DNA of 64,000 nt, taken from positions 1 to 64,000 of the forward strand of contig CATKXR010000002.1 in NCBI GenBank assembly GCA_949840805.1, read 5' to 3'. The notes under the pieces are model-generated. The model worked only from the letters and a program-made list of their open reading frames with translations. It was not told the origin of the DNA and did no database searches. Positions 1 to 64,000 of the stretch are shown piece by piece. Made by a program: the position numbers and the translations under genes. Source of the DNA: an uncultured Lachnospiraceae bacterium. GTDB taxonomy: Bacteria > Bacillota > Clostridia > Lachnospirales > Lachnospiraceae. The stretch's first letter is position 1. Each line of letters opens with the position of its first letter.

Positions 1-360
1 CCCGGGTAGGCAGGCCCGCCTTCGCCGGGGTTGGGAAGAGGGATGACCGGTTCATGGCCGTTGGAATCATTGCCCGGGTAGGCAGGCCCGCCCTCGCCGG
101 GGTTGGGAAGAGGGATGACCGGTTCATTACCATTGGAATCATTGCCCGGATAAACGGGTCCGCCTTCGCCAGGATTGGGAAGGGGAATGACCGGTTCGTA
201 TCCGTTGGAACCATTACCTGGATAAACAGGCCCGCCTTCGCCGGGGTTGGGAAGGGGGATGACCGGTTCGTGACCGTTGAAACCATTGCCCGGATAGACA
301 GGCCCGCCCTCGCCGGGGTTGGGAAGGGGAATGACCGGTTCCGAAGCAGTGGAATCAATA
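1..360. repeat. Five tandem copies of a 72-bp unit (24 codons)
   Basis: Unit starts at 1, 73, 145, 217 and 289 with near-identical sequence (ccc/tgg(g/a)ta...ccgcc..cgcc.gg.ttgggaag.gg.atgaccggtt). Confidence 0.9.
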
Positions 361-542
361 TTGCTTGTGGTGACAAGGCTGTTGTCTTCAGAATTTGAAA
401 GAGGAAGAACCGGCTCCACAGTGCCAGAACTGATGTTAGAATAAACGGCTCCTCCTTCGTTAGTGGAAAGGGGAGTCACAAATTCCGGCTCCATCTGGTT
501 TATGTTGGGGGTTCCATTATAGTGACTATCATTATCAGCCAT
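1..542 (-). CDS. Repeat-rich hypothetical protein (24-aa PVIPLPNPGEGGPVYPGNxxNGxE repeats), truncated by window edge
   Basis: Reverse complement from ATG at 540-542 reads MADNDSHYNGTPNINQMEPEFVTPLSTNEGGVYSN... followed by tandem PVIPLPNPGEGGPVYPG units with no stop to position 1; GAGGAA RBS upstream. Confidence 0.8.
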   Translation of the reverse strand, partial: MADNDSHYNGTPNINQMEPEFVTPLSTNEGGAVYSNISSGTVEPVLPLSNSEDNSLVTTSNIDSTASEPVIPLPNPGEGGPVYPGNGFNGHEPVIPLPNPGEGGPVYPGNGSNGYEPVIPLPNPGEGGPVYPGNDSNGNEPVIPLPNPGEGGPAYPGNDSNGHEPVIPLPNPGEGGPAYP

Positions 543-665
543 AAAAATTCCTCAGTAGGTTTTTAATTTACTGTATGAAAACAGGTTTTTCCAAGTTCCT
601 GGGGGAAAGAAAATTATTAACAAATTTTAAAATTTATTTGGTACATAGATGATGTATATACATAG

Positions 666-694
666 AAAAAACTCCTGCAAAAAACAGGAGTTTT
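666..694 (-). terminator. Rho-independent terminator downstream of tRNA-Thr
   Basis: AAAACTCCTG / CAGGAGTTTT hairpin with T-run in the minus direction. Confidence 0.7.
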
Positions 695-735
695 CAATAC
701 CCTCATTTTATCAGGGGTTCCGCTATTTTCAAAAA

Positions 736-808
736 AGCTGCTGACGGGAATCGGACCCGTGACCTCCGCACTACCAATGCGACGCTCTACCGACTGAGCC
801 ACAGCAGC
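736..808 (-). tRNA. tRNA-Thr (anticodon GGT)
   Basis: Minus strand GCTGCTG-TG-GCTCAGTCGGTAGAGC-G-TCGCA-TTGGTAG-TGCGG-...-ACGGG-TCCGATT-CCCGT-CAGCAGC folds as a cloverleaf. Confidence 0.9.
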
Positions 809-910
809 ATTCCTTATTCGTCCGTTCTCGACTTTCTGAACGAACCTTTCATATATTATCATGCCAGTTGAAGTTTGTCAACTATATTTTTTGTTTTTTG
901 CAAAAATTGA

Positions 911-963
911 TTGACAAACATATGTTCTGATGGTACAATACAACATATAAGAACAAATGTTTG
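911..963 (+). promoter_or_regulatory. Sigma-A promoter with two LexA/DinR-like boxes
   Basis: TTGACA-17-TACAAT; AAACATATGTTC between -35 and -10, and GAACAAATGTTT just downstream. Confidence 0.5.
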
Positions 964-1096
964 CTGCGTTTCCTGTTACAGAAAACCGGAAATACTGTTA
1001 TGGAAACAGAATCTTTCAGATATCTTGACAGCTATCGGAGGATATCTGCTTGAAAATATTTACCAAAAGCGCTCTGTGCAGATAAGGAGGAGCCCT

Positions 1097-1363
1097 ATGA
1101 TTATTACAAAGAATAATTTGGATGAGGTTCTTTTTGAGAACCACGATGCAAGACTGCTGATCCAGGAGGTTGTGACGAATACAAGCGCGAACCTTTATTA
1201 TTACCATGATGTGGAGATTTCCGTGAGAATGGCCATCGATATCTACAACCGGGCATATAAGGCCGATGAGGAGGACAGCTTTTACAGTGTATCGTTTCTT
1301 AATCACTTTAAGAACCATGCTTCCGGAGATTATCCGAAGGCCGGGATTTGTTCAGCGTGCTAA
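1097..1363 (+). CDS. Small hypothetical protein (88 aa)
   Basis: ATG at 1097 preceded by aaggagg; MIITKNNLDEVLFENHDARLLIQEVV... Confidence 0.6.
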   Translation: MIITKNNLDEVLFENHDARLLIQEVVTNTSANLYYYHDVEISVRMAIDIYNRAYKADEEDSFYSVSFLNHFKNHASGDYPKAGICSAC

Positions 1364-1550
1364 AAGAACCCTTAAGAAATAATCTCCTTTCACTTTTATG
1401 GGATATACAAGCAAAAGCTCTGTCTTATTATATCGGCTTTTTACATTTTTGTATTGGTGAGACGGGTGCCAAAATCGGAATTTGGGGCGTGATATTTTTT
1501 GCGGCATTTCCGAAAAACTCAGTAATTAATTGCTGACTGTGTATTTAATT

Positions 1551-1596
1551 TAGTATTGACTTAATTAAATCAAATGATATAATTAAGCCAATACTA
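1551..1596. promoter_or_regulatory. Long palindromic operator/promoter upstream of ArsR-type regulator
   Basis: TAGTATTGACTTAATTA...TAATTAAGCCAATACTA near-perfect inverted repeat containing TTGACT and TATAAT. Confidence 0.65.
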
Positions 1597-1618
1597 ATTT
1601 TTTTATAGGAAGGCTGAT

Positions 1619-1945
1619 ATGAAAGCAGAAGAGCTGATAAAGGCGATTGGCGAACCAATGCGGTATAGGATTCTGCAGCAGTTGTTGCTGAGAAAACACT
1701 GTGTTCGTTCTCTTTCGAAAAAGATGGGGGTAACGGAGTCCGCAATATCTCAGCATCTCAAAGTTATGAAAGAAGCCGGCCTTGTTTATGGTGAAAAGTA
1801 TGGTTATCATACCCATTATTATCCCAGCCGGGAGGCTGTAGATTTACTTGCGGATACATTTAAAGCTATGCAGAGGCAGTCCCGGGAACTAAAGCGGGAC
1901 AGTCCGGTATGCCAATGTGAATGGAAGGAGGATAAAAGCAGATGA
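1619..1945 (+). CDS. ArsR-family HTH transcriptional regulator
   Basis: IKAIGEPMRYRILQQLL...LSKKMGVTESAISQHLKVMKEAGLV winged helix. Confidence 0.85.
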   Translation: MKAEELIKAIGEPMRYRILQQLLLRKHCVRSLSKKMGVTESAISQHLKVMKEAGLVYGEKYGYHTHYYPSREAVDLLADTFKAMQRQSRELKRDSPVCQCEWKEDKSR

Positions 1946-2529
1946 ATCAAATAGCGGATTTATTTTTAACATTCAGCCGGATAGGGGCATTTACTTTTGG
2001 CGGCGGCTATGCTATGATTTCTCTTCTTGACCATGAGTGTGTTGAAAAAAAGAAGTGGCTGACATCAGATGAATTTATGGAAGTGATCGTGATTGCGGAG
2101 TCAACGCCAGGACCCATTGCCATAAATTGTGCGACCTATACAGGATACAAAATAGCAGGTATGTGCGGCGCTGTTTCTGCGACAGTTGGCATAGCGCTCC
2201 CGTCATTTCTTATTCTCCTTGTGATATCGAATTTTTTTGAAAATATATTGGCAGTACCCCTTATCTCAAATGCATTTCGGGGGATACGGATTGCGGTTTC
2301 AATCTTAATCATCCAGGCTGCAGTAAAAATGATAAGAAAAATGATGAAAAATTCCCCTGGCAGAAAACAACAATTGCCAATCACTATCGTTTCCTTTGCT
2401 GCGGCTCTTTCGCTGAATATCTGCAGTTTACATATTTCTACCGTCTGTTTTATTCTTTGCAGCGGCATCATAGGATTATTACTTTTCGGAAGTGTCAGAA
2501 AAGGACAGGCAAGGGGGGATAAACAGTGA
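1942..2529 (+). CDS. ChrA-family (chromate) transporter subunit
   Basis: FSRIGAFTFGGGYAMISLLDHE...AESTPGPIAINCATYTGYKIAG. Confidence 0.85.
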   Translation: MNQIADLFLTFSRIGAFTFGGGYAMISLLDHECVEKKKWLTSDEFMEVIVIAESTPGPIAINCATYTGYKIAGMCGAVSATVGIALPSFLILLVISNFFENILAVPLISNAFRGIRIAVSILIIQAAVKMIRKMMKNSPGRKQQLPITIVSFAAALSLNICSLHISTVCFILCSGIIGLLLFGSVRKGQARGDKQ

Positions 2530-3083
2530 TATATGTTAAGCTGTTTTTTGAGTTCTTAAAAATCGGACTGTTTTCTTTTGGGGGCGCCTATGGGGCGATT
2601 CCTCTGATTCAGGAGGTTGTTACAAGAAATAACTGGGCGGACGCAGAGATGTTTGCCAACCTCGTGGCTCTTAGTGAGGCTACTCCCGGCCCCATTATGG
2701 TAAATATGTCCACTTATATCGGAAACCGGCAGGCAGGGTTTTCGGGCGCCGTTTGTTCGACTGCCGGTGTGATTTTTCCGTCGTTTATTATCATTTTGAT
2801 TGTGACAACCCTCTTCCGGAATTTTTTGAAGAGGAGGAACGTACAGGCGGCATTAAAAGGAATCAAGCCTTGTTTGATGGGCATTATCCTGGCCACTGGT
2901 ATATACATGGCAGCCTCCGTGTGTATTTCCGAAGATTTCGTATCTGTTGATATACTAACATGTATGATTTTTCTTTTTTTGGGTGCTGTTATTATGTTAT
3001 ATCGCAGATTTCAAAAGAAAGAGTTTCCGCCTATTGCATTAATATTACTTGCCGCGGTTTGCGGCGCCGTTTTTTACAGATAG
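2526..3083 (+). CDS. ChrA-family (chromate) transporter subunit
   Basis: LKIGLFSFGGAYGAIPLIQEVV...SEATPGPIMVNMSTYIGNRQAG; overlaps previous ORF. Confidence 0.85.
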   Translation: MIYVKLFFEFLKIGLFSFGGAYGAIPLIQEVVTRNNWADAEMFANLVALSEATPGPIMVNMSTYIGNRQAGFSGAVCSTAGVIFPSFIIILIVTTLFRNFLKRRNVQAALKGIKPCLMGIILATGIYMAASVCISEDFVSVDILTCMIFLFLGAVIMLYRRFQKKEFPPIALILLAAVCGAVFYR

Positions 3084-3171
3084 GTGGTACAGGAAATTTT
3101 TATAGTAGGGATTTTAGCAGGGATTGGAAAAACTTTCCAAAAATAAATCTAATTATATAAGGGCTAACTTG

Positions 3172-3202
3172 AAACCATGGGATTTACATCCATGGTTTTT
3201 TT
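3172..3202 (+). terminator. Rho-independent terminator
   Basis: AAACCATGG-gatttacat-CCATGGTTTTTTT. Confidence 0.75.
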
Positions 3203-3375
3203 GAGTATTTTATGCAAATCATACAAAATATGAAGCTATTTTTACGGGAAAATACACATAGACATTTAAAATAAATATTATTATAATAAGTCTGTAAACA
3301 AAATTAGACCTAATTTCAACCCTTTGTTTTCTGGCGGGTGAAAAGCAGGTGAAAAAATGGAACAGAGGAAGGATA

Positions 3376-4092
3376 ATGGAAGAACAAATTCGTACAGGCG
3401 CTGAATTGCTGGCGGATGAGATTGCGCAGAAAATAAAGGCCAAAATCCAAAACCAGCAATATAAGGCAGGGCAGCGACTGACGGTGAGGCTTTTGTGTGA
3501 AGAATATGGCACCAGTGAAACGCCGGTAAAGCAGGCATTAAACCAACTGGTCACTACCGGCCTCGTGGTTTCTATTCCCAAGTGTGGGATGCGGGTGCGC
3601 GAATTTAATTTCCAGGATATGAAAAATAATTGGGAAGCCCGAATGATGATCGAGCAGTTCTGTGCCGTATCAGCGGTAGAACTGGCCCGCCACAGTGAAG
3701 ATTTTGTCAGCCGCGTCCAGGATATACTGCGTATTTCCAATGAAGAGTATAAAAGGTGCATTCAGGACTATACCAAAGAGAACATTAATCTGGTCCACGA
3801 GCATGACCGTGTACTTCATTCAGAACTGGTAAAGTGTTGCCAGAATGCCCAGATTATGGACATGTATAACAGCCTGAACGCCCATGCAGGTATGTTCATG
3901 GGCTATGACTGCCATACCCCGGAAACCCTGCGGGAGGTGCAGGCCCAGCATACGGCTATTGTGAACCAGCTTGTTCTTTGTGATGTGGAAGGGCTGAAAA
4001 AAGAGATTGAACGCCATATATACTCGACGCTTCAGATCTACCGGCAGGCAAAGATGAGGCTTGCGCCAGAAAGGCAGAAAACAGGGAGATAG
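3376..4092 (+). CDS. GntR-family transcriptional regulator
   Basis: LADEIAQKIKAKIQNQQYKAGQRLTVRLLCEEYGTSETPVKQALNQLVTTGLV; start moved to ATG with RBS. Confidence 0.8.
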   Translation: MEEQIRTGAELLADEIAQKIKAKIQNQQYKAGQRLTVRLLCEEYGTSETPVKQALNQLVTTGLVVSIPKCGMRVREFNFQDMKNNWEARMMIEQFCAVSAVELARHSEDFVSRVQDILRISNEEYKRCIQDYTKENINLVHEHDRVLHSELVKCCQNAQIMDMYNSLNAHAGMFMGYDCHTPETLREVQAQHTAIVNQLVLCDVEGLKKEIERHIYSTLQIYRQAKMRLAPERQKTGR

Positions 4093-4096
4093 CTAA

Positions 4097-5053
4097 ATGA
4101 AAACAGACCGCTTAATCGGAATCTTAACGATTCTGCTGCAAAAGGAAAAAACAACGGCTCCTGAACTAGCGAAACGATTTGAAGTCTCAAGGCGGACGAT
4201 CAACCGCGACATAGAAGATATCTGCAAAGCCGGGATACCGGTTGTGGCCACACAGGGACATGGCGGTGGCATTTCCATAGCGGCCGGCTACAAATTCGAT
4301 TCCTCATTCTTTACAAAAGATGAGCTGCAGGCCGTTTTTGCAGGCGTCAGAGGAATGGACAGCGTATCCCGGCGTTCCGCATTTGCCGGCCTTTATGACA
4401 AACTTCGGGGACAGGGGCAGGGCGTGGCCGCAGAGGATATAATCTTCATTGACCTGTCTTCCCATTACCAGGCTTCTCTCACGCAGAAAATCGAAAAGAT
4501 CAAGACGGCAATTCTCGCTAAACACATTGTTTGGTTTCAATACTACTATGAAAAAGGTGAAATGAAACGGCGGATTGAGCCATACCGACTGATTTTTAAG
4601 TGGTCCTCCTGGTATGTGTTTGGTTTTTGCCTGGACAGGCAGGCATACCGCCTGTTCAAGTTAAATCGTCTCTGGGATCTGCAGATAGAAGAGGAAATAT
4701 TTGAAGAAAGACAAATTCCGGAAGAAGAATTGTCCTTTGGGGATTATCTTGCAGAGGGAAACATTCATCTAAAGGCAGTATTTGCCCCCAGTGAAAAGCA
4801 TCGCCTGATGGAAGAATACGGGGTGGACAGTTATTCTGTGGGGGAGGACAACAAGTTGTTGTTTGAGCGGGATTTTGCCAGCTATGAAAATATGCAGAAC
4901 TGGATATTCAGCTTTGGGGATAAAGTTACGGTATTAGCGCCGGAGAAACTGCAGGAAGAAAGAAAAAAACAGGCAGAAAATATTCTTAGAAACGATTTCC
5001 AGATATCTTTCCGGACAGAAAATAATTTTCAGGACAGAGAACATGACAGATAG
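4097..5053 (+). CDS. HTH/WYL-domain (YafY-like) regulator
   Basis: LIGILTILLQKEKTTAPELAKRFEVSRRTINRDIEDICKAGIPVVATQGHGGG N-terminus and WYL-type C-terminal region. Confidence 0.85.
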   Translation: MKTDRLIGILTILLQKEKTTAPELAKRFEVSRRTINRDIEDICKAGIPVVATQGHGGGISIAAGYKFDSSFFTKDELQAVFAGVRGMDSVSRRSAFAGLYDKLRGQGQGVAAEDIIFIDLSSHYQASLTQKIEKIKTAILAKHIVWFQYYYEKGEMKRRIEPYRLIFKWSSWYVFGFCLDRQAYRLFKLNRLWDLQIEEEIFEERQIPEEELSFGDYLAEGNIHLKAVFAPSEKHRLMEEYGVDSYSVGEDNKLLFERDFASYENMQNWIFSFGDKVTVLAPEKLQEERKKQAENILRNDFQISFRTENNFQDREHDR

Positions 5054-5214
5054 CTGTCGTGTTTTGTGTGCTATGATAATGATATTCTCATAGTAATTCC
5101 GGTACCTGCCTTGCGGCGGATTTTGTATAAGGGATTGTCCCTAAGGCAGGTATCGGAAAATTCTGAGAGTAAAGACATTAGGAACTGTAGGAAAGTAGAA
5201 AGCACAAGGAGAAA

Positions 5215-5481
5215 ATGTTTATGGTTGAATCAAGATGCGGTATTTTATGCAGCGCGTGTCCTTATCAGGATCAAATGGGCTGTAAAGGATGCCTGAAGAT
5301 TACAAAGCCCTTCTGGGGGGATAGCTGTCCTGTAAAATCCTGCTGTGAGGAAAGAACACATGAGCATTGCGGGCGATGTGAGGATTTCCCCTGCAGCCTG
5401 CTGAAGCAGTTTGCTTATGATGAAGAGCAGGGAGACAACGGAAAGCGGATAGAGCAATGTAAAAAGTGGATGGGGAAATAA
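5215..5481 (+). CDS. DUF3795-like Cys-rich small protein
   Basis: ESRCGILCSACPYQDQMGCKGCLKI...CGRCEDFPCSLLKQF. Confidence 0.7.
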   Translation: MFMVESRCGILCSACPYQDQMGCKGCLKITKPFWGDSCPVKSCCEERTHEHCGRCEDFPCSLLKQFAYDEEQGDNGKRIEQCKKWMGK

Positions 5482-5494
5482 GAAAGGGCAGTCC

Positions 5495-7219
5495 TCAATA
5501 CCAGCTTTCCAGTTTATCAAAATACACGGTTGGCTCTGTACCCCAAAGCCCGATATTTCCGTTCATACGGACAGAGAAGCCGCGGCCGTCTTCGCTGACT
5601 GCCAGATCCGCTCCATGACTCATCAGATAATGCCAGGCGTCGCCTGCCGTCATTTTCCGTACATAATTGGGCAGGGAATAGTCGCCGAACCGGGTATAGG
5701 ACTCTGCATAGCTGTAGACGGGGAGATAGAGGCGGCAGAGGACCTCCCCGGTGCCGTCACGATACATGGTGTGCCAGGCGCCTTCATAATCATCCCAATC
5801 TTCGCACAGTTTTTCGTAAGACGGCCCCCATTCCTCATATTGCTGCGGGGTCAGGTTCCAGGCTTCGTAGTGAAACGCATAGATCATGTACGCTTCCCGA
5901 ATCTGAGCCTTTAACTCCGCGGCGTCCATGGTCCAGGGCTCGTAAAACTGAGGGGCCGGGAAGGGAAAGCCGTATACCCCGCCCTGAAGGAGGACATCGG
6001 GAAACAAAAGATTTTTACCGCAGATGCCTACGGAAGAAAGGTGTGTCAGCTCCTGGTGTTCCCGGAACATCCGGGCCACGGTTTCGCAGAAGGCATCCAC
6101 ATGATCGATATCCGGGTAATATAATACCCCGTGTGGTTCCGTTTGGCCGCCGCCGTATTCGGCCTGTCCACAGTCCAGGCCGTACTGGCTGGCATAATAT
6201 GCCAAAAGGAGAGGGCTGTAGTTTTCCTTTATCTGATAGGAGCGGTCCTGTTCCATGTATGCGACATCGGCAGTGACCAGAAGGTCAGGGTGGGAGAGGG
6301 GGTGGAATGTATAGCGGATTTCTCCGTATGACAGCCTTTTTGTTTTTTTCGGCTTGGAGAATCCGGTTTCCGGATATTGCTGTTCCATGTACCGGATCAG
6401 GTATTGGCGTCCCCCCTCTCTCTTGTATAAAAGATCCAGCGGAATCAGCAGGCAGACCAACAGAATGGCTGCCGCCAGAAGCTTTTGGTAGAAACGTCGT
6501 TTTTTCTCATATGCCTGATGCCTCTGGGACTCCACAAGCGCTTTTTTTTCTTGTTCCACCGCCTGGTGAAGGCATTTCCAAAGCTTTTGAAGTTCGCCCT
6601 GGTACTTATTTTCCTCATTATCTTCTTCCCGGAAGCCGTAGGCATCCCAAAAAAGCAGCTTCATCTCATTGCCGCCATAGAAGAACCTGCGGTCTATATT
6701 TTCCGTGAGAAATTTCAGAAGCTGTGGATTCCAGCGGATGTTCTGAAAATCCTCCGAAGCCAGGTAGTCCTTCCACCAGGCCAGTACTTGGGCATTTTTG
6801 TAGGGGCTCCTTTCCTCCTCCCAGTGCTTGAAAAAGGCAGCAAGGAGCTCCTGCTGCTTTTCCTGACGGGTGGCAAAGTAGGTGAGGAGTTCCGGGGAGG
6901 TATCCTGCTGCAGGGACAATCGCGGCTTCCGTCCTGTATTCCCCTGGATGAAACCTCTCTCTTGCCGGGAGCTGCCGTGATCCGAGGTGTTATTTTGCTT
7001 CTGAGTATTCTGCGGCCCAAAATCCGCCCCGGTGGATTCGGAGCCGCTGCCAGGGGCCTTTTTCGCATAGTTCAGCGCCGCCTGATAAGCCTCATAAAGC
7101 TGTTTAAATTCCTCTGGTTTTTCTTCCGGGTGGAATCGCCTGCTTTGGGCGGCATATGCTTTTTGGATAGCTTTTTTGTCCGTGGTAGGAGCTATGTCCA
7201 GTCTTTCCCATATATTCAT
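5495..7219 (-). CDS. J-domain protein (HPE variant) with C-terminal region after a TM segment
   Basis: MNIWERLDIAPTTDKKAIQKAYAAQSRRFHPEEKPEEFKQLYEAYQAAL; hydrophobic LLAAAILLVCLLIPLDLLY. Confidence 0.75.
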   Translation of the reverse strand: MNIWERLDIAPTTDKKAIQKAYAAQSRRFHPEEKPEEFKQLYEAYQAALNYAKKAPGSGSESTGADFGPQNTQKQNNTSDHGSSRQERGFIQGNTGRKPRLSLQQDTSPELLTYFATRQEKQQELLAAFFKHWEEERSPYKNAQVLAWWKDYLASEDFQNIRWNPQLLKFLTENIDRRFFYGGNEMKLLFWDAYGFREEDNEENKYQGELQKLWKCLHQAVEQEKKALVESQRHQAYEKKRRFYQKLLAAAILLVCLLIPLDLLYKREGGRQYLIRYMEQQYPETGFSKPKKTKRLSYGEIRYTFHPLSHPDLLVTADVAYMEQDRSYQIKENYSPLLLAYYASQYGLDCGQAEYGGGQTEPHGVLYYPDIDHVDAFCETVARMFREHQELTHLSSVGICGKNLLFPDVLLQGGVYGFPFPAPQFYEPWTMDAAELKAQIREAYMIYAFHYEAWNLTPQQYEEWGPSYEKLCEDWDDYEGAWHTMYRDGTGEVLCRLYLPVYSYAESYTRFGDYSLPNYVRKMTAGDAWHYLMSHGADLAVSEDGRGFSVRMNGNIGLWGTEPTVYFDKLESWY

Positions 7220-7271
7220 GGTGACGGAGATTCCTTTCGTCTCATTTTAGATACAGGCGGCAATGGCAGTT

Positions 7272-8948
7272 CTACAGCCCTTCCAGACGGTCAAAAATCT
7301 CCTGGGCGGCCTTGAGACAGTTGATGATCTGCTGGTCGTTTTGGGTGAGGAGGGCATTATGGATCATTTGGATGGCATCTGCAGCCTGCTGCCGTCTCGG
7401 CCCAAGGAGCTGGGCAAACAGCCGCTCCCCCCGGGCTAAGACCAGACGGGTACGGATCCCGCCGGGCGGCATCAGCTTGTAGGACTGTAATGCCTCCAGC
7501 CGCTCATCGAGTTCTTCCTGGGACATCCGCAGATGGTCGCTGGCGAGCATCTTTTTTCTCACCTGTTTTTTCTGGTGGTCGGTCACTTCAACCTCCAGGA
7601 TTCCGTTGATATCATAGGAAAAGCAGACCTCAATATGGGCCTGTCCGGCGGGAACCGGCAGGATGTCCATCTCAATGGCCCCCAGCTTAATGTTGTCACG
7701 GCAATAATAGGCTTCTCCCTGGAAGATGCCGATGCAGATGTGAGATTGGTTGTCATAGCTGTTAGTATAACACCTGGTCTTGGAGCAGGGAAGGATACTG
7801 TTTCGCTCAATAATCGGTGACAGAATAGGATTGTCCGTATCCGAATGGTTCACCACATCGGTTCCCAAGGTAAAGGGACAGATATCGGTCAGAACAAGAT
7901 CGTGGATATCTTGCTGCCGCGTCTTGATTCCGGCATAGATTCCTGCGCCCATGGCAACCACCTCATCCGGTGAACCGATGATGCAGGGCTTCTTTTTTAG
8001 TAAGGTCTGCAGGTAGAAAGAAATGACCGGCATTTTGGAGGAACCGCCCACCAGGACCACCTGGTCAATATCCCCGGACGCCCGGTCGCTGTCCCTTAAG
8101 GCACTTTCGACCACCTGGCTGACGCGGTCGAAAATCCCCTGACAAAGTTCTGCCAGCTCTACATGGGTGATGGTCATTTTTTTGTTTTCGGCCTCCCAGA
8201 CAAGATCGGCCTTGTTTTTGCCGGTTAGCTGCCGTTTGCAGTCTTCTGCCAGACGAAGGAGAGAGAACTGGCAGGCCGGGTCCAGATTGTCATAATCCAT
8301 CTGATGCAGGGAGCAGAATCTGCGGGCAATGATTTCGTCAAAGTCATCGCCGCCTAAGCGGTTGTCGCCGCTGACGGCGATAATCTCAATCACATTGTCA
8401 AAATAGTCTACAATGGACACATCCAGCGTCCCGCCGCCAAAGTCAAACACCAGATAGCTTCCCTCCTCCTTTCCGCTTATACGGCTGGCGGCCAGGGCAG
8501 CGGCGGATGGCTCATTGACCAGCCGTTCCACATGAAGGCCGGCCAGGCTGCCGGCTTCCTTAGTGGCATACCGCTGATGGTCATTAAAATATGCCGGGAC
8601 GCTGATGACGGCTTCTGTTACTTTTTCTCCCAGAAAACGCTCCGCATCCTCTTTTAACTGCCGCAGGACAAAGGAGGAAAGCTCCTGGGGAGTAAATTCC
8701 TGCCCGGCCAGCAAAAACACTTTGCTTGTTCCCATAAAACGCTTGAAGGAGGAGGCGGAGGCTTCCGGATGGGAGATAAGCCGTTCCCTTGCCACAGATC
8801 CAACAAGGATTTTGCCGTCCTGGTCTATGCTGACCACACTGGGAGTCAGAACCTGTCCCAGAGGATTGGGGATCAGGAGCGGTTTGCCGTTTTTACAGAC
8901 GCAGGCCAGACTGTTTGTGGTTCCCAAATCAATTCCGATGATTGCCAT
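7272..8948 (-). CDS. Hsp70/DnaK-like protein with shortened C-terminus
   Basis: [14 protein letters not shown]..., [50 protein letters not shown]. Confidence 0.9.
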
Positions 8949-9141
8949 TTATTGGATGCCTCCGTTATTTTTATGATATTTGTTGTTTGGAGAGTGCGGT
9001 TACTCTAACGATTATAGGCGATTTTTCCTAAAAAGTCAAAAAAGATAAAATTTTTAAAAAATTCTGAATGGATTTGCCTGCCTCAATCGTATTCCTATTG
9101 AAGCCGGAAAAAGCTATCAATCATGAATGGAGATTAAAGAT

Positions 9142-9483
9142 ATGAAAAAAACATTTGCAGGAATTTTGACAGCAGCATTCGTATTGGGGTTGGGAGTCAC
9201 CAGCGCATTCGCGGCAGGAAGAGGGTGCCATTCTCATGGAGGACACCACGGGGGAGCCTGTGATTATGCTTATTCCTCCTGCCTGTATGCGGATGAGGAC
9301 GGAGATGGGATCTGCGACTACTGCGGGATGAGCAGCAGTGATGAAAATTGGCATGGCGTTCATTTTGTTGATGCCAATAACGATGGAATTTGTGATTATT
9401 ATGCAGACGGCACTTGTCCTCATAATGGTTCCGGGTATGGCCATCATGACGGGTATGTGAGACATGGAAGGTACTGCCGATAG
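9142..9483 (+). CDS. Secreted His-rich protein with EF-hand/dockerin-like loops
   Basis: Signal peptide MKKTFAGILTAAFVLGLGVTSAFA; DEDGDGICDYC and DANNDGICDYY loops; HSHGGHHGG. Confidence 0.7.
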   Translation: MKKTFAGILTAAFVLGLGVTSAFAAGRGCHSHGGHHGGACDYAYSSCLYADEDGDGICDYCGMSSSDENWHGVHFVDANNDGICDYYADGTCPHNGSGYGHHDGYVRHGRYCR

Positions 9484-9501
9484 GATGAATGGAGTTTCAG
9501 A

Positions 9502-9984
9502 ATGCGGAATGAGCAGGAGGTAGACAGAGCCATTGAGCGGTATTCTGATACGATTCGGCGGCTCTGCATGATACATTTAAAGAATTATGCAGATACGGAG
9601 GACATATTTCAAACGGTTTTTTTGAAGTATGTCCTTAGTTCTGTTTCTTTTGAAAATGAGGAGCATGAGAGGGCCTGGTTTATCCGGGTTACAATCAATG
9701 CCTGTAAAGACTTGCTCAAAAGCTTTTTCCGCAGCCATACGGTTCCGCTTGATGAGATATTGGAACAGCCGGCGCTTTTGCCGCCGGACAACAGGGAGGT
9801 CCTGGAGGCGGTGGTTTCTCTTCCGGCCAAATATCGGGAAGTGGTTTATCTCCATTTCTATGAAGATTATACTGCTCCGCAGATCAGCCGGATTCTGGGC
9901 AAAAATGTCAATACGATTTATACGCTCCTGACGCGCTCAAAGCAGATGCTCCGGGAGAAGCTGGGAGGTGACGGATATGAATGA
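9502..9984 (+). CDS. ECF-type RNA polymerase sigma factor
   Basis: Region 2 (DTEDIFQTVFLKYV...) and region 4 (LPAKYREVVYLHFYEDYTAPQISRILGKNVNTIYTLLTRSKQMLREKL). Confidence 0.9.
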   Translation: MRNEQEVDRAIERYSDTIRRLCMIHLKNYADTEDIFQTVFLKYVLSSVSFENEEHERAWFIRVTINACKDLLKSFFRSHTVPLDEILEQPALLPPDNREVLEAVVSLPAKYREVVYLHFYEDYTAPQISRILGKNVNTIYTLLTRSKQMLREKLGGDGYE

Positions 9985-10735
9985 CAGAATAAAGGAAGCC
10001 TTTGACCAGATACAAGCCGGGGAGGATTTAAAGGACAGGACCAGGTTATTTCTCCTGCAAAAGACGGGAAGAACAAAAAAAACATGGAGAATGAGTGTTC
10101 AGCCCCTTGTCTCTGCTGCTGTGTGCCTGTTGTTTCTGTTGTTTGGCGGCCATTGGTTCTATTTTACCCCCACGGCAAAAATCAGCATTGATGTCAACCC
10201 ATCCATTGAATTGGGGATTAACCGGCTGGACCGGGTGATTGTGGTGGAAGCTTATAATGAGGACGGGCGGGAATTGGCCGCTTCCCTGAATATCCGTTTT
10301 AAAAATTATCAGGACGCGGTGAGCCAGATCCTGGAAAATGAGCAGGTGGCAGTTATGTTGTCCCAGGATGAGGTGATCACCATCACGGTTATGGAATCCA
10401 AGGGGCCTCAGTCGGTGCGAATCCTTTCTGACATGGAATCCTGTGCAGCCAGACATCAAAACACCTATTGCTATTCTGCCGATTCCGGATCAGTTGCAGC
10501 GGCACATGAACACGGGATGTCCTGCGGAAAATACCGGGCTTTTTTGGAAGTGCAGAAGCTGCGGCCGGATATTACCCCGGATCAAATCCAGAGTATGACC
10601 ATGAGGGAGATCCGGGATTTGATGGAACAGGCGCCGGGGGATGAAAACGGAAGCGCGGGAGGAAGTGACGAGGCGGAAGCATCCTGTAACCGTCACAGAG
10701 GGCATGGACATCACGGCAATGGACATGACAGGTAG
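9968..10735 (+). CDS. RsgI-like transmembrane anti-sigma factor, His-rich C-terminus
   Basis: TM segment then KISIDVNPSIELGINRLDRVIVVEAYNEDG (RsgI-type motif); C-terminus RHRGHGHHGNGHDR; overlaps the sigma ORF. Confidence 0.7.
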   Translation: MTDMNDRIKEAFDQIQAGEDLKDRTRLFLLQKTGRTKKTWRMSVQPLVSAAVCLLFLLFGGHWFYFTPTAKISIDVNPSIELGINRLDRVIVVEAYNEDGRELAASLNIRFKNYQDAVSQILENEQVAVMLSQDEVITITVMESKGPQSVRILSDMESCAARHQNTYCYSADSGSVAAAHEHGMSCGKYRAFLEVQKLRPDITPDQIQSMTMREIRDLMEQAPGDENGSAGGSDEAEASCNRHRGHGHHGNGHDR

Positions 10736-10781
10736 GGACAAGGCCTGCATGATTATCCGATAATCGTGCAGGCCTTGTCCC
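10735..10781. repeat. 47-bp near-perfect palindrome between convergent genes
   Basis: GGGACAAGGCCTGCA-T-GATTATC-C-GATAATC-G-TGCAGGCCTTGTCCC; no clear T-run on either side. Confidence 0.9.
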
Positions 10782-10808
10782 CTCCAGATCGATATTCAAA
10801 TAATAAAA

Positions 10809-10922
10809 TCAGCGGTTACTTTTAACTTGCTCGCCACAGGAATGGAAATAACCGCATATGGAAGCATTACAACTTTTCGCTTTCTCACTGGCGATCAATT
10901 TCGGGGGAATATACTTTTTCAT
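10809..10922 (-). CDS. Putative RiPP precursor peptide, 37 aa, three Cys
   Basis: MKKYIPPKLIASEKAKSCNASICGYFHSCGEQVKSNR; RBS GGGAGG lies inside the 3' end of the radical SAM gene; not in the ORF track because of its length. Confidence 0.65.
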   Translation of the reverse strand: MKKYIPPKLIASEKAKSCNASICGYFHSCGEQVKSNR

Positions 10923-12246
10923 TTGCGCACCTCCCTTCTAAAGAATATATAGATTGTTTTGCTTCTGTAATCATGCATGTATCGGACCCTCTGTCCAGCT
11001 TCCCGCCATTTTCTTTATACACACATCCAATACAGACAGAACAAAAATCCCTTTTTTTGCATTTTCCGCATTCTGGGTTCATCTGGTTGAACTGCAATGA
11101 AAGGAATTCGTTTAGAACAGAAGATTTGCTCCACACATCGGCAATCCTGCTCTCTTTTACATTACCAATCTTAAAATCGATTCCATTGCAGGGATGGATA
11201 TTCCCATATGGATCGAAGGACAACATATTCCGTCCGGCATTACAGAAGTGATCTGCCCTGTGTCCGGATACCTTGTCCGGCAGAAGTCCATATTGAACCT
11301 GCATACGGATTATCTTGCCATACTTGTCAGGATCCAGTAAGCGGTAGGGATCCGCGCTTTTTCCGCCGTGGGTCGGCGCAATCACCAGGCTGGTTGTGAT
11401 GTCAATATTCAGCCGTCGGGCTAATTTTATGAGATCCTCAAAGGCATCAAAATTCTGTTTCATGGCAACCGATTTGATGTAGGTATCGATACCTGCGCAT
11501 TTGCAGATAAGCATCGTTTTCAGGCTTCGTTCAAAGGAACCGGCTACTTGCGTGACAGCATCGTGTGTTTTGGCATCGCCTCCGTAGAAGCTGAAGGAGA
11601 TGCTGTTCGGCCGAAGTGCAAGTATTTGATCCAGAAGGCTGTCGCTGATCGAATATCCGTTGGTATAAATATTCAGAAGCATTTTCTTGCTTTTGACATA
11701 TTTTGCGATTTCGAGAAAATCCGGGTGAAGCGTCGGCTCTCCTCCTGTCAAAAGGATACTCATGCACCCCAATTCTTCCAACTGGTCTAAAATCCCGAAG
11801 TAATCTTCCGCCTCCAGTTCCGTCTTTACATCCGGCGGATCGTCTATATAACAGTGGATGCAGCGTTCATTACATCGGTAAGTTAACTCCAGCGTGGCAT
11901 TCAGCAAAATTCTGTTTTCTGAACAAGTCTCCTGCACAGATCTGCCGATCCGGTTCTCAAAACAATCCTCCTTTTCCTGTGCATCATCCAAAACGATTTG
12001 ATTCTGAATGAGCCCATCGACAAAAGAGCTGATATCCTCCCAAAAGGCTCTGGCATCTGTAACATGGTACTGTGTAATCAATTGCCTGCACAAGAATTCG
12101 ACCGTACATCCAGGGTTGTCTGATATAATCTCCAAAATGTCGAATACAATCTCATTGAACAGATAGTCTTTTCTTTGAACGACATGCCGCAGATAGACCT
12201 GATGATCGATCAGCCGGTAATAGACGTCATTATGGATCTTCATCAA
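10885..12246 (-). CDS. Radical SAM/SPASM peptide maturase with N-terminal PqqD-like (RRE) region
   Basis: CNERCIHC (CX3CX2C), LTGGEPTLHPDF, C-terminal Cys motifs CNAGRN...CNGIDF...CGKCKKRDFCSVCIGC; N-terminal ~90 aa resembles PqqD. Confidence 0.85.
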   Translation of the reverse strand: MMKIHNDVYYRLIDHQVYLRHVVQRKDYLFNEIVFDILEIISDNPGCTVEFLCRQLITQYHVTDARAFWEDISSFVDGLIQNQIVLDDAQEKEDCFENRIGRSVQETCSENRILLNATLELTYRCNERCIHCYIDDPPDVKTELEAEDYFGILDQLEELGCMSILLTGGEPTLHPDFLEIAKYVKSKKMLLNIYTNGYSISDSLLDQILALRPNSISFSFYGGDAKTHDAVTQVAGSFERSLKTMLICKCAGIDTYIKSVAMKQNFDAFEDLIKLARRLNIDITTSLVIAPTHGGKSADPYRLLDPDKYGKIIRMQVQYGLLPDKVSGHRADHFCNAGRNMLSFDPYGNIHPCNGIDFKIGNVKESRIADVWSKSSVLNEFLSLQFNQMNPECGKCKKRDFCSVCIGCVYKENGGKLDRGSDTCMITEAKQSIYSLEGRCANEKVYSPEIDRQ

Positions 12247-13552
12247 CCATCTCCTTTGCGGCAGCCGAGAATTTATCTGCGATTTTAGCGACTATTTTTG
12301 CCTTATCCTCATCAGTGGTTTTACGTCCACGCAAAACATCAGGATTCGAAATATTATGCAGGCGGTCAAGCTCTGCCTGCGTTGTGGCACAAGCCTCCAG
12401 AAGATTTTCCTGGGTCACAGTCCCAGGATTCTTGATAACCGCATTAATACATCCCTGCTTAACCGCATTGCGGATATCCCGTCCGCAGAAATCGTATTCT
12501 GCAAGCTTGTCCAGATCCACATCCTCACTCAATGGAATATTCAGTTTTGCGCCTTCCCCTACGGGATATAGGTGCCTCTTCCAGATTTCCTTTCGTGCCT
12601 GAAAATCCGGTCGTTCCATTTCTACGCAAACCAATCTGGTCAAAAAGGCCTTATCATAATTTTCAATCAGGTTGGTAGCAAAAATAACGATGCCATCATG
12701 CTCTTCAAGGCTCATCAAAAGCTGGCTGCGCATGGAGTTAATGGTCTGGGAGGAAGATTCGCTGGTGTCAGTCAATCTGGCGGAAAGCATGGAATCCGCT
12801 TCATCGATAAACAGTACCGCGTCTTGTTCCTTTGCAGCCCTGAAAATCCCTTTCAGGCGCTTGGGACCCTCTCCGTGATATTTGCTTTCAATATCCGCAT
12901 AAGAGGCCCGAATGATTTTTTTCTTTAAACGGTCTGCAATGGCTTCTGCGGCCATTGTTTTTCCCGTTCCGGAGCTGCCGTACAAATTCAGAAGTACAGA
13001 TGGGCTCATAATGGAACCCAGTCCCCAGTCCTCAAACAAAACCTGCCGGTTTTCAAGAATTGCAATGGCAGAAAGCAGGCTTTTTTTCACTTCCTCTGAT
13101 ATTACCAGGCGGCTGAAAGTGTACCTGGGCGGCTCTGCCTGAAACTGTGCCGCAAGCCGTTTGTACTCATCCTCCAGATTGTCGGATTCAGGTGCCGGCG
13201 CTTTGCTTCCGATGTCGGTACCAACTCCCGGAACATCCTTTTGCTGCTTGCAGGCCACCCGGCCGGAATAACATATTTCTTTGGGGAGAACAGAGGACAA
13301 TCTCCTTGCGATCCCTTTTGCCATCTCTTGTCCCCGCTGAATGGGGTTGTTCACTCCCTCTGTCGGATACTTCTCTAATACGATGACCATGTCATACTTT
13401 GGCGCGTTGGCATCACATACTTCGATTTCCGGCACAGGCTGGTTGGGAAACGCACTGTTAAACTCGCTGTATACTATGTTTTGAATATTCTGCAGTGTCA
13501 GATGATCGATGCTTCTCGCCGAAAAACCTGTACACAATACGTAAATTTTCAT
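12230..13552 (-). CDS. AAA+ ATPase (classic FtsH/Cdc48-type module)
   Basis: Walker A LYGSSGTGKTMAAEAIA, Walker B AVLFIDEADSML, FATNLIENYDKAFLTRLV. Confidence 0.9.
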   Translation of the reverse strand: MKIYVLCTGFSARSIDHLTLQNIQNIVYSEFNSAFPNQPVPEIEVCDANAPKYDMVIVLEKYPTEGVNNPIQRGQEMAKGIARRLSSVLPKEICYSGRVACKQQKDVPGVGTDIGSKAPAPESDNLEDEYKRLAAQFQAEPPRYTFSRLVISEEVKKSLLSAIAILENRQVLFEDWGLGSIMSPSVLLNLYGSSGTGKTMAAEAIADRLKKKIIRASYADIESKYHGEGPKRLKGIFRAAKEQDAVLFIDEADSMLSARLTDTSESSSQTINSMRSQLLMSLEEHDGIVIFATNLIENYDKAFLTRLVCVEMERPDFQARKEIWKRHLYPVGEGAKLNIPLSEDVDLDKLAEYDFCGRDIRNAVKQGCINAVIKNPGTVTQENLLEACATTQAELDRLHNISNPDVLRGRKTTDEDKAKIVAKIADKFSAAAKEMVDEDP

Positions 13553-13566
13553 TTCGTATCTCCTCG

Positions 13567-13950
13567 TCAGATGGAAGTCTTATCAAAGATTAAGACATTG
13601 TTATTCGTATCAAACGCATTCTGCAAAGTGCTGGCAATGCCATCGTTGCTGCGCAGTTTTTCAATATCAAGAATGTCATCGTCCGTATCAAGATTGTCGT
13701 AATTGGCAATAATGACATCATCATCTAAAATATCTATATTATTTATGCCATGGTTGGCCGATTCAATTGCAGTTTTGATAACACTGCCTGGGAGGACGAC
13801 AGTATGCTTATGTTTTTCCAGATATTTCAAAATAAGTTGTTTAATTTTCTTACCGGTGATGAATCCAATAACCAGAGTTGCTGCTATAGCAGCAAACAAG
13901 GCGATCAGTTTGGCAGCGCCCAAGCCTGCAAGCCACGTTATAATCCCCAT
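13567..13950 (-). CDS. Hypothetical small protein, N-terminal TM
   Basis: MGIITWLAGLGAAKLIALFAAIAATLVIGFITGKK; in operon with preceding genes. Confidence 0.7.
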   Translation of the reverse strand: MGIITWLAGLGAAKLIALFAAIAATLVIGFITGKKIKQLILKYLEKHKHTVVLPGSVIKTAIESANHGINNIDILDDDVIIANYDNLDTDDDILDIEKLRSNDGIASTLQNAFDTNNNVLIFDKTSI

Positions 13951-13963
13951 CCTATTATCCTCC

Positions 13964-14368
13964 TTATCTCATTTCCTTCAGTGAAAGAATTTTGCAGACA
14001 CTGTCCTTCGTCGGATCGTTCATGATATCGCTCATAGTAATATCAAGGGAATCCGCAATGATAACCCGTCCGACGTAAGCCTTAGTTGTTACCATGACCG
14101 GATTTTCCTGCTCATCCAGCAGAATCTGCATGACTTCCCAGCGATAGTCTTTTTTTTCAATTTTTACCAGGCATTTTTTCCCTTCAGGATATTTCTCTGC
14201 CAAATGGACAAAATACGTCAACAGATCGCTTTTTTTCAGTATCTCCAGATGGCGCTCTTTGGTCGTCATTTTCAGATACAGCGCCCGCTCGATAGTATCC
14301 AGCAGCGTTTCTCTCCGCGGCTCCCGGGCCTGCTGCATGTCCTCATTAAAGTCCTGATTAAAACTCAT
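13964..14368 (-). CDS. Hypothetical soluble protein (134 aa)
   Basis: MSFNQDFNEDMQQAREPRRETLLDTIERALYLKMTT...; tightly packed operon ORF. Confidence 0.7.
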   Translation of the reverse strand: MSFNQDFNEDMQQAREPRRETLLDTIERALYLKMTTKERHLEILKKSDLLTYFVHLAEKYPEGKKCLVKIEKKDYRWEVMQILLDEQENPVMVTTKAYVGRVIIADSLDITMSDIMNDPTKDSVCKILSLKEMR

Positions 14369-14388
14369 CTTTTTTCTCCTTTACATAT

Positions 14389-14670
14389 TTATTCATAAGC
14401 CACATCCTGCACATATAAGCCGCTTACCGTACTTGCGGAAATTTCGACCTCGCAGTCTTTTTCGTCATCATCATTCAAAATATCCAGCTTTACAGTTTTT
14501 CCGCCGCTCTGCTCGATGATTTCTTTGATAACAGCTTTCTTTACTCCGGTTCGATTTCCTATCGCATTGCGGATTGTCTCCCAGAGATTGGATCGGTTCA
14601 GAACGGTGACGGTAATCGCAAACACAGCGCAGGCAAACAGTCCGCCCAAAATTAAGTAAGTCAACCACAT
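14389..14670 (-). CDS. Hypothetical small membrane protein (93 aa)
   Basis: MWLTYLILGGLFACAVFAITVTVL TM then soluble domain. Confidence 0.65.
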   Translation of the reverse strand: MWLTYLILGGLFACAVFAITVTVLNRSNLWETIRNAIGNRTGVKKAVIKEIIEQSGGKTVKLDILNDDDEKDCEVEISASTVSGLYVQDVAYE

Positions 14671-14698
14671 GATTACATTCTCCCACTAAATATAAAAG

Positions 14699-15115
14699 TT
14701 ACAGTTCGAAAACCAAAATCCCGTCTTTCTGCAGAGAATCCGATAATTTAGAAGAAAGCTGCCCATAGTTAATCATTCTGTGCGCCATACAATTATCCTG
14801 GCTGTCTAACACGACCTGAAGCAGGTAGAACTGCAGGTCAATTTCAGAATCCTTCTTATAACCCAAGCGGTCAATCCATTCCTCGGTTGGCTTTAACAAA
14901 ATTCCCTGTTTTACTTTTGGATGCTGCTTCTTCTGGTCCATAAACCAGTCTTTGCATTCTTTTCCGTATAACGTTTCTGTACAAAAGCTGTTTTTTGTCA
15001 GCATTGAGAGGGGCTTTTTCCTGTGGCTGTCCCTCCAGAAGAAATACCCGGTTCCGCCGGCCACGCCGACGACTAAAGCAACCAACAAAATCGTTGAGAT
15101 CTTAAAGGCCATCAT
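14699..15115 (-). CDS. Hypothetical membrane-anchored protein, paralog of next
   Basis: N-terminal TM; C-terminal VVLDSQDNCMAHRMINYGQLSSKLSDSLQKDGILVFEL matches the 149-aa neighbour. Confidence 0.7.
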   Translation of the reverse strand: MMAFKISTILLVALVVGVAGGTGYFFWRDSHRKKPLSMLTKNSFCTETLYGKECKDWFMDQKKQHPKVKQGILLKPTEEWIDRLGYKKDSEIDLQFYLLQVVLDSQDNCMAHRMINYGQLSSKLSDSLQKDGILVFEL

Positions 15116-15117
15116 CC

Positions 15118-15567
15118 TTATCCCTCCATTACTAAAGTGCCATTGTTGCCATCGAGAAGCTGCGACAATTTCTCGCTTATCTTGCTGTAATTAACCAACT
15201 GTGTGACGGACACATCTCCCGTTTCATCCAAGAGCGAAAACAGCACATAGCTTTTGGCATCCAGGGGTTTCCCGGTTGAGCTCAACTGTTTGGCAAGATT
15301 CGGGGTCAGGCGGATAATAGAGAACTTATGGCCGGCTGTCTTGCCATTGCACTGCTCCTGAAACCATTTTTTTGCAAAAGCCCCTGTCAGGTTTTCCGTA
15401 ATCAACTGCTCTGTCAATAGAACACGTTTCTCCTTCTCCCACTGACGATATTCTTTGGCTGCATCGCGCTGGTCATCCATCAGGCTTTTTCCGATCCCCA
15501 AAGCAACGCCTATGGTTGCCGCAACCCCTAATGTTTTTCCCAAGGTCCAACTTTTGTCATTTTCCAT
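15118..15567 (-). CDS. Hypothetical protein with N-terminal glycine/alanine-rich hydrophobic segment
   Basis: MENDKSWTLGKTLGVAATIGVALGIGKSL...; SLLDETGDVSVTQLVNYSKISEKLSQLLDGNNGTLVMEG. Confidence 0.7.
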   Translation of the reverse strand: MENDKSWTLGKTLGVAATIGVALGIGKSLMDDQRDAAKEYRQWEKEKRVLLTEQLITENLTGAFAKKWFQEQCNGKTAGHKFSIIRLTPNLAKQLSSTGKPLDAKSYVLFSLLDETGDVSVTQLVNYSKISEKLSQLLDGNNGTLVMEG

Positions 15568-15646
15568 AGCAAATCTCCTTTCTGTTTATACGCTTATTAT
15601 ATTTTAATATATCAGCCGAATTTGCCACTGCGCAGGCAACAACAAG

Positions 15647-17242
15647 TTATTTCTTGCCGCACATTTTTCTGTATGATACGATTATATAAGGAATCGAACG
15701 TTTTGACTTTCCTTTCTGGAAAGAAACCAGCATTCTGTTTCTATGATATATTTCTATCACCCCATGGTTTTCCTGATATGTTATCGCGGATATAGCGATT
15801 TCTTTCCAAGAAAACTTGTGCGGAAAGCCTTTTCCCGCGTAAAAATATAGTCCGAAATCTGTCAGCGCCAACCATTGGTCATTGCCCCAATCATCTTTTA
15901 TGCGTTCAAACGCATAAATTCGATTAGATCTTGGAATCCATAACAAACGTCGGATCTCTTCTGCCTCTTTGTCATAAAACCGCGCGTCTGACTGGATGCG
16001 GCAGTCTGACTCCCCTGAAATCTTCTCGTAGGCTTTGAAAATCTTTCGAAGATCTTCCTCCGCTTTTGTGTACGGATTGCTTTGCACAACCTCCTTCCCG
16101 CTCTCTTCCAAAAGCGTGTACAGCCAATTTGCCATATCCTGATTGGGAGATATATAACCTCCATAACCTTTTTGGAAGCAGGAGGACAAAACCCGTAACG
16201 CTTTCGGGTGCAACTGCAGCGCCGCCTTGCGCAGGCAGGAGAACCCATAACATACATTGGGTGTCAGCGTGCTTTTTCCATTGACATAGTTTACACCCAG
16301 CATATACAATGCGTCACTTTGCCCGCAGGCTCCTGCCGCATGCATAAGGGCCAGGCTGCGTTCAGCATCTTTGGAGGCCAGGCTGCACGCCTTTTCGTAG
16401 AGCTGGTTTCCGTTTTGTACGTCCTTCAATCCAAATTCAGATATGCTGTTAAAATATACGTCGGAAAAGTATTTCCGGCATTCCCCTCCCTGATACCACT
16501 CATAAAGCTCTGCAATCCTCCATGTCCCAAAAGGAAGCTGGAATCTTTTTATCATAGAAGGACCTATGCCCATCCCGACTAAGCTGCATTTGCGTTCCTT
16601 GGGAGCTTCTTGTGCTATCCGGCGGTAATCAAAGCCTGTATCAAATGCATTTACGCCACCACCCATTCCCTTAATCAATATCTGCATTGCCGGCTCAATC
16701 CGGCCTGCCGCGATTGCCGCCCCACGATCTGCCGTATAGTCCGCCGCCAGCTTCCACTGCAGCATCAGGGACTTTATGGATAGGGCAGCGGCCTGGCCGA
16801 ACATAGGGATTCGTGCCAGAATCAGGTCAAGCAGTTTGTCAATATTTAAATACCGGACATGCCCGTACCGGATGTGTGCCAGAGAATATCCGAACTGTGC
16901 GGTAAGTTCTTCGTCCGTGAACTGTTCCACACATTGATTGCCCAGGACAAGGAAGGCATCCTCGTCCGTTCCTCTAATATCAACTGTCAGATGGTCCTCA
17001 AAGGATAGGTATAATTTGACAGGCTTCTTGACTTTAAGGCGCTCTGCGGCGGTCTGGTACAGATCGAAAAGCCGGGGATATGTAGTATTGGTTATCAGGA
17101 AATTTCTGCCTTGCAATTCTGCAACCGTAGACAGTTCTGCGCAGGCACTGTGTAACGTGTCCAATATTAACTGAAACCCGTCCGCATGTGTCAACCGGTT
17201 AAGTGCCGACAGCTCGTCCCTACACTGGAATTCTTTTATCAC
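15647..17242 (-). CDS. Degenerate M48-like protein with Sel1-like repeats
   Basis: ELTAQFGYSLAHIRYGHV at the HExxH position; WKLAADYTADRGAAIAAG; ALYMLGVNYVNG... Sel1-like. Confidence 0.6.
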   Translation of the reverse strand: MIKEFQCRDELSALNRLTHADGFQLILDTLHSACAELSTVAELQGRNFLITNTTYPRLFDLYQTAAERLKVKKPVKLYLSFEDHLTVDIRGTDEDAFLVLGNQCVEQFTDEELTAQFGYSLAHIRYGHVRYLNIDKLLDLILARIPMFGQAAALSIKSLMLQWKLAADYTADRGAAIAAGRIEPAMQILIKGMGGGVNAFDTGFDYRRIAQEAPKERKCSLVGMGIGPSMIKRFQLPFGTWRIAELYEWYQGGECRKYFSDVYFNSISEFGLKDVQNGNQLYEKACSLASKDAERSLALMHAAGACGQSDALYMLGVNYVNGKSTLTPNVCYGFSCLRKAALQLHPKALRVLSSCFQKGYGGYISPNQDMANWLYTLLEESGKEVVQSNPYTKAEEDLRKIFKAYEKISGESDCRIQSDARFYDKEAEEIRRLLWIPRSNRIYAFERIKDDWGNDQWLALTDFGLYFYAGKGFPHKFSWKEIAISAITYQENHGVIEIYHRNRMLVSFQKGKSKRSIPYIIVSYRKMCGKK

Positions 17243-18126
17243 AGGCTTTCCCCCATCCTGCCGCTAAATACAAGCAGCTCTTTGTACCGTTTCGGTAACC
17301 ATGTTATGTCACTCAGCATTGCGTTTGCAGTCTGTAAAGACTCATCCAGGGCCGACATTTCCCAAAATCGTTTTGCCTGCGGCATATAGAGGCTTTCTTC
17401 AGATTCAAAAGAGAATCGGTCTAAAAACCCTGCCGCAATCCGCCCGACAAAAATACTCCGGCATGCCAGCCCGCAGTCTCCTGTTACAACATAGCAGGTT
17501 CTGTCATATGTGAAATAACGGCACCGCTCCCAATTGTTTAAAACAGCTTCCAGCCCCATTGCCAAGATGTGGGGGATGGGAAGCATCTGCATCCCCGTGC
17601 TTAATGCAAAGGAAAGCATGGCCCCCTTATGGTGTCCCGCAACAATGCCTGCGGCTTGACCGGCAAGCAATCCATACAGCATATCCTTTGGTTCGTTGGC
17701 AATTGCCTGCAGATATGTAGATGAGATTATACAAAAAGGAGTATTGATTCCTCCCAGGGAAATCCTTTCCTCATAATCATGCAGCATATAGATATCGGGA
17801 ATGTCCTGAATGCCAAACTGCCTGCATACAGTTTTCCAGATATTAAGGACATATGGTGCGTTTGTTTCAGTCAACTTTAGGCAGGACGCCTCAAAAAAGG
17901 TCCTGTAGTCTTCTTCCATGTGGCTTTTCGCGATCCATTCATATACCATTCCTGCAGCGGGATGCTGAAATACATTGGACAGCATTTTGGAATCGCTGGG
18001 ATGTTGTACTTGAGAGAGTTCTATTGACAGTTCTTTTTTCATTATCATTGTACTATGTCCTTCCTCTCCCTCCAAACCGGCGTAAGAGGGTTTGATAGCC
18101 GCTTTGATACCACCAGTACAAATCAT
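17239..18126 (-). CDS. Degenerate M48-like protein
   Basis: LYGLLAGQAAGIVAGHHKG at the HExxH position; WERCRYFTYDRTCYVV. Start may be internal (e.g. MIMKKELSIELSQ). Confidence 0.55.
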   Translation of the reverse strand: MICTGGIKAAIKPSYAGLEGEEGHSTMIMKKELSIELSQVQHPSDSKMLSNVFQHPAAGMVYEWIAKSHMEEDYRTFFEASCLKLTETNAPYVLNIWKTVCRQFGIQDIPDIYMLHDYEERISLGGINTPFCIISSTYLQAIANEPKDMLYGLLAGQAAGIVAGHHKGAMLSFALSTGMQMLPIPHILAMGLEAVLNNWERCRYFTYDRTCYVVTGDCGLACRSIFVGRIAAGFLDRFSFESEESLYMPQAKRFWEMSALDESLQTANAMLSDITWLPKRYKELLVFSGRMGESL

Positions 18127-18877
18127 TTAGCATAACATTTGCCGCACCTTCCATGTAATTGGCATCAATCACCTTCTGTGCTACGCGATTCATTAAATTA
18201 AGGCCTGATTCATCCAAATGGACTTCTTTCAGATATTTTTCTATATAACGTTCGGCCGCTATATCATTGTAAAACAGCAGGTTTGTTTCTTTCAAAGGGA
18301 ATCCAAGCTCCAGGAAATGGCATTTAGCTGCTGAAGCAATTGACTGGCAGGCCAGAAGCCCGCCTCGATCTGAGGTCATGTCCGCTAAGTGGAGAAAACG
18401 CTTAAACTCCATTTGTGGAATGGCAGTTAACATGTTAAAACCCATATATGCAGCAATTGTAGTCATAGGAACATGGCCTGCAAGAATCATAGAAATGGCG
18501 TTACCAAATAAATAGAAAAGCATTCCATCATCAAAGTTGTCCACAACATAGTCAGCAACGAGCAGATACGGATGCTCGCTGCCATATGGCTGAACTGCTT
18601 GTGAAAAGGAATGGTACAGATAGAGATCGGGAACGGTTGCACAATCCAGAATTTTGCAAGTTTCTTCCAAAATATCAATGACCTTGGGAGCCGTTTTTGC
18701 GGTCAGTTGTACATAACTTCCCTGGATTACGGAAGCGTTCCATTTAATTTGCACATCACTGATATATTGAAGGCTTTTCTTAAAAAAATCACTTTGTTCT
18801 ACCTTTTCTTTTGCAAGCTGTTCGTCCGGGTGGATATAATCTTCTGTTTTTAACCCATTAAAGTGTATCCTTACCAT
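18053..18877 (-). CDS. Degenerate M48-like protein
   Basis: LFYLFGNAISMILAGHV at the HExxH position; HLADMTSDRGGLLACQ matches the M48 (E)xxxDRAGLL motif region. Confidence 0.6.
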   Translation of the reverse strand: MVRIHFNGLKTEDYIHPDEQLAKEKVEQSDFFKKSLQYISDVQIKWNASVIQGSYVQLTAKTAPKVIDILEETCKILDCATVPDLYLYHSFSQAVQPYGSEHPYLLVADYVVDNFDDGMLFYLFGNAISMILAGHVPMTTIAAYMGFNMLTAIPQMEFKRFLHLADMTSDRGGLLACQSIASAAKCHFLELGFPLKETNLLFYNDIAAERYIEKYLKEVHLDESGLNLMNRVAQKVIDANYMEGAANVMLNDLYWWYQSGYQTLLRRFGGRGRT

Positions 18878-18979
18878 AAATGGAAATCCTTTTCATGCTT
18901 TCTGAATATTGGTTTGATTTTATTTTGTTGGCTATTCCTTAATCCGGCTTTTTCTTTGGCTGAACTAAAGATTTGGTTT

Positions 18980-19008
18980 ATTATAGCACCGTATAAACAT
19001 GTATGCAA
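18980..19008 (-). promoter_or_regulatory. Sigma-A-type promoter for the 18.9-10.8 kb operon
   Basis: Minus strand TTGCAT-17 nt-TATAAT about 100 bp upstream of the first gene. Confidence 0.65.
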
Positions 19009-19107
19009 TAACAGATTATTAAATTTCAGGGTTGTTTCATGAAGTTTTTTACAATAGTGTTGTTTATTATAGTTATTTTGTAATCCTGGGGCAGTTGCCA
19101 AAAATGA

Positions 19108-19136
19108 TTGACAATTTAATAGATGCATGGTAGATT
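19108..19136 (+). promoter_or_regulatory. Sigma-A-type promoter for candidate ncRNA
   Basis: TTGACA-17 nt-TAGATT. Confidence 0.6.
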
Positions 19137-19142
19137 GTACTT

Positions 19143-19298
19143 AGTGGCAACCGTTTCGACAGGTCAGCAGGTTCACTGCGGGGACCATGAATCAGCGCTT
19201 TTAGGTTTTCGGCCTATGGATAAAGGGAAGATTTGCTTTCGAAGACATAATTCATATAAAAGGGATAGTGTGCCTGAGCTTAATTGCTCAGGCTTTTT
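19143..19298 (+). ncRNA. Candidate structured small RNA of unknown family, ending in an intrinsic terminator
   Basis: Promoter directly upstream; internal hairpins GTCaGCAGgttcaCTGCgggGAC and TAGG..CCTA, ATGAAT/ATTCAT closing pair; GCCTGAGC-ttaatt-GCTCAGGC-TTTTT. Confidence 0.5.
19272..19298 (+). terminator. Rho-independent terminator
   Basis: GCCTGAGC TTAATT GCTCAGGC TTTTT. Confidence 0.8.
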
Positions 19299-19442
19299 GT
19301 GATCCTTTTTTCAGGGGATGGATTCCTTCGGGGACCCAAATTCTCTCAAAAAGAAGAGTCTGCGGCATCCGAAAAATTGGAAGACACAAAGACACATGCT
19401 ACGGCAGGGATTTTTCAAGCGTTTGTTAAGAGGAGACAAGAC

Positions 19443-22400
19443 ATGTATATTGCGGATTTACATATTCATTCTCGCTATTCCCGGGCTACAAGCAAAGAAT
19501 GTACCCCGGAGTACCTGGATCTCTGGGCCAGGAGAAAGGGAATTGACCTGCTGGGTACAGGGGATTTTACCCATCCGGCGTGGCGGCAGGAATTGGAGGA
19601 GAAGCTGATTCCAGCAGAGGAGGGGCTGTACCGGCTGAAAACGGAGCTGCAGTTGAAGGATTCGGTTTTGGGGCAGGAGAGTTTTCCCCGATTTGTCATT
19701 TCCGGGGAGATCAGCTCCATCTATAAAAAAAACGGGCGGGTGCGGAAGGTCCATAATCTTATTTTGCTGCCTGGCCTTTCCCAGGCGGAACAGTTGGCGA
19801 GACGGCTGGAAGCGATCGGAAATATTCATTCTGACGGCAGGCCGATTCTGGGGCTGGACAGCCGGGATCTGCTGGAGATCACCCTGGAGGTGTGTCCCAG
19901 GGCTGTTTTTGTGCCGGCCCATATCTGGACGCCCCATTTTTCCATGTTCGGGGCATTTTCAGGATTTGACACGGTGGAGGAATGTTTTGAGGATCTGAGT
20001 CCTTATATCCATGCGATTGAGACCGGGCTTTCTTCCGACCCGCCTATGAACTGGCGGCTGTCTGCTTTGGACCGGTTCCAGATGATATCCAATTCGGACG
20101 CCCATTCGCCTGCCAAGCTGGGGCGGGAAGCCAATCTTTTAGACATTTCCCTGTCTTATGAGGGATTGTTCGGCGCTATACAGGAGGGGAGAGGGCTTGC
20201 AGGGACCATTGAATTTTTTCCGGAAGAGGGGAAATATCACTATGACGGGCATCGCAAATGCCATCTGTGCTTAAGCCCCCGGGAGGCAGAAAAATATCAG
20301 GGGAAATGTCCGGTATGCGGAAAAAAGCTGACGCTTGGAGTCTCTCACCGGATTGAACAGCTTGCCGACCGGGAGGAAGGGTATGTACGTCCGGACGGGG
20401 TGCCTTTTGAGAGCCTGGTGCCGCTGCCGGAGGTGATTGCTGCCTCTACAGGCCATTCTGCCACCAACTCAAAGGTTCAGAGGCTGTACGGGGAAATGCT
20501 GGCCGGGCTGGGAAACGAGTTTTCTATTTTGCGGGAACAGCCTGTAGAGGCGATCCAAAGCCTGGCTGGTTATCATATCGGAGAGGGGATCCGGCGGCTT
20601 CGCCTGGGCAGGGTGCGGCGTTTTCCGGGATTTGACGGGGAATATGGCATCATCCGGCTTTTTGAGCCGTCGGAGCTTAATTCCATGGAAGGGCAGATGA
20701 GCCTGTTTGAGGTAAAGGGAGGCAGCGGGCAGCCGGAGAGCCTGCGACAAAGGAAAACGGAAGCATGGGAAGAACCGGGAGATGGGGAAACTTTTGCAGG
20801 GCCGCAGGAAGACAGAACTTTTGGCGCGCCGCAGGGAGACCGGCCGCCGTTTTCCCAGTCTGGCCTGTCCGGGCAGGAAGAAGGAAAGAGGAAAGAAAAG
20901 GAGACGGCGGGGGATGATGTTGTTCTCAACGAAGAGCAGCTTTTGGCTGTGAGGCTTGTCTCGCCTGGAATCGCAGTGGTGGCAGGGCCGGGAACCGGCA
21001 AGACCAAGACTCTGGTTTCCCGTATACTTTACCTGCTGCAGAGCCGCAGGGTAAAGCCGTCGGAGATTATGGCTGTCACGTTTACCAACAAGGCTGCCCA
21101 GGAGATGAAAACACGTCTCGAGAGGCAGCTTGGCAGGAAGAGCGCCGTAAAAAAGCTTCGGATTGGCACATTCCACGGGCTTTGCCACGAGCAGTTGAGG
21201 TCATTGGGGGAGGAATATATACTGGCAGAAGAAAGTATGGCTCTGGAACTTGTGAGAGAGGTGGCCGGGGAGCTGGGGATTCAGGGAAGCGTCAAGAAAC
21301 TGAGGCAGAGAATATCCCAAAGAAAATTGGAGGCGGCAGAGCAGAGAGCCGGAAATATTTGGGAAAACAGCGGATGCGGGGGGAAGCGGGAAGATCAGGC
21401 CGCCTCAGAACTTGAGCGGGCGGCAGAAGCTTATGAGAACCGTTTGTCGGCTCTTGGCGCGGTAGACTTTGACGACCTTCTCATAAAAGCGCTGGAGACG
21501 GCAGAGTCGGGGCTTAAACCTGTCCCGTATCTTCTGGTAGACGAATTTCAGGATATCAGCCCTTTACAGTACAGATTGATTCAGGCATGGAGCCGGGGAG
21601 GAAAAGAGGTCTTTATCATTGGGGATCCGGATCAGGCAATTTATGGGTTTCGGGGAGCGGATGAAAAAAGCTTTTCGCGTTTTTGCCAGGACAAATGTGC
21701 CGAAAGGATCTGTTTGAGAAAAAATTACCGCTCCACTCCGGAGATCCTGGCGGTGTCTGCCATGATATTAAAAGACAGCGGCTCATCAAGGGAAAAGAAG
21801 GAGGAGGGGAATAGCCTGCTGGAGCCGGTACAAAAATCCGGTCTGCCTGTCCGGCTGGTGCAGGCGCCGGATCCAAGGAAGGAGGCAATCTTTGTGGCAA
21901 AGGAGATCAACCGCCTGGTTGGGGGGATTGACATGCTGGATGCCCAGGAAGGATTTTTCTGCCCGGATGAGCGTGTGGTCAGAAGTTTTGGCGATATCGC
22001 AGTGCTGTACCGGACTCACCGTCAGGCAGAGCTTTTGGAAACATGCCTGAAGAGAGAAGGGATCCCTTATGTGGTGATTGGGCGGGAGGATTTTCTGGAA
22101 GAAGATGCGGTGCGCGCAAGCCTGGGATTTTTCAGAAGCCTTCTCAATCCACACGACCTGCTGTCAAGGGAACTGTGCCTGAAGCTATTGTGGAAGACCG
22201 GTAAGGACGGGGCGTCTGACTGTGCCTATCCGGTTCTGGCAGAAAAATATAAAAACTTATGGAAACGGGGAAAACCTCAGAAACTCTTGGATTTATGGCG
22301 GGAAGATATGGGATTTCAGGAGAATCCGGCCATGGAAAAGCTTGCCGCCATGACCGTGTTTTATAAAACCATGGAGGAAATGATGACGGCCCTTACCTTT

Positions 22401-22766
22401 GGCAGGGAGAGTGATATAAAACGGTGGGGCGGGAAGCATTATACTTCGGATGCCGTGACGCTGATGACCATGCATGGCTCTAAGGGGCTGGAATTTCCGG
22501 CCGTGTTTGTCCACGGCCTTCGCGCAGGCATGGTTCCCCTGGAATACAAGGGAACGGAGACGGATTGGGAGGAGGAGAGGAGGCTTCTTTATGTGGCCAT
22601 GACCCGGGCGAAGGAGGAGCTGGTCCTCACAAGCTCCGGGGAAGCCTCGGTGTTCATAAAGGGGCTGCCGGAAGATATCCTCGTCCGGGAACAGACCGGG
22701 CAGAAGTCCAAGAGCTGGGAACAGGTTCGGCAGCTGAGCCTGTTTGACAGAGAGGACTGGGGATAG
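19443..22766 (+). CDS. EndoQ-like PHP domain fused to UvrD/Rep-type helicase
   Basis: N-terminus MYIADLHIHSRYSRATSKECTPEYLDLWARRKGIDLLGTGDFTHP; C-terminal AGPGTGKTKTLVSRI, VDEFQDISPLQ, GDPDQAIYGFRGA, TMHGSKGLEFPAVF. Confidence 0.85.
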   Translation: MYIADLHIHSRYSRATSKECTPEYLDLWARRKGIDLLGTGDFTHPAWRQELEEKLIPAEEGLYRLKTELQLKDSVLGQESFPRFVISGEISSIYKKNGRVRKVHNLILLPGLSQAEQLARRLEAIGNIHSDGRPILGLDSRDLLEITLEVCPRAVFVPAHIWTPHFSMFGAFSGFDTVEECFEDLSPYIHAIETGLSSDPPMNWRLSALDRFQMISNSDAHSPAKLGREANLLDISLSYEGLFGAIQEGRGLAGTIEFFPEEGKYHYDGHRKCHLCLSPREAEKYQGKCPVCGKKLTLGVSHRIEQLADREEGYVRPDGVPFESLVPLPEVIAASTGHSATNSKVQRLYGEMLAGLGNEFSILREQPVEAIQSLAGYHIGEGIRRLRLGRVRRFPGFDGEYGIIRLFEPSELNSMEGQMSLFEVKGGSGQPESLRQRKTEAWEEPGDGETFAGPQEDRTFGAPQGDRPPFSQSGLSGQEEGKRKEKETAGDDVVLNEEQLLAVRLVSPGIAVVAGPGTGKTKTLVSRILYLLQSRRVKPSEIMAVTFTNKAAQEMKTRLERQLGRKSAVKKLRIGTFHGLCHEQLRSLGEEYILAEESMALELVREVAGELGIQGSVKKLRQRISQRKLEAAEQRAGNIWENSGCGGKREDQAASELERAAEAYENRLSALGAVDFDDLLIKALETAESGLKPVPYLLVDEFQDISPLQYRLIQAWSRGGKEVFIIGDPDQAIYGFRGADEKSFSRFCQDKCAERICLRKNYRSTPEILAVSAMILKDSGSSREKKEEGNSLLEPVQKSGLPVRLVQAPDPRKEAIFVAKEINRLVGGIDMLDAQEGFFCPDERVVRSFGDIAVLYRTHRQAELLETCLKREGIPYVVIGREDFLEEDAVRASLGFFRSLLNPHDLLSRELCLKLLWKTGKDGASDCAYPVLAEKYKNLWKRGKPQKLLDLWREDMGFQENPAMEKLAAMTVFYKTMEEMMTALTFGRESDIKRWGGKHYTSDAVTLMTMHGSKGLEFPAVFVHGLRAGMVPLEYKGTETDWEEERRLLYVAMTRAKEELVLTSSGEASVFIKGLPEDILVREQTGQKSKSWEQVRQLSLFDREDWG

Positions 22767-22785
22767 AGGAAAAGAGAGGCATATA

Positions 22786-23694
22786 TCAGGTAAATTCCCT
22801 CACAATCGAGATATATTCTTTGGCGTGATAGGGAAGATAGCTACCCCGGCGGAACGCCGCCACAAAATCAACCGTGGTACAGGGGTTGCCGACGGAAAAG
22901 CGGGCAATATTTTCCTGAAGAAGGATGTGTTTTAAGTGGGTCTCCGTCACAAAGCAGCATCCATAGCCTTTTGCGGCCAGCATGACCTCTGCAGGGATAT
23001 TGCTGGTCTGCAGCTTGATATGGGGAACAAGGCCGCACTCTTTTAAGAGCCGGTCTACGGTCTGCCGGGTCCGCTGCCCGGGAATCTGCATGATAAAAGG
23101 TTCCTCGGCAAAAAGCTTCAGATCCATCCAGGGATATTTGCACCCTTCTTTGTAAATGCCGCGGCAGGCTAGGGGATGACGGTCAGACAGGATCAGGAGC
23201 ACTTCCTCATGGCTGATGATCTCGTAGTCAATGTCAGGGCTTCTGACCGGAAGATTGAAAAATGCCAGGTCGGCCTCTCCGCTCAGAAGCAGGCCTTCCA
23301 ACAGGCTGGAATGTTCTTCGAAAATGTCCAGGTTCACATTGGGGTAGCGGCTGTGAAACACAGGAAGGGTGCAGGGAAGCATGTAAGTCCCCCGCATGGT
23401 GGGAAAGGCGATCTTTAAGGAACCGTGGTTGTCCCGGATAATGTCGCTCATTTCCTGGTCCAGCTCTTTTTTCAGATTTAAAATTTCCGCCGCCCTGGCC
23501 ACATACCGCTCCCCGGCGTAGGTCAGGATAAAGCGGTGGCCCAGCTTACGGAATAATTTCTGACCAAGTTCTTTTTCCAGATTCTGAAGGAACTTGGTCA
23601 GGGTAGGCTGGGTCACATATAAGGAGTCGGCGGCTCTGGTGATGTTCTGGTGTTTGGCAATGGCCAGAACATACGATAGATCCTTGAAATCCAT
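22786..23694 (-). CDS. LysR-family transcriptional regulator
   Basis: MDFKDLSYVLAIAKHQNITRAADSLYVTQPTLTKFLQNLEKELGQKLFRKLG. Confidence 0.9.
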   Translation of the reverse strand: MDFKDLSYVLAIAKHQNITRAADSLYVTQPTLTKFLQNLEKELGQKLFRKLGHRFILTYAGERYVARAAEILNLKKELDQEMSDIIRDNHGSLKIAFPTMRGTYMLPCTLPVFHSRYPNVNLDIFEEHSSLLEGLLLSGEADLAFFNLPVRSPDIDYEIISHEEVLLILSDRHPLACRGIYKEGCKYPWMDLKLFAEEPFIMQIPGQRTRQTVDRLLKECGLVPHIKLQTSNIPAEVMLAAKGYGCCFVTETHLKHILLQENIARFSVGNPCTTVDFVAAFRRGSYLPYHAKEYISIVREFT

Positions 23695-23744
23695 GGTATC
23701 ACCTCACAGAATGGAATAAGCTCAGTGTACCACAAAACATGAAA

Positions 23745-24038
23745 TTATCCTATATTTTTCCAACGTTTTAATGTGGGAAACCATTCCAGCATGATTTTTC
23801 TTGCATGTTCCTCCGTCATATCCGGATTGGCGGCAACCATGGGAGGGATACAGATCTCAATCATTTCTTCCATGCTGCCCTGAAAGGTAAACTTTCCGTT
23901 TTCATAACAATACCGGCAATATTCCTCATTTTTGCTGCCGTCGCCGTTAGTTCCATACAATTCATCCGTATTTCCCATAGGCATACCGCAGCACTGACAA
24001 AATTTCTGATTCATCTCGTTCATTTTCCATACCTCCAT
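23745..24038 (-). CDS. Putative zinc-ribbon domain protein
   Basis: KFCQCCGMPM...EEYCRYCYENGKFTFQGSMEEMIE. Confidence 0.75.
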   Translation of the reverse strand: MEVWKMNEMNQKFCQCCGMPMGNTDELYGTNGDGSKNEEYCRYCYENGKFTFQGSMEEMIEICIPPMVAANPDMTEEHARKIMLEWFPTLKRWKNIG

Positions 24039-24178
24039 TTTTCCAAAATGTTAAAAGTTTGCTTGGTTTGTATTGCTGTGACAAGAGTATAACACACATA
24101 TCCTGACATCCTGTGTCATGTTTTATTTTTTTATCTTGACGTTGGCAGCAGGATGAATGTCTGTCCGGAAGGCGTGGG

Positions 24179-25078
24179 TTAAGGGGCGCTCCAATGGGTA
24201 TAAATTTCCTTTGCCTGGGCGGCCAACATTTCTTTCAGATATTTTGGCCGGATTACCTCCACCTGTGTCCCGAAGGAAAGCAGATAACCGATCAGCCATG
24301 TGTCCACAGGCATTTCGGCATAGGCGATCAAATCACCGTTTTCCTGATATTCAATTTGCGTTTTATCGAATTCGTCATAGACGCGGCAGGCAATGTTTTT
24401 TGAAAACAAAAGGACGATCTGTGGGAATGCCTGCTGGAAATCTCCGTTCTGCTCCGGGTATGGCTTTGGCGCAAAAACCTGTTCCAATAATTCCAGCTTT
24501 ACAATGCGGTTTAATTTGAAAATACGAAAGTCCTGCTTTACAAGGCAAAATGCTTTCAGATACCATTCTTTTGATTTGTAAGATAATTTTAATGGCTGAA
24601 TGGTACGATTTCTTCTTTCACCACGAATATTTACATAAACAATGCTCACTTCTCGATGCTGAATGACTGCTGTTTTGAGCATTTCAAATTTTGAGTTGTC
24701 AAAGGCAGAATTTCCCCAGCGTGAAAAGTCCACTTCAAGCCAGTCATCCGTATTCACATGAAAAAGAGCAGATAATTTGGTCAGCAGTTCTTTTCCAGGA
24801 GCATAACCGGTGGCAGATATGCTTTGCATGGCGGTTAAGACTTCTTGTCTTTCCTTTTCCGATAAGACTGTCCGGTCTAAAGTGAAATCATGTAATAAAC
24901 AGATTCCCCCCTTTCTCCCTGGTTCTGTATAGATCGGAATACCGGCGCCGCTTAAGGCTTCTATATCACGGTAAATGGTTCTGGGAGAAACTTCAAACTG
25001 GTCTGCCAGTTCCGGGGCAGTGGCGTGGCCTTTGGCTAAAAGGCAATAGAGAATTTTAAATAAACGGCTGTCTGACAT
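24179..25078 (-). CDS. HTH/WYL-domain (YafY-like) regulator
   Basis: LFKILYCLLAKGHATAPELADQFEVSPRTIYRDIEALSGAGIPIYTEPGRKGG. Confidence 0.85.
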   Translation of the reverse strand: MSDSRLFKILYCLLAKGHATAPELADQFEVSPRTIYRDIEALSGAGIPIYTEPGRKGGICLLHDFTLDRTVLSEKERQEVLTAMQSISATGYAPGKELLTKLSALFHVNTDDWLEVDFSRWGNSAFDNSKFEMLKTAVIQHREVSIVYVNIRGERRNRTIQPLKLSYKSKEWYLKAFCLVKQDFRIFKLNRIVKLELLEQVFAPKPYPEQNGDFQQAFPQIVLLFSKNIACRVYDEFDKTQIEYQENGDLIAYAEMPVDTWLIGYLLSFGTQVEVIRPKYLKEMLAAQAKEIYTHWSAP

Positions 25079-25295
25079 GATGTTACCTCCGGTTTAAGAA
25101 TACCACAAAAATCCCGGGCAGGGAACTGCCAGGCAATAAATTTCAGATATGGTTCCGATTATTTTTGAATCATTCTTATAAACCATGATTTATATGAAAA
25201 TAATGAATTTCATTTATAATTAAAAATGTGATAGGATAGATTTATCAAAGAAACCCGGTACTTTTTAAAAGATCAAATTCGGAGGTGTATTTTTT

Positions 25296-26465
25296 ATGAA
25301 AAGCAAAGATCATGAAACATGGGAACTTCCTGTTACCATCATGAGAGGAGGAACCAGCAAGGGAATCTATATTTTGAAGGAGGACCTTCCAAAAGACCGC
25401 GGTAAATGGGACGCCCTGCTGTTGCGGATGATGGGAAGCCCGGACGAGAAGCAGATTGACGGTCTGGGAGGAGCTCAGTCCGTGACCAGCAAGGTGGCCA
25501 TTGTGGGACGTTCCTTGCGGCCGGATGCGGATGTGGATTACACCTTTGCCCAGGTGTCCGTGGATAAGCCGTTAGTCAGCTACAAGGGAAACTGCGGAAA
25601 TATTTCGTCGGGCGTGGGGCCTTTTGCCATTGAGAAAGGGCTGGTTGAGGCAAAAGAAGGCGAGACCACGGTCAGGATATATAATACCAATACGGATAAG
25701 GTGATTGCCTCGGATGTACATACCGCGGACGGAGAGGTAGTGTATGACGGAGATTTTGCCATTGCCGGCGTGCCTGGCACGGCGGCGCCCATCCGTTTGA
25801 AATTCGTTGATCCTGCGGGAACTTTGGGACAAGGACTCCTGCCCACAAAGAAGGCGGTGGATGTCCTGGAAATTCCCGATTTCGGTCCGGTGGAAGTATC
25901 GATCATTGATGCGGCCAATCCTCTGGTTTTTGTGCGGGCAAAGGATTTGGGGCTGACCGGCAGGGAGCTTCCGGGGGAACTGAACCGTGATGAGGAAAAG
26001 CTGGCTCTTCTGGAGAAGGTGAGAGGAATGGCGGCCGTTAAACTGGGACTGATTGACGATTTTGCCAAATCGGCCTGGGAGACTCCGGGGATCCCCAAGA
26101 TGACTTTTGTGTCAGAGGCAGAGGATTACCTTACTGCAGACGGGAAAAGTGTGAAGAAAGGAGAGATTGATCTGCTGTCAAGAATGATGTCCATGCAGAA
26201 GGCCCATCCCAGCTATGCCATGACAGGGGCTATGTGTACGGCAGCCGCGGCTGTGGTTCCCGGAAGCATTGTGAATCAGGTCTTGTCAGAGAATGTGGAC
26301 ACCCGGTTTATCCGGATCGGGCATCCTGGCGGTGTTTTGGAGTGTGGGGTGGATTATCAGAAGAACGGTGAGAGTTTGTCCATCCAGGATACCTTTGGTT
26401 TCCGCACGGCCAATCTTTTGATGGAGGGCAAGGTGAAAATCCGCTGCCATCGGCAGGCAGTGTGA
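25296..26465 (+). CDS. PrpF-family isomerase
   Basis: LPVTIMRGGTSKGIYILKEDLP...QIDGLGGAQSVTSKVAIV. Confidence 0.85.
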   Translation: MKSKDHETWELPVTIMRGGTSKGIYILKEDLPKDRGKWDALLLRMMGSPDEKQIDGLGGAQSVTSKVAIVGRSLRPDADVDYTFAQVSVDKPLVSYKGNCGNISSGVGPFAIEKGLVEAKEGETTVRIYNTNTDKVIASDVHTADGEVVYDGDFAIAGVPGTAAPIRLKFVDPAGTLGQGLLPTKKAVDVLEIPDFGPVEVSIIDAANPLVFVRAKDLGLTGRELPGELNRDEEKLALLEKVRGMAAVKLGLIDDFAKSAWETPGIPKMTFVSEAEDYLTADGKSVKKGEIDLLSRMMSMQKAHPSYAMTGAMCTAAAAVVPGSIVNQVLSENVDTRFIRIGHPGGVLECGVDYQKNGESLSIQDTFGFRTANLLMEGKVKIRCHRQAV

Positions 26466-26672
26466 CAGCGATAGAGCGAAACAGCAGGCGCAGGATTTCG
26501 CAGGTGGTTTGCTCCGCCGGAAACAGGAACAAGGATTTCTTATTTATATACCCTTTATATACCCATGAGCCCCATTATTTGCCAATAAATTTTCTTGTTT
26601 TCCCATAAGAAGCCTGATCATATGGCAAATATGTCTGCTCATGAATATCACATCATACAGGAGGATACAATT

Positions 26673-27938
26673 ATGAGCCTTTCTATCCTATCATTGGTTG
26701 TACTGGCCGTTGTGGTTGCCATCGGCTTTATCAAAAAGGTTAATCTGGGTTTTCTGTCACTTGGGGTTGCTTTTCTTTTGGGAACTGCAGGGGGAATGAC
26801 GGCAAAGGAGATCACGGCCGGGTTCAGCAGCTCTATGTTTGTCACCTTGGTAGGCGTCACCTTTTTGTTCGGAATGGCGTCCAACAACGGAACGCTGGAT
26901 CTTTTTTCCAAAAAAATTGTGGCATTGGTGGGAAAACACACTATCCTGATACCGGTTTTGATGTTTTTTCTCTCAGCCTTCATCTCCGCTATCGGCCCGG
27001 GCCATATCGCCGCGGGGATTCTTATGACAACCTTTGCCATGTACCTGGCATTTGAGATGGACATCAATCCTATGTCCACGGCTCTTTATGCAAAACTGGG
27101 AGCCAACGCAGGCTGTGCCTCTGTACTTTCCATCACAGGTATTCTGGCCAGGAACCTGTCAGAGCCTCTGGGCTACAGCGGATTCGGGCTGCATCTGTTT
27201 CTGGCTACGCTGCTTTCGGGATTTTTGTTCACCCTGGTGGTATATGTGCTCTACAAGGGCTACAAGGTAAAGGCGGACAATCCGCTGAAGCTTTCGGATA
27301 TTCCGAAGTTTAACCGGGATCAGAAGTTTACCATCGGCGCCATTGTGGTCATGGTGGTGTGCTGTATCGGATTTAAGCTGGATACGGGGCTGTTTGCATT
27401 TGCCGCTGCCGGTGTGCTGATCCTGTTGGGCGTTGTGGATGAGAAGAAGGCCATCAAGGGGATTCCCTGGGGAACGCTGGTGTTTATCTGCGGCGTGGGA
27501 GCCTTGGTCAATGTGATTGATACCCTTGGAGGCATCAGTTTGGTGTCGGATTTCCTGACCACTCTTATGAGTGCGAAAACGGCTGCTCCGATCATGGCGG
27601 CTACCTCCGGTATCCTTTCCTGGGTAAGCTCCACCACAGGCGTGGTTATGCCGGCTCTTTATCCGATTGCGGCCCAGGTGTGTGAGACCTTCGGCGAGGG
27701 CGTCAACTATGTGGAGCTGATCTCCGCCATTACGGCTACCTCCTTTGCTGCTGCAATCAGCCCCCTTTCCACCGGCGGCGCCATCATTATGTCCTCTTAT
27801 TCTGCTGCGAGGGAGACTTCAACAGAAGAGTTGAACCGGATGTTCCGTACTTTGTTCCTTCTTTCTGTGGCCAATGTGCTTCTGAATGTTTTGCTGTCAG
27901 CGTTGGGGGTATTTAATCTGGGAGGATTATTTTATTGA
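26673..27938 (+). CDS. SLC13/MatC-like carboxylate permease
   Basis: Polytopic membrane protein; NLGFLSLGVAFLLGTAGGMTAKEITAGFSSSMFVTLVGVTFLFGMASNNGTLD; RBS aggagg. Confidence 0.75.
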   Translation: MSLSILSLVVLAVVVAIGFIKKVNLGFLSLGVAFLLGTAGGMTAKEITAGFSSSMFVTLVGVTFLFGMASNNGTLDLFSKKIVALVGKHTILIPVLMFFLSAFISAIGPGHIAAGILMTTFAMYLAFEMDINPMSTALYAKLGANAGCASVLSITGILARNLSEPLGYSGFGLHLFLATLLSGFLFTLVVYVLYKGYKVKADNPLKLSDIPKFNRDQKFTIGAIVVMVVCCIGFKLDTGLFAFAAAGVLILLGVVDEKKAIKGIPWGTLVFICGVGALVNVIDTLGGISLVSDFLTTLMSAKTAAPIMAATSGILSWVSSTTGVVMPALYPIAAQVCETFGEGVNYVELISAITATSFAAAISPLSTGGAIIMSSYSAARETSTEELNRMFRTLFLLSVANVLLNVLLSALGVFNLGGLFY

Positions 27939-28102
27939 TAAAATGAGAGCCATGGACTGTTGGTGTCCGTGGCTCATTTAATATGGAAAGCTGGCCAAAT
28001 ACAGACTATGAACAAAGCGGATATCTTAGACAATGGGGTATCCGAAATGTTATGCGGTTATGTGAGAAAAGTCAGGATACCGTTCAGAAAGGAATTCACG
28101 TA

Positions 28103-28131
28103 TTGACAAAATTTCCAATATCCCCTATACT
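28103..28131 (+). promoter_or_regulatory. Sigma-A promoter for PTS operon
   Basis: TTGACA-17-TATACT. Confidence 0.75.
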
Positions 28132-28138
28132 TAATTTA

Positions 28139-28230
28139 GTGTGTTACTGATAGGAAGAACGTATCAGGCATAAACTACCCATGACACGGCAGGATCTGCA
28201 TCGGAAAGGAGGGGGAGTTTATGCCTTTTT
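28139..28230 (+). promoter_or_regulatory. RAT antiterminator overlapping an intrinsic terminator (LicT/BglG-type leader)
   Basis: GTGTGTTACTGATA...TATCAGGCATAAAC (RAT-like) overlapping AGGCATAAACT...AGTTTATGCCTTTTT. Confidence 0.7.
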
Positions 28231-28290
28231 GCCGTGGACGGACAGTTTTATGCCCGCACAAACAAATTAAAAAGAAAGCAGGGAAAAGTG

Positions 28291-30537
28291 ATGAAAGACA
28301 AGATTTTTGGCGTATTGCAGCGGGTCGGGCGTTCCTTCATGCTTCCGATTGCAATTCTTCCCGTGGCAGGCCTTCTGCTGGGAATCGGCGGTTCCTTTAC
28401 CAATGCCACCATGATCAGCGCGTATCATCTGGAATCGGTGCTTGGGCCGGGAACACTGTTGAACGGGTTTCTGAACATTTTGAACAGCTGCGGTAATGTA
28501 GTATTTGAGAACCTTCCTCTTTTATTTGCCATCGGCGTGGCAGTAGGCATGGCAAAGCAGGAGAAGGAAGTGGCGGCGCTTGCCAGCGTGATTGCGTTTT
28601 TTATCATGCATACGGCCATCCATGCTCTTCTGGTGCTTTCCGGCAAGCTGGTGACGGCTCCTGAGATGATGGACGCTGCGGGAAATGCCCTGGCAGGCGT
28701 GGTCGGCTCCGTGGAACAGACCGTGGGGATGTTGGACGGTTCCGTGACCAAGGTCCTGGGGATTTCCTCCCTTCAGATGGGTGTATTCGGAGGCGTGATT
28801 GTGGGACTTGGCGTGGCGGCGCTGCACAATAAATATTATAAGATCCAGCTTCCGCAGGTGCTTTCCTTCTTTGGCGGGACCCGCTTTGTACCCATTGTCT
28901 GCAGTGTGGTGTACATTTTTGTGGGAATCCTGATGTACTTTGTATGGCCTGTGATCCAGAACGGTATCTACGGCCTGGGGGCGCTGGTCAACAGTTCCGG
29001 CTATGTGGGAACCTGGATCTACGGAATTATTGAGAGGGCGCTGATTCCCTTTGGGCTTCATCATGTGTTCTATATGCCTTTCTGGCAGACCGCTGTGGGC
29101 GGACAGCTTGAGGTGGCGGGGCAGATGGTTTACGGCGCCCAGAACATTTTCTTCGCCCAGTTGGGCCATATGGGAGAGATCGCCCATTTCAGCGTAAATC
29201 CAGGCACCCGGTTTATGACGGGCAAATTCCCGTTTATGATTTTCGGACTGCCGGGGGCGGCTCTTGCCATGTATCAGGTGTCCAAGCCTGAGAAAAAACA
29301 GGCGGCCGGAAGCCTTTTAGCTTCTGCGGCCCTGACGGCTATGCTTACGGGAATTACGGAACCTCTGGAATTTACCTTTATTTTTGTGGCGCCGTTTTTG
29401 TATGGAGTCCACAGTGTTCTGGCCGGAGCGGCATATATGCTGATGCACATACTGAATGTAGGTGTGGGCATGACTTTTTCCGGCGGTATAATTGACCTGG
29501 TAATGTTCGGTATTCTGCCCGGGGCAGCCAAGACAAGCTGGTACTGGATCCCTGTGGTGGGTGTGGCGTATTTTGCGGTGTATTTCTTCCTGTTCCGGTT
29601 TTTGATCTTAAAGTTCGACTTAAAGACTCCGGGCCGGGATGACAGTGAAGAAGTGAAACTGTACAGGAGAAGCGACGTAAATGCAAAGAAGCAGGGAGCT
29701 GCCGATGGACAGAGTGAAACAGACGAGCGCTCCCAGATGATTTTAAACGGACTGGGCGGAAGGAAAAACGTGGTGGATGTAGACTGCTGCATTACCCGTC
29801 TGAGATGTACGGTAAACAAGCCGGAGCTGGTAAACGAGGGGATTCTGAAAAAGACCGGCGCGGCAGGCGTGATTAAAAAAGGCCAGGGAGTCCAGGTGAT
29901 CTATGGGCCTACGGTGCCGAATATCAAGGCCGACCTGGTGGCTTATATGCCGTCGGCCCCGGATGTGGAGTACCATGAGGAGGAAAGCGGCGCAAAAGAC
30001 AAGGTGGAAGCAAACAAAGAGACAGATGCAGGCCAAAGCGCAAATACAGGCAGCAGTGAGAAAAAAGCGGCTTCCGGCAAGAAAGTGCCTCTTTACAGCC
30101 CCTTTAACGGAAAAGTAGAGTCCATTGAGCACGCGCCGGATGTGACCTTTGCCCAGAAGATGATCGGGGACGGGTTTATGGTAATGCCGGTGAACGGAGA
30201 GGTGCTTGCGCCTTGTGATGTGGATGTGGCCTTTGTATTCCCCACAGGCCATGCAGTCGGGCTGAAGACGGCGGACGGCATAGAGTTTATGCTGCATATC
30301 GGCGTGGATACGGTGAAGCTGGAGGGGAAAGGTTTTGAACCGCTGGTAAAAGACGGAGACCATGTGAAGCGGGGAGAAAGCCTGATGCGGTTTGACCTGG
30401 ATTATGTGAGGGAAAATGCCGTCTCGGAGGCATGTATGGTCATTTACACCGCCCTGCCGCAGGGAGCGGCCGTGGAGGTGCCGGAGGAGAAGGATATCAA
30501 GGCTCTGGATCATGTGGCGGATCTGACCGGAATGTAG
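28291..30537 (+). CDS. PTS glucose-family EIICBA
   Basis: EIIC polytopic region; EIIB NVVDVDCCITRLRCTV; EIIA LYSPFNGKVESIEHAPDVTFAQKMIGDGFMV...FMLHIGVDTVKL. Confidence 0.9.
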   Translation: MKDKIFGVLQRVGRSFMLPIAILPVAGLLLGIGGSFTNATMISAYHLESVLGPGTLLNGFLNILNSCGNVVFENLPLLFAIGVAVGMAKQEKEVAALASVIAFFIMHTAIHALLVLSGKLVTAPEMMDAAGNALAGVVGSVEQTVGMLDGSVTKVLGISSLQMGVFGGVIVGLGVAALHNKYYKIQLPQVLSFFGGTRFVPIVCSVVYIFVGILMYFVWPVIQNGIYGLGALVNSSGYVGTWIYGIIERALIPFGLHHVFYMPFWQTAVGGQLEVAGQMVYGAQNIFFAQLGHMGEIAHFSVNPGTRFMTGKFPFMIFGLPGAALAMYQVSKPEKKQAAGSLLASAALTAMLTGITEPLEFTFIFVAPFLYGVHSVLAGAAYMLMHILNVGVGMTFSGGIIDLVMFGILPGAAKTSWYWIPVVGVAYFAVYFFLFRFLILKFDLKTPGRDDSEEVKLYRRSDVNAKKQGAADGQSETDERSQMILNGLGGRKNVVDVDCCITRLRCTVNKPELVNEGILKKTGAAGVIKKGQGVQVIYGPTVPNIKADLVAYMPSAPDVEYHEEESGAKDKVEANKETDAGQSANTGSSEKKAASGKKVPLYSPFNGKVESIEHAPDVTFAQKMIGDGFMVMPVNGEVLAPCDVDVAFVFPTGHAVGLKTADGIEFMLHIGVDTVKLEGKGFEPLVKDGDHVKRGESLMRFDLDYVRENAVSEACMVIYTALPQGAAVEVPEEKDIKALDHVADLTGM

Positions 30538-30613
30538 AGAATCCGGCCAGGGCAGCCGGACGGTCGTAACCAGGAAAAGCAACAAGACAGACAAGGGGAG
30601 TTGTGTTGAGATA

Positions 30614-30648
30614 AAGCAGCCATCCAGGTGGCTCGGATGGCTGCTTTT
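30614..30648 (+). terminator. Rho-independent terminator
   Basis: AAGCAGCCATCC...GGATGGCTGCTTTT. Confidence 0.75.
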
Positions 30649-30704
30649 CCGGGAAAAGGCAGGTTCCGGGCAGTTACGAACAAAGAAACCATGGGGGATT
30701 GCGG

Positions 30705-31526
30705 ATGTATCGTGTGATAAAGGTTTTAAACAACAACGGAGTGCTGGTCTATGACATGAAACGTCAGGAAGAGGCCATTTTGCTGGGGAGCGGCATTGGC
30801 TTCGGAAAACGGGTGAATGAGCGGTTTGAACGGGATGAGAATACAAAACGCTATACCATCGTTGACCGGGAGGAAAAAAAGAGGACCGGAAGACAGGTCT
30901 TAAGCGGCATGGATCCGGAATTTCTTGAACTGGCGGGCAGGATCGTGGAACTGGCTAAGGAAGAGCTGGGGGAATTGAACCCCAACATACTGATTCCTTT
31001 AGCAGACCATATTGCGGTTGCCGTGGAACGGATGCAGAACGGGATCTTGTTGAAAAATCCTTTTCACGGGGACATCCGCGTTCTCTATCCGGATGAGTAC
31101 CGGATTGCGCTGAAAAGCCGGGATATGATACAGGAGGCTTCCGGCTGCCTGCTTTGCGAGGACGAGGTGGGGTATATTGCTCTGCATATCCGGGCAGGCC
31201 GGATGGATGAAAGGCTGGAGGATTCCCTGCAGATGGTTTCCGTGATGCGGAAAGTGGCGCGGATGGTAGAAGAAGGTATGGGGATGAAGCTGGATCCTCA
31301 CTCTTTTATGTTTGAGAGGTTTATGGCCCATTTGCGTTATCTGGTGGCCCGGATCCGGGACGGGGAGCCAATCACGCTGGATATGGATGAGTATGCACGG
31401 ACAAACTTTCCTCAGTCCTATGAGCTTGCGGAGAGGATTTGCACTTGGTTGGGAGAAGAGCTTCACAGGCCGGTGCCGCGGGAGGCGGTGGGACATTTAG
31501 GGATACATATTGAACGGCTGCGCTGA
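30705..31526 (+). CDS. licT: BglG/LicT-family transcription antiterminator
   Basis: MYRVIKVLNNNGVLVYDMKRQEEAILLGSGIGFGKR; PRD repeats with GYIALHI and GHLGIHIERL. Confidence 0.9.
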   Translation: MYRVIKVLNNNGVLVYDMKRQEEAILLGSGIGFGKRVNERFERDENTKRYTIVDREEKKRTGRQVLSGMDPEFLELAGRIVELAKEELGELNPNILIPLADHIAVAVERMQNGILLKNPFHGDIRVLYPDEYRIALKSRDMIQEASGCLLCEDEVGYIALHIRAGRMDERLEDSLQMVSVMRKVARMVEEGMGMKLDPHSFMFERFMAHLRYLVARIRDGEPITLDMDEYARTNFPQSYELAERICTWLGEELHRPVPREAVGHLGIHIERLR

Positions 31527-31618
31527 CAGTTCTAAAAATTTATCTTTATCTATTGATTTATTCATGGATTTTGGTGTATAATTGATATATTATCAGATTA
31601 CATTCAGGAGATAAAAAT

Positions 31619-31957
31619 ATGAACTATTATTCCTACAGCAAAGAAGTCAACCAGAGTAATGTGGTACTGGACGGAATTGACATTGACAAGGTCAGGAGGA
31701 TTTTTGCAAAGATATTTGAAGTATACAATCCGAAAATCAAAGCCGAGATCTTTGATTCATTTTGTGAAGATTTCCACGATCTTGCCAAGGAGATTCCCAC
31801 GTCCAATGAGAGGATTTGGCGTATGCTCATAACAGACATGCTGTTTAACTACGATGAGAGAGGATACTTAGAGGCAGCATCGCCAGACAATTCTATTAAG
31901 AGAAAGCAGTTTGCAATCATAGCAAATGTAGTGATAGGCAAATTGCGGAAGAAATGA
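31619..31957 (+). CDS. Hypothetical protein
   Basis: Intact 112-aa ORF with upstream caggag RBS. Confidence 0.55.
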   Translation: MNYYSYSKEVNQSNVVLDGIDIDKVRRIFAKIFEVYNPKIKAEIFDSFCEDFHDLAKEIPTSNERIWRMLITDMLFNYDERGYLEAASPDNSIKRKQFAIIANVVIGKLRKK

Positions 31958-32285
31958 AAGAACAGGAAAATCAAGGCTGTACAAAGAAAGCGTCGAGGAA
32001 CCGGGCGCTTTTTTTATGTCTGCAAAACAAACGGCCTGCCTGCGGTTTTCTTGCTTTTGTAAAGGAATTCCAATCATATGGGAAAGAAAGATGTTTGTGG
32101 ATACAATGTAAAAATTAGTAAAAACGACAAAAAATCCTTGTTTTTAACAAGAAATTTCTACAAGTTTACATAAACGGTCATAAAAACAACATGAGAGGTA
32201 TTGCATTATGCAAAAATAATACAGTAAAATAAGAAGAGTGATTCATAAAGCCAATATTCACGATTCACAGAAGAAAGGGAAAGAT

Positions 32286-34433
32286 ATGAGATCAAAAAAG
32301 AAAAGAGCAGTTTCACTGTTTTTGGCTTCTGTCCTGGCGCTGTCAGCGGCCGGATGCAGCCAGACAGCGCAGGGCGCGCAGACATCGGAAAACGGGCGCA
32401 TGGAAGCCGGCACACAGGCGTCCGGGAACGGGGAGGCAAAAGCTTCCGATAAAGGAAAAAGTGCGAAAAAGGAAATGACTCCCTGGATCAACAGTAATGT
32501 GGCGGGGACTGTGACGGAAAGTACCAAGGCGGACCTTAAGGATGATTTTAATCTTGCAGTGAACTATGATTATCTGAAGGATAAGAAAATAGGGGAGGGC
32601 AGGAAGCGTGAGACGTGTACTTCAGAGCTGCAGGATATTACCAATGAACAGCTTCTGAAAATGATGACGGATGATACCATTAAAGGCCATGATGCGGAAC
32701 TGATTCAGGAATTGTATGCAATGTGGCTGGATTGGGATAAAAGAAACAGCGTGGGAATGTCTGAGCTGATGCCTCATATCGAGGTGATCCAGAAGTTGGA
32801 GAATCTTGCCGACCTGACGGAATATCTGAGCTCTGAGGAAGGTATCAGCTATGGAGCCGGTCTTTCGGGAGCCATCTTAATGCCGGATTTGGAGGACGCC
32901 CAGTGGTATTGCCTTTATATTGAAGGAACGCCCCTTTCGCTTGGGGATTCGGATGAGTATGAAAAAAGGACGTCCTTGGGAGAGAGAAATCTAAAAGCCC
33001 ACAGGGAAACGGCCGGTCTTTTATTGAAAATGGCCGGGTATGGGGAGAAAGAGATAGAGAAGCTGCTGGAGCAGGAATATGCTTTTGAGAAGGAGATAGC
33101 GTCTGTGATCATGTCGACTGCCGAACAGCAGGCGCCGGATGCCATGCAGCGCATTCTGAACCGGGTGACTGTGGAACAACTGGAGGAGATGTCTCCGAAT
33201 TACCCTGTGGTGAAGATCACGGAAGCCTTAGGGCTGATCGGGAGCGATAGGATTATCCTGCAGGAGCCGGAATGGCTTTTAAAGATGAACGAGCTTTATA
33301 AAGAAGAAAATTTTGAAAAGCTGAAAAGTTATCTTCTCGTGCATACTTTGACCCGATATGGCAAAAACCTTGACGAAGAGACTTTCCGCAAACTCAAAAA
33401 GATCGAAAATGAGGTCAGCGGGATAACCGGGTCCGAGCCGGATGAAAAGCTGGCCCTCGATACGGTAAGCAAAGCCCTGACCATCAGCGTTTCCAAGGTT
33501 TATTCCCAGAAATATGTGGGGCCGGAGGTGCGGGAGGATGTCACAAATATCATAAAAGAGTGTATCGGCGCTTACAGGACCATGCTTTCTTCAGAAGACT
33601 GGCTGTCAGAGGAAACAAGAAAAAAAGCAGTGGAAAAACTTGACAATATTACCGTCAACGCGGCCTACCCTGATAAATGGCAGGATACAAAGGGGCTGCA
33701 GTTCACCCCAAGAAAAGACGGGGGCAGCTACTTTACCGCCTGCATTGAACTTAATAAATGCAACAGGGAGCTGGATAAAAAGAAGGTGAATACAAAGATA
33801 GACAGGGAAGCCTGGGCAAACGATATGGCGCTTACGACCGCAAATGCGTATTATAATCCGCTGGATAATTCCATCAATATCATAGCAGGTATTCTTGGAG
33901 GCGCTTTTTACAGGCCGGATATGACATATGAGGAAAAGCTTGCCGGTATCGGTTCCGTAATCGGCCATGAAATATCCCATGCTTTTGATCCAAACGGAGC
34001 CCAGTTTGATAAGGATGGAAACTTCTCAAAATGGTGGACAGACGAAGATTATGCTGCCTTTGAGGCCCGGGCGCAGAAATTGATTGGATATTACAATACC
34101 ATTGTTCCTTTTGAGGACGGGGAGAATTATCCGGGAGAAAACGTACAGGGAGAAGCCATCGCGGATATCGCAGGTGTAAAGTGTATGCTGATCCTGGCAA
34201 AAGAGCGGGCGGATTTTGATTATGATTTGTTTTTCAGGGCTTATACCATAAGCTGGAGAAGCGTGTGTACCAGGGAATATGGCGAATATATTGTATATCA
34301 GGATGTGCATCCGATGAATTATCTGAGGGTGAATGTGACTTTGAAGCAGCAGCCGGAATTCTATGAGACCTACGGTATTGAAGAGGGAGATGGAATGTAT
34401 ATGGCAAAGGAAGACAGAATATCTGTCTGGTAA
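32286..34433 (+). CDS. M13-family (neprilysin/PepO-like) metallopeptidase, lipoprotein
   Basis: Lipobox LSAAGC; GHEISHAFDPNGAQFDKDGN; GEAIADIAGVK. Confidence 0.9.
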   Translation: MRSKKKRAVSLFLASVLALSAAGCSQTAQGAQTSENGRMEAGTQASGNGEAKASDKGKSAKKEMTPWINSNVAGTVTESTKADLKDDFNLAVNYDYLKDKKIGEGRKRETCTSELQDITNEQLLKMMTDDTIKGHDAELIQELYAMWLDWDKRNSVGMSELMPHIEVIQKLENLADLTEYLSSEEGISYGAGLSGAILMPDLEDAQWYCLYIEGTPLSLGDSDEYEKRTSLGERNLKAHRETAGLLLKMAGYGEKEIEKLLEQEYAFEKEIASVIMSTAEQQAPDAMQRILNRVTVEQLEEMSPNYPVVKITEALGLIGSDRIILQEPEWLLKMNELYKEENFEKLKSYLLVHTLTRYGKNLDEETFRKLKKIENEVSGITGSEPDEKLALDTVSKALTISVSKVYSQKYVGPEVREDVTNIIKECIGAYRTMLSSEDWLSEETRKKAVEKLDNITVNAAYPDKWQDTKGLQFTPRKDGGSYFTACIELNKCNRELDKKKVNTKIDREAWANDMALTTANAYYNPLDNSINIIAGILGGAFYRPDMTYEEKLAGIGSVIGHEISHAFDPNGAQFDKDGNFSKWWTDEDYAAFEARAQKLIGYYNTIVPFEDGENYPGENVQGEAIADIAGVKCMLILAKERADFDYDLFFRAYTISWRSVCTREYGEYIVYQDVHPMNYLRVNVTLKQQPEFYETYGIEEGDGMYMAKEDRISVW

Positions 34434-34484
34434 CAGCGGGGAGCGGGAAAGGAATTGCAGGTCAGATGAAGGGGGTCTGTGAAA

Positions 34485-36638
34485 ATGGTTAAGAAAAGAT
34501 ACCTGCCGTTTTTATTGGCTGCCGCCATGGCGGTATCGATGGCAGGCGGCTGTGGGGGAAGGACGGCGCCGGAGGGAGAGAAAGCAGCCGGGACCGTGGC
34601 GGAATCCGCACAGGAAACAAAAGAAACGGCGCCGGAGACGGTTTCCGGGAACAAGAAGCAGGAGGACTACCTTGGCAAGGGTACGGTCGGTGATCGGTGG
34701 TATGCGTCATCGATTGCCGGCGCGGTATCCGGGGATACGGAAGTTTCGCTAAAGGACGATTTTTTTACGGCTGTCAATAAGGATTATCTTGCGGGCCTTG
34801 TCATTGAAGACGGCTATTCATCCGCCGGGGTGTTCCAGGACGCGAATAACATTATGAGAGACCGTACACTGGCGCTGTTAAATGAGGAAGACCCTGAGAC
34901 TTGGGAAGGGAAGCTGGTCAGCCGTCTTTATGAACTGGCGCTGGACTGGGAAGGAAGAGATGAGGCTGGCTTCAAGCCTGTTTTGGAAAGTGTGGAGCAG
35001 ATTAAGGCGATCCGCACAGTGGATGATTTAATTAGGTACGAGACGGGACGTGAAGACGTGTTCCGAACTATCCTGTCAGGTTTCACTGTTGAAAATTCAC
35101 TCGCGGATCCGGGGAACTATACTGTGGGAATCTATGGGACACCGCTTTTCCTGGATGATCCGAAGGAGTATTCAAAACAAAGTGAGGACGGAAAGCTTAC
35201 AGAGGAGTTCCATAAGAAAAAGGTTTCCTATATGCTGGAACGGCTGGGCTTTTCGGAAGAGGAGGCCGGCAGGGTATGGGAAGGCTGCAGAACTTTTGAA
35301 ACTGCCATTGCAGGCCATATGCTGCCCCGGGATGATTATTTTTCGGATGATATCTACGATAAAATTATTAACGTGTATACCCTGGAGGAGCTGGGCCGGA
35401 TGCAGGGCAATTATCCGCTTGTGCAGATCTTAAAGGCTTATGGGATGGAAGGCTCCGATACCTACAATCTGTTTGAAACAGAGTGGCTGCCTGCGCTCAG
35501 CGGGCTGTATTCACAGGAAAATTTGGAAAACATCAAGGATTATCTTCTTGCCCATTATGTTTCTAATATGGCCGGAAGCCTGGACCGGGAGGCCTATGAC
35601 ACCGTGCAGGCGTATGTCAATGAACGGTACGGCATAACAGGAACCAGGCCGGAAGAGGAAACGGGACTGGATATTGTGAACAGTTATCTCTCCCAGGCAA
35701 TGGACTATGTGTATATTGACGCATACTGCACACAAGAGGAGCGGCAGAGAGTTGTCGATATGATCCATGACTTTACGGCGTATTACCGCGCCATGTTAGA
35801 GCAGGAGGACTGGCTTTCGGAGAATACAAAACAGCGCGCAGTCGAAAAGCTGGATAACCTTACAATCCGTGCCTGCTATTCCGATACGCGGGAGGATTAT
35901 TCCCGGCTGGATTTTTCATCAAAGGCTGAAGGCGGGACTTATTTGGAGGCGCTGCAGGCAATTGCCAGATACCATCTGGTGGTCCAGCAGGAAAAAATCA
36001 ACCAAAAGGTCAGCCCTGACATCTGGGAGATGTCAACCAGGGAGGTAAATGCCTATTATTCCCCATCCGACAATTCCATTAATATTCTCTGCGGGACTTT
36101 AGTCGGGGCTTTCAGCATGGACCAGCCTTATGAGGCAGTGCTTGCGACAGTGGGGGCGCAGACCATCGGCCATGAGATTTCCCATGCGTTCGATACAACC
36201 GGCGCGCAGTTTGACAAAGATGGCAATTATGAGAACTGGTGGGAGGATGAGGATTATGATGCTTTCAACCAGCGTGCCGACCGCCTTGTGGCCTATATGG
36301 ACCAGATCATCCCATACGAGGGCGCTTCCCCGGTCAGGGGAGACCAGCAGAAGACGGAGATGATCGCCGATTTGGGAGGCATGAAAGCAGCCCTGATGAT
36401 GGCAGGGGACAGGGAGAATTTTGATTATGACGCATTTTTTCGCGGGGCGGCCAAAGGGTGGGCGGTTGTCAACACAAAGAACAGTGTTGTGAACCAGCAG
36501 CAGACGGATCCCCATCCTCTGAATAACCTGCGGGTCAATATTCCTCTGCAGAACAGTGAAGAATTTATGGAAACTTATGAGATCCGGCCAGGCGACGGGA
36601 TGTATCTGGCGCCTGAGGACAGGGTGAACGTTTGGTAA
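34485..36638 (+). CDS. M13-family metallopeptidase, lipoprotein (tandem paralog)
   Basis: Lipobox-like MAGGC; GHEISHAFDTTGAQFDKDGNYENWW; TEMIADLGGMK. Confidence 0.9.
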   Translation: MVKKRYLPFLLAAAMAVSMAGGCGGRTAPEGEKAAGTVAESAQETKETAPETVSGNKKQEDYLGKGTVGDRWYASSIAGAVSGDTEVSLKDDFFTAVNKDYLAGLVIEDGYSSAGVFQDANNIMRDRTLALLNEEDPETWEGKLVSRLYELALDWEGRDEAGFKPVLESVEQIKAIRTVDDLIRYETGREDVFRTILSGFTVENSLADPGNYTVGIYGTPLFLDDPKEYSKQSEDGKLTEEFHKKKVSYMLERLGFSEEEAGRVWEGCRTFETAIAGHMLPRDDYFSDDIYDKIINVYTLEELGRMQGNYPLVQILKAYGMEGSDTYNLFETEWLPALSGLYSQENLENIKDYLLAHYVSNMAGSLDREAYDTVQAYVNERYGITGTRPEEETGLDIVNSYLSQAMDYVYIDAYCTQEERQRVVDMIHDFTAYYRAMLEQEDWLSENTKQRAVEKLDNLTIRACYSDTREDYSRLDFSSKAEGGTYLEALQAIARYHLVVQQEKINQKVSPDIWEMSTREVNAYYSPSDNSINILCGTLVGAFSMDQPYEAVLATVGAQTIGHEISHAFDTTGAQFDKDGNYENWWEDEDYDAFNQRADRLVAYMDQIIPYEGASPVRGDQQKTEMIADLGGMKAALMMAGDRENFDYDAFFRGAAKGWAVVNTKNSVVNQQQTDPHPLNNLRVNIPLQNSEEFMETYEIRPGDGMYLAPEDRVNVW

Positions 36639-36681
36639 GAGCAGACGCTGAGAAATTGCCTGTTACGAGCTGCCCATTACA

Positions 36682-37200
36682 ATGAGAAAAAAGAGAAAAG
36701 AGGTATTGATTGTGAGAGAAATGTTAAACAGCGCGGAAGAAGTGGTTGTTGACGGGGTTTTGGCCGGAGGCCTGCTGGGGCTTAGTCTGGCTGTTATTAT
36801 CGGGGCCGTCCTGTTTGTGTTTATCTGGGATATCCTCCAGGCAGTCGGTTATTGGAATATTTTCACAAAGGCGGGGGAAGCCGGCTGGAAGGCTCTCATT
36901 CCCTTTTACAGCACTTATGTCCGGTATAAGCTGACCTGGAATGTAAAAATGTTTTGGATTTCTGCTTTGCTGATAATAGCCAATTCCTTTATCCCGGAAT
37001 CGGAAAATTTGGTGTTTTCCCTTGTACGCATGGTCCTTTCCGTCGGATCTTTGGTTATCACCGTGAAAGCGTTCCACAAATTGTCTCTGTCTTTCGGGCA
37101 TGGAGCGGGATTTACGGTGGGGCTGTTCTTTCTGGAGCCTGTGTTTGCATTGATTCTCGGATTTGGCCAGTCACAGTATGAGGGGAATGCCGACGAATGA
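36682..37200 (+). CDS. DUF5684-like membrane protein
   Basis: WNIFTKAGEAGWKALIPFYSTYVRYKLTWN plus TM segments. Confidence 0.65.
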   Translation: MRKKRKEVLIVREMLNSAEEVVVDGVLAGGLLGLSLAVIIGAVLFVFIWDILQAVGYWNIFTKAGEAGWKALIPFYSTYVRYKLTWNVKMFWISALLIIANSFIPESENLVFSLVRMVLSVGSLVITVKAFHKLSLSFGHGAGFTVGLFFLEPVFALILGFGQSQYEGNADE

Positions 37201-37301
37201 TTTTCACCGAAGGATTACAGAAATAATTGGCAGGATATCATTAAAGGCAAATATCAGTGTACAAGGGGCTACAAACGATATAAAGAAATGTTTCAGATAT
37301 G

Positions 37302-37336
37302 CAGAGTGGAAAAGTCAGATTTTCCACTCTGTTTTT
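37302..37336 (+). terminator. Rho-independent terminator
   Basis: CAGAGTGGAAAA-gtcaga-TTTTCCACTCTG-TTTTT. Confidence 0.85.
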
Positions 37337-37655
37337 ATATATTAGGAAATTCCGATTTTTTGAGGGACAAAGGGAAATAGATGTTCACAAAACACATGTC
37401 TATTCAATGTGTGTTTTGCGAACAGCAAACAGACGGTAAAGGTTTTAGAAGATGTAAAAGCCTTCTTCTCCAAAATCGTCTTCAAATGGGTCGTCTTCAT
37501 TTAGAAAGTCAGGGAAAAATTACCGGACAGACAAAGGCAGGAAGAACATGGAGAATGCTGCGGGCATATTGAGGGAGATGAATTAAAGTGATATGCTGTT
37601 GAATTAGAGGTAAAAAAATGATATGATAAAGATACCAAAAGGAAAGAAATAAGAT

Positions 37656-38439
37656 ATGGCAAATATATATGACGGGGCATTTCAGACAATCTTGAATGAC
37701 TGTCGGAAGCTGATAATCCCCGTAATCAATGAAATTTTTGGGAAACATACACAGGGAACGAAGAAATCCGCTTTTTCCCCAATGAGCATTTTTTAGACCA
37801 GCAGGACGAAGCGGACAAGGAACGGATTACGGACACAAATTTTACGGTTTACGGGAAGATGCCAAGGAAATACCATGTTGAGTGTGAAAGCAGCCTGCCG
37901 GACGGAAGAATCACCATAAGGCTTTTTGAATATGACGCGCAAATAGCGCTTGACGAGGGTGAAGTTACGGAGGAAACGCTGACTGTGACATTTCCTAATA
38001 CGGCAGTTCTGTATCTTCGTACTTACCAAAAAACACCGGACAAAATGAAATATGTGATTGTTACACCGGGCGGAACAGTGAAGTATGACATACCGATTAT
38101 GAAAGTACAGAAATATTCACTTGACGATATTTTTGAAAAACGTCTGCTGATGCTAATCCCGTTTTATATTTTTTCACATGAGAACAGTTTTCCGGTGATG
38201 TGATTAAGGAAATTGCACAGAAATATGAGAATGTGCAGAAAGGCGTAGGTGATATAATGAGCGGAGCATTGATTGAAACAAGTGCAAGAAGATTAAAAAA
38301 TGAAGCTGAAAATGAAACAAAAAAGAGAACGGCACTTAGAATGATTAAAATGGGAAAGTTGACAATTGAGGAGATTGCAGAATGTTCCGAACTCAGCGTA
38401 GCAGAGGTAGAACGGCTTGCAGGGCTTCAAACGGTGTAA
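37656..38439 (+). pseudogene. Frameshifted Rpn/PD-(D/E)XK nuclease-family transposase-like gene
   Basis: MANIYDGAFQTILNDCRKLIIPVINEIFG (frame 1) continues in other frames as IRFFPNEHFLDQQDEADKERITDTNF... and VIKEIAQKYENVQKGVGDIMSGALIETSARRLKNEAE. Confidence 0.7.
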
Positions 38440-38525
38440 AGTGATAGTGTTGGAATATACAGTTAAACGGTAATTTAGGTTTGGTTAGGCTATTCATGAC
38501 ATATATAGTTGCTTTATTTTTAGCT

Positions 38526-38582
38526 AAAAAAAGATTAAGACCTTTTTAAACAATGATGAAGAAAGAGGTCTTAATCTTTTTT
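38526..38582. terminator. Bidirectional intrinsic terminator
   Basis: AAAAAAGATTAAGACCT...AGGTCTTAATCTTTTTT. Confidence 0.8.
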
Positions 38583-38592
38583 ATTTGATACC

Positions 38593-38615
38593 TTTTCGTG
38601 CGGAGCCTGACGGAG
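38593..38615 (+). repeat. REP-like dispersed repeat copy A
   Basis: TTTTCGTGCGGAGCCTGACGGAG, identical in reverse complement at 54690-54712. Confidence 0.7.
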
Positions 38616-38670
38616 TCCGCCCGTACTCCGGAAATACAGGCCCGCAGGCGGCAATGTCCGGAAGAATACG

Positions 38671-39699
38671 TTAAAGGGTGTCTGCAATATCGTACAGAAG
38701 CCGCTCGGAATCTTCCCAGCCCAGGCATGGGTCCGTGATGGATTTGCCATAGCAGTGTTCTCCTATGGACTGGCTTCCGGGTTCAATATAGCTCTCGATC
38801 ATGACTCCCTTTACGAAATCATGGATATCGGCAGAGTGCCTGCGGCTGTGGAGCACTTCTTTGACGATCCGTATCTGTTCCCTATACTGTTTGTTGGAAT
38901 TGGAATGGTTGGCGTCCACGATGCAGGCGGGATTTTTTAAATTCCGTTCCATATACAGCTTGTGGAGAAGGATCAGGTCCTCATAATGGTAGTTGGGCAG
39001 ACATTGGCCGTGTTTGTTGACCGCGCCCCGCAGGATGGTGTGGGTCCAGGGATTGCCTGTGGTGCTCACCTCCCAGTCCCTCATGATGAATTCGTGTCCG
39101 CCCTGGGAAGCTTTTACGGAGTTCAGCATAACGGAAAGGTCGCCGCTGGTAGGGTTTTTCATGCCCACAGGCACGTGGCAGCCGCTGGAGACCAGACGGT
39201 GCTGCTGATTTTCCACGGAACGGGCGCCTACGGCGATGTAGGACATGATGTCGTCTAAGTAAGTGACATTGTCCGGGTAGAGCATCTCATCGGCAGTGGA
39301 CAGACCGGTTTCTTTCAGGACCTTCATGTGGACATGGCGGATGGCATGGAGCCCGTCTGCCATGCTGGGGCGTTTTTCCGGATCCGGCTGGTGGAGCATG
39401 CCTTTGTAGCCTTCTCCGGTGGTCCGGGGCTTGTTGGTGTACACCCGCGGGATGATGAGAAGCTTGTCCTTGGTGTCTTCCTGGATTTTTACCAGGCGGC
39501 AGGCATAGTCTAACACGGAATCTTCGTTGTCGGCGGAGCAGGGGCCTATGATGACAAGAAACCTGCTGCTCTCTCCGGAAATGATCTTTTTGACTTCTTC
39601 GTCTCTCTGTGCCTTGATGAGGGCGCATTCCATAGGAAGGGGAAACTGTTCTTTGATTTCTGCCGGGGTGGGCAGTTTATTGATAAATTCGAATCCCAT
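38671..39699 (-). CDS. 3-deoxy-7-phosphoheptulonate synthase (class I)
   Basis: FLVIIGPCSADNEDSVLDYACRL, PRVYTNKPRTTGEGYKGM, IVDANHSNSNKQYREQI; GAGGAG RBS before MGFEF. Confidence 0.92.
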   Translation of the reverse strand: MGFEFINKLPTPAEIKEQFPLPMECALIKAQRDEEVKKIISGESSRFLVIIGPCSADNEDSVLDYACRLVKIQEDTKDKLLIIPRVYTNKPRTTGEGYKGMLHQPDPEKRPSMADGLHAIRHVHMKVLKETGLSTADEMLYPDNVTYLDDIMSYIAVGARSVENQQHRLVSSGCHVPVGMKNPTSGDLSVMLNSVKASQGGHEFIMRDWEVSTTGNPWTHTILRGAVNKHGQCLPNYHYEDLILLHKLYMERNLKNPACIVDANHSNSNKQYREQIRIVKEVLHSRRHSADIHDFVKGVMIESYIEPGSQSIGEHCYGKSITDPCLGWEDSERLLYDIADTL

Positions 39700-39755
39700 A
39701 ATCGTTCTCCTCATATTTTTATTTTCCAATTTGCATGACCAGGCGTTTTTATCCC

Positions 39756-41504
39756 TTATCCGCGGAAGCGGTTAATGCAGGCAAAAATCTCCTGTTTCCG
39801 GGGTTTTGCCAGACCGCATGGTACATAGGAGCTGCAGAACGGCTCCCAGCCCTGTTTGTTCAGAATATCGAAAAGGACCTGGACAGTCTGCCGGACGGTC
39901 TTTTTGCCGTCGATGACCTGTTCCAGGCCATACCGGAGCAGGTGGGCAAGGGCGTTGGTCTGCTCTGAGTCGGCAAGCTGTTCCACATAGCGCATGTCCA
40001 CAGTCTCTTTGTCTAAAGAAAAGGAATCCTTGCCAAAAGTTTTCACTTTCATGTGTTCACGGCGGCTGTCGTCAGAACCGCCTCGTCCTCCCCGTCCGCC
40101 GTAGCCGCCTCTTCTGTCGCTGCCGCGGGCGCTGCGGTTTGCCGGGGGAAGAAGGCGGGCGAAGTCCGGAACGGCAAAATCCGGCGCCTGGATCCGGGGG
40201 GCGGCGTGGTCTTTGCATAAAGACTTTACATGGTCGGTGATGTCCACCGGGCGGTAGCAGTCCATCTGCAAGATCTTGTCGGCGATATAGAAAAACGCCC
40301 CGGAACTACCGGCTACCAGGATGGTGGAAACGCCTGCTTTTTCATACAGATCCCTTGCCCGTTCCAGGAAAGGAGTAATCGGCTCTTTTTTGCGGCTGAT
40401 CACCTGCTGCATAAAGTCGTCCCTTACCATAAAATTGGTGGCGGAGGTGTCCTCATCGATGAGGAACAGCCGGGCGCCGGCCTCCACTCCCTCGATGACA
40501 CCGGCTGCCTGGGAGGTGCTTCCGCTGGCGTCGGGGGTGCCAAAGGAGGTGGTGTCTTTCTTGTTGGGCAGATCATTGATGAACAGGGAAATGTCTACAT
40601 TGCGGATGGATCTTCCGTCTTCCGCCCGCAGCTTGACGGCCGTGTCGTCGGTGATGACGAATTCCCTGCCGTCTCCTGCAATATGGTTATAGACACCCAT
40701 CTGCAGGGCTTCCAATAAGGTGGATTTCCCGTGATAACCGCCGCCGACAATCAGGGTGATGCCTTTAGGGACCGCCATGCCTTTGATCTCCCCTTTATGG
40801 GGAAGGGTAAAGGTCCTTTCCATGGAGGCCGGGGAGGTAAAGGGGATGCTGTCCTTTAAAGGAAGGTCGGACACGCCGCTTTTCCTGGGCAGGATGGAGC
40901 CGTTGGCCACAAAGGCGGCCAGGCCCTCCCGGTTTAAGATCTCCCGGACTGCCGCCTGGTCTTCTGCCAGGAACACGGCATTTTCTACTTTTTTTGCATC
41001 CAGGCGGCGGTAGAAGAAACAGCTTTCCACGCAGCGGGGGAGAAAGTCAAAGAGGATTTTTTCTAATTCCCCGGCATTGATCGTGCGGCCAAAGGCCGGA
41101 AAGCCGATGTGGAACCGGGCGATGATCCTGGTGTCCGTGATCTGGCAGGCGCTTCGTTCCAGCACCTCCTGTCCGCATCGGGTGACGGACATAAGGCCGC
41201 TCTTTCCGGAGCCTTTTGCTTTAAAGTTAAAGTCTTCAAACAGAGAGGACAGCTTTCTGGTCAAAAAGTCCTGGAGCGCGATCCGGGAACAGTCCCTGGC
41301 ATAGCAGGCTCCGGGAAAGCCGGCATCCTTGTGGGCGATTTCTACATGGAGGCTGGAGGGAGACGCAAAAGGATCTCCCTGCACATGGTCAATCGAGAGT
41401 ATAAAGCTGCCGAAGTGGTAGGCGCCTGCCAAGGACTTGTAGGCAGGGTAGCTTTTATGGTCGATGGAGCGCAGCAGGGTGCGCAGTTCGTTGGATGATT
41501 TCAT
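39756..41504 (-). CDS. ABC-ATPase domain protein (P-loop ATPase)
   Basis: LIVGGGYHGKSTLLEALQMGVYNHI, ARLFLIDEDTSATNFMVRD. Confidence 0.8.
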   Translation of the reverse strand: MKSSNELRTLLRSIDHKSYPAYKSLAGAYHFGSFILSIDHVQGDPFASPSSLHVEIAHKDAGFPGACYARDCSRIALQDFLTRKLSSLFEDFNFKAKGSGKSGLMSVTRCGQEVLERSACQITDTRIIARFHIGFPAFGRTINAGELEKILFDFLPRCVESCFFYRRLDAKKVENAVFLAEDQAAVREILNREGLAAFVANGSILPRKSGVSDLPLKDSIPFTSPASMERTFTLPHKGEIKGMAVPKGITLIVGGGYHGKSTLLEALQMGVYNHIAGDGREFVITDDTAVKLRAEDGRSIRNVDISLFINDLPNKKDTTSFGTPDASGSTSQAAGVIEGVEAGARLFLIDEDTSATNFMVRDDFMQQVISRKKEPITPFLERARDLYEKAGVSTILVAGSSGAFFYIADKILQMDCYRPVDITDHVKSLCKDHAAPRIQAPDFAVPDFARLLPPANRSARGSDRRGGYGGRGGRGGSDDSRREHMKVKTFGKDSFSLDKETVDMRYVEQLADSEQTNALAHLLRYGLEQVIDGKKTVRQTVQVLFDILNKQGWEPFCSSYVPCGLAKPRKQEIFACINRFRG

Positions 41505-41898
41505 GTTGCTCTCCTTTTTATGTTGGTATCCGGGTCGGAAACGGGCTGTCCCTTCGGGAGGGCGCCGAATTTCCAACGTAAGGAACTGTCCGGGAATAAC
41601 GGATAAAGGTTGGAGAAAGACAGGGAAATTGCACCGGTTATATTCCGGACAGTTCTTTACCATAATAAATCATAATGGAAAAAGATGCAACCGGAAATCG
41701 ATTGTTTATCATGCGGCTATTTGTTATGGCTCATGGGGAATCTCCCGGGCTGCGTTATCGGCCGTTTCCGTGGACGGCAAGAGATCGATGTTACGATCCG
41801 ATAGCGACTGGCAGGCAGCGACAAATTTTGTGTAAACGTATATATATGTGCTTTTAAAATTGTCGAAAGTAGTGTAAAATAGATGATAACCCATATAA

Positions 41899-43326
41899 AT
41901 GTCCCCAGAGAGAAAGAAGCGTATGAAATCGATTCGGAGTGAGATAAACCGCAGCCGTTTGATCATGATTGTATTTGCCTGTGTTTTTATTGTGGCAAAT
42001 GTCCTGGTGAGTGCAGATTCTTCAGGCAGGTATAACCGGCTTCTGCAGGATTACCGTCAGCTCAATGAACTTTCCATCATAAACAATGAACGGAAGACCA
42101 GTTTTAAACTGTACTGCAAAAGCCGGGAATACGCAGATCTTGAGAAATATTATGCAGATTCCAGCCGCTTAAACGGCGCTCTTTCGGAGCTGTCCGGGAA
42201 GATGAGATATGACCGGCAGTGTAAGATGATGTACCGGATTGTCTGTCAGGTAGTAAGGTATCATCAACAGCTTGCCCAGTCCTATATCCGGCCCGACGGT
42301 TCCTACAATCCGGGTGATATGAGCAGCTTAGACGAGGTGGAGCTGGAGATTGAGCGGTGCTTAAATCAGCTTGTGAGCCGGTATCTGGAATATCTGAACA
42401 TAACCTTTGAAGAGTATGGCCGGCGCCTGAATGCCGCCAATTTACTGATGAACCTGGCGGTGATCACAGGCTGCCTCTTTGCCTTAGCCGTCAATGGACG
42501 CATGAACCGGGATGTTCTTAAGTCTATAGGCCGTCTGACATGCGCGGCAAGGGAAATCACCAATAAGAATTTTCAGGCGGAGGATATAGAGGAGACGGCG
42601 TTTGAGGAGTTAAACCAGGTGTCGGAGACTTTTGACCAGATGAAACACACAATCTGCAATATGATTACGGAGCTGAATGAGACGTACCAGATGAAGGAAC
42701 GCTTAGCGGAGGCCAAAATCCGGGAACTGCAGATGCAGATGAACCCGCATTTTCTGTTTAATACCTTAAGCCTTGTGATCCGCAGCATACAGCTTGGAGA
42801 CGGGGAGACGGCTGTCCAGCTCGTGAAATCCATCTCCAGGATTCTCCGCAGCAGCATCGAGATCCGGACTACGGCGATTCCTTTAGATGATGAGATCGAG
42901 CTTCTCCAGGCATATCTGTATATTCAAAAGCTGCATTTAAAGGGAAGGGTCCGGTTCTGCCTGGATGTGAGGAAATCTTTCCGGGATGAGGTATTTATGA
43001 TACCGCCCCTGACGATTCAGCCTTTGGTGGAGAACAGCATCCAGCATGGCCTGAAGGACAGGGTCAGCGGGGGAAAGGTGGACATTCGGATCACGGAGAA
43101 GCCGGATTGTATGGAGGTGGTGGTGGCGGACAACGGCGTGGGTTTCCTCTCAGAAAAGGAGAAAGGGAAAGATGAGGACACAAAAGGGATGCCGGTTTCC
43201 CGGACCTCCATCGGGCTGAACAACGTGAGAGAGCGGCTGGAGTTTTATTACGGAAAAAAGGATGTCCTGAAAATAGAACGGACGGATGGGATCACGAAAA
43301 TCATCTTGAAGCTTTACAAGACTTAA
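41899..43326 (+). CDS. Sensor histidine kinase (YesM/LytS-like)
   Basis: LQMQMNPHFLFNTLSLVIRSIQ; HATPase VVVADNGVGF...IGLNNVRERLEFYYG. Confidence 0.9.
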   Translation: MSPERKKRMKSIRSEINRSRLIMIVFACVFIVANVLVSADSSGRYNRLLQDYRQLNELSIINNERKTSFKLYCKSREYADLEKYYADSSRLNGALSELSGKMRYDRQCKMMYRIVCQVVRYHQQLAQSYIRPDGSYNPGDMSSLDEVELEIERCLNQLVSRYLEYLNITFEEYGRRLNAANLLMNLAVITGCLFALAVNGRMNRDVLKSIGRLTCAAREITNKNFQAEDIEETAFEELNQVSETFDQMKHTICNMITELNETYQMKERLAEAKIRELQMQMNPHFLFNTLSLVIRSIQLGDGETAVQLVKSISRILRSSIEIRTTAIPLDDEIELLQAYLYIQKLHLKGRVRFCLDVRKSFRDEVFMIPPLTIQPLVENSIQHGLKDRVSGGKVDIRITEKPDCMEVVVADNGVGFLSEKEKGKDEDTKGMPVSRTSIGLNNVRERLEFYYGKKDVLKIERTDGITKIILKLYKT

Positions 43327-43339
43327 ATAGCGGGAGGAC

Positions 43340-44569
43340 ATGATTATGCTGCGGCTGATGGTAGCGGATGATGAGCAGTACGAGCGGGAGTATCTGGAAA
43401 GAATTGTCAAAGAAAGCTATCCCAATCTTTTGGAGGTGGTCTATAAGGCGGCGGACGGAGAGGAGCTGGTGGAAAAGCTGAAAGAACACAAGCCTCATAT
43501 TGTGCTGCTGGATATTAAGATGCCGAGAATGGACGGGCTGGCCGCGGCGGAGGAGATCCGAAAAAGATATCCTGACATACAGATGATTATCATATCGGCT
43601 TACAGTGATTTCGCCTATGCCAAGCAGGCCCTAAAGCTGGGAGTGACAGATTATCTTCTGAAGCCGTATCTGGATTCGGATCTTCGGGAGACTCTGGATA
43701 AGGTGATTGCACGGGCAAGGGAGCGGGAGGATTCCCTGGCGCTCTTGTCTTCTTCCGGTCCCGTTAATCAGGAAATGCCTTTTGATTTTAATCAGGGACA
43801 GGAAAAGGATCTGCTCTGGAACCTGTTTTTCAGGAAAAAAACGGCAAAGGAGCTGAAAGGCCGGCTTGCCCGGCAGGGAATCGGGGAGGGCTGGATGAAG
43901 GTGGTATTGATCTCCAGCCCGGCCTTGGTTTCCATGGGAGCCTTTTCCCAGGAAGTCCTCAAGAATTATTTCCGTCTGGCAGAGGGAAAGGCGGTGAACA
44001 GCATTTGGATGGATCAGATGGCAGTCTGCCTGTACGGGGACCAGGAGGACGCCTTTACGGAGCTGACCGGCTGTATCCGCCGGGCCAGAGATTACCTGGC
44101 AGGCGAAAGCCAGGTCCCTGTCGCGTGCGGGGTGAGCGGGACCTGCCATGGCATAGAGGGGCTTCCGGAAGCCTACGAAGAGGCGGCTTCTTATATCAGC
44201 GGGTATGGCAAGGAGGAGGATGTCCTGGAGTTTGCGAGGATGAGAGAAAGCATGGCGCGGATTTGCAGCCTGGAGGAAGAGATCAGCCACAGGATGGCGA
44301 TGCAGGACAGGGAAGGCTGCTATCATCGCCTGAACAGCCTTGTGGAAGAGTTGGAGCGGCGTCTGATGTATCAGGATGTGGCCGTGAAGCTGAATTTCGG
44401 GCGGAGCCTGATGACGATTCTGCGGGGAGTGGACCAGACGCCGGGCATCCATATTCAGGCTGCCGGGGCAGCAGGCTTTTTTGAGAAGTTAGGCCAGTTG
44501 AATTTTAACGGAGATAACCTGAAATACCATATGGAGTATTTTTCCCAGATTGAGGTTGTGAAAGAATGA
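43340..44569 (+). CDS. Response regulator (YesN-like receiver) without a recognisable AraC HTH
   Basis: LRLMVADDEQYEREYLERIV...HIVLLDIKMPRMDGLAAAEEIRKRYP; ends FEKLGQLNFNGDNLKYHMEYFSQIEVVKE. Confidence 0.85.
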   Translation: MIMLRLMVADDEQYEREYLERIVKESYPNLLEVVYKAADGEELVEKLKEHKPHIVLLDIKMPRMDGLAAAEEIRKRYPDIQMIIISAYSDFAYAKQALKLGVTDYLLKPYLDSDLRETLDKVIARAREREDSLALLSSSGPVNQEMPFDFNQGQEKDLLWNLFFRKKTAKELKGRLARQGIGEGWMKVVLISSPALVSMGAFSQEVLKNYFRLAEGKAVNSIWMDQMAVCLYGDQEDAFTELTGCIRRARDYLAGESQVPVACGVSGTCHGIEGLPEAYEEAASYISGYGKEEDVLEFARMRESMARICSLEEEISHRMAMQDREGCYHRLNSLVEELERRLMYQDVAVKLNFGRSLMTILRGVDQTPGIHIQAAGAAGFFEKLGQLNFNGDNLKYHMEYFSQIEVVKE

Positions 44570-45642
44570 TAAAAGGAAAAAAAGGCGCTGCAGGCGGACA
44601 GGGAGAAAAGAGAAGCAGAATACTGCGTCAGGCATTGCTGCCGGGAGCGGCGTTTCTGCTGGCAGGCGGAATTCTGGCCGGATGGGGCGGGGCGGAAATG
44701 TCAGGAAAGGAAGACAAGGCAGTGGAACCGGATCTGGTGCTTTGCTACGGGGAGGTCAATTCAGAGGCGCATATTATGACAAAGGCCGCAAAATATTTTG
44801 CAGAGGAAGTGGAAAGGCTCAGTGAAGGAAAAATCGCCGTGGAGATCTATCCGTCAGGCCAGATGGGAGATGACGCCCGGTGCTACCGCGCCATGCAGAT
44901 GGGGGCGTTGGATCTGTACAGGGGCAACAGCGCCTCTCTTGCCGAATGCGGGAATCCCATGGTCTCGGCATTGGCCCTGCCTTATATATTCCGGGACCGG
45001 GAGCATTTCTGGAAGGTGTGCGACAGCCCTTTGGGACAGGAGATTCTGGATGATATCCAGGTGACGGCCAGGGGGATGAAGGGAATTGCCTATCTGGATG
45101 AAGGGGCGCGGAATTTTTTCACCAGGGAGAAGCCGGTTACTAGGGTCGAGGACATGAAGGGCCTGAACATCCGGATGCAGCTTTCCGGGCTTATGGAGGA
45201 CACGGTTGCGGCGCTTGGGGCCAGGGCGGTTCCCATCGCTTATGTAGAGCTTTATACGGCTCTTCAGTCGGGAAGCGTGGACGGCGCGGAGAACCCGCCG
45301 GTAAGCTATTATTACAACAAATTTTATGAGGTGGCGCCCTATTATGTGAAGGACGGCCATACTTATGCGCCGGGGGTGATACTGATCAGTGAGATCACCT
45401 GGAATACATTGACCGAGGAAGAACGGCAGGTGATCCTGGAGGCTGCCCGCCGTACCCAGGCATATAACCGGGAGGAGATCGACCGGGCGGACAACAAGGC
45501 CTATGAGGCTCTGGAGAGGGCCGGGGTGCAGATCCTGGAACCGGAGGATAAAGATGCCTGGGGCAAGGCCATGGAGCCGGTATACCAAAAGTACGGCGCC
45601 CCGTTTTTGGACCTGATTGAAGAAATCAGGCAGATGCGTTGA
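44566..45642 (+). CDS. TRAP transporter DctP-family solute-binding protein
   Basis: LCYGEVNSEAHIMTKAAKYFAEEVERLSEGKIAVEIYPSGQMGDD; overlaps the response regulator by ATGA. Confidence 0.88.
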   Translation: MIKGKKGAAGGQGEKRSRILRQALLPGAAFLLAGGILAGWGGAEMSGKEDKAVEPDLVLCYGEVNSEAHIMTKAAKYFAEEVERLSEGKIAVEIYPSGQMGDDARCYRAMQMGALDLYRGNSASLAECGNPMVSALALPYIFRDREHFWKVCDSPLGQEILDDIQVTARGMKGIAYLDEGARNFFTREKPVTRVEDMKGLNIRMQLSGLMEDTVAALGARAVPIAYVELYTALQSGSVDGAENPPVSYYYNKFYEVAPYYVKDGHTYAPGVILISEITWNTLTEEERQVILEAARRTQAYNREEIDRADNKAYEALERAGVQILEPEDKDAWGKAMEPVYQKYGAPFLDLIEEIRQMR

Positions 45643-45682
45643 ACGGTTTAAAACCATTATTAAAATGTGAAGGAGAAGGAGT

Positions 45683-46834
45683 ATGAAAAAGGGATTGATG
45701 AAACTGCCGAGAAACCGTGTCCGCCGCAATTATCGGGGAGGCGCCGGGATTGACCGGCTTCACGGGGAGACGGTGTGCAGGGACAATGACCAGCCGGAAG
45801 AGTGGATCGGTTCTATGGTGGAAGCCGTGAATCTTGGGATGGAGCCGGTAAAACAGGAGGGGCTGGCCATGGTGGAGACAGAGGAGGGAGTCCGCTGCCT
45901 TCGGGACGTGGTGGATGAGGAACAAAAGTTCTATCTGGGAGAAAGTATCCACAGGGACGGGACCTGGCAGCTTAGTTTTCTCTTAAAAATACTGGATTCG
46001 GCCATGCGCCTCCACGTGCAGGCCCATCCGTCCACCCAATTTGCCGTCCGGGAGATGGGCAGGCCTTACGGAAAACTGGAATGCTATTATATCTTAAGCG
46101 CACGGGAAGGAATCGATCCATACATCCGGCTGGGCTTTCAGCATACGCCGGGGCGGGAAGAATGGAAGCGTATTGTGGAGACCCAGGACAGGGAGAAGAT
46201 GGACGGATGTTTTGAGAAGATACCTGTAAAGCCGGGGGAGGTGTGGTACATACCGGGAGGAATGCCCCATGCGATCGGGGAAGGTATCACCATGCTGGAG
46301 ATCATGGAACCGTCGGACTTAGTGGTGCGCTGCGAGTTCGAGAGGGAAGGCGTGGTGGTCCCGGAGGAAGCGCGTTATATGGGAAGAGGATTGGAATTCT
46401 GTCTGGACGTTTTCGATTATACGGAGTATTCCAGGGAAGATATTATCAGAAAATGCCGTGTTACTCCCCGGGTACTGGAGAGGACTGCAGCGTGGGAGAG
46501 GAGGCGTCTGGTGGGTGAAAGCCTGACCCCTTGTTTCTTTGTGGAGACATTGAATGTGTGGGAGGAAGCCGTGATCACACATAACAACCGGTTTACCCTG
46601 GGGGTAGTGTGCAGCGGCGCCTGCGAGATGGAGCCGGAAGGAGTCTGTTCCTTCCCGGAAAGGGAGGCAAAGGAAAAGGAGAAGGAACAGGCAGCAGAAG
46701 GGAAGACGGAGGTCCTAAAGCTTAAGGCAGGGGACAGTTTTGTGATCGCAGCCGCCGTGGAAACTTATCGGATCGTTCCGAAAGGCGGGGCAGAGTTAGC
46801 CCTTGTCTATCCGGGAAAGGATATGGAGAGTTAA
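45683..46834 (+). CDS. Class I mannose-6-phosphate isomerase-like protein
   Basis: LHVQAHPSTQFAVREMGRPYGKLECYYIL...VWYIPGGMPHAIGEGITMLEIMEPSD. Confidence 0.8.
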   Translation: MKKGLMKLPRNRVRRNYRGGAGIDRLHGETVCRDNDQPEEWIGSMVEAVNLGMEPVKQEGLAMVETEEGVRCLRDVVDEEQKFYLGESIHRDGTWQLSFLLKILDSAMRLHVQAHPSTQFAVREMGRPYGKLECYYILSAREGIDPYIRLGFQHTPGREEWKRIVETQDREKMDGCFEKIPVKPGEVWYIPGGMPHAIGEGITMLEIMEPSDLVVRCEFEREGVVVPEEARYMGRGLEFCLDVFDYTEYSREDIIRKCRVTPRVLERTAAWERRRLVGESLTPCFFVETLNVWEEAVITHNNRFTLGVVCSGACEMEPEGVCSFPEREAKEKEKEQAAEGKTEVLKLKAGDSFVIAAAVETYRIVPKGGAELALVYPGKDMES

Positions 46835-46848
46835 GGAACCGTGCCGGA

Positions 46849-47871
46849 TCATTGGTTTTGTTCGTAATTTTTCATGTTTTTTACCGAGTTCCGGATTACC
46901 AGGGAGCCATGGAGCAGCGGAAGTCTTTTCAGTTCTCCGGTCCGGATGTGGTGGTCGATAAAATCTATGGCCTGGGCGGACATCTGTTTTGCGGGTATTG
47001 AGACCGTGGACAGGGGCGGCGTCACAAAATTTGCCATGATACAGTCGTCATAGCCAAACACAGACAGATGGTCCGGAATGCGGATTCCCAGAATATAGGC
47101 GGCCCGGTATATGGTAAAAGCCGTCATATCATTGCAGGCAAAAATCGCCTCCGGCCGGTCCGGCTGCTGAAGCATGTGCAGGATTCGGCCGGGGGTAGCG
47201 CCCATGTCTTCCGGGTTGACATCAAAAAGTATATTGCCGGGGCGGCAGGCCAGGCCATGGTCTGTTAATGCTTCCATCATGCCATGGTAGCGTTCCTGAT
47301 AAGAACTTACGGCAAAACTCTGGAAGATTCCGCCGATATTATGATGACCGAGACAGATCATATAATCTACCGCCTCATAGGCGGCTTTTTTATTGTCCAC
47401 CCGCAGACAGTGTTCCATGTCATCTTCAAAGAAGCGATTCATATAAACATAGGGAATTCCAAATTCAGAGAGTTTTTTGATGTGTCCGTGTTCCCCGGAA
47501 GCGGTAAAGATGATGGCTCCGGCGATATCCATGCCTGTCAGATTCTCGATGACCTGCTTTTCCTTGTCCAGATCGTATTCCGTGTTGCTTAAGTAAAGCA
47601 GGTAGCCTTTCTGTGTGGCGTAAGCTTCCATGTACTGTTCCAGCCTGGAGTAAAAGATATTGGTCAGGGAGGGCAGGACGAGGGCTAAGGTCTGGCGTCT
47701 TCCGGTCTTTAAGTTGACAGCCAGGACATTGGGGCGGTAATTCAGTTCCTTCACTGCCTCCATGATTTTTTTTCTGGTTTCCTCTTTTAAGTATCCTTTC
47801 CCGGAGAGGGCACGGGAAACGGTGCAGACGGAAAAGCCGCTTTTTTTTGCAACATCCTTGATCGTCGCCAT
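46849..47871 (-). CDS. LacI-family transcriptional regulator
   Basis: MATIKDVAKKSGFSVCTVSRALSGKGYLKEETRKKIMEAVKELNYRPN. Confidence 0.92.
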   Translation of the reverse strand: MATIKDVAKKSGFSVCTVSRALSGKGYLKEETRKKIMEAVKELNYRPNVLAVNLKTGRRQTLALVLPSLTNIFYSRLEQYMEAYATQKGYLLYLSNTEYDLDKEKQVIENLTGMDIAGAIIFTASGEHGHIKKLSEFGIPYVYMNRFFEDDMEHCLRVDNKKAAYEAVDYMICLGHHNIGGIFQSFAVSSYQERYHGMMEALTDHGLACRPGNILFDVNPEDMGATPGRILHMLQQPDRPEAIFACNDMTAFTIYRAAYILGIRIPDHLSVFGYDDCIMANFVTPPLSTVSIPAKQMSAQAIDFIDHHIRTGELKRLPLLHGSLVIRNSVKNMKNYEQNQ

Positions 47872-48260
47872 GACCAGATACTCCTTCTGTATATTATGGA
47901 GCTGTAATGTCGGTTTGCCCACTTACAGCTTCCGGATATTTTCAGAACTTTGAAATGATGGAAAATTGACATATACCAAATTATTTTAACAGTTAGGAAG
48001 GCGGATGTCAAAGTGAATTCGAGTTTTTTGTCAGGATCTGAATTTTGGCAGATCATTTGGCTTGCCAGTGTAAAAAACCACGGTCTGCGGACACATCTTC
48101 CTGTCCGGTTTTGCCGGACAAAAAGCATCGTGAAATGTAACCATGAAAAATATGAAAAACATCTTGATTTCTTCTGCGTAATCGTTTATATTTATTAATA
48201 TGCAACATGTAAACGTTTAGCGATAGCAAATCGTTAGGCACAATTACCAAGAAAAGAGGA

Positions 48261-49319
48261 ATGGATATGAAAAAAAGAATGTTGGCAGCAAGTGTATTGG
48301 CAGCAGTAATGGCGATCACCAGCGCGTGCAGCGGCATGCCTGGCATGGGGAACGCCCAGCCGGCGGCCCCGGAAAAAAAGGCCGAGGGAGGCGCGGCAGA
48401 CACAGAGAAAGTGTATGAGTTAAAGATCTCCACCTCACAGACAGAGCAGGCGCTGATTACCAGGAATTATCAGAAGCTGGCAGATACCCTGAACGAGAAG
48501 TCCAACGGAAGGCTGAAGGTATCCGTATTTCCGGCAGGCCAGTTGGGAAGCGATGAGGATGTGCTGGAGCAGGCCATCCAGGGGGCAAATGTGGCGGTGA
48601 ATACGGACGCTTCCCGTATGGGACAGTATGTGAAGGATTTTTCCATCCTGATGATGGGATATTTTGCAGATGATTATGACGAGTGTTATAAGGTGACAGA
48701 GACCGATACCTTTAAAGGGTGGTGTGACACCCTGTCAAAGGATCATGGGATCAAGATTTTGTCCTTTACTTTTTATGACGGCCCCCGCCAGTTTATGACC
48801 AACAAGCCGATCAATACTCCGGACGATTTAAAGGGCCTGCGGATCCGTACCATCGGCCAGGAGGTATGTACCGAGACCATCCAGGCCATGGGAGGGACAC
48901 CTATCTCCATGTCATGGGGCGAAGTTTACAACGGTATCCAGTCCAAGGCCTTAGAGGGGTGTGAAGTGCAGAATACCTCCAGCTATCCTTCCCGGATCTA
49001 CGAGGTATGTGAATACCAGTCCAAGACCAACCATTTCCAACTGATGCAGGGCCTGGTCTGCGGCCAGAGCTGGTTTGACAGCCTGCCGGAGGATCTGCAG
49101 ACGCTGCTGGTTGAAACCTCTGTGGAGATGGGAAAGACCACTGCCGCAGACGTTATGAGCGAGGCTGAGGAGGCTGAGAAGAAGATGGTGGAGGCAGGCA
49201 TGACGATTGTCGAGCCGGATGTGGCCCCCTTTAAAGCATTGGTAGATCCGGTCTATGAGAAGCTGGGCTACGCCGAGCTGAGGGCGCAGTTGTATGAGGA
49301 GATCGGCAAAACCAATTAA
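48261..49319 (+). CDS. TRAP transporter DctP-family solute-binding protein
   Basis: YELKISTSQTEQALITRNYQKLADTLNEKSNGRLKVSVFPAGQLGSDEDVLEQ. Confidence 0.9.
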   Translation: MDMKKRMLAASVLAAVMAITSACSGMPGMGNAQPAAPEKKAEGGAADTEKVYELKISTSQTEQALITRNYQKLADTLNEKSNGRLKVSVFPAGQLGSDEDVLEQAIQGANVAVNTDASRMGQYVKDFSILMMGYFADDYDECYKVTETDTFKGWCDTLSKDHGIKILSFTFYDGPRQFMTNKPINTPDDLKGLRIRTIGQEVCTETIQAMGGTPISMSWGEVYNGIQSKALEGCEVQNTSSYPSRIYEVCEYQSKTNHFQLMQGLVCGQSWFDSLPEDLQTLLVETSVEMGKTTAADVMSEAEEAEKKMVEAGMTIVEPDVAPFKALVDPVYEKLGYAELRAQLYEEIGKTN

Positions 49320-49325
49320 AGGCGG

Positions 49326-49360
49326 AATCATTTGGCAAATAAGTATGCCCGCGGGCATAC
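49326..49360 (-). repeat. Partial copy of dispersed palindromic element
   Basis: Reverse complement GTATGCCCGCGGGCATACTTATTTGCCAAATGATT. Confidence 0.65.
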
Positions 49361-49382
49361 CACACGGAAAGGAAGCTTTCAT

Positions 49383-49865
49383 ATGAAAAAAATTTCAGAT
49401 ATGATATTAAAGGTTGAAGAGTTCCTTGCCGGTATTATGTTGTGCATGATCGCTGTCCTGGTGTTCTGGTCCGCGGTGGCCAGAACCATCGGGATGCCGG
49501 TGAACTGGGCGCAGGATGTTTCGCTTCTGGCATTTGCGTGGCTGACATTTATCGGTTCTGATATCATTATAAAAAGCGGAAGCCTGATTCGGATTGATAT
49601 GCTGGTGAATAAATTTCCGAAAGGGATCCAGAAGCTATTAACCATAGTTTTTGACGCCATGATGCTTCTGTTTTTGCTGATCCTTATCGTCTATGGATTC
49701 CTGTTGGTTTCCCAGAGCTGGAACCGGACCTTCAACACGATGAAAATGAGTTATGCCTGGTGTACATTGGCGGTGCCGGTAGGGTCGCTGCTTATGTTCT
49801 TCAGCGCCATCGGGAAGGCGATAGGTGATGTGAAAAAGCCTGTAAAAGAATGGGGGGCCGTGTAA
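49383..49865 (+). CDS. TRAP transporter small permease (DctQ)
   Basis: Small 4-TM protein between DctP and DctM; VFWSAVARTIGMPVNWAQDVSLLAFAWLTFIGSDI. Confidence 0.88.
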   Translation: MKKISDMILKVEEFLAGIMLCMIAVLVFWSAVARTIGMPVNWAQDVSLLAFAWLTFIGSDIIIKSGSLIRIDMLVNKFPKGIQKLLTIVFDAMMLLFLLILIVYGFLLVSQSWNRTFNTMKMSYAWCTLAVPVGSLLMFFSAIGKAIGDVKKPVKEWGAV

Positions 49866-51154
49866 TGTTAAGTGCAGTAGGATTCTTTCTGGTGCTTCTT
49901 TTTCTGGGCATGCCGGTGGCCTTTGCCATCGCGGTTTCAGGATTTGCATTCTTCCTGATGCGTCCGGAGATTCCCTGGACCATACTGGTACAGAAGTCTT
50001 TATCTACCACCCAGTCCTTTACCATGCTGGCGATCCCGCTGTTCATCTTTGCCGGTAATCTGATGAACAATACGGGAATCACTTCTCGGCTGGTGAAGCT
50101 GGCCAATGTGATGACCGGCCATATGTACGGTTCCATCGGCCAGGTATCCGTGGTGCTTTCTACTTTGATGGGCGGCGTGTCCGGTTCTGCCGTGGCGGAC
50201 GCGGCCATGGAATGCCGGATTCTGGGGCCGGAGATGACAAAACGCGGTTATGCACCCGGGTGGGCGGCTGCGGTAAACTGCCTGTCAGGCCTTATTGTGG
50301 CGACGATTCCGCCTTCCATGGGACTGATCCTTTACGGAACGGTCGGCGAAGTGTCCATCGGCCGCCTGTTTGTTGCCGGATTTGCCCCTGGTATTATTAT
50401 GTGTATCCTGATGATGGCCGCAACGTCATGGTCGGCCCGCCATCACGGGTACAAGCCGGACCATGACAAGCCGTCGCCTCCGGGAGTGATCTTAAAGGCA
50501 TGTATCGAGAGTATATGGGCGCTGCTGTTCCCGGTTCTTCTGATTGTGCTGATACGGTTTGGCGTGATGACTCCCTCCGAATCCGGCGCGTTTGCGGTTT
50601 TTTATGCATTGGTGGTAGGAGTGTTTATCTATAAGGAACTGACTTTGGAGAAGTTTAAGAAATGTGTGGTTGACAGTGTAAAAGACTTGTCCGTGATTAC
50701 CATGATCCTGGCATTTTCCGGAATCTTCAGCTATGGCGTTGTATTTGACCAGCTTCCCAAGACCCTGACCACGGTGCTTGTGGGGCTGACCAGCAATAAG
50801 TATATTCTGCTTCTGCTGATCCTGATTATGCTTACGGTGTTTGGGATGTTTATGGAGACTACGGTAATAACGCTGATCGTCACGCCGATTTTGATTCCTA
50901 TTATTACCCAGTACGGGATTGATCCGGTACATTTCGGCATTATTATGATGACGATCGTTACTATGGGATGTTCTACTCCTCCTGTGGGGGTGGCGCTTTA
51001 TACATGTTCGAATATTATGGGCTGTTCGGTGGAGGAGAGCACCAGGTATTCTATTCCGTTGTTTGTCGCGATAATGATTACGGTGGCATTGTGTGTATTC
51101 TTCCCCCAGATGGTGCTGTTTTTGCCGAATCTGATTTATGGCGCGGCAGTGTGA
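49865..51154 (+). CDS. TRAP transporter large permease (DctM)
   Basis: LFLGMPVAFAIAVSGFAFFLM...PLFIFAGNLMNNTGITSRLVKLANVMTGHMYGSIGQVSV. Confidence 0.93.
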   Translation: MLSAVGFFLVLLFLGMPVAFAIAVSGFAFFLMRPEIPWTILVQKSLSTTQSFTMLAIPLFIFAGNLMNNTGITSRLVKLANVMTGHMYGSIGQVSVVLSTLMGGVSGSAVADAAMECRILGPEMTKRGYAPGWAAAVNCLSGLIVATIPPSMGLILYGTVGEVSIGRLFVAGFAPGIIMCILMMAATSWSARHHGYKPDHDKPSPPGVILKACIESIWALLFPVLLIVLIRFGVMTPSESGAFAVFYALVVGVFIYKELTLEKFKKCVVDSVKDLSVITMILAFSGIFSYGVVFDQLPKTLTTVLVGLTSNKYILLLLILIMLTVFGMFMETTVITLIVTPILIPIITQYGIDPVHFGIIMMTIVTMGCSTPPVGVALYTCSNIMGCSVEESTRYSIPLFVAIMITVALCVFFPQMVLFLPNLIYGAAV

Positions 51155-51357
51155 GGATGCGGGGGCTTTATTCACTGGAATTTCCGCAAGACAGTATTAG
51201 GTCAGGTATAAGGTTCGGAAGGCGGGGATGCCGGTGAGTGATGTAAAAGACGGGAAATAGTATTTGTAGGTATGGAAATGGAAGGGAAAGCCTGCTGTCG
51301 GTTATAGAGATATAATGGATGGCGGGCTTGTTTTTATGGGGGATATCGCGAAGGTCC

Positions 51358-51504
51358 GCCCAGGCGTTTACCCGTACCCCGGAAAACGCGCTCTCGCTCC
51401 GGTGAAGAACGTAGCGGACGCTAAATTCGCCGGGGAAACCATCCCGGCTCATTAAGCGCCGACGTTCTTCGAGGGTTTCCCGGGGTACGGGTAAACGCCT
51501 GGGC
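51358..51504. repeat. 147-bp hairpin element with perfect 25-bp terminal inverted repeats
   Basis: GCCCAGGCGTTTACCCGTACCCCGG ... CCGGGGTACGGGTAAACGCCTGGGC plus nested GAAGAACGT/ACGTTCTTC. Confidence 0.85.
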
Positions 51505-51766
51505 TGCGTTATCTGCTATCTCTTGAATTGAAATCCGGGGTTACTGTTTACGGGGGATCGTGGGAGGTCCGCCTGGTCGTTTCAACTGCCCCGTGAATAG
51601 TAATAATCCGGGAAAGGAAATGAAGGGATTTTGAAGGCAGGATTGCTTTTTTGTGAAAGATTTCATATAATGGTGGACATAGGGCGATTTTGTGAATATA
51701 AAGACCGTGGAGGTATTTTGGTCACAAAAATAATAACAGAAAAGAGCAGCCGTACAGGAGCAGGTC

Positions 51767-52852
51767 ATGAATTCTGATAAGAAAAATAAGCGAAGCGAAA
51801 TTATTGTGCCGTTAAAGATCATCTGTGATGCCATAGAGAGTGCGGATGATGGGTGGAACCAGTATCTTGACATAGAGGAGATGGAGGTGGTTGCCCTCCC
51901 GGAGTGTTCATTTGCAGGAGAATACGATGAAGAGAAACAGGAACTGGCTGACCGGATTGAGGAAGGCTGGGGGATCCGGTTTTTCGGGCTGCCGTCAAAG
52001 TTTGACATCCATGAATACGGCATTATGGAGGAGTTTATCTGGAGCCTGCCGGAGGGAAAGGTGCAGGATACATTGGAGAGATCAGTCAGAGGAAAGGGGG
52101 CTTTCCGAAGATTTAAAGATACGCTTTACAGATTTGATATGGAACAGCAATGGTATGATTTCCAGGCGGAAAAATATCAGGAGATCGCCATGGAATGGTG
52201 TGAAGAAAACGGTTTTGGATACAGCGGCGGCCTTCCAAAAGACAGGGAGAAAGAGGAGGCGGACACGGGAAGACAGGAGGATCTGGTGTGGGAGGAAATC
52301 CGCACGGAGCATATTGTGCAGGATCCGTGGATCGATTTCAGGCGGTCCGCTTACCGTTTTCCGGACGGAAGGGTATTTGAGCCTTTTTACAGCTACAGCC
52401 GCAAAGATTATGTGGTCATTGTCCCTTTGGACGAGCAGGGGAAATATCTTTGTGTCAGGCAGTTCCGCCAGGGGATAAAGAAAGTGACCACGGAATTTCC
52501 GGCAGGAGGCATAGAGCGGGCGGACGGCAGGGAATATGGGAAGGACCGGGACAGGGCGGCGTCAGAGGATGCCCTGAAGGCAGCGAAAAGGGAACTCCTT
52601 GAGGAGACCGGCTATGAATCCAGCCAGTGGAAACATCTCCTTACGGTACCTTCCAACGCAACGCTGGCGGACAATTACGCGCATATTTTTGTGGCGAGGA
52701 ATTGCCGCAAATCCGGGGAACAAAAGCTGGACGAGACGGAATTTCTCAATGTCAGAAAATATTCCGCCCCGGAGATCGGGAAATTGATAGAGGAAGGCAA
52801 TTTCCAGCAGGCAGTCCACATTATGGCATGGCTGCTGTCACAAAGGGGATAA
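51767..52852 (+). CDS. UPF0158-like domain fused to NUDIX hydrolase
   Basis: N-terminal MEEFIWSLPEGKVQDTLERSVRGKGAFRRFKDTLYR...WYDFQAEKYQEIAMEW; C-terminal Nudix box GX..AAKRELLEETGYESS. Confidence 0.8.
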   Translation: MNSDKKNKRSEIIVPLKIICDAIESADDGWNQYLDIEEMEVVALPECSFAGEYDEEKQELADRIEEGWGIRFFGLPSKFDIHEYGIMEEFIWSLPEGKVQDTLERSVRGKGAFRRFKDTLYRFDMEQQWYDFQAEKYQEIAMEWCEENGFGYSGGLPKDREKEEADTGRQEDLVWEEIRTEHIVQDPWIDFRRSAYRFPDGRVFEPFYSYSRKDYVVIVPLDEQGKYLCVRQFRQGIKKVTTEFPAGGIERADGREYGKDRDRAASEDALKAAKRELLEETGYESSQWKHLLTVPSNATLADNYAHIFVARNCRKSGEQKLDETEFLNVRKYSAPEIGKLIEEGNFQQAVHIMAWLLSQRG

Positions 52853-52917
52853 AAGAAAGGGCGGCTGTTTTGGATGAGCCAAACGGCACAAATGAGAAAT
52901 CGAACGGAGGTTTTGCC

Positions 52918-53658
52918 ATGTGTGAAGCGGTTTTTGCATACATCAAAAAGAAATACAAAGTTTCTCCGGAATATCCCTGGAAAAAGTACGACAGCAACGC
53001 AGTCTTCCGGCACGGCGACAATAAGAAGTGGTTTGCCCTGGTAATGTGCGTTGGCAGGAACAAGCTGGGGCTTTTGGGGGACGGATATGTGGATGTGGTG
53101 AACCTGAAGATAGAAGACCGGATGTTCAAGGACATGCTGCTTAAGGAGAAAGGCATATTTCCCGCTTATCATATGAATAAAGAGCATTGGGTCACTGTGG
53201 CTTTAGACAATACGGTGAAACAAGAGTTGATTTTTGATTTGATTGACGCCAGTTTTGCGGCTACTGCATCGAAGAAAAAGAGGGAGAAGAACCGTCCTCC
53301 CAGAGAATGGATCATCCCGGCGAACCCAAAGTTTTATGATATTGAGCGTGCTTTTGAGAAAGAGGATATCATTGAATGGAAGCAGGGCAGCGGTATCAGG
53401 GCAGGGGACACGGTTTTCATATATGTGGCAGCCCCGGTGTCTGCAATCCTTTACAAATGCAGGGCAGAGGAAGTGAATATTCCTTATGATTATAAGGACA
53501 AGAACCTGACGATCACTTCCGCAATGAAGATAAAGCTTTTGAAAAGGTATGACCCGAAACAGTTTACCTTTGAAAGGCTGAAATCGGATTATGGAATTTA
53601 TGCCGTGCGCGGGCCGAGAGGAGTGCCGAACAGTTTAAGCCATGAGCTGAATTTATAG
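52918..53658 (+). CDS. MmcQ/YjbR-like domain fused to EVE/PUA-like domain
   Basis: YPWKKYDSNAVFRHGDNKKWFALVMCVGRNKLG (YjbR-like); WIIPANPKFYDIERAFEKEDIIEWKQGSGIRAGDTVFIYVAAPVSAILYKCRAEEV (EVE-like). Confidence 0.7.
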   Translation: MCEAVFAYIKKKYKVSPEYPWKKYDSNAVFRHGDNKKWFALVMCVGRNKLGLLGDGYVDVVNLKIEDRMFKDMLLKEKGIFPAYHMNKEHWVTVALDNTVKQELIFDLIDASFAATASKKKREKNRPPREWIIPANPKFYDIERAFEKEDIIEWKQGSGIRAGDTVFIYVAAPVSAILYKCRAEEVNIPYDYKDKNLTITSAMKIKLLKRYDPKQFTFERLKSDYGIYAVRGPRGVPNSLSHELNL

Positions 53659-53728
53659 GAAACAGGGATTTATGGTTTTATCGTGTTGTTGATTTTTGCT
53701 TTAAATTATGCTATTCTTTAGACAGATG

Positions 53729-53821
53729 TTATACTTGCGGGCATACTTATTTGCCAGATAATTTGGTGCAATTATGGAAAGATGGGAACTGTGCTGGCAA
53801 GTCATTTGGCTCACGGGTATA
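53729..53821 (+). repeat. Dispersed palindromic element copy 1
   Basis: TTATACTTGCGGGCATACTTATTTGCCAGATAATTTGG...ATGGAAAGATGGGAACTGTGCTGGCAAGTCATTTGGCTCACGGGTATA. Confidence 0.8.
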
Positions 53822-53841
53822 AGAATGGGAGGCGAGAAATA

Positions 53842-54084
53842 ATGACGCTATTGCAGGAAGCATATTCGCTTATGCAGGGACAGCCAGAGAAAAATATCCA
53901 ACTGATTGTAGAACTTCTCCAGACGATGTCTCCAAGGGGGGATGGTACAGCTAAGATGTCATCTGAGGTTTTCAAACGGACAGGTCTTGCGAAAAAGGCG
54001 GTGAATCTGCCGGCTGATTTTGATGAAGCATTCGACGCGCTTGATAAGGATATTGAAGAATTGTTCTATGGAGAGGCGTTATGA
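53842..54084 (+). CDS. Putative antitoxin partner of PIN toxin
   Basis: MTLLQEAYSLMQGQPEKNIQLIVELLQTM...; ATGA overlap with the downstream PIN gene. Confidence 0.65.
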   Translation: MTLLQEAYSLMQGQPEKNIQLIVELLQTMSPRGDGTAKMSSEVFKRTGLAKKAVNLPADFDEAFDALDKDIEELFYGEAL

Positions 54085-54485
54085 AATATTTATTAGATTC
54101 CCATATCTTGATTTGGGCGTTATTTGCTGATGAGAAACTGCCCTATGAGGCCTATACCGCTATCAACGATTTGAAAAATGAAATTTATTATAGCGCTGCT
54201 TCTATATGGGAAATCGGAATTAAACATAGCAAATCCCCGAAAAAAATGCCGATTTCCAGTCAGTTGTTGGCTGAGAGCTGTGAAACGGCAGATATGCTCT
54301 CTCTGCCAATTACAAAGGAACATGCTATAGCAGTGACGAGTCTTAGCCGTGCGGAAAACACACCGCCTCACAACGATCCATTCGACAGGATACTTATTGC
54401 CCAGGCGAAGACGGAAGGTATGGTTTTTCTGACACACGACCATTTGCTGAAAGATTATGATGAGGATTGTATCAGGACAGTATGA
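54081..54485 (+). CDS. PIN-domain (VapC-like) toxin
   Basis: MKYLLDSHILIWALFAD...YYSAASIWEIGIKHS...HNDPFDRILIAQAKTEGMVFLTHD. Confidence 0.88.
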   Translation: MKYLLDSHILIWALFADEKLPYEAYTAINDLKNEIYYSAASIWEIGIKHSKSPKKMPISSQLLAESCETADMLSLPITKEHAIAVTSLSRAENTPPHNDPFDRILIAQAKTEGMVFLTHDHLLKDYDEDCIRTV

Positions 54486-54689
54486 TCCATTTGGGTTATG
54501 GATAAGGTGCTTACCTCCTATAAACAGGGGAAACGCCTTATTATTTTGTGCCAAACGTGCAAAATTTGCAGAAAAAGGAAATTGTTGTAAAGCCGCGGAT
54601 TCTGTGATATGATAGCTTCTATTGATGCCGTAACCGGGAATCTATACCCTTCCGGGCATCCCATAATACATGCCTTTCGGGCGGGCGTG

Positions 54690-54712
54690 CTCCGTCAGGC
54701 TCCGCACGAAAA
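54690..54712 (-). repeat. REP-like dispersed repeat copy B
   Basis: CTCCGTCAGGCTCCGCACGAAAA, reverse complement of 38593-38615. Confidence 0.7.
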
Positions 54713-54736
54713 AGTATATTTTGAGGAGGCTTCTCA

Positions 54737-55693
54737 ATGAAATGGACGAAATTTACCCTGCAGACCACCACCGAAGCAGTCGATCTGATCAGCAGTATGC
54801 TAAGCGACATAGGAATTGAAGGAATTGAGATTGAGGATAATATCCCCCTTTCGGAGGAAGACACGAAGGGGATGTTTATAGATATCCTGCCGGAGCTGCC
54901 ACCGGACGACGGCACGGCAAAAGTGAACTTTTATCTGGAGGATCCGGCCGGGACAGAGAGAATCCTGCGCCAGGTGGAGGAAGGGCTGGAGGATTTAAGG
55001 CAGTTTACGGATGTGGGCAAGGGGACCATCACTATGTCCGAGACGGAAGACAAAGACTGGATCAATAACTGGAAGCAGTATTTTAAGCCTTTTACGGTAG
55101 ACGACATTCTCATCAAACCTACGTGGGAGACGGTGCCAGAGGAGCATGAGGACAAGCTGCTGGTCCAGATCGATCCCGGGACGGCTTTCGGCACAGGGAT
55201 GCACGAGACCACGCAGCTTTGCATCCGTCAGCTCCGAAGATACGTGGCCGATGGCTGCATCGTGCTGGATGTGGGGACGGGCAGCGGGATTCTGGGGATC
55301 ACAGCGCTGAAACTGGGAGCCAGGCGGGTTTTTGGAACAGACCTGGATGAAAATGCCGTCAGCGCGGTCTGGGAGAATCTTGAGGCCAATGAGATCTCCC
55401 GGGAGAAGTTTCAGGTGGTCCGGGGAAATATTATAGAGGAAGAGACAGTGAAAGAGCAGGCAGGGGACGGCTGTTATGATATTGCGGTGGCAAATATCCT
55501 GGCACCGGTTATTATCCTTCTGCAGGCGGAGATCGCCAGGCACTTAAAGCAGGGAGGCATTTTTATCACTTCCGGTATTCTTAACACAAAAGAAGAAGAG
55601 GTCCGCGCCGCCATGGAGAAAAATGCCTGGCTGGAGGTAGTAGAAACCACATACCAGGGAGACTGGGTGTCCATAACCGCCAGAAAAAAGTGA
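54737..55693 (+). CDS. prmA: Ribosomal protein L11 methyltransferase
   Basis: LLVQIDPGTAFGTGMHETTQLCIRQL...VLDVGTGSGILGITALKLGA. Confidence 0.95.
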   Translation: MKWTKFTLQTTTEAVDLISSMLSDIGIEGIEIEDNIPLSEEDTKGMFIDILPELPPDDGTAKVNFYLEDPAGTERILRQVEEGLEDLRQFTDVGKGTITMSETEDKDWINNWKQYFKPFTVDDILIKPTWETVPEEHEDKLLVQIDPGTAFGTGMHETTQLCIRQLRRYVADGCIVLDVGTGSGILGITALKLGARRVFGTDLDENAVSAVWENLEANEISREKFQVVRGNIIEEETVKEQAGDGCYDIAVANILAPVIILLQAEIARHLKQGGIFITSGILNTKEEEVRAAMEKNAWLEVVETTYQGDWVSITARKK

Positions 55694-55722
55694 GGCGGCT
55701 ATATCGGGAAGGAGCGGCAATT

Positions 55723-56463
55723 GTGCATTATTTTTTCGTGACGCCGGGACAGGTGAGGGACGGATGTTGCTTCATTACCGGCCAGGATGTAAACCATATA
55801 AAAAACGTTCTGCGGATGAATCCGGGGGAAGAAGTGGGGATCCGGGACGGGATTTCCAGGAATTACGTCTGCAGGCTTGAGAAGATCGGGAAGGAAGAGA
55901 TCTGCGCCCGCATCTTGTCAGAGGAAGAGGAAGACCGTGAGCTTCCCGCCCGGCTCTGGCTGTTCCAGGGGCTTCCCAAAGGCGACAAGATGGACTGGAT
56001 CATCCAGAAGGCAGTGGAGCTGGGCGTTTACCGGATCGTCCCTATGGCGACCAGGAGGTCCGTGGTAAAGCTGGATAAAAAGAAGGCGGAGGCAAAAGTC
56101 CGCCGGTTCCATGCGGTTTGTGAGAGCGCGGCGAAGCAGTCAGGGCGGATGATCGTGCCGGAGGTATCAGAGGTGGTCAGCTTTTCCGAGGCATGCAAGG
56201 TGGCAGGGAAGCTGGACATGGGGCTGATCCCATATGAACTGGCCCGGGGAATGGGGGAGACGAAAGCGGTTCTTCAGAAAGTCCGTCCGGGAATGCAGGT
56301 GGGAATCATGATCGGGCCGGAAGGCGGATTTGACGTGGAGGAAGTGGAAGAAGCCAGACAGGCGGGGATCATTCCCGTCACCCTGGGGCGGAGGATCCTG
56401 CGCACGGAGACGGCAGGGATGGCGGCGCTTTCGATTTTGATGTTTCATCTGGAAGAAGTATAG
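55723..56463 (+). CDS. rsmE: 16S rRNA (uracil1498-N3)-methyltransferase
   Basis: LWLFQGLPKGDKMDWIIQKAVELGVYRIVPMATRRSVVK...IMIGPEGGFDVEEVEEA...LGRRILRTETA. Confidence 0.93.
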   Translation: MHYFFVTPGQVRDGCCFITGQDVNHIKNVLRMNPGEEVGIRDGISRNYVCRLEKIGKEEICARILSEEEEDRELPARLWLFQGLPKGDKMDWIIQKAVELGVYRIVPMATRRSVVKLDKKKAEAKVRRFHAVCESAAKQSGRMIVPEVSEVVSFSEACKVAGKLDMGLIPYELARGMGETKAVLQKVRPGMQVGIMIGPEGGFDVEEVEEARQAGIIPVTLGRRILRTETAGMAALSILMFHLEEV

Positions 56464-56499
56464 CGGAAGATGCATGGCAAGGAGGAAGACACGGCATTT

Positions 56500-57654
56500 A
56501 TGGAAGCATATTTTGATAATTCCGCGACCACAAAAGTATTGGACAGCGTCAGGGATATTGTGGTCAAAACCATGACGGAAGATTATGCCAACCCGGCGGC
56601 CAGGCATCGGCGGGGGATGGAGGCGGAGCAGTATATCCGGCAGGCGAGGGAGAGGGTCGCAAAGACCATGAAAGTCCTGGAAAAGGAGATCCTTTTTACC
56701 TCCGGCGGTTCCGAGTCCAACAATCTGGCCCTGATCGGCGGGGCCATGGCCAATCAGAGGGCCGGGAAACATATTATCAGCACAAGTATCGAGCATCCGT
56801 CTGTCTATAATCCCCTTCTGGCCCTGGAGAAGCAGGGGTTTGAGGTGACTTTTCTGCCGGTGGACAGGGACGGGCATATTTCCTTAAGCGAACTGAGACA
56901 GGCGGTCCGGGATGATACCATCCTGGTGTCAGTGATGTATGTGAACAACGAGGTAGGGGCCGTGGAGCCGGTGGAGGAGATATCCCGGGTGGTGAAGGAG
57001 AAAAACCCCCAGGCCCTTTTCCATGTGGACGGGATTCAGGCCTACGGCAAATATGCGATCCGTCCCAAAAAGCAGGGCATTGACCTCTTGTCGGTCAGCG
57101 GACATAAGATCCACGGGCCCAAGGGAGTGGGATTTTTGTATATCAGGGACGGCGTGAAGTTAAAGCCAATGGTTTACGGCGGAGGCCAGCAGAATAACAT
57201 GCGCTCCGGCACGGAAAACGTACCGGGAGTGGCAGGGCTTGGAGTGGCCGCGGAGGAAATGTACCGGGACCATGAGGCTAAGGCCGCCGGGCTTACGGCC
57301 CTGAAGGATTATATGACCGATGGTCTGGCGGAGTTGGAAGGCGTTGTGGTAAACAGCAAAAAGGGGGACAAAAGCGCGCCTCAGATCGTGAGCGCCAGCT
57401 TTGAAGGAGTGCGGAGCGAGGTGCTGCTCCATGCCCTTGAGGACAGAGGGATCTATGTGTCATCCGGGTCCGCCTGTTCCGCCCACCATCCAGGCGTAAG
57501 CGGGACTTTAAGAGGGATCGGGATACCGGAGAAATATCTGGATTCTACGGTGCGGTTCAGCTTTGGGATATTTAACACAAAGGATGAGATTGATTATTGT
57601 ATGGAGACGCTGAGGGAGCTTCTGCCGGTTTTAAGGCGGTATTCCCGCAGATAG
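56500..57654 (+). CDS. Cysteine desulfurase (NifS/IscS family)
   Basis: YFDNSATTKV, FTSGGSESNNLALIGGA, LLSVSGHKIHGPKGVGFLYIR, SSGSACSAHHPGVSG. Confidence 0.95.
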   Translation: MEAYFDNSATTKVLDSVRDIVVKTMTEDYANPAARHRRGMEAEQYIRQARERVAKTMKVLEKEILFTSGGSESNNLALIGGAMANQRAGKHIISTSIEHPSVYNPLLALEKQGFEVTFLPVDRDGHISLSELRQAVRDDTILVSVMYVNNEVGAVEPVEEISRVVKEKNPQALFHVDGIQAYGKYAIRPKKQGIDLLSVSGHKIHGPKGVGFLYIRDGVKLKPMVYGGGQQNNMRSGTENVPGVAGLGVAAEEMYRDHEAKAAGLTALKDYMTDGLAELEGVVVNSKKGDKSAPQIVSASFEGVRSEVLLHALEDRGIYVSSGSACSAHHPGVSGTLRGIGIPEKYLDSTVRFSFGIFNTKDEIDYCMETLRELLPVLRRYSRR

Positions 57655-57705
57655 GAGGCAAAAGCCGCAGGCGGCAGGACAGAATCAGGACCGGGAGGAT
57701 ACAAA

Positions 57706-58887
57706 ATGGTATATCAGTCGTTTTTGATAAAATATGCGGAGATTGGGACGAAGGGAAAGAATCGTTATCTGTTTGAAGACGCCCTGATCCATCAGATTAA
57801 AAATGCGCTGAAAAAGGTGGAGGGGTCTTTTCTGGCATCAAAGGAGTCCGGCCGGATTTATGTACAGGCCATGGGCAGCTATGATTATGACGAGGTGATC
57901 GAGGCATTGCAGCGGGTATTCGGGATTGCCTGGATCTGCCCTGTACTCCAGCTTGAAGAGAAAGATTTTGAAAAGATTAAGAAGACTGTGGTGGCTTACG
58001 TGGATGAGGTGTACCCGGACAGGCATTTTACCTTTAAGGTGGAAAGCCGGCGGGCGGACAAGCAGTATCCTGTCCATTCCGAGCAGATGAACCGCGACTT
58101 GGGCGAGGCTGTTTTGAAGGCCTTTCCGGAGACAAGGGTAGATGTCCACAATCCGGATGTGCTCTTGCGGGTGGAGGTCCGCAAGGTGGTTAATATCTAT
58201 TCCCTGATGATCCCGGGACCGGGAGGGATGCCGGTGGGAACCAACGGAAAGGCCATGCTTCTTTTATCAGGCGGCATTGACAGCCCGGTGGCCGGATACA
58301 TGATCGCCAAGCGGGGCGTCAAGATCGATGCGGTCTATTTTCATGCCCCTCCCTACACCAGCGACCGGGCGAAACAGAAAGTGGTGGACCTTGCAAGGCA
58401 GGTGGCCCGGTATTCGGGGCCGATTCCTCTCCATGTGGTGAATTTTACAGATATCCAGCTCTACATCTATGATAAATGCCCACATGAGGAACTGACCATC
58501 ATCATGCGCCGGTATATGATGCGGATTGCGGAAGAGATAGCAAGGGCCAATGACGGCCTGGCCCTGATTACGGGGGAGAGCATCGGGCAGGTGGCGTCCC
58601 AGACCGTACAGTCTTTGGCTTCCACCAACGAGGTGTGCCAGATGCCGGTATTCCGTCCTCTGATCGGGTTTGACAAACAGGAGATCGTGGATATTTCCCA
58701 CAAAATCGGGACTTTTGAGACTTCCATCCAGCCTTACGAGGACTGCTGCACCATATTTGTGGCAAAGCATCCGGTAATCAAGCCGAATCTAGAAAGAATC
58801 CGCAAGTCGGAGGAGCATCTGGAAGAGAAGATCCGGGAGATGGTCAGAACCGCCATCGACACGGCGGAGATGATCTGGTGTGATTAA
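57706..58887 (+). CDS. thiI: tRNA 4-thiouridine/thiamine sulfurtransferase
   Basis: MLLLSGGIDSPVAGYMIAKRGVKIDAVYFHAPPYTS; GESIGQVASQTVQSL. Confidence 0.95.
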   Translation: MVYQSFLIKYAEIGTKGKNRYLFEDALIHQIKNALKKVEGSFLASKESGRIYVQAMGSYDYDEVIEALQRVFGIAWICPVLQLEEKDFEKIKKTVVAYVDEVYPDRHFTFKVESRRADKQYPVHSEQMNRDLGEAVLKAFPETRVDVHNPDVLLRVEVRKVVNIYSLMIPGPGGMPVGTNGKAMLLLSGGIDSPVAGYMIAKRGVKIDAVYFHAPPYTSDRAKQKVVDLARQVARYSGPIPLHVVNFTDIQLYIYDKCPHEELTIIMRRYMMRIAEEIARANDGLALITGESIGQVASQTVQSLASTNEVCQMPVFRPLIGFDKQEIVDISHKIGTFETSIQPYEDCCTIFVAKHPVIKPNLERIRKSEEHLEEKIREMVRTAIDTAEMIWCD

Positions 58888-58900
58888 GAAACGGTAGGAA

Positions 58901-58928
58901 AAGACGCTTCCATAAAAGGAGGCGTCTT
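58901..58928 (+). terminator. Rho-independent terminator-like hairpin
   Basis: AAGACGCTTCC...GGAGGCGTCTT. Confidence 0.55.
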
Positions 58929-58958
58929 CGTCAGTTCACTCGGGAACCATTGCGGCCT

Positions 58959-59050
58959 TATACTCGCGAGTATACTTATTTGCCAAATGATTCGGCGTAT
59001 TTATGGAAAGATGGGAACTGTGTTGGCAAATCATTTGGCTCACGGGTATA
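58959..59050 (+). repeat. Dispersed palindromic element copy 2
   Basis: TTATACTCGCGAGTATACTTATTTGCCAAATGATTCGG...ATGGAAAGATGGGAACTGTGTTGGCAAATCATTTGGCTCACGGGTATA. Confidence 0.8.
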
Positions 59051-59069
59051 TGTACGGCCCGTCTTCCGC

Positions 59070-59303
59070 TTACTGGATGATATAAGGCGCCAGGGTTTCC
59101 AGAATCTCGTCAATGCCTGCTTCTGCATGGATGTTAAGGTCAATGGGCTTGGACAGATCCAGGCTGAAGATACCCATGATGGACTTGGCATCGATCACGT
59201 ATCTGCCGGAAACTAAGTCAAAATCCACGTCATATTTGGTCAGGTCATTGACAAAAGACTTTACTTTATCAATAGAATTTAAAGAAATACGAACGGTTTT
59301 CAT
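59070..59303 (-). CDS. HPr-family phosphocarrier-like protein
   Basis: MKTVRISLNSIDKVKSFVNDLTKYDVDFDLVSGRYVIDAKSIMGIFSLDLSKPI; lacks the canonical HPr His-15 region. Confidence 0.8.
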   Translation of the reverse strand: MKTVRISLNSIDKVKSFVNDLTKYDVDFDLVSGRYVIDAKSIMGIFSLDLSKPIDLNIHAEAGIDEILETLAPYIIQ

Positions 59304-59506
59304 GTATGAAGCCTCCTTAATGGTTATTTTCTTTTTCGTTGGCGGCATGGGCATTCCACGCCTTATATCAATACTACCCAGATACGGGAGAAAAGTCAAG
59401 AGGAAGTTTTCATGAAACAGCGGGATTTCAGGTTACGGTCCACGGGGCATGGCAAAACGGACAAGAAGATGCCCACGTGAACAGCAAGGATTTCAGGAGG
59501 CGTATT

Positions 59507-60817
59507 ATGAGAAAAGCGGCGTTGCATAACCTGGGGTGTAAGGTTAATGCTTATGAAGGGGAGGCTATGGGGCAGCTTTTGGAGGAGGCAGGGTATGAGA
59601 TCGTGCCTTTCAGGGAAAAGGCGGACGTCTATATTATCAATACCTGTTCCGTGACGAACATTGCGGACCGGAAATCCAGGCAGATGCTCCACAGGGCCAG
59701 AAAGCAGAATCCGGAGGCAGTGGTGGTGGCGGCAGGGTGTTATGTCCAGGCGGCGGCAGAAGAATTGAAAAAAGACCTGGCAGTGGACGTGCTGATCGGG
59801 AATAACAAGAAAAAAGACCTGGTGAGGATCCTTGAGGAATATTTTCAGGAAAACCGGGGACCGATAAAAGACCACAGGATCGAGATCGGCGCCACAAAGG
59901 AATATGAAAAACTGCACATAGACAGGACCGCAGGCCATACACGGGCATTTATCAAGGTTCAGGACGGGTGCAGCCAGTTCTGCAGTTACTGCATCATCCC
60001 TTATACCAGAGGACGGGTGCGGAGCAGAGATTTAAAAGAGGTGGAGCAGGAGGCAGAAAGGCTGGCATCCTCCGGCTGCCAGGAGTTGGTGCTTACGGGA
60101 ATCCATTTAAGCTCCTACGGCATGGATTTCGGGCCGGGAAAAGAAGCGGATCTTTTGGAACTTATCCGGCGCGTCCACCAGATCCCGGGAATCGAAAGGA
60201 TCCGTCTCGGGTCTTTGGAGCCAGGGATCATTACGGAGCGGTTCGTCTCGGGGCTAACAGGCCTTCCCAAGGTCTGCCCCCATTTTCACTTATCCCTCCA
60301 GAGCGGGTGCGATGAGACGTTAAAGCGGATGAACCGCCATTACACCGCAGAAGAATATGCCGAAAAATGTCGGATCCTGAGGAACGCCTATCAGAATCCT
60401 GCCATTACCACAGACGTGATAGCAGGCTTTCCCGGGGAGACAAAAGAGGAATTTGAAAAAACAAGGTCATTTGTGGAACAGATCCATTTTTACGAGATGC
60501 ATGTGTTTAAATATTCCGTCCGTTCCGGCACCCGCGCGGCCAGGATGCCGGATCAGATACCGGAAGAGATAAAGAACAGGCGAAGCGAAGAACTCCTGCG
60601 CCTGGAAAAAGAAATGTCCGCCAAATACCGGCGCGGCTTTTTGGGAAAGGAACTGTATGTCCTGTTAGAGGAGGAAACCGAAATCAATAAAAAATTATAC
60701 CTGACGGGCCATACAAAAGAATATATCCGCGCGGCGGTCCCGGCAGAAAACCACCGTCCCAATACCATAGTAAAGATGGTGCCAAAAGAAATATCAGCAG
60801 GGGACATTCTGCTGTAA
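59507..60817 (+). CDS. mtaB: tRNA t6A37 methylthiotransferase
   Basis: ALHNLGCKVNAYEGEAM...YIINTCSVTNIADRKSRQ; radical SAM CSQFCSYCIIPYTRGRVRSR. Confidence 0.93.
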   Translation: MRKAALHNLGCKVNAYEGEAMGQLLEEAGYEIVPFREKADVYIINTCSVTNIADRKSRQMLHRARKQNPEAVVVAAGCYVQAAAEELKKDLAVDVLIGNNKKKDLVRILEEYFQENRGPIKDHRIEIGATKEYEKLHIDRTAGHTRAFIKVQDGCSQFCSYCIIPYTRGRVRSRDLKEVEQEAERLASSGCQELVLTGIHLSSYGMDFGPGKEADLLELIRRVHQIPGIERIRLGSLEPGIITERFVSGLTGLPKVCPHFHLSLQSGCDETLKRMNRHYTAEEYAEKCRILRNAYQNPAITTDVIAGFPGETKEEFEKTRSFVEQIHFYEMHVFKYSVRSGTRAARMPDQIPEEIKNRRSEELLRLEKEMSAKYRRGFLGKELYVLLEEETEINKKLYLTGHTKEYIRAAVPAENHRPNTIVKMVPKEISAGDILL

Positions 60818-60932
60818 ATGCCTGTGCGGCTCCTAAAGGAAATGTCATTTTTCCATCTTAAGAAATATTTCCCTTGCCGAATCGCACAAAGTGGTATAGA
60901 ATAGAAAAGAATAGTTAAAGGACGTGAAAAAC

Positions 60933-61202
60933 ATGGGCGAAATTCATAACACACAGTTTTTTCAGGCAGTACAGGAGAATAAAATGGATGTCAGCCAGGT
61001 TTTGGAGCAGGTATATATCGCTCTGACAGAAAAAGGATACAATCCGGTGAATCAAATCGTAGGATATCTTATATCAGGGGATCCGACCTACATTACCAGC
61101 CACAAAAGCGCAAGAAGCCTTATCATGAAGGTAGAACGGGACGAGATTTTGGAGGAATTGATGTACGTCTACATCGATGCCAAGCTGGAGGGGCGGCATT
61201 GA
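60933..61202 (+). CDS. IreB-family regulatory phosphoprotein
   Basis: [42 protein letters not shown]. Confidence 0.92.
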
Positions 61203-61229
61203 TTTTTGTCTGCAAAAGAAAAGGACAGG

Positions 61230-61263
61230 CTGTCAGCCCGGAGCTTACCGGGCTGACAGTCTT
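61230..61263 (+). terminator. Intrinsic terminator/attenuator between ireB and ruvX
   Basis: CTGTCAGCCCGG...CCGGGCTGACAG then TCTTTTC. Confidence 0.65.
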
Positions 61264-61290
61264 TTCGGGCGCGGGAAGGAAGGGCCGTTT

Positions 61291-61722
61291 ATGAGGATTC
61301 TGGGGCTGGATTTCGGGTCAAAGACCGTGGGAGTGGCAATGAGCGATCCTTTGGGGATCACCGCCCAGGGTGTGGAGACCATTACCCGCAGGGAAGAGAA
61401 TAAGCTGCGCAGGACCCTGGCGCGGATTGAAGAGCTGTCCAGGGAATATGAGGTTGAAACGATTATTTTGGGTTATCCTATCAATATGGACGGTTCGGCC
61501 GGAGAACGTGCAAGAAAGACGGAAGAGTTCCGGGATATGCTGGTACGCAGGACAGGTTTGCCTGTGATCCTGTGGGATGAACGTCTGACAACTATAGAAG
61601 CCAATGATATTTTAATAGAAAGCGGAGTTCCAAGGGAAGACAGAAAGAGCGTGATTGATAAGATCGCGGCGGTCCTGATTCTGCGTTCCTATCTGGATTC
61701 CATACAGGAGAAGCAAACGTGA
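61291..61722 (+). CDS. ruvX: Holliday junction resolvase-like protein (YqgF/RuvX)
   Basis: [31 protein letters not shown]...[16 protein letters not shown]...[11 protein letters not shown]. Confidence 0.95.
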
Positions 61723-61994
61723 CGCAGGAAGAGAAGATTACGCTGCTGGCGGATAACGGGGAGGCAGTGGATTTTTACGTGCTGGAAGAGACGAAGATCA
61801 ATGGGATGAACTATCTCATGGTGACAGATTCTAAGGAGGATGAAGACGGGGAGTGTTACATCCTGAAAGATATGTCCGGCCCTGAAGACGGGGAGGCTGT
61901 CTATGAGTTCGTGGAAAATGACGATGAGCTGGATTATCTGTACCGGATCTTTACGGAGCTTTTGGAGGATGCGGAGGTAGAGTTCCGAAGGTAG
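61719..61994 (+). CDS. DUF1292 protein
   Basis: [48 protein letters not shown]. Confidence 0.88.
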
Positions 61995-62051
61995 GCCGGA
62001 GGAAAAAAGCTGTCCGTGGCGCGGCGGTCCGGAAATGAATAAGGGAGAAGC

Positions 62052-62516
62052 ATGGAACAGGATTGTTTTAAAAAAGTATTGCGGGAACGCGGGCTGAAAG
62101 TAACCAACCAGCGTTTGTTAGTGTTAGAAACCATTGCAGGCCATCCGGGGGAGCATCTGACGGCGGAAGAGATCCATGGATTGGCAAGGGACAGGTATCC
62201 GGAGATCGGACTGGCTACAATCTACCGTACCCTGCAGGTATTGGTGGAACTGGATGTGATCGATAAAGTGAGTTTTGACGATGGATTCGTGCGTTATGAG
62301 CTGGGGGACGCCAAAAAAGAGAAGCGCCATCACCATCATCATGCCATCTGCAGAAAGTGCGGCAAGGTGATTTCCTTTGAAGGGGATCTTCTGGAGACTC
62401 TGGAGGAGGCCCTTTACGATACGGAAGGGTTTATCGTGACGGATCATGAGGTGAAGCTGACCGGCTACTGCAGGGATTGCGCAAAAGAAAAACAGGAGGA
62501 CGGAAGGAGCCTGTGA
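62052..62516 (+). CDS. Fur-family transcriptional regulator
   Basis: LKVTNQRLLVLETIAGHPGEHLTAEEI...IGLATIYRTLQVL; HHHHHAICRKCGKV. Confidence 0.93.
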   Translation: MEQDCFKKVLRERGLKVTNQRLLVLETIAGHPGEHLTAEEIHGLARDRYPEIGLATIYRTLQVLVELDVIDKVSFDDGFVRYELGDAKKEKRHHHHHAICRKCGKVISFEGDLLETLEEALYDTEGFIVTDHEVKLTGYCRDCAKEKQEDGRSL

Positions 62517-62593
62517 CGGCAGCGGCCTGAGACGTATCCGGATAGCTGTCTGAGCGAGAAAGCGACAGGAAAGGAAAGCATGGAGGAAATGAA

Positions 62594-64000
62594 TTGAGAA
62601 CAGAAAATCATAGAGACGGGAAGAATCAGAACGGAAACCAGAATGGAAACCAGAACGGGAAAAATCAGAAGAACGGAAAAAGCCAGAAAGACACGCGGGA
62701 TTTCAGGGAGCACAAGGAGATTAAGGATACAAAAGAACACAGGAATATGCGGGAAAGCACGGAGCCGCGGGACAACAGGAACGTGAAGGAGCAGAAAAAA
62801 GGAGAAAAAGTCCAGGCAGGCGGCGAAGAACCCAGAATAAAGATTATTCCCCTGGGCGGGTTAGAACAGATTGGCATGAATATCACCGCCTTTGAATACG
62901 AAGACAGTATTATGGTGGTGGACTGCGGGCTTTCATTCCCCACGGATGATATGTTGGGAATCGACCTGGTGATCCCGGATGTGACTTATCTGGAGCAAAA
63001 TATAGATAAAGTGAAGGGGTTTGTGATCACCCACGGACATGAAGACCATATCGGGGCCCTGCCTTATATCCTGCAGAAGATCAACGTGCCGGTATACGGC
63101 ACAAAGCTGACTATCGGCCTGATTGAGAACAAATTAAAAGAACATAATTTGATGAAATCCACCAAGAGAAAGGTGGTACGTCACGGGCAGTCCATCAATC
63201 TGGGCTGTTTCCGGGTGGAATTTATCAAGATGAACCACAGTATTGCCGATGCGGCGGCCCTGGCAATCTTTACTCCGGCGGGGGTGATCGTCCACACGGG
63301 AGATTTTAAGATTGATTACACGCCGGTGTTCGGGGACGCGGCGGATCTTCAGCGGTTTGCGGAACTGGGGAAAAAGGGCGTCCTGGCCCTGATGAGCGAT
63401 TCCACCAACGCCATCCGGACGGGGTTCACTGCCTCGGAGCGGACGGTGGGAAAGACTTTTGACGCGATTTTTGCAGAGCATAAAGCCAACCGGATCATAG
63501 TGGCCACCTTTGCCTCCAATGTGGACCGGGTCCAGCAGATCATTAATTCCGCTTACAAATACGGAAGGAAAGTAGTGGTGGAAGGCCGCAGCATGGTCAA
63601 CGTGATCGGCACGGCCAGCGAGCTGGGGTATATCAACATTCCTGACGGTACCCTGATCGATATAGAGGAACTCAAAAACTACACGGATGAACAGACTGTG
63701 TTAATCACCACCGGAAGCCAGGGAGAATCCATGGCAGCCTTATCCCGGATGGCTTCCAACCTGCACCGGAAAGTGTCCATTAAGCCCAATGATGTGGTGA
63801 TTTTCAGTTCCACGCCGATTCCCGGCAATGAGAAGGCGGTTTCCAAGGTGATTAACGAGCTGTCCCAGAAGGGGGCGGAGGTGATCTTCCAGGATACCCA
63901 TGTGTCGGGGCATGCCTGCCAGGAAGAGATCAAGCTTATGTACGCTCTGCTCCATCCCAGATATGCCCTTCCGGTTCATGGCGAATATCGCCATCTGGTG
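62594..64000 (+). CDS. rnj: Ribonuclease J, partial (runs off window), Asn/Gln/Lys-rich N-terminal extension
   Basis: TTG start after GGAGG; IKIIPLGGLEQIGMNITAFEY...FVITHGHEDHIGALPYIL...IVHTGDFKIDYTP; no stop before window end, so missing from the ORF track. Confidence 0.92.
   Translation, partial: MRTENHRDGKNQNGNQNGNQNGKNQKNGKSQKDTRDFREHKEIKDTKEHRNMRESTEPRDNRNVKEQKKGEKVQAGGEEPRIKIIPLGGLEQIGMNITAFEYEDSIMVVDCGLSFPTDDMLGIDLVIPDVTYLEQNIDKVKGFVITHGHEDHIGALPYILQKINVPVYGTKLTIGLIENKLKEHNLMKSTKRKVVRHGQSINLGCFRVEFIKMNHSIADAAALAIFTPAGVIVHTGDFKIDYTPVFGDAADLQRFAELGKKGVLALMSDSTNAIRTGFTASERTVGKTFDAIFAEHKANRIIVATFASNVDRVQQIINSAYKYGRKVVVEGRSMVNVIGTASELGYINIPDGTLIDIEELKNYTDEQTVLITTGSQGESMAALSRMASNLHRKVSIKPNDVVIFSSTPIPGNEKAVSKVINELSQKGAEVIFQDTHVSGHACQEEIKLMYALLHPRYALPVHGEYRHLV

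Follow-up and report, generated by a model that had tools for sequence, protein, structure and literature searches.

What is an operon for that joins three peptidase-fold proteins, a set of small membrane proteins, an AAA+ ATPase, a radical SAM (rSAM) enzyme and a short peptide, and do these genes belong together at all? We addressed this question for a locus in a 64,000-nucleotide stretch of DNA from an uncultured Lachnospiraceae bacterium, hereafter the window. At roughly even odds (about 0.5), we read it as an accessory operon that would encode a membrane-tethered, ATP-driven conflict or stress machine with a modified peptide as its payload.

The original prediction described a tightly packed operon of eleven minus-strand genes at 10809-18877. 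This is borne out by coordinates, strand and spacing: all eleven open reading frames lie where it placed them, and from the first M48-like gene to the peptide gene the gaps between them are -74, -4, +79, +2, +28, +20, +13, +14, -17 and -38 nt. In the order of transcription, the features are the following:

18980..19008, minus strand: putative operon promoter TTGCAT-17-(TGC)TATAAT, from direct reading
18053..18877, minus strand: M48-like protein a (M48a), 274 aa, a pseudo-peptidase with a degenerate zinc motif (FGNAISMILAGHV), from alignment, AF2 and VIA
17239..18048, minus strand: M48-like protein b (M48b), a pseudo-peptidase homologous to a and c
15647..17242, minus strand: M48-like protein c (M48c), 531 aa, with an M48-like N-domain, a Sel1 repeat and a beta-rich C-terminus
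15118..15567, minus strand: m5, 149 aa, with a hydrophobic N-terminal segment (KD19 1.49 at 12-30) and a small C-terminal domain
14699..15115, minus strand: m4, 138 aa, small membrane protein and m5 paralogue (KD19 2.28)
14389..14670, minus strand: m3, 93 aa, small membrane protein (KD19 2.53)
13964..14368, minus strand: X2, 134 aa, small soluble protein, profile-related to m4 and m5 (AF2 pTM 0.65)
13567..13950, minus strand: m1, 127 aa, small membrane protein (KD19 2.42)
12230..13552, minus strand: AAA+ ATPase, 440 aa, with a single ring domain of the Cdc48/PAN/Vps4 kind (Pfam AAA 3e-26)
10885..12243, minus strand: radical SAM/SPASM peptide maturase with an N-terminal RRE (Pfam Radical_SAM 7e-24, SPASM 2e-9)
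10809..10922, minus strand: precursor peptide, 37 aa, MKKYIPPKLIASEKAKSCNASICGYFHSCGEQVKSNR (10 aligned homologues)
10735..10781, minus strand: hairpin of 21 pairs with a 17-nt spacer, 3' of the peptide gene (-35.7 kcal/mol, z -7.3), possibly a terminator without a U-tract

The labels RRE, SPASM, AAA+, M48-like and small membrane proteins, all given beforehand, are each backed by independent tests, and three details of the layout needed correction. The overlap reported at 18053/18126 does not stand, as it comes from an over-long open reading frame: M48b, whose frame opens at 18126, likely starts at an ATG at about 18048, preceded by GGAGGGAGAGGAAGG, so that about 4 nt lie between it and the M48a gene. 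The overlap at 12230/12246 is kept with another coordinate, the rSAM start probably being ATG 12243 rather than TTG 12246. The promoter is present, with an exact -10 element that is extended by an upstream TG, whereas only 3/6 bases of the -35 agree with the consensus, which is why the promoter was not listed by the pattern scan. A second, -10-like TATAAT lies within the 79-nt gap between the genes for M48c and m5, so that an internal promoter upstream of 15567 is possible.

The two genes at the 3' end encode the rSAM enzyme and the peptide. The enzyme carries the motif CNERCIHC and SPASM cysteines at 335, 353, 393, 396, 402, 405 and 424, and its best PDB profile match is CteB (5wgg) over residues 7-435 (E 6e-35), which is the full length with the RRE region included; the Pfam PqqD model found no match in it. 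The CxxxCxxC and SPASM cysteines, invariant in the alignment, the RRE and the adjacent short precursor place the pair with RRE-dependent RiPP systems. Ten aligned homologues of the peptide keep K2, Y4, P7, C23-G24 and C29-G30, and YxxP, found in the leader, has been published as a sequence that an RRE recognises (PMC12710340). This leader and CG pattern fits the peptide alone among the 433 short open reading frames of the window. Judging by such conservation, the peptide is a genuine RiPP-type precursor.

Do these two genes belong to the rest of the operon? The productive bait for loci on genome contigs was the AAA alignment, the rSAM alone giving no matches in a scan of these contigs. The same operon, with every family included, was found at 11 further loci from diverse Clostridia, a twelfth other contig being truncated, so that with the window all operon families co-occur in 12 M48-containing loci. 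Across the 81 loci of the AAA lineage, the rSAM gene and peptide are present in 12/12 loci with the M48-like trio vs 1/69 without it (Fisher p 2e-13, for rows that are not phylogenetically independent). The original prediction had allowed for a chance juxtaposition, in which the rSAM/peptide pair would never stand beside the AAA/M48 genes in other genomes. Such an association of unrelated sets could draw on the position of the pair at the 3' end, in place of which it sits at the 5' end in locus L055, and on related rSAMs that occur without AAA or M48 in genomes G308 and G948. It is refuted by the co-occurrence counts, by the retention of the gene set in two clades separated by a deep split in the AAA tree, by its presence in several Clostridial families and by the conserved peptides, which leave it a practically negligible chance. 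The operon genes are thus supported, as far as gene content can tell, as one co-inherited unit. Two loci (L075 and L078) have, in place of the usual pair, an rSAM that is unrelated to the usual enzyme and resembles CcpM (E 1e-70, below cutoff), together with a Cys-rich peptide of its own, and this exchange points to selection for "an rSAM-modified peptide" and not for one particular gene pair.

The unit is patchily distributed. The M48 trio was not found in 23 other genomes of the genus, and an empty-site test showed that the genes flanking the operon in the window are kept across the genus, where relatives carry them on separate contigs. Some matches were set aside: the sole plasmid match of M48c (Bernardetia, 23%) is without related neighbours; those of the rSAM on plasmids are generic SPASM enzymes; those of the AAA protein on Cereibacter and Aureibacter plasmids stand beside phage-tail or contractile-injection genes, in a different system; and two further rSAM matches appear unrelated, one (L081) reading from its sequence as a HydG-type gene beside a TM1266-like frame, the other (L107) being a distant short frame.

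The M48 assignment rests on fold. M48a is modelled with a pTM of 0.89 by AF2, from an alignment restricted to the window and the genome-contig loci, and its best VIA matches are BepA (Z 9.8) and ZMPSTE24 (Z 9.6); an M48c orthologue (L056) passes the Pfam Peptidase_M48 cutoff (E 7e-9). The zinc site itself is mostly lost. In the M48c of the window HELAH is replaced by YSLAH, none of the three window proteins has HExxH (YSLAH / FGNAISMILAGH / LLAGQAAGIVAGH), and only 2/11 orthologous M48c proteins, those of L055 and L056, keep it. In a few relatives, M48c may therefore still have protease activity, and the earlier suggestion that the peptidase-fold proteins process the peptide is, as a general role, unlikely.

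The remaining proteins include the part of the operon that travels furthest. The AAA+ protein shows a Walker A (GSSGTGKT), a Walker B (FIDEAD), an aromatic pore loop (KYHGE) and ATNLIENYDKAFLTR, and its PDB profile matches are to VCP and PAN, as in a classical unfoldase of the Cdc48/PAN/Vps4 type. The small proteins are, by profile comparison (HHalign, 82-96%; for m1-m3 through the membrane/linker part only), one related, unnamed and mostly membrane-anchored set: four of the five in the window have an N-terminal hydrophobic segment, that of m5 being weaker than a clear transmembrane helix, and X2 is soluble. X2 is the most widespread partner of the AAA protein, and neither Foldseek nor VIA gave a convincing PDB match for it (VIA best Z 5.0, to weak unrelated matches). 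The AAA protein and two small-protein families constitute a core that is also found in Cyanobacteria, Spirochaetes, Streptomyces, Synergistetes and others. There it carries different payloads, and its wide distribution as a module had escaped the original prediction. The core stands with a Tox-GHH nuclease (E 1e-12 to 1e-14), TerB and WYL in four loci (L031, L073, L086 and L089), downstream of a caspase domain in Streptomyces (L130), and with AIG1/IIGP-like GTPases in L032, while the M48 trio lies beside DO-GTPase2 in G997 and G704. An HSP70 gene adjoins the operon in the window; a test for HSP70 enrichment beside the core found none, with relatives only in L043 and L063.

Could the operon instead make and export a RiPP, a bacteriocin or signal, with the AAA and small membrane proteins as export or maturation machine and M48c as leader peptidase? 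Such a cluster needs a precursor whose leader is of the RRE type and an rSAM dedicated to it, and both are present; the ATPase and membrane proteins are linked in all M48/rSAM loci, and the two intact HExxH motifs could serve a leader peptidase. As had been stated, the operon lacks an ABC exporter, a C39 peptidase and an immunity gene, and none of these is conserved beside orthologous operons. The missing exporter would leave the AAA machinery to take that role; the missing immunity gene, a precursor without a GG-type cleavage site, the loss of HExxH in 9/11 orthologous M48c proteins as well as in the window, and a core that occurs in most loci without rSAM or peptide all speak against export, to which we give a low probability.

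The affinities of the AAA protein raise another alternative, a quality-control or envelope-stress device for membrane proteins that would work by Msp1/Vps4-like extraction, the modified peptide serving the M48-like subunits as structural cofactor or as regulator, and not as a toxin. The Cdc48/PAN-type ring with its aromatic pore loop, the hydrophobic segments of the small proteins and the structural relatives of the M48 proteins, which include quality-control proteases of the BepA and HtpX type, would all suit it. However, the patchy distribution, the nuclease, caspase and DO-GTPase partners and the exchange of rSAM/peptide pairs are seen more typically in conflict systems than in housekeeping functions, and we consider this alternative improbable. 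Several observations count against the conflict reading: the operon has neither a MoxR-vWA pair nor a STAND component; its neighbours in the window are ordinary genes, with no defence island; the matches to defence libraries are weak or reflect generic AAA similarity; most payloads that accompany the core in Cyanobacteria are unrecognised; the small proteins are related by profile comparison; and HSP70 shows no enrichment.

Under the conflict or stress reading, we infer a membrane complex of the operon proteins around the peptide. The RRE of the rSAM would bind the YxxP leader, and the enzyme would modify the two Cys-Gly sites, most likely with predicted thioether cross-links. The product would stay inside the cell, a view taken because no exporter or leader peptidase is conserved. 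The M48-like trio, as peptide-binding pseudo-proteases, would hold it in the substrate groove, and both the AAA ring and the complex of M48 proteins and peptide would be tethered to the inner membrane by the small proteins, which would also serve as adaptors or substrates. Upon phage infection or envelope damage, the ring would pull on or remodel the assembly and free the peptide/M48 module, which would act on the membrane or signalling of its own cell. Sister loci with other payloads, such as the GHH nuclease with TerB, are what one would expect of a platform for delivery or thresholding whose effectors can be swapped. More tentatively, and with less confidence than we place in the operon's general role, we propose that the core of AAA, X2 and small membrane proteins could be an unnamed, phylum-spanning and ATP-driven membrane platform on which exchangeable payloads stay latent until a trigger arrives; in one of its branches, an rSAM-modified ribosomal peptide, displayed by a pseudo-protease trio, would serve as an intracellular effector: a non-exported RiPP in an immune machine.

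If true, this would define a so far unnamed family of membrane systems built around an AAA protein, which extends from Clostridia and Cyanobacteria to Spirochaetes and Streptomyces and in which nucleases, caspases, GTPases, HSP70 and RiPPs recur as partners; it would also add a RiPP class that acts inside its producer and is coupled to pseudo-proteases. The clonable eleven-gene unit and its specific motif (YxxP ... CG ... CG) offer a handle on modified peptides as immune or stress effectors.

How does the operon compare with known systems? As the original prediction held, the combination is recognised as no named class or system, with no match in Pfam, NCBIfam, PADLOC or PHROGs, and the open-access literature searched yielded no paper describing it, an absence that is not proof. 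Like the sactipeptide and ranthipeptide maturases (CteB/ScfB, SkfB, AlbA, CcpM), it has an RRE-rSAM-SPASM architecture and a Cys-containing core. However, no named maturase model reaches its cutoff (ACGX, TIGR04340, 80.1 of 400 for the window rSAM; CcpM, TIGR04068, 235 and 252 of 500 for L075 and L078), none of the named precursor models describes a CG...CG core with a YxxP leader, and the linkage to AAA/M48 holds in all operon-type loci. The YxxP leader is shared with lasso peptides, whereas the operon has neither a lasso cyclase nor a transglutaminase-like gene. Nor is it an Fxs system: the 25 NCBIfam models that score best against the window rSAM do not include FxsB, and the peptide ends in QVKSNR, without FxSxx. 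The M48 trio shares its fold (Z 9-10) with BepA, HtpX and Ste24, and differs in consisting of three tandem paralogues with the zinc site gone in the window and most relatives. IetAS likewise pairs an AAA protein with a peptidase-fold protein, and the window AAA matches PADLOC IetA (E 7e-24); this similarity is confined to the AAA region and lies under the NCBIfam cutoff (79.6 vs 510), and the operon has small membrane proteins and a modified peptide in place of a subtilase (no S8 domain).

The closest likeness, which the original prediction overlooked, is to the FtsH-type/VMAP ternary systems (Kaur et al. 2020, PMC7159879), in which AAA-based conflict machinery has already been described with a zincin and a peptide effector that an rSAM modifies. 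There too, an AAA machine, a zincin-like protein, an rSAM and a small peptide effector share one locus, effectors are swappable and inactive peptidase domains are common; an rSAM with a standalone peptide effector, a trait of a subset of their MoxR-vWA systems, is also found in our operon. In contrast, the operon has no tandem FtsH domains, no FxSxx peptide, no STAND component and no MoxR AAA-vWA pair among its proteins (a lone vWA neighbour occurs in L055 only); its core is an AAA protein with unnamed small, mostly membrane-anchored proteins, its zincins are the M48 trio, and it is found in gut Clostridia. By this comparison of gene content, the operon is analogous to these ternary systems and not a member of them.

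On the minus strand of the window, eleven ORFs, overlapping or separated by small gaps and nearly all preceded by a purine-rich ribosome-binding site, extend from 18877 to 10809 in the transcription order M48a, M48b, M48c (three M48-like proteins), the small proteins m5, m4, m3, X2 and m1, an AAA+ ATPase, a radical SAM/SPASM enzyme (rSAM) and a 37-residue peptide; two genes probably start elsewhere than first given, m48b at about 18048 and rSAM at 12243. Family assignments from Pfam, NCBIfam and PADLOC are limited to the AAA, rSAM and SPASM domains and one Sel1 repeat, and M48a, M48b and all five small proteins gave no convincing family match in these or in PHROGs. The TTGCAT-17-TATAAT promoter of the original prediction (18980-19008) is present in the sequence; its extended -10 is exact, its -35 poor. 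A stable hairpin (-35.7 kcal/mol, z -7.3), with a U-tract on neither strand, lies 3' of the peptide gene:

10735-10781: near-perfect hairpin of 21 pairs, between the convergent operon and RsgI gene

The 79-nt gap between m48c and m5 (15568-15646) contains a TATAAT-like -10, and is shorter in the related loci L055 and L056.

The window operon is an accessory locus. A search of 23 further genomes of the genus found no M48 trio; several of them have the flanking genes, but not adjacent. Two neighbouring features are:

5495-8948, minus strand (that of the operon): J-domain protein (574 aa) and divergent HSP70 (558 aa), with an ECF sigma/RsgI-like pair between them and the operon
9127-9483, plus strand: small His/Gly/Tyr/Asp-rich protein (118 aa), probably secreted, upstream of genes for a sigma factor and an RsgI-like anti-sigma protein

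No conserved linkage to the operon was found for the J-domain/HSP70 genes, and the 118-aa protein has no Pfam family.

An alignment of the window's AAA lineage, run against 84,980 species genomes, yielded 80 loci, mostly metagenome-assembled contigs with mechanical ORFs as gene calls, and all their ORFs were then searched with profiles of the operon families; for the assembly of the window itself, completeness is about 90% and contamination 6%. The full set (M48 trio, small proteins, AAA, rSAM and peptide) is found in L055, L056, L057, L064, L077, L080, L087, L096 and L102, of which L080 and L087 belong to one genome. L075 and L078 keep all else, but their rSAM is unrelated, with CcpM as its nearest model (TIGR04068, E 1e-70, below cutoff), and a different, Cys-rich peptide (ACExQCIxCNVNSQKxG) is located between AAA and rSAM. 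Counting the window (81 loci), rSAM and peptide accompany the M48 trio in 12/12 loci, versus 1/69 without it, the exception being L054, which is near-identical to L056 and whose contig begins inside m5 (Fisher p 2e-13, uncorrected for phylogeny and indicative only, since the rows share ancestry). Gene order varies, with rSAM and peptide upstream of M48a in L055. Since the M48/rSAM loci fall into two deep, strongly supported groups of the AAA tree, the gene combination is old and stably maintained. Two tandem rSAM genes of one family occur in L064, L077 and L102 (about 1300-4700), and L077 has two copies of the precursor.

The 37-aa peptide is well supported as a precursor, and the rSAM as its putative maturase, because K2, Y4, P7, C23-G24 and C29-G30 (window numbering) are invariant among ten aligned precursors, because the pattern of leader motif and CG-containing Cys-rich end is specific, because YxxP is known to be recognised by RREs (PMC12710340), and because the profile of the rSAM aligns over the full length with CteB (5wgg), a thioether maturase that contains an RRE. 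This pattern occurs in 1/433 short ORFs of the window, and its true hits among 12,045 short ORFs across the collected loci are confined to rSAM/M48 loci, the exceptions being a rubredoxin-like ORF in L081 and an opposite-strand ORF in L087. Most of the ten precursors have a good ribosome-binding site. A reverse search of 381 genomes with the rSAM profile found only two weaker relatives, both without AAA/M48, so that the rSAM/peptide family is broader than the window's operon type. One of them, genome G308, has its own YxxP/CG peptide:

L230:5086-10173: related RiPP cluster of G308, without AAA or M48; two rSAM enzymes, UvrA-like ATPase and YxxP/CG peptide MKYVKPVVLKSGIVRSAKCGSGPCGRPCDNKAG

M48a, M48b and M48c are mutually homologous, and the M48c orthologue of L056 lies above the Pfam M48 cutoff (E 7e-9). 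With the predicted M48a model (pTM 0.89), Foldseek gave no match under E 0.001, the best nonetheless being M48/M56 proteins; VIA-align placed BepA, a zinc peptidase (3c37), ZMPSTE24, BlaR1 and Ste24p at the top (Z 9-10, rmsd 3.7-7.5). The zinc motif is degenerate in every M48a and M48b, and intact in M48c only at L055 and L056; trio members keep a GH behind the motif site and a DR further on. These matches and degenerate motifs therefore point to an M48 fold that is put to use, for the most part, without M48 catalysis. A reverse search of 391 genomes of the class with the M48 profile found the trio in just two more, G997 and G704, there without AAA core, rSAM or peptide and adjoining DO-GTPase2 (PF19993, E 9e-7 and 6e-9), whose GTPase family we take to be linked to the DO-GTPase conflict systems described by Kaur et al.:

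L222:13907-19381 and L223:14143-19515: M48 trio, DO-GTPase2 and two family-less proteins of 280-340 aa, without AAA core or rSAM

These sets form another unnamed M48-trio system. The trio is thus a movable module; within the window's AAA family, it and rSAM/peptide come together. The trios of both system types have macro-domain-like, ADP-ribosylglycohydrolase-like and vWA genes in their vicinity (L055:1493-3286, L222:6083-7675).

By profile comparison, the five small proteins are related to one another: X2 with m4/m5 (94%) and with cyanobacterial m5 (95%), m4/m5 with m1 in the C-terminal segment (96%), and m1 with m3 in the membrane and linker part (95%). An N-terminal hydrophobic segment is found in m1, m3, m4 and m5 (weaker in m5), and none in X2. 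The AAA protein carries both Walker motifs (A and B), a characteristic stretch ATNxxxNYDxAFxxR and an aromatic pore loop, which reads KYHGE or KFHGE in most; its nearest solved relatives are VCP/Cdc48 and PAN. The minimal set, X2, m5-like and AAA, recurs in Cyanobacteria, Spirochaetes, Streptomyces, Geobacteraceae, Synergistetes, Planctomycetes and Lentisphaerota. Proteins of 860-890 aa ending in an m4/m5-type domain occur within the core operon at L076:5213-7798 and L084:6537-9221.

Other payloads accompany this core. In clostridial relatives, the core comes after WYL, TerB, a coiled-coil protein, a Tox-GHH nuclease (E 1e-12 to 1e-14 in L031, L073, L086 and L089) and a small protein; in Planktothrix, an HSP70-TPR protein with a terminal X2 domain is followed by a HerA-type ATPase; Streptomyces L130 has a caspase domain upstream of the core, and in L032 the AAA lies amid AIG1/IIGP-like GTPases.

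L031:4786-10744 (the same as L062), also L073, L086 and L089: nuclease-carrying sister module; Tox-GHH (HNH/EndoVII) with hydrophobic C-terminus
L043:2855-4954 and 11812-14270: Planktothrix plasmid; HSP70-TPR/X2 protein and, downstream, HEIGH metallopeptidase with Cys-rich C-terminus, adjoining a DUF692 gene
L048:8812-14767: Paraburkholderia plasmid; distant AAA relative, then MotA/ZorA-like and OmpA/ZorB-like genes

The first looks like an undescribed nuclease-armed version of the AAA/X2 core; the metallopeptidase and DUF692 multinuclear iron enzyme gene are possibly another modified-peptide payload, and the Paraburkholderia set is a possible Zorya-like system. By eye, the small protein of the nuclease modules resembles SMI1-type immunity proteins.

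As for the function of the operon, bacteriocin export and membrane quality control are both live rivals to a conflict system. The nearest parallel among described systems comes from the FtsH-type and VMAP ternary conflict systems (Kaur et al., PMC7159879), where zincins, rSAM enzymes and peptide effectors likewise accompany an AAA machine. Because the window operon lacks the MoxR-vWA pair that defines those systems, it is filed as their analogue and not as a member, one that would work like the FtsH-type and VMAP ternary systems.

Follow-up and report, generated by a model that had tools for sequence, protein, structure and literature searches.

The window analysed here, 64,000 nucleotides of a contig from an uncultured Lachnospiraceae bacterium, contains a minus-strand operon of 11 co-directional genes. 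It opens with three proteins of predicted M48 fold (referred to below as ps1, ps2 and ps3), which are followed by five small proteins, an AAA+ ATPase, a radical SAM/SPASM maturase and a cysteine peptide. Most of the genes touch or overlap, and the widest intergenic gap is 79 bases. In operon order, the genes are:

18053..18877, minus strand: ps1, 274 aa, predicted M48 fold, NAISM at the HExxH position, third ligand D
17239..18048, minus strand: ps2, 269 aa, predicted M48 fold, GQAAG at the HExxH position, third ligand Y (the open reading frame spans 17239-18126, with 18048 as the likely start)
15647..17242, minus strand: ps3, 531 aa, predicted M48-fold domain, YSLAH at the HExxH position, third ligand D
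15118..15567, minus strand: small protein, 149 aa, N-terminally hydrophobic, paralog of the 14699..15115 protein
14699..15115, minus strand: small protein, 138 aa, N-terminally hydrophobic, paralog of the 15118..15567 protein
14389..14670, minus strand: small protein, 93 aa, N-terminally hydrophobic, with a counterpart in each of the related loci L062, L150 and L151
13964..14368, minus strand: small soluble protein, 134 aa, kept beside the AAA+ gene
13567..13950, minus strand: small protein, 127 aa, N-terminally hydrophobic
12230..13552, minus strand: AAA+ ATPase, 440 aa, classical clade (PAN/CDC48/FtsH-like)
10885..12246, minus strand: radical SAM/SPASM peptide maturase, 453 aa, CxxxCxxC intact
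10809..10922, minus strand: candidate RiPP precursor, 37 aa, MKKYIPPKLIASEKAKSCNASICGYFHSCGEQVKSNR, overlapping the end of the maturase gene

An earlier note on this DNA had described three adjacent M48-like proteins with destroyed HExxH motifs at 15647-18877 on the minus strand, and the reading frames and motifs are as it quoted them. The substitutions listed above were read from an alignment with 11 homologs that have an intact motif (HECGH or HELGH) and come from other genomes of the same family. Only ps3 retains the second histidine, and all other zinc-site residues are changed across the trio; the third ligand is E in most of the intact homologs and D in one. None of the three window proteins has the combination of HExxH and third zinc ligand expected of an active M48 peptidase. 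The trailing GH and the DR motif are kept in all three, in agreement with the reported survival of the latter. The label 'metzincin' used at that time names the wrong class, as M48 peptidases are gluzincins. In addition to its M48-fold domain, ps3 carries a Sel1-like repeat and a predicted beta-rich PH/FERM-like domain at the C-terminus. Sel1-like repeats had been claimed for this protein; we recovered a single one, whose score of 25.8 bits falls short of the Pfam cut-off of 30.7, and the predicted fold matches solved Sel1 proteins. As the structure of ps3 was predicted with low confidence (pLDDT 62.6), the PH/FERM-like C-terminus is only a lead. Intact M48-like peptidases are encoded in relatives of the window's family (L005-L011, L014, L016-L018), and those in L007, L009 and L017 adjoin GTPase-like proteins resembling dynamins.

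The Pfam M48 model PF01435, suggested in the earlier note as a check, matched none of the three window proteins. Their assignment follows from other evidence. Iterated sequence searches tied ps1, ps2 and ps3 to relatives with intact HExxH, and a profile of eight dead copies matched HtpX (3cqb, E=5.8e-4) through the HExxH region. In a search with the predicted fold of ps1 (pLDDT 78), the 16 best matches, including BepA, ZMPSTE24, BlaR1, HtpX and jannalysin/selecase, were all M48/M56-type or related small metallopeptidases, with weak E-values of 0.08-1.4. Sequence and fold similarity together point to an M48 fold for the trio despite the negative Pfam result. Searches of Pfam, NCBIfam, PHROGs and PADLOC assigned neither the M48-fold domains nor the small proteins of the operon to a family, and a genome scan with ps3 alone gave no match.

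Four of the five small proteins have a hydrophobic N-terminus, and relatives of the 15118..15567 protein precede AAA+ genes elsewhere. The AAA+ ATPase has intact Walker A (GTGKT) and Walker B (DEAD) motifs. Past the peptide gene, a hairpin at about 10735-10781 resembles a shared terminator by eye; it is without a T run, and the terminator scan did not report it. Also by eye, an ECF-type sigma factor and an RsgI-like anti-sigma protein lie at 9502-10735 on the plus strand, with a small secreted His/Cys-rich protein (9127-9483) just upstream of the pair, and a 1160-aa open reading frame at 19284-22766 on the plus strand resembles a fusion of a PHP-type endonuclease domain with a UvrD-like helicase.

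The maturase has both the CxxxCxxC motif and the SPASM cysteines of radical SAM RiPP maturases, and its profile matches SkfB (the closest solved structure), PqqE, CteB and YydG in the PDB. A PqqD-type recognition domain is indicated by two results: 6 of the 7 maturase family members that were aligned match PqqD in their N-terminal region (the window member did not match at this threshold), and the match to CteB starts at residue 7 and so includes the N-terminus. Because it scores far under every NCBIfam cut-off, the maturase falls outside all the named maturase families of that collection. Given a maturase nearest to SkfB, PqqE and CteB, with relatives that have a PqqD-type domain, the operon reads as a RiPP cluster, apparently without an exporter or active protease of its own, as none was recognised in the cluster. 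Short open frames may arise by chance within an operon; the 37-codon frame of the candidate precursor has a good ribosome-binding site, and a conserved peptide adjoins the maturase in four loci. The peptides of L062, L150 and L151 share MKK.Y.KPAVIA and a CG...CGH core. The window peptide resembles them in its leader and also contains a Cys-Gly pair, but its cysteines are spaced differently; over 30 aligned residues, its identity to the others is 37-47%.

L062, a Clostridiales MAG, was found by a scan with the AAA+ family, and L150 and L151 by a maturase search in the family of L062. These three loci have one gene order: maturase A, peptide, maturase B, ps1, ps2, ps3, small proteins and AAA+ ATPase. 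The trio, small proteins and AAA+ gene follow each other in the same order in the window, whose single maturase is located with the peptide after the AAA+ gene, whereas in the other loci these genes lie before ps1. L062, L150 and L151 each have two maturases, accompanied by one peptide or, in L151, by two tandem variant peptides that lie between the maturases. Upstream of the RiPP-AAA+ cluster, L151:1-4251 encodes a 963-aa kinase-NACHT-like protein and a 413-aa protein. The maturase family is rare: among 397 genomes sampled from the window's family, and likewise among 24 from its genus, it was found in the window's own genome alone, and in the family of L062 it was found in 3 of 201. Searches at the order and class level added only two distant maturases (L157 and L158), on short contigs with no visible M48 or AAA+ genes.

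In all four loci, the M48 sites are dead, with substitutions specific to each copy, and the reading frames are intact; none of the orthologs found here has an intact HExxH, which the earlier note had named as the sign of recent decay. ps1, ps2 and ps3 each form their own clade across the four loci (support 97/98, 100/99 and 99/95), in a tree where the window branches are long and such joins, as the tool warns, may be false; gene order and the shared copy-specific residues support the same grouping apart from the tree. Since each copy groups across the four loci, the triplication and the loss of the zinc site probably predate their split. In comparisons of L062 with L150 or L151, dN/dS is 0.14-0.24 for the dead M48 proteins, 0.13-0.17 for the AAA+ ATPase, 0.13-0.21 for the maturases and 0.03-0.09 for the peptide, which is among the most constrained genes of this group. 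The dead M48 copies are thus under purifying selection. The motif stretches are among the better-conserved parts of ps1, with 12 of 14 positions invariant around DR, and of ps2, with the AG..AGHH stretch; elsewhere, their conservation is less striking. The view that these are catalytically dead M48-fold paralogs that have been retained is therefore well supported by gene order, copy-specific substitutions, clades and dN/dS.

Relatives of the AAA+ ATPase in other phyla also have such small proteins beside them, and most have neither M48 nor maturase genes nearby; for this reason, the AAA+ module may work independently of the peptide. In three loci (L052:7681-10308, L073:9692-12352 and L075:422-3019), a TPR-like protein and a single dead M48 protein with REVYK or RELYM come after the AAA+ gene; these loci also carry a small N-terminally hydrophobic protein and have no maturase. 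AAA+ and dead M48 genes thus occur together even without the peptide. All AAA+-linked M48-fold proteins examined are dead, and the 11 relatives outside such operons are intact.

The retention of the trio as a scaffold or peptide-binding module had been proposed from the M48 genes without the AAA+ partner or the modified-peptide ligand. We infer a similar role and, from the content of the operon, consider the modified peptide the likely ligand and the AAA+ ATPase the likely partner. In this reading, to which we give close to an even chance, a membrane-bound AAA+ motor would handle the modified peptide, and the dead M48 proteins would serve it as peptide-binding adaptors. The maturase would bind the leader of the peptide through its PqqD-type domain and crosslink the cysteine core. 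The M48-fold proteins may then bind the modified peptide, or its target, in their inherited substrate groove without cutting it and present what they have bound to the AAA+ ring, which the small proteins would hold at the membrane. The ring would thread or release the peptide, probably for export or deployment, given that neither an exporter nor an active protease was recognised in the cluster. The Sel1 and PH-like parts of ps3 could serve as docking surfaces. More tentatively, the operon may represent a RiPP architecture of a new type: a membrane AAA+ motor and dead-peptidase adaptors would stand in for the ABC exporter and processing protease, with dead M48 folds as peptide receptors.

A somewhat less probable alternative is that the operon encodes an AAA+-gated defence device, with the modified peptide as effector and the dead M48 proteins as decoys or sensors; these would bind agents that otherwise attack or engage active peptidases, and ATP hydrolysis would set the trigger. 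AAA+ conflict systems with many inactive enzymes have been described (Kaur et al. 2020, PMC7159879), among them FtsH ternary systems whose radical SAM protein likely modifies a peptide effector. Some neighbours of the AAA+ family, among them TerB (L063), kinases (L067, L080) and the kinase-NACHT-like protein of L151, recall NTP-dependent conflict systems. However, the operon proteins include no recognisable vWA or MoxR partner, and matches in the defence libraries reflect generic AAA or radical SAM similarity only. Alternatively, the peptide could be a bacteriocin-like toxin that the M48 trio and the membrane AAA+ ATPase bind and clear for the producer. The sporulation killing factor maturase SkfB as nearest solved structure, the absence of a recognised immunity gene from the operon and the membrane anchoring of the partners would fit such a role, which we nonetheless regard as unlikely, as a single dead M48 protein and AAA+ exist without maturase or peptide in L052, L073 and L075. 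It is less probable still that an active peptidase encoded elsewhere has the trio as its structural partner, in the way that TldD has TldE, and that they remove the leader jointly; leader removal by the heterodimeric metalloprotease TldD/E is known for RiPPs (PMC5810440). Against this, the operon has no active M48 gene, and the only PF01435 matches over the cut-off in the own genome are two M56 BlaR1-like genes. Recent decay of three proteases in one lineage is hardly credible, for it would explain the altered zinc-site residues but is contradicted by the orthologs: the sites are dead at each of the four loci, the residues are specific to the copy, the frames are intact and dN/dS is low.

The adaptor reading concerns a protease fold turned non-cutting three times and retained next to what are probably its ligand and motor, which makes the function of a dead protease testable. 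In addition, mining rules that seek an exporter or protease may misfile RiPP clusters in which neither is recognised. The parts of the operon have precedents; for the combination of dead M48 proteins, AAA+ and RiPP genes, searches of the literature outside subscription papers gave no description and nothing relevant beyond PMC7159879. The IetAS anti-phage system does not fit, as IetA scored 79.6 against an NCBIfam cut-off of 510 bits and no serine protease was recognised in the operon. Like the SKF, SCIFF/CteB, YydFG and PQQ clusters, the operon places a SPASM maturase with a PqqD-type domain beside a short cysteine peptide. It differs from them in that no exporter or active protease was recognised, while an AAA+ ATPase, a set of small hydrophobic proteins and the dead M48 trio are present instead, and in the scores of its maturase, far under every NCBIfam cut-off. 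With the M48 peptidases HtpX, BepA and Ste24/ZMPSTE24, the trio has the fold and the GH and DR motifs in common, and BepA resembles ps3 in that helical repeats are attached to an M48 domain; in contrast to these enzymes, all three window proteins lack HExxH and the third ligand and escape PF01435. The vWA-MoxR FtsH ternary systems (PMC7159879) likewise combine a classical-clade AAA+ with radical SAM and peptide genes and frequent inactive enzymes, but their vWA, MoxR and double FtsH proteins were not recognised in the operon, and a dead M48 trio is not described there ('M48' is absent from the main text of PMC7159879). The FtsHi/FtsH12 complex (PMC8197885) belongs to a plant organelle and has M41 rather than M48 domains, fused in one chain with the AAA+ part. 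With vWA and MoxR unrecognised and FtsHi being M41, both parallels are analogies rather than membership. What the operon would have in common with FtsHi/FtsH12 is a membrane AAA+ with HExxH-less metallopeptidase domains, and the FtsHi pseudo-proteases are linked to ATP-driven protein import in chloroplasts (PMC8197885).
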